Shown piece after piece: positions 1 to 32,837 of a DNA stretch of 32,837 bases. The position numbers were made by a program, and so were the translations under genes. The stretch's first letter is position 1, and each line of letters begins with the position of its first letter. The stretch comes from Chloroflexota bacterium (GTDB lineage Bacteria > Chloroflexota > Anaerolineae > Anaerolineales > Villigracilaceae): assembly GCA_005778035.1 (NCBI GenBank), contig SXKT01000051.1:1-32837 (forward strand), in the 5' to 3' direction. Below the pieces are notes generated by a model, which was not told where the DNA came from, did no database searches, and saw only the letters and a program-made list of their open reading frames with translations.

Positions 1-170
1 ACCCGCACTACATTGCCTACCGGGAACGATTACACAATTTTGTGTTCGCACCGTGCACTTTTTGTGGTGGTTGTGAGATGTCTGAAGAGAATTTGGAAGA
101 CTGTTTTGGCAACCCAGCCCCCACATGTGGGGTATGCATGTGGGCGCAAGGAGTTATCCAATGCCCCTAA
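1..170 (+). CDS. 3' end of probable radical-SAM/SPASM protein (tungsten AOR cofactor maturase-like), partial
   Basis: An open frame enters from the left edge (first full codon at base 3) and ends at TAA 168-170. It has no start in the window. The roughly 55 visible residues are rich in cysteine: CTFCGGCE, then C, then CGVCMWAQGVIQCP at the very C-terminus. Such closely spaced Cys pairs ending in a CxxC...W..G..CP tail are typical of the SPASM auxiliary Fe-S region of radical-SAM maturases. A maturase of this kind is known next to tungsten AOR genes. The moaD-like gene starts 35 bases downstream and AOR follows, which supports the assignment. The radical-SAM core itself is outside the window, so the family name is inferred from the tail and context. 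A different Fe-S protein remains possible. Confidence 0.55.
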   Translation, partial: PHYIAYRERLHNFVFAPCTFCGGCEMSEENLEDCFGNPAPTCGVCMWAQGVIQCP

Positions 171-205
171 CCGTTTTATTCATCCATCGTTTGAGGAGTT
201 TATAA

Positions 206-484
206 ATGGACATCCATTTTTATGCCACATTGCGCGAGGTGACTGGTGGAAAGACTGTTAGCCTAAACCTGGCGGCGGAATGTACTGTGCGGCAAATGCT
301 TGAAAGCGTTTTCGCTGTTTACCCTTTGTTGCGAGCCAAGCTAATGGACGCTGATAATAACCTGCTACCCCACGTACACGTCTTCATCAATGGGCGGGAT
401 GTGGAATATCTTGAATTGGCAATGGAAACCGTCATCCAGCCATCCGACAAGCTTGATATTTTTCCGGCAGTAGGTGGAGGGTGA
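206..484 (+). CDS. moaD: MoaD/ThiS-family sulfur-carrier protein
   Basis: This 92-residue protein has the size and layout of a ubiquitin-fold sulfur carrier. It starts MDIHFYATLRE, has a central LPHVHVFINGRDV strand region and ends FPAVGGG. The C-terminal Gly-Gly is the residue pair that is adenylated and thiocarboxylated so that sulfur can be passed to precursor Z during molybdopterin synthesis. The start is supported by GAGGAG at 193-198, seven bases before ATG. Its stop overlaps the start of the next gene (TGATG), so the two are translationally coupled. No MoaE partner is visible in the window. Position between a probable maturase and AOR suggests it serves the pterin cofactor of AOR; a role as a general MoaD or another ThiS-like carrier cannot be excluded. 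Confidence 0.85.
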   Translation: MDIHFYATLREVTGGKTVSLNLAAECTVRQMLESVFAVYPLLRAKLMDADNNLLPHVHVFINGRDVEYLELAMETVIQPSDKLDIFPAVGGG

Positions 485-741
485 TGCGCAATATAGACCA
501 GGAGATCAGGGGCATTCCCCATTTTTTGATATTGGATTACCTGGTTGAATTAGGCGGCGAAAAGGTTGGAGAAGATACCGTAAAAGGAAGCGGTTGGACG
601 GCGCGAGTCACCCGCATGGAACCATTCCGGCTTTTTTCACTTTCGGTTGGCCAAAACAGGCTGGAACTGGAAATTGAAGAGCACCTGGCGGACGCGTTTT
701 TAGCCAAGTTTGCCATGAAGACCTTGCGGGCCGGCGCGTAG
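484..741 (+). CDS. Small conserved-looking protein of unknown function coupled to moaD
   Basis: This 85-residue protein has no family I can name with confidence. ATG 484 overlaps the moaD stop; GTG 481 is an alternative start in the same frame. The sequence is mixed alpha/beta, with no signal peptide, membrane segment or Cys cluster. Visible features are IRGIPHFLILDYLVELGG at the N-terminus and a strand-rich middle (GWTARVTRMEPFRLFSLSVG), followed by a helix with ELEIEEHLADAFL. The tight coupling to moaD and the terminator just downstream suggest that it works with the sulfur carrier, for example as an accessory subunit or pterin-binding factor. That role is inferred from position only. Confidence 0.7.
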   Translation: MRNIDQEIRGIPHFLILDYLVELGGEKVGEDTVKGSGWTARVTRMEPFRLFSLSVGQNRLELEIEEHLADAFLAKFAMKTLRAGA

Positions 742-771
742 CATTCCCCCCCAACCCGGAAGTAGGGATAG

Positions 772-810
772 AAAGAGCGCAAGAAAATTCTTGCGCTCTT
801 TTTTTATTTT
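772..810 (+). terminator. Rho-independent terminator after the moaD operon
   Basis: A perfect inverted repeat pairs 772-783 (AAAGAGCGCAAG) with 790-801 around a short A/T loop and runs into TTTTTATTTT. It lies between the plus-strand moaD operon (ends 741) and the convergent AOR gene (ends 827). The U-tract favours the plus direction; the minus side has a poorer T-run. Confidence 0.88.
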
Positions 811-826
811 GAACTTTTGGCGAGGG

Positions 827-2656
827 CTAAATGATCTCGAGTTCTTTCAATTTTGCCTCGGTTACCACACCGTTGTTCCAGCCACGGGCTTCGTAGTAAT
901 CGGCAAGCATTTTATCCAACTCGCATACTTGTCCCAAGGAGCCTTGCATGGTGGAGGGTTCGGTAGTGAAACGCTTGGGCAGGTAGTCGCTGCCTTCGGC
1001 AAAACCGGCCAGGTTGTTGTAGTGGCGTTCCAGGTTGTAAATGCGCTCGCCGGTCTTCAGCAACTCTTCGCCGGTGAAGGGAACACCGACCATGGCAGAG
1101 TATTGGGCAACGTATTCATCTACGCCTTGGGCAAACGCGCTGAACTTACAGATATCCATGCTGTCGGAGAAGGCGTGAATATCCTGGAAGATCTTGATCA
1201 GGCCGCCCTTGCCTTCCCAAGCCAACGGATCGGTCTTGAGGGTGCCGTAGGGCATAACACCCAGCTCGGAAGCGGGGGAGTAAGCGCGCAAATGGCAGGC
1301 GCCGCGGTTGCTGGTGGCGTAGCCAATACCCATGCCTTTGAGGCCGCGCGGGTCGTAAGCCGGGATACCCTGACCCTTGACGGTCATGGCGATCTCGGGG
1401 TGGCCAAAGTACTCGGCGGTGGCATTGGCGCCTTCACCAAAGACCTTGCCAATACCTTCGCGCTTGCCGATCTTCTCGGCCAGGGCAACCATTTGGTCAT
1501 TATCGCCCCAACCCAATTTTCCATCCTCGGGCTTGGTCCAGCCTTTTTCGCTGGCTTCCATGTAGATGGCAATGGGGTGACCGATCTCGATGGCATCCAT
1601 ACCGTAATCGTTGCACAGGTCGATCATCTTGGCTACTACACGGGCATCGTTATTGCCCACATTCGCGCCAACAGACCAGGCGGGTTCGTACTCCACCGAT
1701 TCCATTCGCAGGCCGGCGTAGGGGCCATCCTTTACTTCTACTTCTTTTTTGCACGCTACCGGGCAGGCATGGCAGGTGGGGTTGTCTACCAACAAATTAT
1801 CCACAATGAACTCGCCGGAGATCTTTTCGGCATTTTCACCGAATGCGGTGAGGGAGCTGTTTTTGGTGGGCAGCGCGCCAATGCTGTTGGTGATGTTCAT
1901 GAGCACGTTGGTGCCGTAGACCGAAAGGCCACCCTTGCGCGGGCTGGTGATGTTCTCTTCGGCCATGATGGTTTGCAGGGCGCGGTCGTGGGCTGCTTTC
2001 CAGGCTTCGCGGTTTTCGGCCTTTACGATCGCCTTCTCAGCCTTGATGACGATGGCTTTGAGGTTCTTGGAACCACCGACACAACCAGTGCCGCCACGGC
2101 CGCTGGCGCGGTCATTTTCGTTGATCCAGCATGCGTAGCGAACGAGTTGTTCGCCGGCCGGGCCAATGGAGATCACAGAGAGGTCTTTTTCGCCGTATTT
2201 GTTTTTAAAGTGCTTTACAGTTTCGTGAATGCCTTTGCCCCAAACTTCCGAAGCATCCAGCAACTCTACCTGGCCATCGTGAATATAGGCATATACCGGT
2301 TTGTCAGCCTTGCCTTTAAAAACCAGGCCATCAAAACCAGACCAGCGCAAGCGTGCGGCCGACCAGCCACCATGGTGGCTATCGGTTACGGTGCCGGTGA
2401 GTGGGGACTTGGTTACAACAGCCATACGGCCGCTCATATTGGCTTCGGAGCCGGTCATTGGGCCGTTCATAAAGCACAGCAAGTTTTCGGGAGAAAGCGG
2501 GTCTACCTTGGGTCCGTTATCGTACACGAACTTAACGCCTAAACCGCGGCCACCAATATACTTGCGCTTTAGGTCTTCAGGGATCGGCCGGACATCTACT
2601 TTACCAGCTGTCAGGTCTACGTGAGCAATTCGATCTGCATAACCGCCAAGTGCCAT
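827..2656 (-). CDS. aor: Tungsten-type aldehyde ferredoxin oxidoreductase
   Basis: This cytoplasmic enzyme oxidises aldehydes to carboxylic acids with ferredoxin as acceptor, using a W (or Mo) bis-pterin and a [4Fe-4S] cluster. The ATG at 2656 is preceded by GGAGGA (plus strand 2663-2668), giving 609 residues, the normal length; an upstream in-frame ATG at 2728 lacks such support. The N-terminal pterin-binding domain has IGGRGLGVKF near residues 34-43. Cluster ligands are C295, C298 and C302 in CHACPVAC, plus C503 in SDSMDICKF, matching the spacing in Pyrococcus AOR. A second pterin-binding stretch, DPRGLKGMGIGYATSNRGAC, lies near 435-454. The gene is monocistronic and divergent from the HTH-PBP regulator, and convergent with moaD. 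The natural aldehyde substrate cannot be read from the sequence. Confidence 0.95.
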   Translation of the reverse strand: MALGGYADRIAHVDLTAGKVDVRPIPEDLKRKYIGGRGLGVKFVYDNGPKVDPLSPENLLCFMNGPMTGSEANMSGRMAVVTKSPLTGTVTDSHHGGWSAARLRWSGFDGLVFKGKADKPVYAYIHDGQVELLDASEVWGKGIHETVKHFKNKYGEKDLSVISIGPAGEQLVRYACWINENDRASGRGGTGCVGGSKNLKAIVIKAEKAIVKAENREAWKAAHDRALQTIMAEENITSPRKGGLSVYGTNVLMNITNSIGALPTKNSSLTAFGENAEKISGEFIVDNLLVDNPTCHACPVACKKEVEVKDGPYAGLRMESVEYEPAWSVGANVGNNDARVVAKMIDLCNDYGMDAIEIGHPIAIYMEASEKGWTKPEDGKLGWGDNDQMVALAEKIGKREGIGKVFGEGANATAEYFGHPEIAMTVKGQGIPAYDPRGLKGMGIGYATSNRGACHLRAYSPASELGVMPYGTLKTDPLAWEGKGGLIKIFQDIHAFSDSMDICKFSAFAQGVDEYVAQYSAMVGVPFTGEELLKTGERIYNLERHYNNLAGFAEGSDYLPKRFTTEPSTMQGSLGQVCELDKMLADYYEARGWNNGVVTEAKLKELEII

Positions 2657-2931
2657 AACTTCCTCCAAAATGTTTTGAATGTTGCAAATGGGTATTAAGT
2701 AAAAGTTATACAAAACGCCCTTTTGCATTAATAAAAGTTGTAATACTATAATTCCAGTGCTAAAAAACCAAAAGGTTTTAGGAAATACTTAATAGGGTTC
2801 AGAACAAATTGCTTGTTTATTAGGTTAAAATAATGGAACAGTTCTTGGCGGCGCGCCTGTTTTTTGGGCTCCGAAGCCATTTTGGCAACCTTGCCTTAAC
2901 CGCAGGCTATTCTTGAAATTGGAGGTGTCTC
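2657..2931. promoter_or_regulatory. Divergent intergenic region between aor and its likely regulator
   Basis: This AT-rich stretch must carry promoters for aor (minus) and for the regulator-moeA operon (plus). I could not find a pair of convincing -35/-10 boxes for either. Visible elements are a GGCAA-CC-TTGCC inverted repeat at 2884-2895, a weak hairpin with a bulge around 2760-2781, and Shine-Dalgarno sequences at both ends (GGAGGA for aor, GGAGGTG at 2921-2927 for the regulator). Confidence 0.5.
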
Positions 2932-3912
2932 ATAGAAAAGATTGAAGCTCTTCATGGAATAGACCACCTAAAAGAACTGGCGGACCCCAAGAGGTTGACC
3001 ATCTTGCGTTATTTAATGGCCACTCCGGCCACCCTGACCCAACTCGGCGACAAGATGGGGCAATCCCCCGCATGGGTTCGGCACCATGTAAAGATCTTAG
3101 AGGAAGCAGGCTGGATCTTTGTAAGCGAGGTGCGAGTATCGGCAGGCGTGAACGAAAAATATTACAAAGCGCGGGCTTCGGCCCTGTTGTTGCAAGAATT
3201 GATCTTGCCTAACACCAGCAAACCATACATCATATTTAGCGGCAGCCATGATAACGCAATTGAGCGCATTGCCGCCAAGTTGAGCCGCCACCTGACCCTT
3301 TTCGTTTTGCCGGTGGGCTCGCTGGATGGGTTGATCAACCTGCGCCAATATCTTTGCCACATTAGCGGAACCCACATCCTCAACGATGACGGCGCTGATT
3401 ACAATACCGAATCAGTGCGGCATATCTTCCCGGACCGGAATATGGTTTTGGTGACGATGGCCCACAGAACCCAGGGGATGATCATCGCGCCTGGCAATCC
3501 CAAAGGCATCCGCACCATCGAGGACTTGCTGAACCCCGAGATCCAATTCATCAATCGCAACCCCGGATCCGGGACCAGAATGTGGGTTGATCGTGAATTG
3601 GCCAATTTGGGTTTGCCTACCACTGAGATCAGCGAATACGGTTATTATGTTAGTACCCACAGCGAGGCTGCCCGAATGGTGAAACAAGGAACTGCCGACG
3701 CGGCGATCGGTATACAATCGGCCGCCATCGACGCCGGGACGGATTTCATCCCCTTGTTTGAAGAGAGATACGACCTGGTTTTTGAGCGCAGCAATATGCG
3801 GGTGGTCGCGCCGATCATTGAGTACTTGCGGACACCGGCCTTTCGCAAAGAGCTCAACGCGCTATCAGGATACAATACCGCTCACAGCGGAGAATTGGTT
3901 CCCGTGCAATGA
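2932..3912 (+). CDS. ArsR-like HTH regulator with C-terminal PBP-like sensor domain, apparent AUA start
   Basis: A winged HTH (about residues 15-90; core KELADPKRLTILRYL followed by LTQLGDKMGQSPAWVRHHVK) is joined to a periplasmic-binding-protein-like domain (about 95-320; GSHD, FINRNPGSGTRMW, IPLFEERYDLVF). It has no signal peptide, so this is a cytoplasmic one-component regulator. The first standard start (TTG 2995) would cut the first HTH helix. Upstream in frame there is only ATA 2932 (reading MEKIEALHGIDHLKELAD...) placed four bases after GGAGGTG 2921-2927, so I annotate 2932, giving 326 residues. The C-terminal domain matches the one fused to MoeA at 5207-7180, which suggests it binds molybdate, tungstate or a cofactor intermediate and controls the divergent aor. 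The ligand is inferred. Confidence 0.85.
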   Translation: MEKIEALHGIDHLKELADPKRLTILRYLMATPATLTQLGDKMGQSPAWVRHHVKILEEAGWIFVSEVRVSAGVNEKYYKARASALLLQELILPNTSKPYIIFSGSHDNAIERIAAKLSRHLTLFVLPVGSLDGLINLRQYLCHISGTHILNDDGADYNTESVRHIFPDRNMVLVTMAHRTQGMIIAPGNPKGIRTIEDLLNPEIQFINRNPGSGTRMWVDRELANLGLPTTEISEYGYYVSTHSEAARMVKQGTADAAIGIQSAAIDAGTDFIPLFEERYDLVFERSNMRVVAPIIEYLRTPAFRKELNALSGYNTAHSGELVPVQ

Positions 3913-3959
3913 CCAGCCACAGTGCAGTGGCTGTAACCCTATGGATCTAAGGACCAACG

Positions 3960-5210
3960 ATGCCTGAATTTTTGAACTTATTACCACCCGACGAAGCCCG
4001 TTCCAAATGGTTAGGCCAGGTGGCAACGCCGGCACACACGGTTGAATGGGTGCCGTTGGAAGGTGCCTGCGGCAGGGTTGCTGCGCAGGACATCCTTTCT
4101 CCGCAGGCATTGCCGCAGTTTGCCCGCTCTACCGTAGATGGCTACGCTGTTCAGGCCCGCGATACCTACGGCGCTGCCGATACACTACCCGGCTATCTGT
4201 CTTTGGCTGGCGAAGTACCAATGGGGGCTGCAGCAAACCTAAGCCTGGGGCCTGGCCAATGCGCGACCATCCACACCGGTGGGATGTTGCCCGAAGGCGC
4301 GGATTCGGTGGTGATGCTGGAATATACCCAAACCAGCCGCCCAGGCGAGATCGAGATCCAACGCTCGGTGGCTGTGGGAGAGAACACCATTGCGGTGGGC
4401 GAGGACATTACCCAAGGCCAGTTGGTGTTGGAACGCGGCAGGTTATTGCGCCCTGCCGATATTGGCGGATTGGCGGCATTGGGGATCCTAAAAGTCGCTG
4501 TGGCGCCAAAGCCCACGGTCTCCATCCTCTCCAGCGGCGATGAGGTGGTGGCATCCAAGAACACCCCAGCCCCTGGCCAGGTACGTGATATTAATTCGCA
4601 CACATTGGCGGCATTGGTTTCGCAGGCCGGTGGCGTGCCCAGGCTAGCTGGCATCATCCCCGACGATTTTGGCAGTTTGTTGCAGGCGGCAAGAGCCGCT
4701 TTGGCGCAAAGCGATATGGTGCTCATCACTGCCGGCTCCTCAGCCAGCACCAGGGATATGACCGCCAGCGTTATTGAGACACTGGGAGAACCGGGGGTGA
4801 TCGTGCATGGCATTAACACCCGCCCCGGCAAACCCACCATTTTGGGAGCGGTGGCCGGCAAGGCGGTGGTTGGCCTGCCTGGCAACCCGGTGAGCGCTCT
4901 TGTAAACGGCCTTTTGTTTGTGGTGCCAGCGCTGCGTAAATTGCTTGGCGCCAAAGAGCCAGCCGCCCAACGCTCCATCCGGGCTCGGTTGACGATCAAT
5001 GTTGCTTCGCAGGCTGGACGGGAAGATTGGCAACCCGTTCAACTGCGCGCAAGCGCTGGCGAGCTGCTGGCTGTTCCGGTGTTTGGCAAATCCAACCTGA
5101 TCTTTACCTTGGCCAACGCCGATGGACTGATCAAGATCGAGCCTAACGCCACCGGCGCCGCCGCTGGCGAGTTGGTTGAAGTATTGCCGATCGGCCTGGG
5201 GGATTTATGA
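3960..5210 (+). CDS. moeA: Molybdopterin molybdenumtransferase MoeA
   Basis: MoeA inserts Mo or W into adenylylated molybdopterin to finish the cofactor. The protein is 416 residues, the usual length. It has the MoeA N-terminal domains (STVDGYAVQARDTYGA near 57-72, GEDITQGQ), the MPT-binding domain (SILSSGDEVV, GQVRDINSHTLAALV, LITAGSSASTRDM, VVGLPGNPVSALV) and a C-terminal beta domain. The ligand loop reads AGSSAST rather than the GGVSVGD common in E. coli-type MoeA, a variant also seen in the paralogue downstream. The ATG follows a weak AGGA 47 bases after the regulator stop, so it is probably in the same operon. It overlaps the next gene by four bases (ATGA). Confidence 0.93.
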   Translation: MPEFLNLLPPDEARSKWLGQVATPAHTVEWVPLEGACGRVAAQDILSPQALPQFARSTVDGYAVQARDTYGAADTLPGYLSLAGEVPMGAAANLSLGPGQCATIHTGGMLPEGADSVVMLEYTQTSRPGEIEIQRSVAVGENTIAVGEDITQGQLVLERGRLLRPADIGGLAALGILKVAVAPKPTVSILSSGDEVVASKNTPAPGQVRDINSHTLAALVSQAGGVPRLAGIIPDDFGSLLQAARAALAQSDMVLITAGSSASTRDMTASVIETLGEPGVIVHGINTRPGKPTILGAVAGKAVVGLPGNPVSALVNGLLFVVPALRKLLGAKEPAAQRSIRARLTINVASQAGREDWQPVQLRASAGELLAVPVFGKSNLIFTLANADGLIKIEPNATGAAAGELVEVLPIGLGDL

Positions 5211-7180
5211 CTAGATCAGTTTATCTGCACGATATTCCATTGGCTGAAGCACAACATGCCCTGCAAAGCGCGCTGCGCGAAAACGGCCTTTGGGCTGTTT
5301 TAGGCAAAGAAGAACTACCCTTGAGCCAACACCTGGCAGGCAGGGTATTGGCCGACGCGGTCTGGGCGATCAATTCATCTCCCCATTATCATGCCAGCGC
5401 CATGGATGGTTTTGCTGTGCGGGCAGAAGCCACCAGCGCCGCCATGCCCACCACGCCTGTGGCGTTGCAGTGCGAAGACGATGCCAAATACGTGGATACC
5501 GGAGACCCATTGCCTGGTTGGGCTAACGCGGTGATCCCTATCGAGAATGTGGAAGCGCTGGATACAGATGGGAACATGGCCAAAAACCCGCGCGCGCCGC
5601 AACAGGTGCGTATTCGGGCGGCGGTTGTACCCTGGAGCCATGTTCGGCCAATGGGTGAAGATATTGTGGCTACCCAGCTGGTTTTACCCGCCGGGCACAC
5701 CCTTAACGCCTTTGACCTCGGCGCTATCGCCGCATCGGGGCACCAAACCGCCTGGGTGGCGCGCAAACCACGCGTGGCCATATTGCCAACCGGAACCGAA
5801 CTGGTGCCGATAGGCACGCCCTTGAAGGCAGGCGATATTTTGGAATATAACTCACTGGTGATCTCTGGCCAGTTGCAGGCTATGGGCGCGGAACCGATGC
5901 CCCAGCCGATCACCATCGATGACCTGGACCTGATCTGCCAGCGGGTGAAGGATGCCAGCGCCAACTGCGACATGGTGCTGCTCAACGCGGGCTCTTCCGC
6001 TGGCAGCGAGGATTTTTCTTCGCGAGTGGTAGAGCGGCTTGGGCAACTTTTGGTGCACGGTGTGGCCGTTCGGCCAGGGCACCCGGTGATCTTGGGCATG
6101 TTGAAACGAGATGACCCGCTCAGGCCGATGATCCCGATCGTGGGGGTGCCGGGTTACCCTGTTTCCGCGGCGCTAACGGTAGAGATCTTTGTAGAACCGA
6201 TCATCTCGCAATGGCTGGGTCGCCCGGCCGCCCAACCCGAATCGCTGGAAGCGGCCATCACCCGAAAGACCGTATCTCCCCCCGGAGATGACGATTTTGT
6301 TCGGGTGGTCTTGGGCAAGGTGGATGGCAAAATGCTGTGCGCGCCGATCTCTCGCGGAGCAGGGGTGATCACCTCCATGGTGCGCGCCGATGCTTTGGTG
6401 GTGTTGCCGCGCGGCGTGCAAGGGGTAGATGCCGGCGACACCGTTACCGTTCGATTGATCAAACCACGCGCAGAACTGGAGCAAACCATCTTCTGCATTG
6501 GCTCTCATGATGTGATCTTGGATCTGGTGGCGCAATTTTTGGCCGCCAAAGGCCGGCGCTTCGTATCCTCCAACGTTGGCTCGCAAGGCGGGTTGGTGGC
6601 ACTGCGGCGAGGAGAGGCCCACCTGGCCGGATCACACCTGATCGACCCGGACAGCGGCGAGTACAACATAAAGTTCATCCAACAATATTTGCCCGATGTA
6701 CCGGTAAGGGCAGTTGGGCTGGTTATGCGCCAACAAGGGCTGATCGTAGCCAAGGGAAACCCTTTTGGATTGCACGGGCTGGAAGACCTGACCCGTGCCG
6801 ATGTTCACTTCATCAACCGGCAACGCGGAGCCGGTACGCGAGTGCTATTGGATATGCACCTGGCCAAGGCTGGCATTGGCCACAGCGCGGTGAACGGTTA
6901 CGCCAATGAGGAGTACACCCATTTGGGGGTAGCGGCGGCGGTAGCCTCTGGCAGGGCATCTTGCGGCATGGGGATCCCCTCGGCCGCGCAAGCGCTGGGC
7001 CTGGATTTTGTGCCGCTTTACCAGGAGCGCTACGACCTGGTCATCCCACACCGGCATGCGGAATCTGCCTTGTTGCAACCGCTGATGGACCTGCTGAACG
7101 ATGATGCTTTTAGGAAGGCCATCGAACAATTGCCCGGTTATGATACTGGCGTAATGGGCAAGGTAACCTACGAAAGTTGA
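5207..7180 (+). CDS. MoeA paralogue fused to a C-terminal PBP-like domain
   Basis: The first roughly 420 of 657 residues form a full MoeA (SAMDGFAVRAEATS, MGEDIVATQLVLPAG, AILPTGTELV, LLNAGSSAGSEDF, VGVPGYPVSAALTVEIFV). The last roughly 225 form a PBP-like domain (FCIGSHDVILDLVAQFL, HLAGSHLIDPDSGEYN, FINRQRGAGTRVLLD, FVPLYQERYDLVIP). This MoeA-PBP fusion is a known archaeal and bacterial architecture. The domain closely parallels that in the HTH regulator at 2932-3912. It could deliver or sense the oxyanion inserted by MoeA, for example to select W over Mo for AOR; this is an inference. The start overlaps the moeA stop (ATGA), so translation is coupled. No terminator is visible after 7180. 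Confidence 0.92.
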   Translation: MTRSVYLHDIPLAEAQHALQSALRENGLWAVLGKEELPLSQHLAGRVLADAVWAINSSPHYHASAMDGFAVRAEATSAAMPTTPVALQCEDDAKYVDTGDPLPGWANAVIPIENVEALDTDGNMAKNPRAPQQVRIRAAVVPWSHVRPMGEDIVATQLVLPAGHTLNAFDLGAIAASGHQTAWVARKPRVAILPTGTELVPIGTPLKAGDILEYNSLVISGQLQAMGAEPMPQPITIDDLDLICQRVKDASANCDMVLLNAGSSAGSEDFSSRVVERLGQLLVHGVAVRPGHPVILGMLKRDDPLRPMIPIVGVPGYPVSAALTVEIFVEPIISQWLGRPAAQPESLEAAITRKTVSPPGDDDFVRVVLGKVDGKMLCAPISRGAGVITSMVRADALVVLPRGVQGVDAGDTVTVRLIKPRAELEQTIFCIGSHDVILDLVAQFLAAKGRRFVSSNVGSQGGLVALRRGEAHLAGSHLIDPDSGEYNIKFIQQYLPDVPVRAVGLVMRQQGLIVAKGNPFGLHGLEDLTRADVHFINRQRGAGTRVLLDMHLAKAGIGHSAVNGYANEEYTHLGVAAAVASGRASCGMGIPSAAQALGLDFVPLYQERYDLVIPHRHAESALLQPLMDLLNDDAFRKAIEQLPGYDTGVMGKVTYES

Positions 7181-7612
7181 GTTGGCAATCGGGTAGCATG
7201 GTTGGCATGGCAGGTGATCTTCCGCGAGTGGTTTTTGGCGTAAACCGCCATTGCCCCTAAAAGCCGCTTCGACCTGTGAACAACGGGAAAATGAGGGTGA
7301 CCCCAAGCCCCTACCCGCAGGTTTGAGCAGCGGGAAGCGATAGCGGAAATGACCTGGTTGAATGGTGATGCCGATCCCAGATCTTCTGTTGGATGACGCG
7401 CCCGGTTTGGGCAATTGGATGCGAGGATCGATCGCCAGCGATCAAACCAGGCGGTCTGAATTAATGACAGGGAGTGGTTATATAATTAAATCGATGCATG
7501 GCTGGCAAGGCAGAGGGTGAAAGCAACAATAAACGATGGGAACATTGGCCGCCAACCCACGGCGACCCAATAAAATAGAATTGTTACCCAATACCCATGA
7601 ACGGAGAGTGCA
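7181..7612. promoter_or_regulatory. Non-coding interval with a possible promoter before the SOUL gene
   Basis: I see no gene with plausible codon structure in these 432 bases. A perfect TATAAT lies at 7481-7486 inside an AT-rich patch (7478-7492), but no good -35 stands 16-18 bases before it, so it is only a candidate -10 with a leader of about 120 bases. A short GATCGC-CA-GCGATC palindrome at about 7430-7443 has no clear role. Confidence 0.3.
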
Positions 7613-8167
7613 ATGACTGAGACCCCCAAGTATATCGTTGAGCTCAAACACAAGGAATTGGAGCTGCGCCGTTACCCTGCCATGCTCCAAGCCGAGGTGA
7701 CGACGAGCGGCAGTAATTATCGCAATGCGGCCGAACGTGGTTTTCGGGTGCTTGCTTCTTACATCTTTGGTAACAACCGCGCAAACCGAAACATAGAAAT
7801 GACAACCCCCGTCAATGCCATCCGGTCAGAGAAGATCGCGATGACCTCCCCTGTGACCATTACCGGTGATTCAGAGTACACTGTGGCATTCATCATGCCG
7901 GCAAGTTACACGATTGATAACTTGCCGATACCCAATGACCAACGGGTCAACATCAGGTCGGTTGATCAACATCTAACGGCAGCCATTCGGTTTAACGGCT
8001 ATTTTAATGAAGAGAAGATCAGGCACAACAGAAACAGGCTCACGGACTGGATCAGCAGCATTGGTTATTCGGTCGCTGGTGAGTACATTGTCGCTGGATA
8101 CAACCCCCCTTGGGTACCCGGTTTTTTTGCCCGCAATGAAGTGATGGTGAATGTTGTAAAGCAATAG
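7613..8167 (+). CDS. SOUL-family heme-binding protein
   Basis: The 184-residue sequence has the hallmarks of the SOUL/HBP family: an N-terminal strand KYIVELKHKELELRRYPAML, a helix with AAERGFRVLASYIFGNN, the conserved IEMTTPVN and KIAMTSPV loops, TVAFIMPASYTIDNLPIPND and a C-terminal NPPWVPGFFARNEVMV. Members bind heme or other tetrapyrroles loosely and their bacterial role is uncertain. There is no signal peptide, so it is probably cytosolic. The start is supported by GGAGAG just upstream. It stands alone, with more than 400 non-coding bases on both sides, and is not obviously linked to the Mo/W genes. Confidence 0.92.
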   Translation: MTETPKYIVELKHKELELRRYPAMLQAEVTTSGSNYRNAAERGFRVLASYIFGNNRANRNIEMTTPVNAIRSEKIAMTSPVTITGDSEYTVAFIMPASYTIDNLPIPNDQRVNIRSVDQHLTAAIRFNGYFNEEKIRHNRNRLTDWISSIGYSVAGEYIVAGYNPPWVPGFFARNEVMVNVVKQ

Positions 8168-8522
8168 ACTAAAGCAATTTGGCTTGCGTCCATCCAATTT
8201 AGGTGGCGCCCCATGTTGCAGCCGTGCTTATGGCTTTTGGTTCGGTTGCTCCTTCAAGGTCTGTTCTCCATTCGCCCAGGCAGTTTCTCCATTATGGTAA
8301 CCCGACTGAAACATCGGGCCCTTATTTTGATTTGTTCTACCAACCAGGTCAAAGAAAAAGCCCATCTGCCTATATCAAAAAAGGCCGTTGATCCATTTCA
8401 GACCATAGTTCCATGATGCACACCACCTATAATGAATAGCCCGCTTGTTTGTCCGGTTCTAAATTGCTTTGTTTTCTGCCTGATCCACGATCTTTCGGCT
8501 AATCATACTCAACTGTCATGAC
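8168..8522. other. Non-coding interval downstream of the SOUL gene
   Basis: There is no convincing gene, RNA or terminator in this stretch. Short open frames here have no ribosome site and unlikely composition. The 3' part becomes AT-richer and leads into the repeat array described at 8523-8577. Confidence 0.5.
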
Positions 8523-8577
8523 CCTAACAAAACCTAAAGGCCATCCTAACAACTTCTAAACATCCGTTAAATATACT
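8523..8577 (+). promoter_or_regulatory. Phased CTAA repeat array plus -10 element upstream of the lipoprotein operon
   Basis: Five CTAA/TTAA cores begin at 8524, 8534, 8546, 8556 and 8567, that is, spaced 10, 12, 10 and 11 bases, close to one DNA turn. The first two pairs form a 22-base direct repeat starting CCTAACAA (8523 and 8545). A TATACT -10-like box follows at 8572-8577, 20 bases before the start codon, with no good -35, as expected for an activated promoter. OmpR/PhoB-family regulators bind such phased direct repeats, and a regulator of that family is encoded at 13632. The link is inferred. Confidence 0.5.
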
Positions 8578-8597
8578 TGCGATGAAGGAGAATAACC

Positions 8598-10418
8598 ATG
8601 AAAAAGTACACCGGTTTTCTTATCGCAATATTGATCATTGTGGCGGGTTGCGCGCCTTTGGCTTTTGAGCCTGAGCAGGCAACGGTTTATGCCAAAGGGC
8701 TTACCCTGGCAAAAACAGCCACACCAAAATCGCCATCCACCGCGATCTTTAAATTAACCAGCTCCGCTCTTGGCACAGGGTCCCGGCTCACAGCTGATAC
8801 TACCTGCGATGGGGCAGGCTCGACGTTGCCCTTGCAATGGAGCGGCGCTCCGAAGGGGACCGTTGCCTATGCCATGATCATGCACCACAATGCGCCAGAA
8901 GGCCAAGCGCATTGGTATTGGATTTTGTACAACATTCCGGCTGCCACTACGCAGATTGCAAAAAACAGTACGGGGGGCGGAACCCTGGGTACCAATAGCC
9001 TTAATGGGCTGGCTCAATATTCCCCGCCTTGTCCTATTGGCCCGGGGGATAAAGAGTTCATATTTACGCTTTACGCGTTAAAATCCAAACCCAAGTTTGC
9101 AGCCAACACAAAAGTAGATAGACCCACCTTGCTTGCCGCAATCAAATCGATCACGTTGGCAAGCACCGAATTGCGGACCGTCTATGCCCGGCAAGCGACC
9201 ATCACCCCCACACCGGCTTCAACCGTGGTGCCGACCAAAGTACCCACCCAACCCCCTGCCACCGCGGCCCCAGGGTACAACATAGACCAGGCTACCTCCG
9301 ATAAAGCCCAAAGCATGACGATCGCTTTTGACGCTATGGCCTTCCTTACCGGGGATACTGGCGCAGATTCATTCTTCCCGCCAGGTAAGCTGGCCGATTA
9401 TTGGGGTTTCCAATATCTTAGGGATAATGACCCAAGTGGAATGGGACATTCAGGCGAATTTTTGACCAGTGCCGCGCTGAACACATTAAATATCCTTACC
9501 ACGCAACAAAGGGCTTTGTTGGTCACATTGGCTCAGAATCAAGTTGGAAGGATCAATGAATATGCAAACAGGCGATTCGTTTTGATGAATTCGTTTCGCA
9601 GGGCACTGGAAAATGACCTACCTTCAGGGACGTCCGGTTTGAGCCTGGACGCGATCAAGTCTTATTCATCTGACCTGTACGCGCTGGATGGCGAGATCAG
9701 TTATGAACGCGCCCAAGTGATGGGCGATATTCTTCATGACCTTACCCCTGCCCAAATCGCATCCTTCTCATCCATGAAGGGAAAAGGTATGAAGGAGTGG
9801 CCAGTGGTTGCTGAACCCGATGACCTGCGAGGTCTGGATCGGAATGTGAAGGTCGCGGTTATGACCTATGCTTCTGATTTGCTCTCTTGGTACAACGGTT
9901 CTGTAGAAGCAGATGTCTATTTTTGCCCCGAAAGACACGGCACCTATTACGGTTCGTTTTACTTGAAGGATATCAAGGCGATGGGTGATCCAACGTATGC
10001 CATCCCCACCGACTTGACCGGCGACCTTGGCGCGGTGATGTTACAAAAGATGGACAGTACTCAAGCCGGAAAGATCCAGGGAATTGTGGATTCCCAAAGG
10101 CCTGCCCTTACCGGGATTGTGGATATACGCCAGAAGATCTCGATTGAATTGAGAAAATTTATCAGCGGCGGCACACCTGATAAAACTGTCCTTGATGGAA
10201 TGTTCCGGCAATACGGCGCTTACGACGGGGAGATCAACTACTACATGGCTACAACTTTTACCGCCGTGGGTAAATCCCTCACCCCCAGCCAACAGGCGGA
10301 TTTGGCAGCGATGCGGTTGGAATTATTGGGGGCCCTGAACCACCCTACAGGGGCCTTCCTCTATTCGCAGCCGATCGCGATGCCGATCATTGAAAATAGC
10401 GACTTCCTGTTCAAATGA
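8598..10418 (+). CDS. Lipoprotein with PEBP (YbhB/YbcL-like) domain and duplicated helical LTxxQ module
   Basis: This is a 606-residue exported lipoprotein with lipobox IVAGC (Cys18) and start supported by AAGGAG. Residues 50-190 form a PEBP/Raf-kinase-inhibitor-like domain (TTCDGAGSTLPLQWSGAP, AHWYWILYNIP, GPGDKEFIFTLYAL). The usual DPDAP anion-pocket motif reads MHHNAP, so the ligand site differs from the family. A Pro/Thr linker (202-225) leads to about 350 residues of unfamiliar helical sequence. This part is an internal duplication: 257-397 and 439-578 align, with YWGFQYLRD / YYGSFYLKD, DGEISYE / DGEINYY and LTPAQ / LTPSQ. The LTxxQ phrases recall Spy/CpxP-like proteins. It probably acts at the outer cell surface; the function is unknown. 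Confidence 0.85.
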   Translation: MKKYTGFLIAILIIVAGCAPLAFEPEQATVYAKGLTLAKTATPKSPSTAIFKLTSSALGTGSRLTADTTCDGAGSTLPLQWSGAPKGTVAYAMIMHHNAPEGQAHWYWILYNIPAATTQIAKNSTGGGTLGTNSLNGLAQYSPPCPIGPGDKEFIFTLYALKSKPKFAANTKVDRPTLLAAIKSITLASTELRTVYARQATITPTPASTVVPTKVPTQPPATAAPGYNIDQATSDKAQSMTIAFDAMAFLTGDTGADSFFPPGKLADYWGFQYLRDNDPSGMGHSGEFLTSAALNTLNILTTQQRALLVTLAQNQVGRINEYANRRFVLMNSFRRALENDLPSGTSGLSLDAIKSYSSDLYALDGEISYERAQVMGDILHDLTPAQIASFSSMKGKGMKEWPVVAEPDDLRGLDRNVKVAVMTYASDLLSWYNGSVEADVYFCPERHGTYYGSFYLKDIKAMGDPTYAIPTDLTGDLGAVMLQKMDSTQAGKIQGIVDSQRPALTGIVDIRQKISIELRKFISGGTPDKTVLDGMFRQYGAYDGEINYYMATTFTAVGKSLTPSQQADLAAMRLELLGALNHPTGAFLYSQPIAMPIIENSDFLFK

Positions 10419-10426
10419 CCTTTAAA

Positions 10427-10471
10427 GGAAGGTGGGGCTAAACTGCCCCACCTTCCCGTTTACGGTTTTTT
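10427..10471 (+). terminator. Terminator or attenuator between the PEBP lipoprotein and phosphoesterase genes
   Basis: A perfect 12-base-pair stem (10427-10438 with 10445-10456, GGAAGGTGGGGC) has a 6-base loop and is followed after nine bases by TTTTTT (10466-10471). The next gene starts at 10483, leaving no room for a separate promoter, so it probably works as a leaky terminator that lowers downstream expression. Confidence 0.75.
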
Positions 10472-10482
10472 ATAGGTGATGA

Positions 10483-12000
10483 ATGAAAGTATTGACCCTG
10501 TATTTTTTTACCCTTGCCTTTTTGGTAGCCTGTTCAAACCCTCAGGCAACCTCTGCCCCCATTTCGGCCCTTCCCCAAGGGAATCCGTCTACCCCAGCCG
10601 CCACCCTTGCTGATGAACCCCAGCAAGCGGAAATAACAATCGTCCCTACTCAATTACCACAACAGGCGCCTGGGAACAAAGGCCAAAAAAATAAGGAGGC
10701 CAGAACACAGGCTTTTCCAACCGCATCCAATGCTCTTTTTCTAGCGCCTGAAATGGCGGGTTTGCCAACAGATTCGACGGTTTCGATAAATTTGCTACCC
10801 GCTACCGCTGCAACCATCATCATTGAATATGGAACCAATGGTGTCACATTGGAAACTTCGCCGATCCAATCTACTGCGAATACCCCTTTACAGATAAACC
10901 TAACCGAATTAAGTCCTGATTCTGAATATTTCTATTACGTAATTGCCAATGACACCCGCGGCGTAAGGCACACATTCCACACAGCCCGTTCTGAAACAAG
11001 TAAGTTTGTTTTTGAAATTCAAGGGGATTCCCATCCTGAAAGGATTGGAAGGCAATTCGATGCCAACTTGTATGACCAGGTTTTGGCCAACGCCGCAAAG
11101 GACGAACCCGATTTCTACATCACAATGGGGGATGATTTTAGCGTCGATTCATTGAAGGAAGTCAACCAAGCGACTGTAAATCAAATCTACTTAAACCAAA
11201 GACGCTGGCTCTCTAAGGTCGATGCGCCTGTTTTTCTGGTAAATGGTAATCACGAACAGGCTTCCTTGGCAAATTTGGACGGCAGCTCTCAGAGTGTGGC
11301 TGTATTGGCCCAAACTGCCAGGAACACCATGTTTCCGGTTCCATACCCTTCAGATTTTTATTCCGGCAATGAACAACCTGTTGAGAATATAGGACTTTTG
11401 GGAGATTATTATTCGTGGGAATGGGGCAATGCTTTGTTCGTTGTGATCGACCCCTATTGGCATTCAACCATGACGGTCGACAATCAATTTGGGGTAGAGA
11501 GGAACAAGCCCGGCGATCGTGATTTATGGTCGATCAGTCTTGGTGACGAACAGTATCAATGGTTCCAAAAAATACTGCATGAAAGCAATGCCCAATACAA
11601 ATTTGTTTTCACCCACCATGTGTTGGGCACGGGCCGTGGAGGAATAGAATTGGCAACCGGTTATGAATGGGGAGACGCGGAACATTTGGCGGCGCATCGG
11701 CCGGGTTGGGAGAGAACGATTCACCAGATCATGGTCGAAGAAGGGGTTACCATTTTTTTCCAAGGCCACGATCATATTTTTGCCAAACAAATTCTTGATG
11801 GGGTTATTTACCAAACTCTGCCTGAGCCAGCAAACCCAACCGCCAGCTGGGAAAACAAGGAAGCCTATAAAAGTGGAGTGCTGATGCCAAATAGCGGACG
11901 GGTACAGGTTGAAGTCAGCCCAACCGGTCTGATCGTTTCTTATATTCAATCAGTTATTGGAAAAGAAGATGAAGTTACATTTTTCTACGAAGTTCAATAA
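10483..12000 (+). CDS. Purple-acid-phosphatase-like metallophosphoesterase lipoprotein (first of a pair)
   Basis: The 505-residue protein has a lipoprotein signal (LAFLVAC, Cys17), a low-complexity linker, a fibronectin-like N-terminal domain (about 85-170; ELSPDSEYFYYVIANDTRG) and a calcineurin-type phosphoesterase domain. Metal-binding motifs are complete and in order: GDSHPE, MGDDFS, NGNHEQ, FTHHVLG and GHDH. The overall arrangement matches purple acid phosphatases. It should hydrolyse phosphomono- or diesters outside the membrane. AGGTG lies just upstream of ATG. The gene follows an attenuator hairpin and overlaps the start of a paralogue. The substrate is unknown. Confidence 0.9.
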   Translation: MKVLTLYFFTLAFLVACSNPQATSAPISALPQGNPSTPAATLADEPQQAEITIVPTQLPQQAPGNKGQKNKEARTQAFPTASNALFLAPEMAGLPTDSTVSINLLPATAATIIIEYGTNGVTLETSPIQSTANTPLQINLTELSPDSEYFYYVIANDTRGVRHTFHTARSETSKFVFEIQGDSHPERIGRQFDANLYDQVLANAAKDEPDFYITMGDDFSVDSLKEVNQATVNQIYLNQRRWLSKVDAPVFLVNGNHEQASLANLDGSSQSVAVLAQTARNTMFPVPYPSDFYSGNEQPVENIGLLGDYYSWEWGNALFVVIDPYWHSTMTVDNQFGVERNKPGDRDLWSISLGDEQYQWFQKILHESNAQYKFVFTHHVLGTGRGGIELATGYEWGDAEHLAAHRPGWERTIHQIMVEEGVTIFFQGHDHIFAKQILDGVIYQTLPEPANPTASWENKEAYKSGVLMPNSGRVQVEVSPTGLIVSYIQSVIGKEDEVTFFYEVQ

Positions 12001-13573
12001 AAATGTAATTGGCTTGTTTTTTTTGATGGTTTCCCACAGCAAACAGATCATCCCGTTGTTGGCTACTTGCTTCATGATCATTTCATGCTCGGCGCCTGTA
12101 CCGGTTGCTGAACCACTCATCCCTTCAACAGAGGTTCTCGCAACCCCCACCAGCTCGGTTGTTGCCACCGAAAGCGCAGCTGTATCTGCTACTGACAATA
12201 AAAAGGTTGCCAAGTCCGGTTCGGGGGGTACTGCCCAGATCAACGGCCAAACTCTCGAACTTACCGTACCTAACCACACGCTGGATATTATTTTGGGCGA
12301 GCCAGGCGAGAGATCGATCCTGTTCAGCTTCCTCGCCAATACTGACCTGGACCTCGTTCTGGAATACTGGACGGTGGAATCCCGGGCTAACCAGAAACGC
12401 GTACAAGTTACTGCTAACGAGCCGGCCGAATACAAGGTGAATGATCTGGTTCCTAACGCGCAATATTTTTACCGCGTATTATCAACCACAGAATCAGGTT
12501 CTGAGCCATTGGAGCAAGGCGGTTTTTCTACGAGAAAAACCGCGGGATCGCAGTTTGTCTTTACAATTCAGGCAGATTCGCATTTGGATAACAACACCAA
12601 CCTGGATGTTTATCAACAAGGGTTGGCTAACCAATTGAACGACCGACCAGATTTTATGATCGATCTTGGCGATACCTTTATGACAGACAAATATAAACCT
12701 TACACCCAGGCATTAGCCCAATACCAGGCACAAAGGTATTACTTATCTGCCCTGGGCAAAAGCGTTCCACTTTTTTTGGTTTTAGGAAACCATGACGGGG
12801 AAGGTGCCCCCCGCGGGCAACTTGGCAAGGAAATGAACGATTGGTCTGTACTTCAACGAACCGAATATTTTCCTAACCCGGCATCGGCCAGTTATCATCC
12901 TCTTTCCAATTCTGCGGCAACAAACCAGATAGACCATGAAAATTATTATGCATGGACTTGGGGAGATGCCAAATTTATCGTTCTGGACCCTTATACGTAT
13001 ACTCCACCAGTAAAGGCAAGTGAAGGTGGGGGATGGAATAGCACGTTGGGAGTTGAGCAATACAAGTGGTTGGTTGAAACCCTCATCCAAAATGATTCAA
13101 AATTTACATTTGTTTTCATTCACCAATTGGTGGGTGGTTCCGGAAAAGATGGCAGGGGTGGTGTTGAATATGCGAACCTATATGAGTGGGGTGGGCATGA
13201 TTCGGACGGGCAATATTTATTTGACCAATTTCGGCCCGGTTGGGGGCTGCCAATTCATGAACTGCTTGTTAAACATGGGGTAACAGCTGTTTTCCATGGG
13301 CATGACCATTTGTATGTTCATGAGCAATTGGATGGGATAACTTATCAAGAGGTTCCCCAACCGGGGTCCGCAGAGATCGATCAAACATCCAGTGCTGCAG
13401 AATATGGATACCGAAACGGGGAAGTGCTGGGTGGGCCGGGTTACATGAGGGTTTCGGTTTCTCCTGAAGCCGTAATAGTTGAGTTTGTACGTACGATCAT
13501 TCCGACCCAAAATAATCGACAAAAATTGGTGAACCGCCAGGTCGATGATCTGTATCGCTTGGCAAAACCGTAA
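11969..13573 (+). CDS. Purple-acid-phosphatase-like metallophosphoesterase lipoprotein (second of a pair)
   Basis: This 534-residue paralogue of the preceding gene has the same layout: signal peptide with lipobox (IISC), linker, Fn3-like domain (DLVPNAQYFYRVLSTTESG) and phosphoesterase domain with ADSH, DLGDTF, LGNHDG, FIHQLVGG and GHDH. ATG 11969 overlaps the preceding coding region by 32 bases. ATG 12026 would give a more typical short signal peptide (MVSHSKQIIPLLATCFMIISC with Cys21) but has no ribosome site; TTG 11957 is also possible. Compared with the first copy it carries extra residues between the GNHD and HQ motifs. Tandem arrangement suggests duplication and divergence in specificity. 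Confidence 0.88.
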   Translation: MKLHFSTKFNKNVIGLFFLMVSHSKQIIPLLATCFMIISCSAPVPVAEPLIPSTEVLATPTSSVVATESAAVSATDNKKVAKSGSGGTAQINGQTLELTVPNHTLDIILGEPGERSILFSFLANTDLDLVLEYWTVESRANQKRVQVTANEPAEYKVNDLVPNAQYFYRVLSTTESGSEPLEQGGFSTRKTAGSQFVFTIQADSHLDNNTNLDVYQQGLANQLNDRPDFMIDLGDTFMTDKYKPYTQALAQYQAQRYYLSALGKSVPLFLVLGNHDGEGAPRGQLGKEMNDWSVLQRTEYFPNPASASYHPLSNSAATNQIDHENYYAWTWGDAKFIVLDPYTYTPPVKASEGGGWNSTLGVEQYKWLVETLIQNDSKFTFVFIHQLVGGSGKDGRGGVEYANLYEWGGHDSDGQYLFDQFRPGWGLPIHELLVKHGVTAVFHGHDHLYVHEQLDGITYQEVPQPGSAEIDQTSSAAEYGYRNGEVLGGPGYMRVSVSPEAVIVEFVRTIIPTQNNRQKLVNRQVDDLYRLAKP

Positions 13574-13631
13574 TTTTTTAACGTGCGTATTTTCGCGAAC
13601 ATAAAAAGTGTAGAATTAATGAATCGTAGAA

Positions 13632-14315
13632 ATGATCATGAATAGCATTTTATTGGTGGATGACAAAGCAAATGTACGGCAGATGACCAGGGAAGTTTTG
13701 ACAGCCGAGGGTTTTAACGTCCTGGAAGCAGCCAATGGCCGCGAGGCTTTATTGGTGGCGCGAAACCACAAACCGGATCTGATTTTATTGGATGTGATGA
13801 TGCCCGAAATGGGCGGTTTTGAATTTTTACGCATATTTCGGAAGGAAAAAGACACTCCGGTTATCCTGCTTACCGCCAAATTGGATGAAGTAGACAAAGT
13901 ATTGGGGCTGGAACTGGGCGCTGACGATTACGTAACCAAACCTTTCGGCATGAAGGAGTTGGTTGCAAGGATCCATGCGGTTCTTCGGCGCGCACATGGG
14001 TCAACCCAGGCGTCCTCAGTGTTAAGTTACAACGGTTTACAGGTAGACCTGGAAACCAGGGATGTGACCGTTTTGGGAAAACAGGTATCATTAACCCCTT
14101 CTGAATACGACCTGCTGACATTATTAATCGCGGCTCCTGGGCGTGTTCACACCCGGTCATCAATCCTGTTGCATCTTCAAGGCAGCACATTTGAAGGCCT
14201 TGAACGCAGTATCGATGTCCATGTCCGCAATCTGCGCGCAAAGATCGAACCTGATCCTTCCAACCCGGATTATATTGAGACGGTCTTTGGGGTCGGTTAT
14301 CGGTTTCGCCCATAG
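13632..14315 (+). CDS. OmpR/PhoB-family response regulator
   Basis: The 227-residue protein has an N-terminal receiver domain with the acidic pair in LLVDDKANV, phosphoacceptor Asp54 (LILLDVMMPEMGG), Thr81 and Lys103 (YVTKPFGMKEL), then a C-terminal winged helix (about 130-227; LTPSEYDLLTLLIAAPGRV, RSIDVHVRNLRAKIEPD, YIETVFGVGYRFRP). The gene is 17 bases from its kinase, forming a two-component pair. No clear ribosome site precedes ATG 13632; ATG 13638 is an alternative. The phased repeats at 8523-8577 are a candidate target, which would tie this pair to the surface phosphoesterase genes that precede it. Confidence 0.95.
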   Translation: MIMNSILLVDDKANVRQMTREVLTAEGFNVLEAANGREALLVARNHKPDLILLDVMMPEMGGFEFLRIFRKEKDTPVILLTAKLDEVDKVLGLELGADDYVTKPFGMKELVARIHAVLRRAHGSTQASSVLSYNGLQVDLETRDVTVLGKQVSLTPSEYDLLTLLIAAPGRVHTRSSILLHLQGSTFEGLERSIDVHVRNLRAKIEPDPSNPDYIETVFGVGYRFRP

Positions 14316-14332
14316 GGACCCAACGAATTCAA

Positions 14333-15676
14333 ATGAAAATTGCCCACAAATTGACCATAGCCTTTGTTTTCGTTGGCTTATTTGTAATTGGCCTTGCCGC
14401 ATTATTTATTTACTTACAGACTGCCAAAGGTTTTGCCCGGCTGGTAACAGATCAACGATCTGCCCAATTTGTATCGTCAGTAACAACCTTTTATCAGGAT
14501 CGTGGTTCTTGGGATGGAATTGATAAATATTTACAGGAACAAGGGTTACTACCGCCACCAGCAGCCCTTGGCCAAGATATGCCTGACCCCCAACCCTTTG
14601 CACTCGTGGATGGGAACCGGACAGTCATCGTAGCCGGGGGACCGTATCTTGTTGGCGATAAGATCCAAACTGGTATCTTGAAACGTGGCATTCAAATTAC
14701 CATTGGCGAACGCCCTGTAGGCACGGTTTTACAGAGCGGACAGAACGCCCCCCGCAGTGGAATTGAGCAAAAATACCTTGATGATGTGCAGACCTCACTT
14801 TGGATCGCTGGCGGGCTGGGGGTATTGTCGGCGCTTATTTTGGGGCTCACCTTATCCAATTCCCTCAGTTCCCCCATCAAGCAGCTCACGGTGGCGGCAA
14901 GATCGATGATGGATGGTGACCTGAATAGGAAATTGTCACTTAACACCGGCGGAGAATTAGCTGAGCTTGCGTCAGCATTCAACCAACTGGGAGCAGATCT
15001 GGACCGGGCAAACCGGTTGCAGAGGCAAATGACCGCCGATATAGCCCACGATCTCAACAACCCGCTTACCGTAATTGCCGGGTATGCCGAGGCGATGAAA
15101 AATGGCACACTGGAACCAACCCCCCAGCGATTTTCCCTGATAATGGCTGAGGTCAAACACCTGCAAAACCTGGTGGCTGACCTGAGGACACTCTCTCTGG
15201 CAGAAACCGGAGAATTGCGTTTGCACTTGGAGGAAGCTGATGTCCTTTCTTTGCTCGGTGCCGTAAAGCTCGCATTTCAACAACGGGCCGATACGGCAAA
15301 CGTGACAATACAGATCAAAGCAGACAAGAATCTACCAAAAATCCGTTGGGATGGCCAACGAATTCGGCAAGTATTGGATAATTTGATGGTCAACGCTTTG
15401 CGCCATACAACCAATGGATTCATCACCCTTGAAGCGTACGAAAAGGACGGGGGGCTTGCGTTGGCAATACGCGATACTGGCAGTGGGATTGCGGAAACTG
15501 ACCTGAGCCGGATATTCGAGCGATCTTACAGAGGCGATGTTGCCCGAAGCAGTGAAGGATCGGGTTTAGGACTGGCAATTGCCCGATCCATTTTGGAATT
15601 ACACGATGGAAGGATAAGCGTTGAAAGCCAATTAGGCATTGGTAGCGTGTTTACAATTACGTTCCCCGCTCAATAG
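14333..15676 (+). CDS. Membrane sensor histidine kinase
   Basis: The 447-residue protein has transmembrane helices at about 8-28 and 155-175 flanking an extracytoplasmic sensor of roughly 125 residues of unknown ligand. HAMP follows (SSPIKQLTVAARSMMDGDL), then the HisKA domain with His239 in DIAHDLNNPLTVIAGYAEA, and the ATPase domain (DNLMVNALRHT N box, DTGSGI G1 box, GSGLGLAIARSI G2 box). The H box reads HDLNNP rather than HELRTP, a tolerated variant. It should autophosphorylate and pass phosphate to the adjacent response regulator. The gene is followed by a 341-base gap in which I see no gene. Confidence 0.94.
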   Translation: MKIAHKLTIAFVFVGLFVIGLAALFIYLQTAKGFARLVTDQRSAQFVSSVTTFYQDRGSWDGIDKYLQEQGLLPPPAALGQDMPDPQPFALVDGNRTVIVAGGPYLVGDKIQTGILKRGIQITIGERPVGTVLQSGQNAPRSGIEQKYLDDVQTSLWIAGGLGVLSALILGLTLSNSLSSPIKQLTVAARSMMDGDLNRKLSLNTGGELAELASAFNQLGADLDRANRLQRQMTADIAHDLNNPLTVIAGYAEAMKNGTLEPTPQRFSLIMAEVKHLQNLVADLRTLSLAETGELRLHLEEADVLSLLGAVKLAFQQRADTANVTIQIKADKNLPKIRWDGQRIRQVLDNLMVNALRHTTNGFITLEAYEKDGGLALAIRDTGSGIAETDLSRIFERSYRGDVARSSEGSGLGLAIARSILELHDGRISVESQLGIGSVFTITFPAQ

Positions 15677-15955
15677 CCAGCTAAGCCACTGATGTTCCCC
15701 GCACGGGTATCTTCGCAAAATAAGCGCAGCATTTATCTTTCCATATTTCTCTACGCATCCATATTTGTGCTCGTCGCATATACAGCCTGATATCCGTGTT
15801 CATTGCGTGCGGTATTTTCCTGACCATGTTCTCCTACTAAATCCAAATTATTTGAGCAACAAAAAAATACTTTAATGCCATCGCTTCAATGGGTTTGAAC
15901 CACTATTTAAAATACTTTGCATTGAAAAATATTCTTGTGCAGGGTATATTTTGTA

Positions 15956-15984
15956 TTGACAATTATTTGCATTTGTCTTATTAT
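15956..15984 (+). promoter_or_regulatory. Strong sigma-70-type promoter of the GntR-BtpA-ABC operon
   Basis: TTGACA (15956-15961) and TATTAT (15979-15984) are separated by exactly 17 bases. Transcription would start near 15991, about 27 bases before the regulator ATG. Upstream of this (15677-15955) I see no gene or other clear element. Confidence 0.82.
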
Positions 15985-16018
15985 GTACGTACATATTAAT
16001 TATTTTTATACGTACATA
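15982..16018. promoter_or_regulatory. Twin palindromic operators of the GntR-family regulator
   Basis: TATGTACGTACATA (15982-15995) is a perfect 14-base palindrome overlapping the -10 and probable transcription start. A second copy with 12 of 14 matches lies at 16005-16018, its last base being the A of the regulator ATG. Their centres are 23 bases apart, about two helical turns. GT...AC palindromes are usual for GntR-family proteins, so autorepression is likely. Confidence 0.75.
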
Positions 16019-16752
16019 TGACCAATATAACTTTTCACAAAGAGACAAACAAACCACTCTACCTGCAACTTAAGGAACTGATCCTTGCGCGGATCCATTC
16101 TGGAGAGTGGACAGAAGGCACCCATTTGCCAACAGAAATGGAAATGCAAAAGGAGTACGGGCTCAGCCGCGCCACCATTCGCCAGGCACTGGATGAATTG
16201 ACGAAAGACGGTATCGTCGAGCGGAAGCGACGTGCCGGTACGATAGTCTCGCCTCGGCGTGTTCAGCCAGAATTGATCAAACTGACCAGTTTCTCTGATG
16301 ACATCCGCTCCAGAGGTTTGGTCCCTGAATCCAAGACCATCAGCGCTGACCTTGTGATACCGCCAAACAAAGTTCAGGAAGCCTTTAAACTAAGCCATGA
16401 CGAAAAGGTCTGGTTGGTTACGCGATTGCGCAGTGCATCTGGCGAACCATACGGGTTGCACGAACTTTATATTCCGCCCCACTTACAATTCTCTCCCCGA
16501 GAAATCAACAATCTTACTTCTTATTACGATCTTTTGGTACAACGCCATAATCTTCGGCCAAGTTACGCTACTGAGAATTTAACTGCCTCCATAGCCAGCA
16601 AACAAGAAGCCGGATTGCTAGGAATTGAACCCAACGCGCCATTACTGGTAGCCTGGCGTGTAACCTATGCTGAGGACAACCAAGCTATCGAATGTGTCAA
16701 AATCATTTACCGGGCTGACCGGTATGAGTACCGAATACAGCTATTTTCTTAG
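16018..16752 (+). CDS. GntR-family (HutC/UTRA type) transcriptional regulator
   Basis: The 244-residue protein has an N-terminal winged HTH (about 8-76; PLYLQLKELILARIHSGEW, LPTEMEMQKEYGLSRATIRQ, DGIVERKRRAGTIV) and a C-terminal UTRA effector-binding domain (about 95-240; WLVTRLRSASGEPYGLHELY, LLVAWRVTYAEDNQAIECVK). UTRA domains bind small effectors such as sugar phosphates. It is the first gene of the operon and lies directly on a double palindrome, so it probably represses itself and the downstream genes. No Shine-Dalgarno precedes ATG 16018, and an operator covers the start codon. The gap to the next gene is 14 bases. Confidence 0.93.
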   Translation: MTNITFHKETNKPLYLQLKELILARIHSGEWTEGTHLPTEMEMQKEYGLSRATIRQALDELTKDGIVERKRRAGTIVSPRRVQPELIKLTSFSDDIRSRGLVPESKTISADLVIPPNKVQEAFKLSHDEKVWLVTRLRSASGEPYGLHELYIPPHLQFSPREINNLTSYYDLLVQRHNLRPSYATENLTASIASKQEAGLLGIEPNAPLLVAWRVTYAEDNQAIECVKIIYRADRYEYRIQLFS

Positions 16753-16766
16753 GAGTTACCGTAACC

Positions 16767-17609
16767 ATGTCCACATTTCCACCCAAACCGAATGCAATAG
16801 AATCCATTTTTGGGGTCAAAAAGGCCATTATCGGTATGGTTCACAGCCTGCCGATGCCTGGCTCACCAATGTTCAAGAAATACACACTTGATCAGGTTTA
16901 TGAATTTGGCGTTCAGGAAGCGCTCAGGCTCAAAAAAGGTGGTGCCGATGGCATCATGCTGGAAAACGCATGGGATCTGCCTTTTGCCAAACCGGAAGAA
17001 CTTGGCCCAGAAACCTCCTCGGCCTTGGCTGTGTTAGGCTGGGAGATCAAACGAACGACTGGTATGCCTCTGGGCATCAATATTCTCGCGAATGGCGCCA
17101 TGGCTTCCATGGCAACCGCCAAAGCTTGCAAGGCTGATTTTATCCGTGTAAACCAATGGGCGAACGCGTATGTGGCCAACGAAGGCTTTATGGAAGGCAA
17201 AAGCGGCCAGGTTATGCGCTACCGCAGCTGGCTAGAGGCCGAGAATATCAAGGTCTTCGCGGACGTCCATGTCAAACACGGCGCACATGCCATTGTGGCA
17301 GATCGTTCTCTTGCCGAACAGGCACGCGATAGCGAATTCTTCGACGCCGATGTTTTGATCGCCACTGGCCAACGCACCGGAGACGCGACCCCGGTCTCAG
17401 AGGTCAAAGGGATTCAGGAAGCTGTCACATTACCGGTGATCATTGGCAGTGGCCTTACTGTAGAGAATTGCCGCTCGATCATGAGTGTAGCTGACGGAGC
17501 GGTGGTTGGCTCTTATATCAAGGATGATGGCGTTTGGTGGAAACCGGTCGATATTTCAAGGTTGCAAGCGCTAATGAAGGAAGTTCACGAAGTACGCAAA
17601 ACCAACTAA
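16767..17609 (+). CDS. BtpA/SgcQ-family TIM-barrel protein
   Basis: The 280-residue protein has the features of the BtpA/SgcQ family: AIIGMVHSLPMPGSP near the N-terminus, GGADGIMLENAWDLPF, PLGINILANGAMASMATAKA, ADFIRVNQWANAYVANEG, VFADVHVKHGAHA, LIATGQRTGD, VIIGSGLTVENC and GAVVGSYIKDDG. Members fold as TIM barrels. BtpA is linked to photosystem I stability in cyanobacteria, and SgcQ lies in an E. coli sugar operon; no reaction is firmly known. Here it stands first after the regulator of an ABC-kinase-amidohydrolase operon, which points to a catabolic step such as cleavage or isomerisation of a sugar derivative. AGGAG overlaps the regulator stop. A GTTAC-C-GTAAC palindrome sits between this site and ATG. 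Confidence 0.9.
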   Translation: MSTFPPKPNAIESIFGVKKAIIGMVHSLPMPGSPMFKKYTLDQVYEFGVQEALRLKKGGADGIMLENAWDLPFAKPEELGPETSSALAVLGWEIKRTTGMPLGINILANGAMASMATAKACKADFIRVNQWANAYVANEGFMEGKSGQVMRYRSWLEAENIKVFADVHVKHGAHAIVADRSLAEQARDSEFFDADVLIATGQRTGDATPVSEVKGIQEAVTLPVIIGSGLTVENCRSIMSVADGAVVGSYIKDDGVWWKPVDISRLQALMKEVHEVRKTN

Positions 17610-17621
17610 GGTGTTTCATGC

Positions 17622-17641
17622 CCTCCGGAACTGATCGGAGG
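17622..17641 (+). other. Small stem-loop between btpA-like and substrate-binding-protein genes
   Basis: CCTCCG (17622-17627) pairs with CGGAGG (17636-17641) over an 8-base loop in the 56-base gap. There is no U-tract. It may affect processing or stability; AAGGAG for the next gene lies shortly after it. Confidence 0.4.
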
Positions 17642-17665
17642 AACATTTAAAAAGGAGTAGAGTAG

Positions 17666-19114
17666 ATGAGGTCCAAACTGCAATTTCTGTTAGTAATGAT
17701 CTTGGTGGTATCCCAGGTTTTGGTTGCGTGCGCACCAGCAGCCCCTGCCACCGAAGTGCCGGCTGCTGAAGCTCCAGCAGCCAACGAGGCACCCGCAGCT
17801 GAAGCACCCGCAGCGGAAGCTCCCGCCGCCGCAGGTGTCGATTGGATGGCCTACCAAGGCACCACCCTAAACCTGTTGTTGATCTCTCACCCGTTCGTCG
17901 ATTCCTTGAAACCGCTTCTGCCTGAATTTGAGGCGAAGACCGGAATTAAGGTGAATCTTGAGGTATTGGCAGAACAACCTGGTTTTGAAAAACTGCTTTC
18001 CGACCTTTCCTCCGGTGCAGGTTCTTACGATGCCTTCATGACGGATCCTTTGCACAACTGGCAGTACTCCACCGCCGGTTGGGTCGAGCCGTTGGATGGT
18101 TACCTGTCTGACCCGACCAAGACCGATATTGAAACCTATGACCAGGCCGATTTCATGCCAGGTATTTGGAATGCCGGCCGTTGGACCCTCGAACCAATGC
18201 AAGGGATGGGAGAAGGACAAACCTGGGCTGTACCGATCAACTTTGAGAGCTACTTATTGGCTTACCGTCCTTCCATCCTCAAGGAAAAAGGCATTGCAGT
18301 CCCAACAACCTATGATGAGTACTATGAAGCTGCCAAAGCGTTGACCTTTGAAAAAGATGGCCAGAAGGTTTACGGAACCATCACCCGTTTTGACAAATAT
18401 TGGGATCTAACCTACCTGACATTCGGTACCATGTTGCAATCCTATGGTGCCGGCTTGTTGGATGGAGATGGCAATGTGGTGGTCTGTTCTCCCCAGTCCG
18501 TAGCAGCCACCGAGCTGTTTATCAAGACCATCAAAGACACCAGCCCCGAAGGCGCAGCCGCCTTCACTTGGTACGAAGCTCTTCAGGGTTTCGCCTCAGG
18601 GCAGTACGCAATGTCGCTCAATGAAGCTGATCTGTTCGCACCCACCTACGAGAATCCTTCTGAATCACAGATCTCGGAGGATGTTGGGTATGCACTGACC
18701 CCGCTTGGCCCTGACGGCCAACGCCTTGCAGGTGCCTGGGTTTGGGAAATGTCAATCAACAGCGCCTCCAAGAACAAGGATGCTGCCTGGCTTTTCCTGC
18801 AATGGCTTACCTCCAAAGATGTGATCACACGTACCAACATTGCCGGCAACATGAATCCTGTTCGGGCTTCCTCCTGGGAATCCCCCGAGTTGCTCGCCAT
18901 TGTTGAACAATGGGGTGAAACACCTGGCCAATACATTGAGGTTATGAAGGAAATGGGCACTGTTGCTGCTATCCGATTCCCACCCCACCCTGAATTGACC
19001 CGCGCGCTCGACCGTTGGGCTGAGGCTATTCAAACCTCTTACTTCGAAGACGGGAACGTTGAAGCCAACCTGTGCGCCGCTCAGGATGACATCAACAAGA
19101 TCCTCGGCAAGTAA
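17666..19114 (+). CDS. ABC transporter substrate-binding lipoprotein (sugar type, family 1)
   Basis: The 482-residue protein has a lipoprotein signal (VSQVLVAC, Cys22), an Ala/Pro/Glu linker (22-57), then a family-1 solute-binding fold (NLLLISHPFVDSLKPLLPEF, TGIKVNLEVL, DAFMTDPLHNWQYS, WAVPINFESYLLAYR, GQYAMSLNEAD, AGAWVWEMSINSASKNKDAA, AAWLFLQWLTS). It captures the substrate outside the membrane and hands it to the two permeases that follow. AAGGAG precedes ATG. Because BtpA, PfkB and an amidohydrolase share the operon, the ligand is probably a sugar or glycoside, but it cannot be named. Confidence 0.94.
   Translation: MRSKLQFLLVMILVVSQVLVACAPAAPATEVPAAEAPAANEAPAAEAPAAEAPAAAGVDWMAYQGTTLNLLLISHPFVDSLKPLLPEFEAKTGIKVNLEVLAEQPGFEKLLSDLSSGAGSYDAFMTDPLHNWQYSTAGWVEPLDGYLSDPTKTDIETYDQADFMPGIWNAGRWTLEPMQGMGEGQTWAVPINFESYLLAYRPSILKEKGIAVPTTYDEYYEAAKALTFEKDGQKVYGTITRFDKYWDLTYLTFGTMLQSYGAGLLDGDGNVVVCSPQSVAATELFIKTIKDTSPEGAAAFTWYEALQGFASGQYAMSLNEADLFAPTYENPSESQISEDVGYALTPLGPDGQRLAGAWVWEMSINSASKNKDAAWLFLQWLTSKDVITRTNIAGNMNPVRASSWESPELLAIVEQWGETPGQYIEVMKEMGTVAAIRFPPHPELTRALDRWAEAIQTSYFEDGNVEANLCAAQDDINKILGK
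17729..17836 (+). repeat. Low-complexity Ala/Pro/Glu linker coding repeat
   Basis: Repeats of the type EAPAA directly follow the lipidated Cys and form a flexible tether. The minus-strand binding protein carries a similar linker. Such tracts are prone to length change by replication slippage. Confidence 0.85.
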
Positions 19115-19129
19115 TATCATCTGTTATAA

Positions 19130-19160
19130 CACTGGGAGCGGCTTCTCCCCGCTCCCAGTG
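19130..19160 (+). promoter_or_regulatory. Perfect stem-loop between binding-protein and permease genes
   Basis: CACTGGGAGCGG (19130-19141) pairs perfectly with 19149-19160 over a 7-base loop. No U-tract follows, so it is more likely a stabilising 3'-end structure that keeps binding-protein mRNA more abundant than permease mRNA than a true terminator. Confidence 0.7.
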
Positions 19161-19196
19161 CAGGAACCTATCCTCATAGGAGCAAGGCCAGTAGTT

Positions 19197-20099
19197 ATGG
19201 AATCGCAACAAAAGAATAAACATAAATTGAACAGTGAGACACCCTACTATTGGATGTTCCTTCCCGCGCTGTTGTCGATCATTGGGGTAATGGTTCCATT
19301 CTATTATGGGGTTTACACCAGCCTCACCAACAATAAACTTTACAATCCGGTTGCCAAGTTTGTTTGGTTCCAAAATTACATCGACCTTTTTTCTGACAAG
19401 GATTTTTTGGTTTCACTTGTCCTGACAGTAGGCTACGCGTTCATGATTGTCGCAATCCAGATCCCGCTTGGTTTGCTGGTTGCCCAATTATTGGACCAAA
19501 CCACACCCTTCCGGGAGATCTTTCGCAGCATATTGGTCATGCCAATGCTCATCCCGCCGATCGTAGCCGGGTTGATGTGGAAAACCATGATGAATCCTGC
19601 CAGTGGTATCTATAACTGGCTGCTGAATTCCGTCGGCTTGCCCTCCTTTACCTGGCTCGCGGATATAAAAACTGCGCTTTTCTCAGTTGCGGTTATTGAC
19701 ACCTGGATCTCAATCCCATTCGTCGCCCTCATTCTTTTGGCTGGTTTGCAAAGTGTGCCGGTGGAGATCTTGGAAGCCGCCCGCGTGGATGGTGCCAACT
19801 CTTGGCAGATCTTTAGGAAAATCCAAGTACCCAACATCGGTCCTTACCTTATGCTTGTATTGCTTTTCCGGTTCTCAGACGCTCTCAAGGCGTATGATCT
19901 GATCTATCCGACGACCCGCGGTGGTCCCATCAACGCCACTCGTGTAATGAATGTCTCAGCTTATGAGGAGGTTTTCAAATGGTCCAGCATGGGAACCGCG
20001 ATGGCGATCATATTCGTGCTATGGCTGATCAGCTATTTTGTCAGCACCTTTCTGGCCAGAAAATGGCAACAGGCAGCTAACGACGTAAAGGGCATGTAA
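19197..20099 (+). CDS. ABC sugar permease, MalF-like
   Basis: The 300-residue inner-membrane protein has six predicted transmembrane segments, starting with PYYWMFLPALLSIIGVMVPF, and the EAA loop EILEAARVDGANSWQIFRKI that docks on the ATPase. ATG 19197 is chosen because upstream in-frame starts would overlap the binding-protein gene and the stem-loop; AGGAG lies 16 bases upstream, rather far. It pairs with the permease at 20106 to form the channel. No ATPase gene is in the operon. Confidence 0.93.
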   Translation: MESQQKNKHKLNSETPYYWMFLPALLSIIGVMVPFYYGVYTSLTNNKLYNPVAKFVWFQNYIDLFSDKDFLVSLVLTVGYAFMIVAIQIPLGLLVAQLLDQTTPFREIFRSILVMPMLIPPIVAGLMWKTMMNPASGIYNWLLNSVGLPSFTWLADIKTALFSVAVIDTWISIPFVALILLAGLQSVPVEILEAARVDGANSWQIFRKIQVPNIGPYLMLVLLFRFSDALKAYDLIYPTTRGGPINATRVMNVSAYEEVFKWSSMGTAMAIIFVLWLISYFVSTFLARKWQQAANDVKGM

Positions 20100-20105
20100 A
20101 CCATT

Positions 20106-20957
20106 ATGGCACAACGTATTCCCCGTATCCTCGTCATCCTCTTTGGTTATTTGGTGTTCTCCGTTTTCATCCTTTTCCCATTACTATGGATCTTCCTGAT
20201 GTCTATCAAGGACTTCAAAGACATCATCGCCTATCCCCCTGTATTCACCTTCACCCCTACCTTCGACAATTATCGTGCCATTATATTTGGTGAGGGCAGC
20301 ACTGGCCTCACTACTGGCATTTCCGATTACATGAAATTTTTGCGCAACTCAGTAATTATCTCGGTTGGTTCCGTAACCATCTCCGCCCTGATTGGCACTC
20401 CGGCCGCTTATGCGCTTTCGCGCTCCAACATCCGCGGTAGGGATACGATCTCGTTCACATTCCTTTCTTTCCGCTTCGCTCCTGAATTGGCCGTCATACT
20501 TCCTTTGTATGCAATCTACAAAAAGATCGGTCTGTACAATACCTACCATGGTTTGATCCTTGCCAACCAACTGATCACCCTTCCACTTACCATTTGGATC
20601 CTGATGAGCTTTTTTAAAGAGGTTCCGATGGAGATCGAGGAAGCTGCCAGGGTGGATGGCGCCAGCGTATGGCAAACCTTTTTTCATGTAGCCTTGCCGA
20701 TCATTCGTCCCGGAATAGCGAGCGCACTGATCATCTCCTTTATTTACAGCTGGAATAACCTGATCTTTGGCATGGTTTTGGGCGGCGCCGCCACCCAACC
20801 GGTCACTGTCGGGATCTTGCAAACCATGAACTTTGATCAAATCAAGTGGGGTTGGATGGCTGCCGCTGCAATGATATCAGCTGTCCCCGGAATGATCATT
20901 GCCTTGTATTTCCAAAGGCACTTGGTACGCGGGCTTACCATGGGAGCGCTGAAGTGA
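20106..20957 (+). CDS. ABC sugar permease, MalG-like
   Basis: The 283-residue inner-membrane protein has six predicted helices (VILFGYLVFSVFILFPLLW first) and the EAA loop EIEEAARVDGASVWQTFFHV. It starts six bases after the partner permease and its stop overlaps the GTG start of the PfkB-type kinase (GTGA). Together with 19197-20099 and 17666-19114 it makes a CUT1-type importer that must borrow an ATPase from elsewhere. Confidence 0.94.
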   Translation: MAQRIPRILVILFGYLVFSVFILFPLLWIFLMSIKDFKDIIAYPPVFTFTPTFDNYRAIIFGEGSTGLTTGISDYMKFLRNSVIISVGSVTISALIGTPAAYALSRSNIRGRDTISFTFLSFRFAPELAVILPLYAIYKKIGLYNTYHGLILANQLITLPLTIWILMSFFKEVPMEIEEAARVDGASVWQTFFHVALPIIRPGIASALIISFIYSWNNLIFGMVLGGAATQPVTVGILQTMNFDQIKWGWMAAAAMISAVPGMIIALYFQRHLVRGLTMGALK

Positions 20958-21895
20958 GTAATAAGTTCGATCTTTTATCAATCGGCGCTTGGGCGATTTA
21001 TGACCATCTTTACAAATTATCTATCTATCCACAAAATGGTGATACCGTCACACTCGATATGCCAATTGAAGCATTGGAACGTGTATATTACGGAGATTGT
21101 TCGGCAAACATCGCCGCAGTGGCTGCAAAACTTGGTGTTTCGTCTGCCTTGGCAATGGTCGTGGGTGAAGATTTTTCATCCAGCGGTTATAAGAAACACT
21201 TGAGCGGTTTGGGAGTGGATATTTCAGCAGTAGAAGTCAGGGTTGGCCAAAGATCTGGCCACAATTATTTATATTTTGATTCAAATGGCGACGGTTTTTG
21301 TATCTCCCACCAAGGAGTGGCAGCCGTGCAATCAAGCTGGGTGATTCCGGAGAATCAGATCCGTCAGGCAACATACGTTGTGATCAATGAGAAGTTTTCC
21401 GAATATACCCTCGCGAGTGCCCATTTAGCCAAGCAAAGCGGTGCCAATGTGGTACTCAATGGCATGGTGGCGAGCGCAGGAAACTTGGCGATTGAATTCA
21501 TCCAACTCGCGGACATCCTCTTTATCGCCGAGTCTGAGTTATCTAACCTGCTTACAATATTGAATCTAAGCTCACCAGTGCAATTGGTTCAAAAATACCT
21601 AAAAGTGGTATTTGCGACCCAAGGGAAAAAGGGTAGCTTGGTTTACACCCCTAATGCGGTAATACCTGTTGCACCGGTATTGGTGGAAGATGTTGTGGAC
21701 ACAACAGGTGCGGGGGATGGCTTCGCGGCAGGAACATTGGCCGCCCTGATCAAGGGATTCTCGCCGAGCGAGGCAGCCCAAATAGGCGCTACTGTTTCAA
21801 GTTTTGTTATCCAAGCGTGGGGCTGCCAAACCAACCTGCCAACCTGGGATGAAATGATGCAACGATTGAATAAATACAAAGAACAGGACCGATGA
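20954..21895 (+). CDS. PfkB/ribokinase-family carbohydrate kinase
   Basis: The 313-residue protein starts at GTG 20954 overlapping the permease stop; upstream in-frame codons lie inside the permease gene and read as non-native sequence. The fold is shown by YYGDCSANIAAVAAKLG near the substrate site, AMVVGEDFSSSGY, LVEDVVDTTGAGDGFAAGTL (anion hole and catalytic Asp) and a C-terminal helix. The usual GGxxAN motif is altered to GDCSAN. It should phosphorylate an imported sugar or nucleoside-like compound at a hydroxymethyl group with ATP. The exact substrate is unknown; operon context links it to BtpA-like and amidohydrolase steps. Confidence 0.92.
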   Translation: MSNKFDLLSIGAWAIYDHLYKLSIYPQNGDTVTLDMPIEALERVYYGDCSANIAAVAAKLGVSSALAMVVGEDFSSSGYKKHLSGLGVDISAVEVRVGQRSGHNYLYFDSNGDGFCISHQGVAAVQSSWVIPENQIRQATYVVINEKFSEYTLASAHLAKQSGANVVLNGMVASAGNLAIEFIQLADILFIAESELSNLLTILNLSSPVQLVQKYLKVVFATQGKKGSLVYTPNAVIPVAPVLVEDVVDTTGAGDGFAAGTLAALIKGFSPSEAAQIGATVSSFVIQAWGCQTNLPTWDEMMQRLNKYKEQDR

Positions 21896-21896
21896 T

Positions 21897-22679
21897 ATGA
21901 AAGTAATCGATACACACATCCATTATGGAACCGACCCAAATGTCGCCTCCTCCACTTGTGTTCCTTACCTTATCACAGGCCAGCCAGATTCGGTCATCCG
22001 CATGCTGGATGAGGAAAATGCCAGCCACGGCGTTCTATTCCCCCATGACCGCGTAATGAGCCCGCCTTGGGACGCTGATTATGACAAAGCCAACCAGCAG
22101 ATTGGCGAGGCCGTATTGAAATATCCGGATCGGATCGCAGGCTTGGCCCGGATCAACCCCACCTTTGGCGCGGAACATACCCAGAAGTTGCTCCGCAAAT
22201 ATGTGACCGAGTGGGGTTGCCGTGGCGTAAAACTGGTGGCCGGTTACGATTTCTACCGCCCCAATGACCTGAAGGTGGTCGGTCCGATGCTGGATATCTG
22301 CCAGGAATATGATCTGACCGTCCTATTCCACAGCGGCGATGCCCCGCGGGACCTGCCTTACCTGCAGGCACAGGCGGCCAAAGCATACCCCAACGTGCGG
22401 TTTGTACTTGCCCATATCGGCATGCACACCTACTTGCACGAAGCTATATTGGCCTGCAAAGAATATGAGAATGTCAATGTAGACATGGCCCAGGCATGGC
22501 CATACGACATCAGGATCTTTCTTAACCACGTCGGAATGGACCGCCTGACGTATGGATCCGATACCCCCTACCAATCCCCCGAGGTCGAACAGTTGAAACT
22601 CAAAGTGATCGGATTGACCGAAGCGGAGCAGGAGAAGGTTTTCTCCCTGAACGCACGCCGCATTTGGCGAATAGCCTGA
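21897..22679 (+). CDS. Amidohydrolase-family (amidohydrolase-2) metal-dependent hydrolase
   Basis: The 260-residue TIM-barrel protein has metal-binding motifs in order: DTHIHYG at residues 4-10, the Lys strand GVKLVAGYDF, LFHSGDAP, LAHIGMHTY and YGSDTPYQSP with the catalytic Asp. This matches the amidohydrolase-2 family, which includes lactonases, decarboxylases and uncharacterised hydrolases. It starts one base after the kinase stop. The likely role is hydrolysis of a lactone or C-N bond in the pathway served by this operon. There is no signal peptide, so it is cytosolic. Confidence 0.9.
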   Translation: MKVIDTHIHYGTDPNVASSTCVPYLITGQPDSVIRMLDEENASHGVLFPHDRVMSPPWDADYDKANQQIGEAVLKYPDRIAGLARINPTFGAEHTQKLLRKYVTEWGCRGVKLVAGYDFYRPNDLKVVGPMLDICQEYDLTVLFHSGDAPRDLPYLQAQAAKAYPNVRFVLAHIGMHTYLHEAILACKEYENVNVDMAQAWPYDIRIFLNHVGMDRLTYGSDTPYQSPEVEQLKLKVIGLTEAEQEKVFSLNARRIWRIA

Positions 22680-22694
22680 TATGAACTTATAGGT

Positions 22695-22716
22695 AGTTGG
22701 AGTAATCGCCCCAACT
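22695..22716 (-). terminator. Weak stem-loop between convergent operons
   Basis: On the minus strand AGTTGGGG pairs with CTCCAACT (one G-U) over a 6-base loop. There is no U-tract in either direction. It lies in the 94-base gap between the amidohydrolase (plus) and the SIS gene (minus), where termination is expected. Confidence 0.3.
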
Positions 22717-22773
22717 GTAATGTTTCACCTGTAATACTGTTGGTTTCAACCCAGAACAAGGGAATCACCTTAA

Positions 22774-23811
22774 TTATTGTGTTTCTGTCACCTTTTTGAT
22801 CGTCCTTGGCTGCTCGGTGTCAAACCCTTTTGTTCTAGTAAGGTGGTAGGCAAACAATTGGGCGGGAAGGATCGCAACCATCGGGGATAACCATTCTGGC
22901 ACATCGGTTGGGATGCTGAGTGGAACCTGGGCAAGCGATAATGCCGAATCGTGGTTGGAAATTACTACCAGTTCCGCCGATATTTCTGACCGAAGCCGCC
23001 GAAGCATTTCCAGCATGGAATCGAACACTTTGCCTTGGGGGGCTACGGCAAAAACAGGGTAACCGCTTTCAACCATCGCGATCGGTCCATGGGCGAAGTC
23101 CGCGGAGGAGTAAGGCTCTGCGATAATGTAGGTCAATTCCTTTAATTTCAGCGCCCATTCAAAGGCGGTCGCGTAGTTGTAGCCACGGCCCAGAACCACT
23201 GTTTGGCTTATGTAACGGTACCGCTGAACAGCCTGGGCGATCAATTGATCCTGCTTCAGGGAGGTTCGCATCCACCCTGGCAGGGACGCCAATGATTGCC
23301 AGTGATGCTCCTTCTTTGCAAGCGCTGAAGAGAGCATTGAAACGGCCATTAATTCTGTGGTGTAGGTTTTCGTGGCGGCTACCGCTTTTTCATCCCCAGC
23401 TTGCAAGTCAATGACGAAATCTGAAGCTGCCGCCAAAGGCGAGGATGGCTCATTGGTAATAGACAAAGTCAGGCAACCCTGCCGCCGGCCTTCCAACAAT
23501 ACATTGACGATGTCTGGAGATTTGCCGGATTGGGATATGCCGACCACCAAGGCATTTTTTAGAACAGGCGGTTGGTTGTAATAGGTAAACAGCGATGGTG
23601 TTGCCAGAGCCACGGGCAGGCCGTTTATGGCGCCAAACAAGTAATTGGCGTAGCGGCCGGCATTATCTGATGTTCCACGTGCGGCGAGAAAAACATATTG
23701 GATATCGCGTTTCCTGATCTCGGTTGCGATGTGCTCAACCTGGATCCGTTGAGCTGAAAGCAGGTTTTCTATCCGATCGGGTTGTTCCAAGATCTCAGAA
23801 TACAGCGACAT
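22774..23811 (-). CDS. SIS-domain aminosugar isomerase/deaminase (GlmS C-terminal-like)
   Basis: The 345-residue cytosolic protein is two tandem SIS domains without a glutaminase domain. Motifs are ARGTSDNA (44-51), GISQSGKSPD (91-100), EKAVAATKTYTTEL, GRGYNYATAFEWALKLKELT and ADFAHGP (237-243), ending with the GlmS-like DTEQPRTIKKVT. Such stand-alone proteins act as glucosamine-6-phosphate deaminases (archaeal GlmD), AgaS-type deaminases/isomerases or FrlB-type deglycases. The start ATG overlaps the stop of the GH3 gene (TAATG), so it is coupled to it. In this operon the best guess is conversion of glucosamine 6-phosphate to fructose 6-phosphate. Confidence 0.92.
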   Translation of the reverse strand: MSLYSEILEQPDRIENLLSAQRIQVEHIATEIRKRDIQYVFLAARGTSDNAGRYANYLFGAINGLPVALATPSLFTYYNQPPVLKNALVVGISQSGKSPDIVNVLLEGRRQGCLTLSITNEPSSPLAAASDFVIDLQAGDEKAVAATKTYTTELMAVSMLSSALAKKEHHWQSLASLPGWMRTSLKQDQLIAQAVQRYRYISQTVVLGRGYNYATAFEWALKLKELTYIIAEPYSSADFAHGPIAMVESGYPVFAVAPQGKVFDSMLEMLRRLRSEISAELVVISNHDSALSLAQVPLSIPTDVPEWLSPMVAILPAQLFAYHLTRTKGFDTEQPRTIKKVTETQ

Positions 23812-25403
23812 TAGCTTTGCTCCAATGGGTACAAGCCAGGGATCCCGACCGGTAACCGTCCTGTCATCTTCAATCCTCCGAACAATGCCTTTGCCACCGC
23901 CCGCATCGATGGTTCCAGAATGCTATAGGTGCAAATATAGGTTGGCGCCAAAGGAAAATTCGCCAGGTCGTATGGCAGCCTCATGGCGATCACGATCACT
24001 TCTTTGCCGGTCGCAAGCAACCTGCGCACAAATTCTGCCTGGCTCTCTTCAGAATAAGCGTTGATGGTACCCATCACGATCAGATCATATCCCTGAACTT
24101 GTTCCAGCACCTGTGAGGCCTGAACCAGACTCGGCGCGTAGGGGATCCTGATCTCATCTACATGGCTGTGATACGCTCGGATAGAATCGGCAAGCATGGG
24201 CCGGATGTAGGAGGACGTGTCGGCCGGGGTAAGGTCTTCAGGGATGGGGACGATGACCGCGACGCGCTTTTCTTTATCCAGCGCGAGCGGCAATAGATGC
24301 CGATCATCGCGGACCAAGGTCAGAGACCGTTCAGCGATTTCATCCGCGACGCGCTGATGTTCGGCAGATTGGATGACCGATAAATCCTGGGTGGTCTGAT
24401 TTTCGACAAGCCATGCCTTTAGCAATTGAATACGTTGTTGCGCAGATTCCAACTCCGCATTGGATAAGCCGCCGCTTTGGGCCGCGTTTAGCAGGGCATC
24501 ATAAGCCCGCTTTTTATCCAGCGGGTCCGATGTCATCAACAGTAAGTCGACACCGGCTTGGGCGGCGCGAAGCACGTCCTCGCCCAATGCCTCCCCCTGG
24601 CGTATGGCACGCATGTCCATCGCGTCGGTGATCACCACTCCATCATAGCCAAGTTCGCCGCGTAATAACCCATCGATTACTTTGCGGGAAAGTGTTGCCG
24701 GCGGGGCATTTTCGCCATCCAATGCTGTAATGCCCAAATGAGAGATCATTACCATTTTGGGGTTGGCTTTTAGGGCCGCCCTGAACGGTACCAATTCGAC
24801 CTGGTTCAGCCTTTCAGGCGAGTGGGGAAGCATCGACAAGCCATGGTGTGTATCGCTGGTGGTATCGCCATGGCCGGGGAAGTGTTTTACCGTAGCCGCC
24901 ACCCCCTGAGATTGTATTCCTTCGATCATGGCGGCAGCCATTTCTCCTACCTTGGTTGGGTCGCCCCCAAAGGAGCGCACCCCAACCACCGGGTTCATCG
25001 GATTGATATTTACATCCGCGCAGGGTGCGTAATCCACATTGATGCCGAGGGCTGCCATTTCACGGCCAAGAACCTCACCTGCCTTTTTGGCCAATTCAAC
25101 AGACCGTGTCGCGCCAATGGCCATGTTGCCCGGCAACGGTGTGCCATCGCCAAAGGCCATCAGTTGGCCGCCCTCCTGGTCTGTGGCAATGATCAATGGA
25201 GGAAGCCCCAATTGCCTTGCTAAATCTTGCAGGGCAGAAGTAAACGCCTTTACTTGGGCGGCATTTTCAATATTGAGGCTGCGAAAAAGAGTTATGCCCC
25301 CAGGTTGGTAGGATTTGAAGGCGTCGATGATTTCGTCAGTAATTGGCCCCTTGGTGTGAAAAGCAAAGGAAAGCCTTTGGCCGATGGTCTTTTGTAGATC
25401 CAC
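23811..25403 (-). CDS. GH3 beta-N-acetylglucosaminidase (NagZ-like)
   Basis: The 530-residue enzyme starts at GTG 25403, one base after the permease stop, with AAAGGT upstream. The GH3 barrel contains LIIATDQEGGQ, the NagZ signature KHFPGHGDTTSDTHHG (173-188, with the His/Asp acid-base pair) and the nucleophile Asp260 in GVVITDAMDM. A second domain of about 190 residues follows, so it resembles the longer Gram-positive NagZ rather than the short E. coli form. There is no signal peptide, so it acts on imported disaccharides, releasing N-acetylglucosamine (from chitobiose or muropeptide-type substrates). Confidence 0.92.
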   Translation of the reverse strand: MDLQKTIGQRLSFAFHTKGPITDEIIDAFKSYQPGGITLFRSLNIENAAQVKAFTSALQDLARQLGLPPLIIATDQEGGQLMAFGDGTPLPGNMAIGATRSVELAKKAGEVLGREMAALGINVDYAPCADVNINPMNPVVGVRSFGGDPTKVGEMAAAMIEGIQSQGVAATVKHFPGHGDTTSDTHHGLSMLPHSPERLNQVELVPFRAALKANPKMVMISHLGITALDGENAPPATLSRKVIDGLLRGELGYDGVVITDAMDMRAIRQGEALGEDVLRAAQAGVDLLLMTSDPLDKKRAYDALLNAAQSGGLSNAELESAQQRIQLLKAWLVENQTTQDLSVIQSAEHQRVADEIAERSLTLVRDDRHLLPLALDKEKRVAVIVPIPEDLTPADTSSYIRPMLADSIRAYHSHVDEIRIPYAPSLVQASQVLEQVQGYDLIVMGTINAYSEESQAEFVRRLLATGKEVIVIAMRLPYDLANFPLAPTYICTYSILEPSMRAVAKALFGGLKMTGRLPVGIPGLYPLEQS

Positions 25404-25404
25404 T

Positions 25405-26247
25405 TTAACCTTTCAATCCTGAAACAACAACGCTCTCGAGGATATAACGCTGGGCAAAGAAAAAAACGACGATCAACGGCGCTGTCGTCAGCACCGCGGC
25501 TGTCATGATGGTGGGCCAAGGTTGAACGGTTTGGTTGATGTTGTACAAAGTGGAAACATAAACCGGCAAGGTATACAAGTTGACGGTTTGCAGATACATC
25601 AGCGGAGAAAGCAGGTTGTTCCACATGCCAACAAAAAGGAAGGTGGCGACAGTAGCCATTGGGGCCTTGATCAGAGGCATAATGATCTCCCACCAAATTT
25701 GGATATGGCTGGCGCCATCCACAAAGGCTGATTCATCCAATTCTTTTGGAATTTGCGACATGGATTGCCTGAGCAGGAAGATCATTGCCGCACCACCGGC
25801 AAAATAGCCCGGGATAATGAGCGGGTTAAATGTGCCGATCCAATCCAGCTTGTTGAAGAACACATATTGCGGCACGATCAACGCCTGCGGTGGGATCATC
25901 ATGGTGGATAACATGAGGAAGAAAACCACATTGCGCCCCGGCCAATTTACCCGGCTAAAAGCATACGAAACCGCGGCGATGGATATGAGGGTGCCAACCA
26001 GGGCCAGTGTTACATAAAAAACCGAGTTGAAATAGGAGCGGAGGAAATCCTGATTTTGAAAAATGGCAATATACGCCTCCAGGGTAGGTTCGCGGGGGAT
26101 CCATACAACGCCGGGTGAGTTGGTTTCTGAAACCGTTTTAAAGGAAGAAGAGATCATCCAGAATAGGGGAAAACTCATCATTACCGTTGCGCCGGTCAGG
26201 ATGGTATAAAGCAGGATACTTTTAAGAACAGGCAGGATCTTGTTCAT
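25405..26247 (-). CDS. ABC sugar permease, MalG-like (amino-sugar operon)
   Basis: The 280-residue membrane protein has six predicted helices (ILLYTILTGATVMMSFPLFW first) and the EAA loop ELDESAFVDGASHIQIWWEI. The usual EAA reads ESA. The ATG is preceded by AGGAG in the 9-base gap after the partner permease. It forms the translocation channel with 26257-27411. Confidence 0.94.
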   Translation of the reverse strand: MNKILPVLKSILLYTILTGATVMMSFPLFWMISSSFKTVSETNSPGVVWIPREPTLEAYIAIFQNQDFLRSYFNSVFYVTLALVGTLISIAAVSYAFSRVNWPGRNVVFFLMLSTMMIPPQALIVPQYVFFNKLDWIGTFNPLIIPGYFAGGAAMIFLLRQSMSQIPKELDESAFVDGASHIQIWWEIIMPLIKAPMATVATFLFVGMWNNLLSPLMYLQTVNLYTLPVYVSTLYNINQTVQPWPTIMTAAVLTTAPLIVVFFFAQRYILESVVVSGLKG

Positions 26248-26256
26248 TGCACTCTC

Positions 26257-27411
26257 CTAATAAATGTCGTACGTAACCCATTTGTCTTGCAGGCGGAATT
26301 GGATCACGGTGACGACCATGATGATTGCAAGGATGACCCAGGAAATTGCAGAACCATAGCCAATCTCAAAATGGCTGAAACTCTTCTGCCAGAGGTAATA
26401 GACCATCGAAATCGTTGATGATACGATCGGTTGGTTATCGCGATACAGAACAAATATTGGTTCAAATATCTGTAAGGCACCGATCATGCCAACAACCAGA
26501 TTATAAAAAATATACGGGGTAAGCAAAGGAAATGAGATGCGCCAAAACCGTTGCCAAGGAGAAGCACCATCCATTTGGGCAGCTTCATAAAGTTCTTTGG
26601 GGATGTTGTTGAGGCCTGAAAGGAAGATCAACATCATTGTTCCGCATCCCCACAACATCAGCAGGATCACAGACATTTTCGTCCAAAGCGGGCTCTGCAC
26701 CCACAATGGAACCCGATTATCAGCCGGAAAACCAGCCTCAAGGACTTTCAACATCAGGTTGAATTTTCCGGTATTAAGACCCAAGAAGAAAGCCGCACTG
26801 ACCTCCTGGGCATAAATCACGGCCCTGTTCAACCAATTAAATGGTGGAAAGGACACCGAGAGGGAACGGATCAATTGGTTAATGATACCGGTTCCGGTAT
26901 TCAGCATAAGGCGCCAACACAACAAAACTGCGGTGTTAAAGCCAAGAATGACCGGCAAATAAAAAGCCATTCTAAAAACGCGCTCGCCGCGCATCTTTTG
27001 GTTCAACAATACTGCCAAAAACAAAGCAAGGGCCACCTGCAATGGCAAGCCGATCACGGTCAGGTACAAGGTATTGATGATCGAAGAGCGGAAGCTGTCA
27101 TCCTTTAGGATCACTGTTTGGTAATTTTCGAGACCGACCCAGCTGGTTGGCACACCAGAAGCGATGCGGTAATTTGTAAAACTCCAATAGAGCGAAAAAC
27201 CAAGCGGAACGATCACAAAAATAAGAAAGCCTACGATCCAAGGGGCGGCAAAAAAGTAACCAGCGAAGGCGTTATCCTGCGTTTTTGGAGACCCGCCGGA
27301 AATCCTTGCAATGGTTTTCGCTACATAGCCCAAACCATAACTACACGAGATGATGAACACGATGGTTAATGCCGCAAAAAAAAGAACATTCAAATATGGA
27401 TTTTCAATCAT
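26257..27411 (-). CDS. ABC sugar permease, MalF-like with extra N-terminal helix
   Basis: The 384-residue membrane protein is longer than the usual roughly 300. An additional N-terminal helix (LNVLFFAALTIVFIISCSYG) and a linker precede the conserved start FAAPWIVGFLIFVIVPLGFS. About 60 residues are inserted around 195-255 (from LSVSFPPFNWLNRAV to VPLWVQSPLWTK), probably an external loop. The EAA loop is ELYEAAQMDGASPWQRFWRI. AGAGGTGA precedes ATG. It is separated from the binding-protein gene by a terminator-like hairpin. Confidence 0.93.
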   Translation of the reverse strand: MIENPYLNVLFFAALTIVFIISCSYGLGYVAKTIARISGGSPKTQDNAFAGYFFAAPWIVGFLIFVIVPLGFSLYWSFTNYRIASGVPTSWVGLENYQTVILKDDSFRSSIINTLYLTVIGLPLQVALALFLAVLLNQKMRGERVFRMAFYLPVILGFNTAVLLCWRLMLNTGTGIINQLIRSLSVSFPPFNWLNRAVIYAQEVSAAFFLGLNTGKFNLMLKVLEAGFPADNRVPLWVQSPLWTKMSVILLMLWGCGTMMLIFLSGLNNIPKELYEAAQMDGASPWQRFWRISFPLLTPYIFYNLVVGMIGALQIFEPIFVLYRDNQPIVSSTISMVYYLWQKSFSHFEIGYGSAISWVILAIIMVVTVIQFRLQDKWVTYDIY

Positions 27412-27443
27412 GGCGGTTCACCTCTTGGCCTACCTTTGCTGGT

Positions 27444-27480
27444 AATAAAAAAGTTGGGCAGGGTTTTACCCCTGCCCAAC
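27444..27480 (-). terminator. Attenuating terminator between binding-protein and permease genes
   Basis: On the minus strand GTTGGGCAGGG (27470-27480) pairs perfectly with its complement (27453-27463) over a 6-base loop and is followed by TTTTTTATT (27444-27452). It is a canonical Rho-independent terminator only 12 bases after the binding-protein stop and 33 before the permease start, so partial readthrough is expected. Confidence 0.85.
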
Positions 27481-27491
27481 CATAACTGGAA

Positions 27492-28862
27492 TTACTGGCC
27501 GAGAGCGGCTTTGTATTCTTCCTGGATCTTGGCGTTGACTTCTTCAACAGTGAGTTCTTCGGTGATCAACTTGCCGAGGGCGTCTTGCATGATGGTGGAA
27601 AGCTTGGCAGCTTCTTTGATGCCAGCGAAACCAACACCGTACTTGGAGGCCAATTCAGCTTCGCGTTGCAGCTGGGCAGATTCAGTCACATAGCCGAACT
27701 GGGAATCGTTACGGGCAGGGATCAGGCCCATGGTCTCGTTCCACTTGTTGTTGGCTTCCTTGCTAAAGGCAAGCTTAAGCCATTCGGCAGCGAGTTCTTT
27801 GTTGGTGGAATATTCGGGCACAGCGAGCCAGTCGTTGAAAGCAAGGACAACAGGCTTGCTATTGGGGAAGTTGGCGGGGTCGCCATAGAAGGGCTCGATG
27901 GAAACATTGTCCCAGATCGGGCGGTCGAAGGCAGGAGCAGCCCAACCGGAGTGAGCCAGACAGACAGCGCCATTGCTCTTGCCAGTGGCATCATCAACAT
28001 CGATGACGGAACCCTGGCCAGCGGGCAGCGCGCCAACAGCGTTTACAGCATCGCCATAGGTAGCCTTGCGCATGTCGAGCAGGAACTGGGTAGCGGCCAA
28101 AGCTTCGGGGGAATCGAAATTGGGAGCGCCATCGGCATTGTACAGTTGGCCACCGAGGGAGTAGTACACCAACAACCACCATTGCCAATCAGCCATCGAG
28201 CCAGCGTCCACCGGGACGAGAGCCTGCTGCGACAAGGAATTGGTGGCGGCATCGATCACAGAAGCCTGGGCGGCAAAAGCCTTCCAATCGGCAAAATTCT
28301 GCGGGGTACCGGTGGTCCAGCCAGCGGTTTCCATTAGGTCGGTGCGGCAGAATACGTAGCGGGGGGCGGTGAAGATCGGCAGACCGCGCAGGGAACCTTC
28401 GTACTTGGCGTTTTCGAGGGCGGGGCCAAAGTTCTTGATGTCAGCCCAGGCAGCTTCGCCGAGCAGGGAATCCATATTGGCGAGGTTTTCACCATAGAGG
28501 GTGTTCATTTCGGAGCCCAGGTTGATGATATCGGGGCCTTCGCCAGCGGCAAAGAAACCACTAAAGGTAGTATCCCAACCGGACCAAGTGCCTTCGGTGA
28601 TCTCTACTGTCACACCAGGGTGGGCAGCTTCAAAGGCGGTGTTGATGTCGCTCTTGAGCCAGGCAATAGTGTCTGGGGTATAATCCAAAAGGTATACCTT
28701 AAGGGTAACCGGTTCAGCCGCAGGGGCTTCCGTTGCAGCGGGGGCCTCTGTAGCGGCGGGCGCTTCAGCCGCGGGGGCTTCGGTGGCGGGGGCAGCACAA
28801 GCAGACATGACAAGGCTTGCCAAAATAAGTACAGATAACAAAGCGAACAGTTTCTTTTGCAT
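27492..28862 (-). CDS. ABC transporter substrate-binding lipoprotein (amino-sugar operon)
   Basis: The 456-residue protein has lipobox VMSAC (Cys22), an Ala/Pro/Glu/Thr linker (22-51) and a family-1 binding fold (LKVYLLDYTPDTIAWLKSDI, HPGVTVEITEGTWSGWDTTF, GPDIINLGSEM, GLPIFTAPRYVFCRTDLM, LAAEWLKLAFSKEANNKW, NETMGLIPARNDS). AAAGGAG precedes ATG. With a deacetylase, GH3 and SIS protein in the operon, the ligand is probably an N-acetylglucosamine-containing oligosaccharide; this is inferred. The gene is flanked on both sides by terminator-like hairpins, which should set its expression apart from neighbours. Confidence 0.93.
   Translation of the reverse strand: MQKKLFALLSVLILASLVMSACAAPATEAPAAEAPAATEAPAATEAPAAEPVTLKVYLLDYTPDTIAWLKSDINTAFEAAHPGVTVEITEGTWSGWDTTFSGFFAAGEGPDIINLGSEMNTLYGENLANMDSLLGEAAWADIKNFGPALENAKYEGSLRGLPIFTAPRYVFCRTDLMETAGWTTGTPQNFADWKAFAAQASVIDAATNSLSQQALVPVDAGSMADWQWWLLVYYSLGGQLYNADGAPNFDSPEALAATQFLLDMRKATYGDAVNAVGALPAGQGSVIDVDDATGKSNGAVCLAHSGWAAPAFDRPIWDNVSIEPFYGDPANFPNSKPVVLAFNDWLAVPEYSTNKELAAEWLKLAFSKEANNKWNETMGLIPARNDSQFGYVTESAQLQREAELASKYGVGFAGIKEAAKLSTIMQDALGKLITEELTVEEVNAKIQEEYKAALGQ
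28710..28799 (-). repeat. Low-complexity Ala/Pro/Glu/Thr linker coding repeat
   Basis: Tandem TEAPAA/AEAPAA units follow the lipidated Cys of the binding protein, comparable to the tract at 17729-17836. They form an unstructured tether. Confidence 0.85.
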
Positions 28863-28961
28863 TTACTTCTCCTTTAATTATTTATCAAACAGATCAGTTC
28901 ACACACTTTCTTGGTACTATTTTGCCTGCGCGGTTTCTCCTTCCAATAATTGGATTCAGGT

Positions 28962-28984
28962 AAAAAGGATGATCAACTCATCCT
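28962..28984 (-). terminator. Short terminator-like hairpin overlapping the deacetylase stop codon
   Basis: On the minus strand AGGATGA (28978-28984) pairs with TCATCCT (28966-28972) over a 5-base loop that contains the TGA stop, and is followed by four further Ts. Stem and U-run are short, so it is probably leaky. A ribosome at the stop would cover it. Confidence 0.5.
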
Positions 28985-29821
28985 GGTAACTCGTTCTTTT
29001 ATGTCTTGCGTCAACCGGTGGATGTAAGTTTGCACAAACTCAAATGGGTCGAGCGATGCATCCATCATTAGCGCGGTCAGGTCCATCGCGTACGAAAGCC
29101 CCGCCGCGTTATCCACCTCGTGAGATTCAAAGTACGTAGCGTTGGCCCGCCTCCGGCCCATCGAGGCCAGGTCGTAACGTTTTCCGCCAACGATCTGGGA
29201 ATCGAATACCCCCAATAGCGCAAACTGCAGGTTTTCGTGTTGCGATAACGGCATGACCACCTTGTCTGAATCGACCAACCAATCCAGACTGCGCCAAACC
29301 TCACATCCCAAAACTTTTTCCGGGCGTTCCTCAGGGCGCAATTGCCTGAGAGCTTCAATCACCCTAAGAGCGACCCCAACATGCGTATCATGTTTATCGG
29401 CCAGGTTATGGGTGTAAACCAGCTTGGGTTTTGTTGCACGCAAGATCTTTACTATGTCTTCTACGGGTTCCGGCCTTTTGGCGTCTTTTATCACCTTGCT
29501 CGGAATATCCAGCATGATCTGGGCGGCGAACTCGCCGACCACCGCAGCCTTGGATTGCTCCTTGAAACGCACCAAACGCATCTCTTCGTCTGTATAGTGC
29601 TGATAAATGCTGTTCCGCGGCGAACCACGGCCATCGGTTACGACAACACCTGTGAACCACTTATCCTTTTGCTGAAAACATTCAAGGATCGGTTGCGCCG
29701 CCATGATCTCGATATCATCCTGATGGGCGGCAAGGCACAGGTGGGTGGTCCGGGAGAGAGCTTTCTCCTCGGGTTCGTTATCCGGAATGTATATCGCGGT
29801 TGCGGGCTGATGAAAAATCAT
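28973..29821 (-). CDS. PIG-L (LmbE-like) N-acetylglucosamine deacetylase
   Basis: The 282-residue protein has the zinc motif LAAHQDDIEIMA (His33, Asp35/36) and the distal HDTHVGVALRVIEAL with its metal-binding His, the pattern of PIG-L/LmbE deacetylases such as MshB, BshB and archaeal diacetylchitobiose deacetylase (Dac). The family removes acetyl from N-acetylglucosaminides. AAGAGAAAG precedes ATG 29821, 42 bases after the ASKHA gene. Its place between a ROK-like protein and an ABC importer, with GH3 and SIS downstream, suggests that it deacetylates imported GlcNAc or a GlcNAc disaccharide. A thiol-biosynthesis role is less likely because no ligase or glycosyltransferase is nearby. Confidence 0.9.
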   Translation of the reverse strand: MIFHQPATAIYIPDNEPEEKALSRTTHLCLAAHQDDIEIMAAQPILECFQQKDKWFTGVVVTDGRGSPRNSIYQHYTDEEMRLVRFKEQSKAAVVGEFAAQIMLDIPSKVIKDAKRPEPVEDIVKILRATKPKLVYTHNLADKHDTHVGVALRVIEALRQLRPEERPEKVLGCEVWRSLDWLVDSDKVVMPLSQHENLQFALLGVFDSQIVGGKRYDLASMGRRRANATYFESHEVDNAAGLSYAMDLTALMMDASLDPFEFVQTYIHRLTQDIKERVTRMS

Positions 29822-29863
29822 ATCTTTCTCTTGGTCGCTCAGGATAATTTGCTGGTCAATAAA

Positions 29864-31246
29864 TCAGTTTTGTACCACCGGCAAGCTTGCCGCGGCAACA
29901 GACTGCCCTACCCTGCGGATCTTTTCATCCGGCAAGTGCAGTTTTATTTCTGTCAAGTATTCAGGGAACTCGGCTGTAAAAACCTTCAACGCGCCCTCTA
30001 TCAGCAGATCACCTCCACGGCCTGATGTGCACCGGCCAAGGATGAGCACATGCTTGATGTTGTAATACTGGGCATAATGCGCAATGCCGTAACCAAGGTA
30101 GATACCCATGGTTTGCCAGATCTTAGTCGCGCCTTCTTCTCCGGCCTCCAACCTGGCTTGTACAAATTTAAGCCTTTCGGCATCTGTCACTTCGCCCGGG
30201 ATCTGAATCCCTGCCAGCGGTGCCAAGCGGAATACACATTGCTGTGAGAAATATGACGCGCCACAACCCAGATCGCCAGACCATTCATCGATCGGCGCGC
30301 TTGGGTTAAGATCGATCGGCGCGAATGCCAATTCGTTTAGCCAACCCATAATGTGGCCATCCATATTCACATAACCGGCAGCCTCGCTGGAACCAAGCGC
30401 GATACCCAAAATTCCGTTCTCGCCGATGGCCATTGAACCTGCAAGCGCGGTTACATCGCCATCATTGATCACCTCGAGGGGTACACCCATCTCTTCGCGA
30501 ATTCGCAGGAACAAATTTTTGATCGCCGCAAATTTTTCTTCAGGGATACCGCGGAACAGCGAACCGACCATTGGGCGATTGTCTACATAGATCCCGGCTG
30601 AACTTCCACCGATGGCATCCAACCGGGGCATTTTGCTGGCGGCGGTTTTTATGGCTGCCATCAGTTCACGATAATGGTATTCAGGGTCGCTATTCTTCTT
30701 CGGCTCCCAAATCACCTCCTCGCTATAGATCGCCTCGCCATCTACCACTGCGCTCACTTTTCGGTCCGAGGCGCCCAGGTCGAATCCGATCCGGCATCCT
30801 GCCAAATTCCTGCCGAGCTGTTTTCCGGTTTCGCGCGCAACCGGCACATCCTCCGCGGCGCAAATGATGATCGAAAATTCTTTTTCATAAACTTGTTTGC
30901 CCATAAAGGAATGGTCAAATTTACGGGGGCCGTCCTTGGCGTACACAGTTCGGATGTACTCCCCAATTGGGCTGGGCGCGCCAATATATACGGTATGCCC
31001 GCCGCGTTGCCATAGCAAAAATTTGACGATCCTCTCAACATAGGCAAAGTTGGCATCAAACTGAGGGTGGCCTTCTGGCAAAACATGGGTTTCATAGCGG
31101 GTAAATTCGCCAGCCGCCCTTTCCAGGCCGATCACAGCTTTCACCCCAAATGGCCGCGCGGTCTGCAAAAAGTGTTTTTCAGCCAGCACAGATGGGCGAA
31201 ATTCTTTATCTAAGGGTGGGGTAACTTTTGGTTCGATGAGAATCAT
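29864..31246 (-). CDS. ROK-like ASKHA-fold protein with N-terminal extension, possible sugar kinase
   Basis: The 460-residue protein starts at ATG 31246, four bases after the repressor stop, with AGGA upstream; a farther start at 31288 would overlap that gene. The first roughly 150 residues match nothing I know. The rest has actin-type kinase motifs: GFDLGASDRKVSAVV (154-168, phosphate-1), VINDGDVTALAGS (260-272, with Asp262 where ROK kinases have the catalytic Asp), GIALGSSEAAGYV (phosphate-2) and VLILGRCTSGRGGD (adenosine-type). The ROK zinc motif (GHxxx...CxCGxxGC) is absent; GDLGCGASYF stands nearby instead. It could phosphorylate the amino sugar released by its neighbours. It might also be a non-catalytic sensor. 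Confidence 0.75.
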   Translation of the reverse strand: MILIEPKVTPPLDKEFRPSVLAEKHFLQTARPFGVKAVIGLERAAGEFTRYETHVLPEGHPQFDANFAYVERIVKFLLWQRGGHTVYIGAPSPIGEYIRTVYAKDGPRKFDHSFMGKQVYEKEFSIIICAAEDVPVARETGKQLGRNLAGCRIGFDLGASDRKVSAVVDGEAIYSEEVIWEPKKNSDPEYHYRELMAAIKTAASKMPRLDAIGGSSAGIYVDNRPMVGSLFRGIPEEKFAAIKNLFLRIREEMGVPLEVINDGDVTALAGSMAIGENGILGIALGSSEAAGYVNMDGHIMGWLNELAFAPIDLNPSAPIDEWSGDLGCGASYFSQQCVFRLAPLAGIQIPGEVTDAERLKFVQARLEAGEEGATKIWQTMGIYLGYGIAHYAQYYNIKHVLILGRCTSGRGGDLLIEGALKVFTAEFPEYLTEIKLHLPDEKIRRVGQSVAAASLPVVQN

Positions 31247-31250
31247 TGGT

Positions 31251-32402
31251 TTAGGAATCCTGTTTAAACAAGAGGGAATAATTTTCAAGCAGTAAAAAGG
31301 CGGATGCTCCTAAAATACAGCCGCGAAAATCGAGGGTGCCAAGTTCCAGTTTTGTATTGTCTGATAGCCTTGCCAATGCCGCATTGCGCATTGAGTTGTT
31401 CACCTCGGCCAGCCAGGAGGTACCAAAACGGGTCATGTCTCCCGTTATGATGACCTTTTGGATATTTAATGTGCCGATCAGGTTCGCCAGCGAGATGCCC
31501 AGGTAATGGGCGGTGTTCTTAACCACGCGCAAGGTTTTCTCATCTCCGGCTTCGTAGGCGGCTTTGGCTTCATCCAGAGAATGCATGCCAAGCTGGCGCA
31601 AAACAGCCCGGGCGCTGGAAATTGTTTCAAGGCAGCCATTCTTGCCGCACCGGCAAAGCTCGCCATTCTCTTGTACCACCACATGGCCGATCTCGCCTGC
31701 CCCGCCGCCGTCTCCCTGGAACAAGCGGCCGTTGATGAAAATCCCCGAACCAATGCCGTGTTTCACATTGACCACGATCAGGTTCTCATCGTGTGCATGC
31801 CGGCCGCCATAAACAAATTCGCCAATGGCGGTTGCCTGGCTATCGTTGAGGATCGATACCGGCAGATGGTATTTTTCTTGCAATAATTTTCCCAATGGCA
31901 GGTCTTGCCAATCGAGATTGACTGCGTTGATGACCAGGCCCGCCTTGGTGTTTACCAAACCCGGCGCGCCAACCCCTATCCCCACGATGGGGGTAATATT
32001 TTTCTCCACCAGATCATCCAGGATCTGGTATATAAGCTCGAGGGCTTTTTTACCATCGTCATCGGGTACGGGCAGCTCTACCAACGCTTTAATTTCACCG
32101 CGAAGGTTGACGATCGCGCCGACAAACTTATCCTGCGCCAGATTCAAACCGACCATATACCTGGAATCGGCAACGATATTGAGCATGATCGGGTTTTTTC
32201 CCCCGATTGAAACACCCTTGCCAACCTCCTGAACCAAACCCTCTTCCAACAAACCATTCACCACATCAGATACTGTGGCCCTGGTAAGGTTGGTCAGCCG
32301 CGCAACCTCGGCACGGCTGATCGACTCGTGGCCGAAAATTGCCCTGAGAATGAAATCTCGGTTGTGCAGTTTTGTCTGCTGATGGGTGGCTTTCTTCATC
32401 AA
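31251..32402 (-). CDS. ROK-family transcriptional repressor (NagC/XylR type)
   Basis: The 383-residue protein has an N-terminal winged HTH (about 12-62; SRAEVARLTNLTRATVSDVV) and a ROK domain with LNDSQATAIGE (Asp187) and the zinc site His240, Cys250, Cys252, Cys257 (GHVVVQENGELCRCGKNGC). The phosphate-binding loop is GLNLAQDK instead of DxGGT, consistent with a sugar-sensing repressor without kinase activity. ATG 32399 is an alternative start. It is the first gene of the minus-strand operon and lies downstream of a strong promoter with a palindrome at the start of transcription, so it probably represses its own operon until an amino-sugar ligand binds. Confidence 0.94.
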   Translation of the reverse strand: MMKKATHQQTKLHNRDFILRAIFGHESISRAEVARLTNLTRATVSDVVNGLLEEGLVQEVGKGVSIGGKNPIMLNIVADSRYMVGLNLAQDKFVGAIVNLRGEIKALVELPVPDDDGKKALELIYQILDDLVEKNITPIVGIGVGAPGLVNTKAGLVINAVNLDWQDLPLGKLLQEKYHLPVSILNDSQATAIGEFVYGGRHAHDENLIVVNVKHGIGSGIFINGRLFQGDGGGAGEIGHVVVQENGELCRCGKNGCLETISSARAVLRQLGMHSLDEAKAAYEAGDEKTLRVVKNTAHYLGISLANLIGTLNIQKVIITGDMTRFGTSWLAEVNNSMRNAALARLSDNTKLELGTLDFRGCILGASAFLLLENYSLLFKQDS

Positions 32403-32451
32403 GGTATTTGCCTTATTGGACGATGGCGAGTGAATACGGTCATCTTTGTAA

Positions 32452-32466
32452 GTTTATTGAACAAAC
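32452..32466 (-). promoter_or_regulatory. Probable ROK repressor operator
   Basis: GTTTATT-G-AACAAAC is an inverted repeat (6 of 7 positions symmetric) that lies just after the -10 box, over the predicted transcription start. AT-rich GTTTRTT...AACAAAC arms are typical of ROK/XylR-family sites. Autoregulation is inferred. Confidence 0.65.
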
Positions 32467-32472
32467 GTTGAT

Positions 32473-32501
32473 ATTCTACGTAAGTATAAGTGGGATGTCA
32501 A
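32473..32501 (-). promoter_or_regulatory. Sigma-70-type promoter of the amino-sugar operon
   Basis: Read on the minus strand, TTGACA (32496-32501) and TAGAAT (32473-32478) are 17 bases apart. The predicted start lies near 32466, giving a leader of about 64 bases before the repressor ATG. Confidence 0.8.
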
Positions 32502-32564
32502 GTGATGTATGTTGAAGTATTATGTTTTCTAATGAATGTGAATGGCCAAGAAACCGCGCCAAAG

Positions 32565-32586
32565 CGACGCATGCAGAAATGCGTCG
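32565..32586. other. Perfect stem-loop in the right-hand intergenic region
   Basis: CGACGCAT (32565-32572) pairs with ATGCGTCG (32579-32586) over a 6-base loop. No clear U-tract follows on either strand. It may help end transcription of a minus-strand gene entering from the right. The rest of 32502-32713 shows no gene. Confidence 0.35.
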
Positions 32587-32713
32587 TCATCTGACCCCGG
32601 GCGGGGTGGAATTTGGCCTTGCGCCTGAGGGGCAGTAATGAAGGTGGAAGGAGAAACCGGTTTTTTTTGAGGAGCGCTTGTGTTACCCTATTTTGGGGTT
32701 TTAGCCGGCCTTC

Positions 32714-32837
32714 TTATGGGTAGCTGTTATAAAATGGGGACCATGCGCTGGCCAGGTTTTTGGCAACTTGCCATACCTGGCAGGCGCTGTCATATCGCAG
32801 CCCTGCCTGTATGGATATTTCCAGCACGATACCGTAA
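32714..32837 (-). CDS. Possible 3' end of an unknown protein, partial
   Basis: A minus-strand frame open from the right edge ends at TAA (32714-32716). Its 40 residues begin YGIVLEISIQAGLRYDSACQ and end in WSPFYNSYP, with codon choice similar to neighbouring genes. I do not recognise the family. It is short, so chance openness cannot be excluded. Confidence 0.35.
   Translation of the reverse strand, partial: YGIVLEISIQAGLRYDSACQVWQVAKNLASAWSPFYNSYP

Follow-up and report, generated by a model that had tools for sequence, protein, structure and literature searches.

A PIG-L deacetylase probably in place of NagA in an amino-sugar operon of the Anaerolineae

The window, by which we mean the whole 32,837-nucleotide stretch of Chloroflexota DNA analysed here (contig SXKT01000051.1), carries on its minus strand, between positions 22774 and 32402, what is probably a catabolic operon for chitobiose or GlcNAc oligosaccharides, of the type controlled by ChiR in Thermotoga, with an unrelated PIG-L protein substituting for NagA. 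What is directly observed is the set of genes, the intactness of the catalytic motifs, and the fact that members of one kinase family have either PIG-L or NagA as neighbour but never both. In the pathway we propose, the ABC importer would take up a GlcNAc disaccharide, from which the cytosolic GH3 enzyme, judged by its family, would release GlcNAc; the ROK-like kinase would convert GlcNAc and ATP to GlcNAc-6-P, and the PIG-L protein, as its interchange with NagA suggests, would remove the acetyl group to give GlcN-6-P. The SIS protein would then form Fru-6-P and ammonia, as expected of its family, and the ROK regulator would keep the operon repressed until an inducer is present. A preliminary description of this DNA had already recognised the operon (ROK repressor, ASKHA protein, PIG-L, importer, GH3 and SIS), its amino-sugar role and its unusual pairing of PIG-L with an ASKHA protein, all of which are upheld here.

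Gene content and sequence features

All eight genes are present on the minus strand, and the distances between them (4, 42, 110, 80, 9, 1 and −1 bp along the operon) are short enough to fit a single operon. The regulator gene (31251–32402, TTG start) encodes a NagC/ChiR-like member of the ROK family, with Pfam matches to PF00480 (E = 3e-55) and to winged helix-turn-helix models, and scores 185 bits against the NCBIfam NagC model, under its cut-off of 650. Beyond the kinase (29864–31246) and PIG-L (28973–29821) genes lie those of the importer, namely a sugar substrate-binding lipoprotein (27492–28862; PF01547, SBP_bac_1, E = 4e-19), permease A (26257–27411) and permease B (25405–26247), both permeases matching PF00528 (BPD_transp_1). 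The lipoprotein resembles the GlcNAc/chitobiose protein NgcE weakly in NCBIfam (32 bits against a cut-off of 400). The gene that follows (23811–25403) encodes a cytosolic GH3 beta-N-acetylglucosaminidase of NagZ/Nag3 type (PF00933, E = 4e-83) with the motifs KHFPGHGDTTSDTH and VVITDAMDM; its best PDB match is the GH3 beta-N-acetylglucosaminidase 6k5j (E = 9e-92), although it may instead work in phosphorylase mode. Conservation of the gene order, which the preliminary description had singled out for checking, is found across Anaerolineae, and the full operon recurs in G027, a genome of the same family in one contig at 99% completeness.

In Thermotoga the ROK regulator ChiR controls chiEFG, cbsA and nagAB (PMC3750489). 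The ChiR regulon of T. maritima and the present operon each unite a ROK regulator, an ABC importer, a chitobiose hydrolase and a deaminase for GlcN-6-P, but where T. maritima has NagA we find PIG-L, beside a ROK-like kinase that has no family model. Everything in the ChiR-type set (ROK regulator, ABC importer, chitobiose hydrolase, nagA and nagB) is represented except nagA, with PIG-L in its place.

The last gene (22774–23811; PF01380) encodes a standalone SIS protein of GlmS-isomerase-like type, for which a part like that of archaeal GlmD had been envisaged. This assignment does not stand, since the protein scores 60 bits against GlmD (NF041128, cut-off 580), compared with 236–245 bits for GlmS and 230 bits for NagB-II (NF046059, cut-off 430) in NCBIfam. 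Residues K485, E488, H504 and K603 of E. coli GlmS align with identical residues in the SIS protein, and relatives carry a full-length GlmS at another place, separate from the standalone protein. We propose that it works as a GlcN-6-P deaminase in the manner of NagB-II, while falling outside the NF046059 equivalog.

Membership of the deacetylase in the PIG-L/LmbE family is clear (PF02585, E = 5e-16, 59.7 bits against a gathering score of 28.2). It matches only PIG-L/BshB-type models and stays under the NagA cut-off (TIGR00221, 225.65 bits), and may work like NagA without being NagA; a weak match (E = 1.4e-4) links it to the C-terminal part of NF002557, a glucosamine-6-phosphate-deaminase-like NCBIfam model of 653 positions. 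The metal-binding and catalytic motif AHxDD...H..H is present, and its residues H33, D35, D36, H144 and H147 are, together with R85, invariant in about 110 sequences. The closest solved fold is that of the LmbE-family protein BshB/BC1534 (Z 21.8), which has the same metal/catalytic motif and acts on GlcNAc-malate in bacillithiol synthesis; its Arg53 and Arg109 correspond to R85 and K143 here. A GGKRYDLA...GRRR segment is specific to the family of the operon's PIG-L and distinguishes it from BshB. Across the same sequences, drawn from several phyla, K214, R215, R223 and R224 in a family-specific loop are essentially invariant, as expected for an anionic substrate and in keeping with deacetylation of GlcNAc-6-P; the region is modelled poorly (pLDDT under 50 at residues 214–239), so that a phosphate site there is at most putative. 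In the open-access literature we found no description of a PIG-L protein as a GlcNAc-6-P deacetylase.

The kinase has no Pfam and no NCBIfam match. In its AlphaFold model (pLDDT 91.6) an extra N-terminal domain of about 148 residues precedes a ROK-like part (residues 149–460) that matches ROK kinases over some 280 residues at Z 23–25, among them ManNAc kinase (Z 25.4) and GlcNAc kinase (Z 23.9). As a PDB profile search with the kinase alignment returned nothing at E 0.01, the placement is by fold comparison alone. The phosphate loop D156-G-x-S-x-x-K163 and the ND262 motif are present, with D156-G158-S160-K163 and N261-D262 invariant in the family alignment. The ROK signature GH...CxCGxxGCxE is missing from that alignment, which shows an invariant F308 instead of His and no zinc cysteines; for this reason, and because PF00480 does not match, the protein is called ROK-like only. 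Its product is most likely GlcNAc-6-P. Translation is taken to start at the ATG at 31246, with a TTG at 31288 as a possible alternative. The actinobacterial GlcN kinase (PMC6520443), also considered, was rejected, being a maltokinase paralogue of another family that lies by a SIS gene.

Interchange of PIG-L and NagA beside the kinase

In Anaerolineae loci the neighbour of the kinase is PIG-L in 34 cases, NagA in 11 and both in none (Fisher p about 1e-5, kinship being ignored). Both are found at one and the same position ahead of the SIS gene, the common layout being ROK-kinase-NagA-SIS (L056, L083, L045) or ROK-kinase-PIG-L-...-SIS (L033, L119). NagA is by definition a GlcNAc-6-P deacetylase, and ten of the 11 kinase-linked NagA genes lie over the equivalog cut-off, at 296–344 bits. 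Parsimony places five changes of partner on the kinase tree, at least two of which are forced by well-supported branches. The catalytic motifs of the kinase are identical with either partner, and a search of the alignment for columns separating PIG-L-linked from NagA-linked kinases found none. Pairing with NagA at an unchanged active site points to phosphorylation preceding deacetylation, and the repeated swap beside one kinase suggests that PIG-L does the job of NagA on the phosphorylated sugar. The glycosidase points the same way, since GH3 enzymes of NagZ type act on acetylated sugar and should depend on a 2-acetamido group in the residue being cleaved, so that deacetylation should come later.

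These observations weigh against the order put forward in the preliminary description, in which deacetylation comes before phosphorylation as in the archaeal Dac/GlmD route. Its monosaccharide form, with GlcNAc freed by GH3, deacetylated to GlcN by PIG-L, phosphorylated by the ASKHA protein as a glucosamine kinase and deaminated as GlcN-6-P by the SIS protein, we regard as rather unlikely. A kinase specific for GlcN would have needed a change of substrate at each of the two to five swaps, although Phe308 at the position of the ROK sugar-site His may signify an unusual specificity, and GlcN could be the original substrate given how widespread the kinase-PIG-L arrangement is among phyla. The use of GlcNAc compounds that are not 6-phosphorylated by BshB/BC1534 and Dac would also suit this order, and counts against replacement of NagA. 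A kinase accepting both GlcN and GlcNAc would suit either partner and leave the order of steps open; combined with a PIG-L that takes GlcNAc with or without a 6-phosphate, it would explain the interchange without any change of substrate and agree with a sugar site unlike that of classical ROK proteins. The invariant PIG-L loop residues, however, suggest one defined ligand, and we consider a module with no fixed order improbable.

The preferred order, GlcNAc to GlcNAc-6-P to GlcN-6-P to Fru-6-P, has the same chemistry as the NagK, NagA and NagB-II pathway (e.g. Shewanella), including a GlmS-like NagB-II; here, by contrast, the NagA step is assigned to PIG-L and the kinase belongs to a distinct ROK-like subfamily. 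The archaeal Dac/GlmA/GlmD pathway of Thermococcus and Pyrococcus likewise combines a PIG-L-fold deacetylase with a SIS-fold deaminase, but Dac acts on unphosphorylated chitobiose and GlmA frees GlcN, whereas in the present operon the place of GlmA is taken by GH3, the SIS protein is not of GlmD type, and deacetylation probably follows phosphorylation. A Dac-like route, also raised in the preliminary description, in which PIG-L deacetylates the non-reducing GlcNAc of chitobiose and a glycosidase then frees GlcN and GlcNAc, is very unlikely. Pyrococcus Dac is the best Foldseek match of the PIG-L model, but BshB has the slightly higher Z (21.8 compared with 19.3), the operon has no GlmA-type exo-glucosaminidase, NagZ-type GH3 is not expected to cleave chitobiose so deacetylated, and the NagA interchange would be left unexplained. 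That the kinase-PIG-L pair acts on another amino sugar (ManNAc, GalNAc or MurNAc-derived, e.g. GlcNAc-anhMurNAc products) and the operon serves mainly peptidoglycan salvage is scarcely credible, for although muropeptides are substrates of NagZ-type GH3 enzymes and ManNAc kinase gives the best Z to the kinase model, that Z is nearly tied with those of other ROK proteins, the partner NagA genes score as GlcNAc-6-P deacetylases, the SIS protein is GlmS/NagB-II-like, and the operon contains no etherase, epimerase or amidase.

NagA and NagB across genomes

Absence of NagA and NagB, as the preliminary description had it, is confirmed in so far as neither exceeds its cut-off in the source assembly or in G027: in the former, which is 64% complete, nagA (TIGR00221) gives only a partial 24-bit match outside the operon and nagB (TIGR00502) none. 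It does not extend to the deaminase activity itself, for which the NagB-II-like SIS protein is the candidate. More widely, NagA (E < 1e-30) is missing from 33 of the 51 genomes with PIG-L as against 71 of 247 others (p = 3e-6), and is present in 17 of 21 genomes that have the kinase without PIG-L. Strict genome-wide exclusion was rejected, as 18 of the 51 hold both; the exclusion is a property of the kinase locus only. Counting against the NagA-replacement reading are the presence of NagA at another locus in 15 of 40 genomes with both kinase and PIG-L, and the 11 PIG-L-bearing genomes in which a kinase orthologue was not seen.

The kinase-PIG-L pair in other bacteria

In Acidobacteriota, Armatimonadota and Hydrogenedentota the kinase and PIG-L genes are also found as a pair on their own, with no glycosidase consistently linked to it, which argues further against the disaccharide route. 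In other phyla, the majority of pair-bearing genomes carry NagA or a NagA-like protein, a further point against replacement of NagA. On balance we lean towards the view that this kinase family and PIG-L subfamily form a portable module, conserved in five or more bacterial phyla, which converts GlcNAc to GlcN-6-P with PIG-L acting on GlcNAc-6-P. Some of the bacteria seemingly without nagA would then carry out the NagA reaction by a second, unrelated route. If so, the module would fill a gap in amino-sugar metabolism in uncultured Anaerolineae and several other phyla annotated as missing nagA, and both a widespread PIG-L subfamily and a kinase family lacking any model would gain a function; a textbook pathway would also offer a clear example of non-orthologous gene replacement. 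The cultured Anaerolinea thermolimosa IMO-1 has a regulator-kinase-PIG-L-importer cluster and no NagA over cut-off, which makes the reading directly testable.

Upstream of the regulator gene lies the half-site GTTCAATAAACTTACAAAG (32444–32462, minus strand), a candidate ROK operator that we offer as a lead only. Its 3' half recurs in TTTGTAAGTTCAATAAACTTACAAA, a complete palindrome that lies upstream of the orthologous regulator gene in locus L140, and similar palindromes are found in L121 and L141.

The operon and its enzymes

ORF calling and family scans recover, between 32402 and 22774 on the minus strand, every member of the amino-sugar gene set that the preliminary description had claimed: a ROK regulator, an ASKHA protein, a PIG-L deacetylase, an ABC importer (one binding protein and two permeases), a GH3 glycosidase and a standalone SIS protein, in that order. 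Given intergenic spacings of 4, 42, 110, 80, 9, 1 and -1 bp, all are very likely transcribed as one operon. The reported absence of nagA and nagB extends beyond the window, as the source assembly (1.63 Mb, 64% complete), of which it is one contig, yields a nagA fragment match of only 24 bits and no nagB match. Since this assembly is incomplete, relatives weigh more: G027, a genome of the same family (one contig, 99% complete), carries the same full operon with neither gene over cut-off, and NagA is absent from the PIG-L-positive genomes G111, G164, G271 and G289 (each 99% complete).

The least characterised member is the ASKHA protein (29864..31246, minus strand), for which family scans return no Pfam or NCBIfam match. 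In its AlphaFold model (pLDDT 91.6) residues 149–460 form a ROK kinase fold, preceded by ~148 N-terminal residues, and the fold matches human ManNAc kinase (Z 25.4), glucokinase (Z 24.1) and Plesiomonas GlcNAc kinase (Z 23.9), differences under 1–2 among ROK matches carrying no specificity information. The phosphate loop (D156, G158, S160, K163) and catalytic N261-D262 are invariant. Because an invariant Phe (F308) replaces the classical ROK histidine, and the alignment contains none of the zinc cysteines of ROK kinases, the protein appears to be ROK-like with its own distinct sugar site.

In fold, the PIG-L protein (28973..29821, minus strand) comes closest to BshB (Z 21.8), followed by Dac (Z 19.3). 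By the residue roles described for BshB (PMC4101496), its metal ligands H33, D36 and H147, base D35, H144 and substrate-binding R85 (BshB Arg53) are invariant, K143 lies at the position of BshB Arg109, and the catalytic machinery is intact. Among ~110 subfamily sequences from several phyla K214, R215, R223 and R224 are also essentially invariant, in a segment outside the span of the BshB/BC1534 alignments. These residues could fit the need of an anionic 6-phosphate, a lead rather than a demonstration since the segment is poorly modelled (pLDDT under 50).

Aligned to E. coli GlmS, the SIS protein retains the catalytic Lys, Glu and His and the C-terminal Lys. Its scores (GlmS 245 bits, NagB-II 230, GlmD 60), together with a separate full-length GlmS in relatives, favour the label NagB-II-like deaminase, below the equivalog cut-off, over GlmD.

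PIG-L and NagA as kinase partners

Comparison across genomes supplies the decisive evidence. Among 298 genomes of the class, 61 hold the kinase, 51 a PIG-L orthologue and 40 both (odds ratio 39, p=3e-24). The kinase is followed downstream by PIG-L in 34 loci, mostly as the next gene, and NagA takes that place in 11, ten of these NagA genes exceeding the curated cut-off; no kinase locus has both (Fisher p ~1e-5, kinship ignored). As seven loci have the order kinase-NagA-SIS (L045, L052, L054, L055, L056, L076, L083), several with a ROK regulator ahead, NagA and PIG-L occupy one slot of an otherwise identical operon. In a tree of 56 kinases, parsimony gives five partner changes, at least two forced by well-supported branches; the catalytic motifs are unchanged with either partner, and no alignment column separates PIG-L-linked from NagA-linked kinases. 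NagA is missing from 33 of the 51 PIG-L-positive genomes versus 71 of the 247 others (p=3e-6), and is present in 17 of 21 with the kinase but without PIG-L, the four exceptions being a 74%-complete genome, fragmentary kinase matches or a short contig.

A wider scan found >500 kinase relatives; among the best 80, partly overlapping the class survey, PIG-L is nearby in 62, NagA adjoins the kinase in six, and none has both. In Hydrogenedentota, Armatimonadota, Acidobacteriota and Aminicenantes the pair stands isolated among unrelated genes, which suggests a self-contained module from GlcNAc to GlcN-6-P, able to supply cell-wall synthesis too. Since many of these genomes encode NagA or a distant NagA-like protein elsewhere, PIG-L beyond Chloroflexota is not just a stopgap for a missing NagA.

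PIG-L orthologues also occur in genomes without a kinase orthologue, beside SIS in L091 (G260) and directly ahead of GH3 in L092 (G032), L099 (G140) and L100 (G198); a different kinase may substitute there.

Order of phosphorylation and deacetylation

NagA deacetylates GlcNAc-6-phosphate; GlcNAc must be the substrate of any kinase that supplies it. Because kinase family and active-site motifs are the same with either partner, the simplest reading is that the kinase would convert GlcNAc to GlcNAc-6-P, which PIG-L would take over and deacetylate as NagA would. We thus consider phosphorylation before deacetylation the probable order, and the deacetylate-first order of the preliminary description is reversed; on the monosaccharide, with GlcNAc deacetylated and then phosphorylated, it is unlikely for a kinase family that pairs elsewhere with NagA. 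Promiscuous enzymes, with both GlcN and GlcNAc accepted by the kinase, would weaken the argument, though we regard this as quite improbable. The best PDB match of the GH3 protein is a GH3 beta-N-acetylglucosaminidase (E=9e-92), pointing to the NagZ/Nag3 type. Such enzymes act on the acetylated sugar in the cytosol and would be expected to fail on deacetylated chitobiose, which agrees with phosphorylation first and makes a Dac-like route on the disaccharide very improbable. The invariant basic residues of PIG-L (K214, R215, R223, R224) are, as a lead, in line with the same order. That the pair serves a different amino sugar is least probable of all.

The closest known arrangement is the Thermotoga ChiR regulon, comprising a ROK regulator responsive to chitobiose, the ChiEFG importer, the chitobiose hydrolase CbsA and NagAB (PMC3750489). 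The operon described here follows the same plan, with PIG-L instead of NagA and an extra kinase. It has two folds in common with the archaeal Dac/GlmA/GlmD route, but differs in partner glycosidase, deaminase family and, most likely, order of steps.

Upstream palindromes and neighbouring genes

Five loci of close relatives (L110, L111, L114, L115, L119) share a conserved palindrome, AAATTTAGTCT..(G/A)(A/C)CTAAATTT, at 130-200 bp upstream of their ROK regulator; no copy of it turned up in the window. L121, L140 and L141 have another, around TTTGTAAGT...ACTTACAAA, at a shorter distance from the gene. Each of the two may be a ROK operator. After SIS, the two closest relatives conserve an ATP-grasp-like gene (D-Ala-D-Ala ligase type, by eye; L032 16082-17050, L033 17970-18935).

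Elsewhere in the window, 827-7180 holds, by eye, a putative aldehyde ferredoxin oxidoreductase, then two MoeA-like genes on the other strand, one of which carries a fused substrate-binding-protein-like domain. At 10483-13573 lie two lipoprotein-like metallophosphoesterase-type genes (by eye), arranged in tandem and resembling each other, apparently a duplication; a two-component system (13632-15676) comes next. A second sugar operon (16018-22679, plus strand) comprises, from family scans, a BtpA/SgcQ-family protein, a binding protein, two permeases, a PfkB-type kinase and an Amidohydro_2 protein, with a GntR-like regulator assigned by eye; the company of BtpA with a kinase and an importer for sugars hints at a sugar pathway that is uncharacterised.
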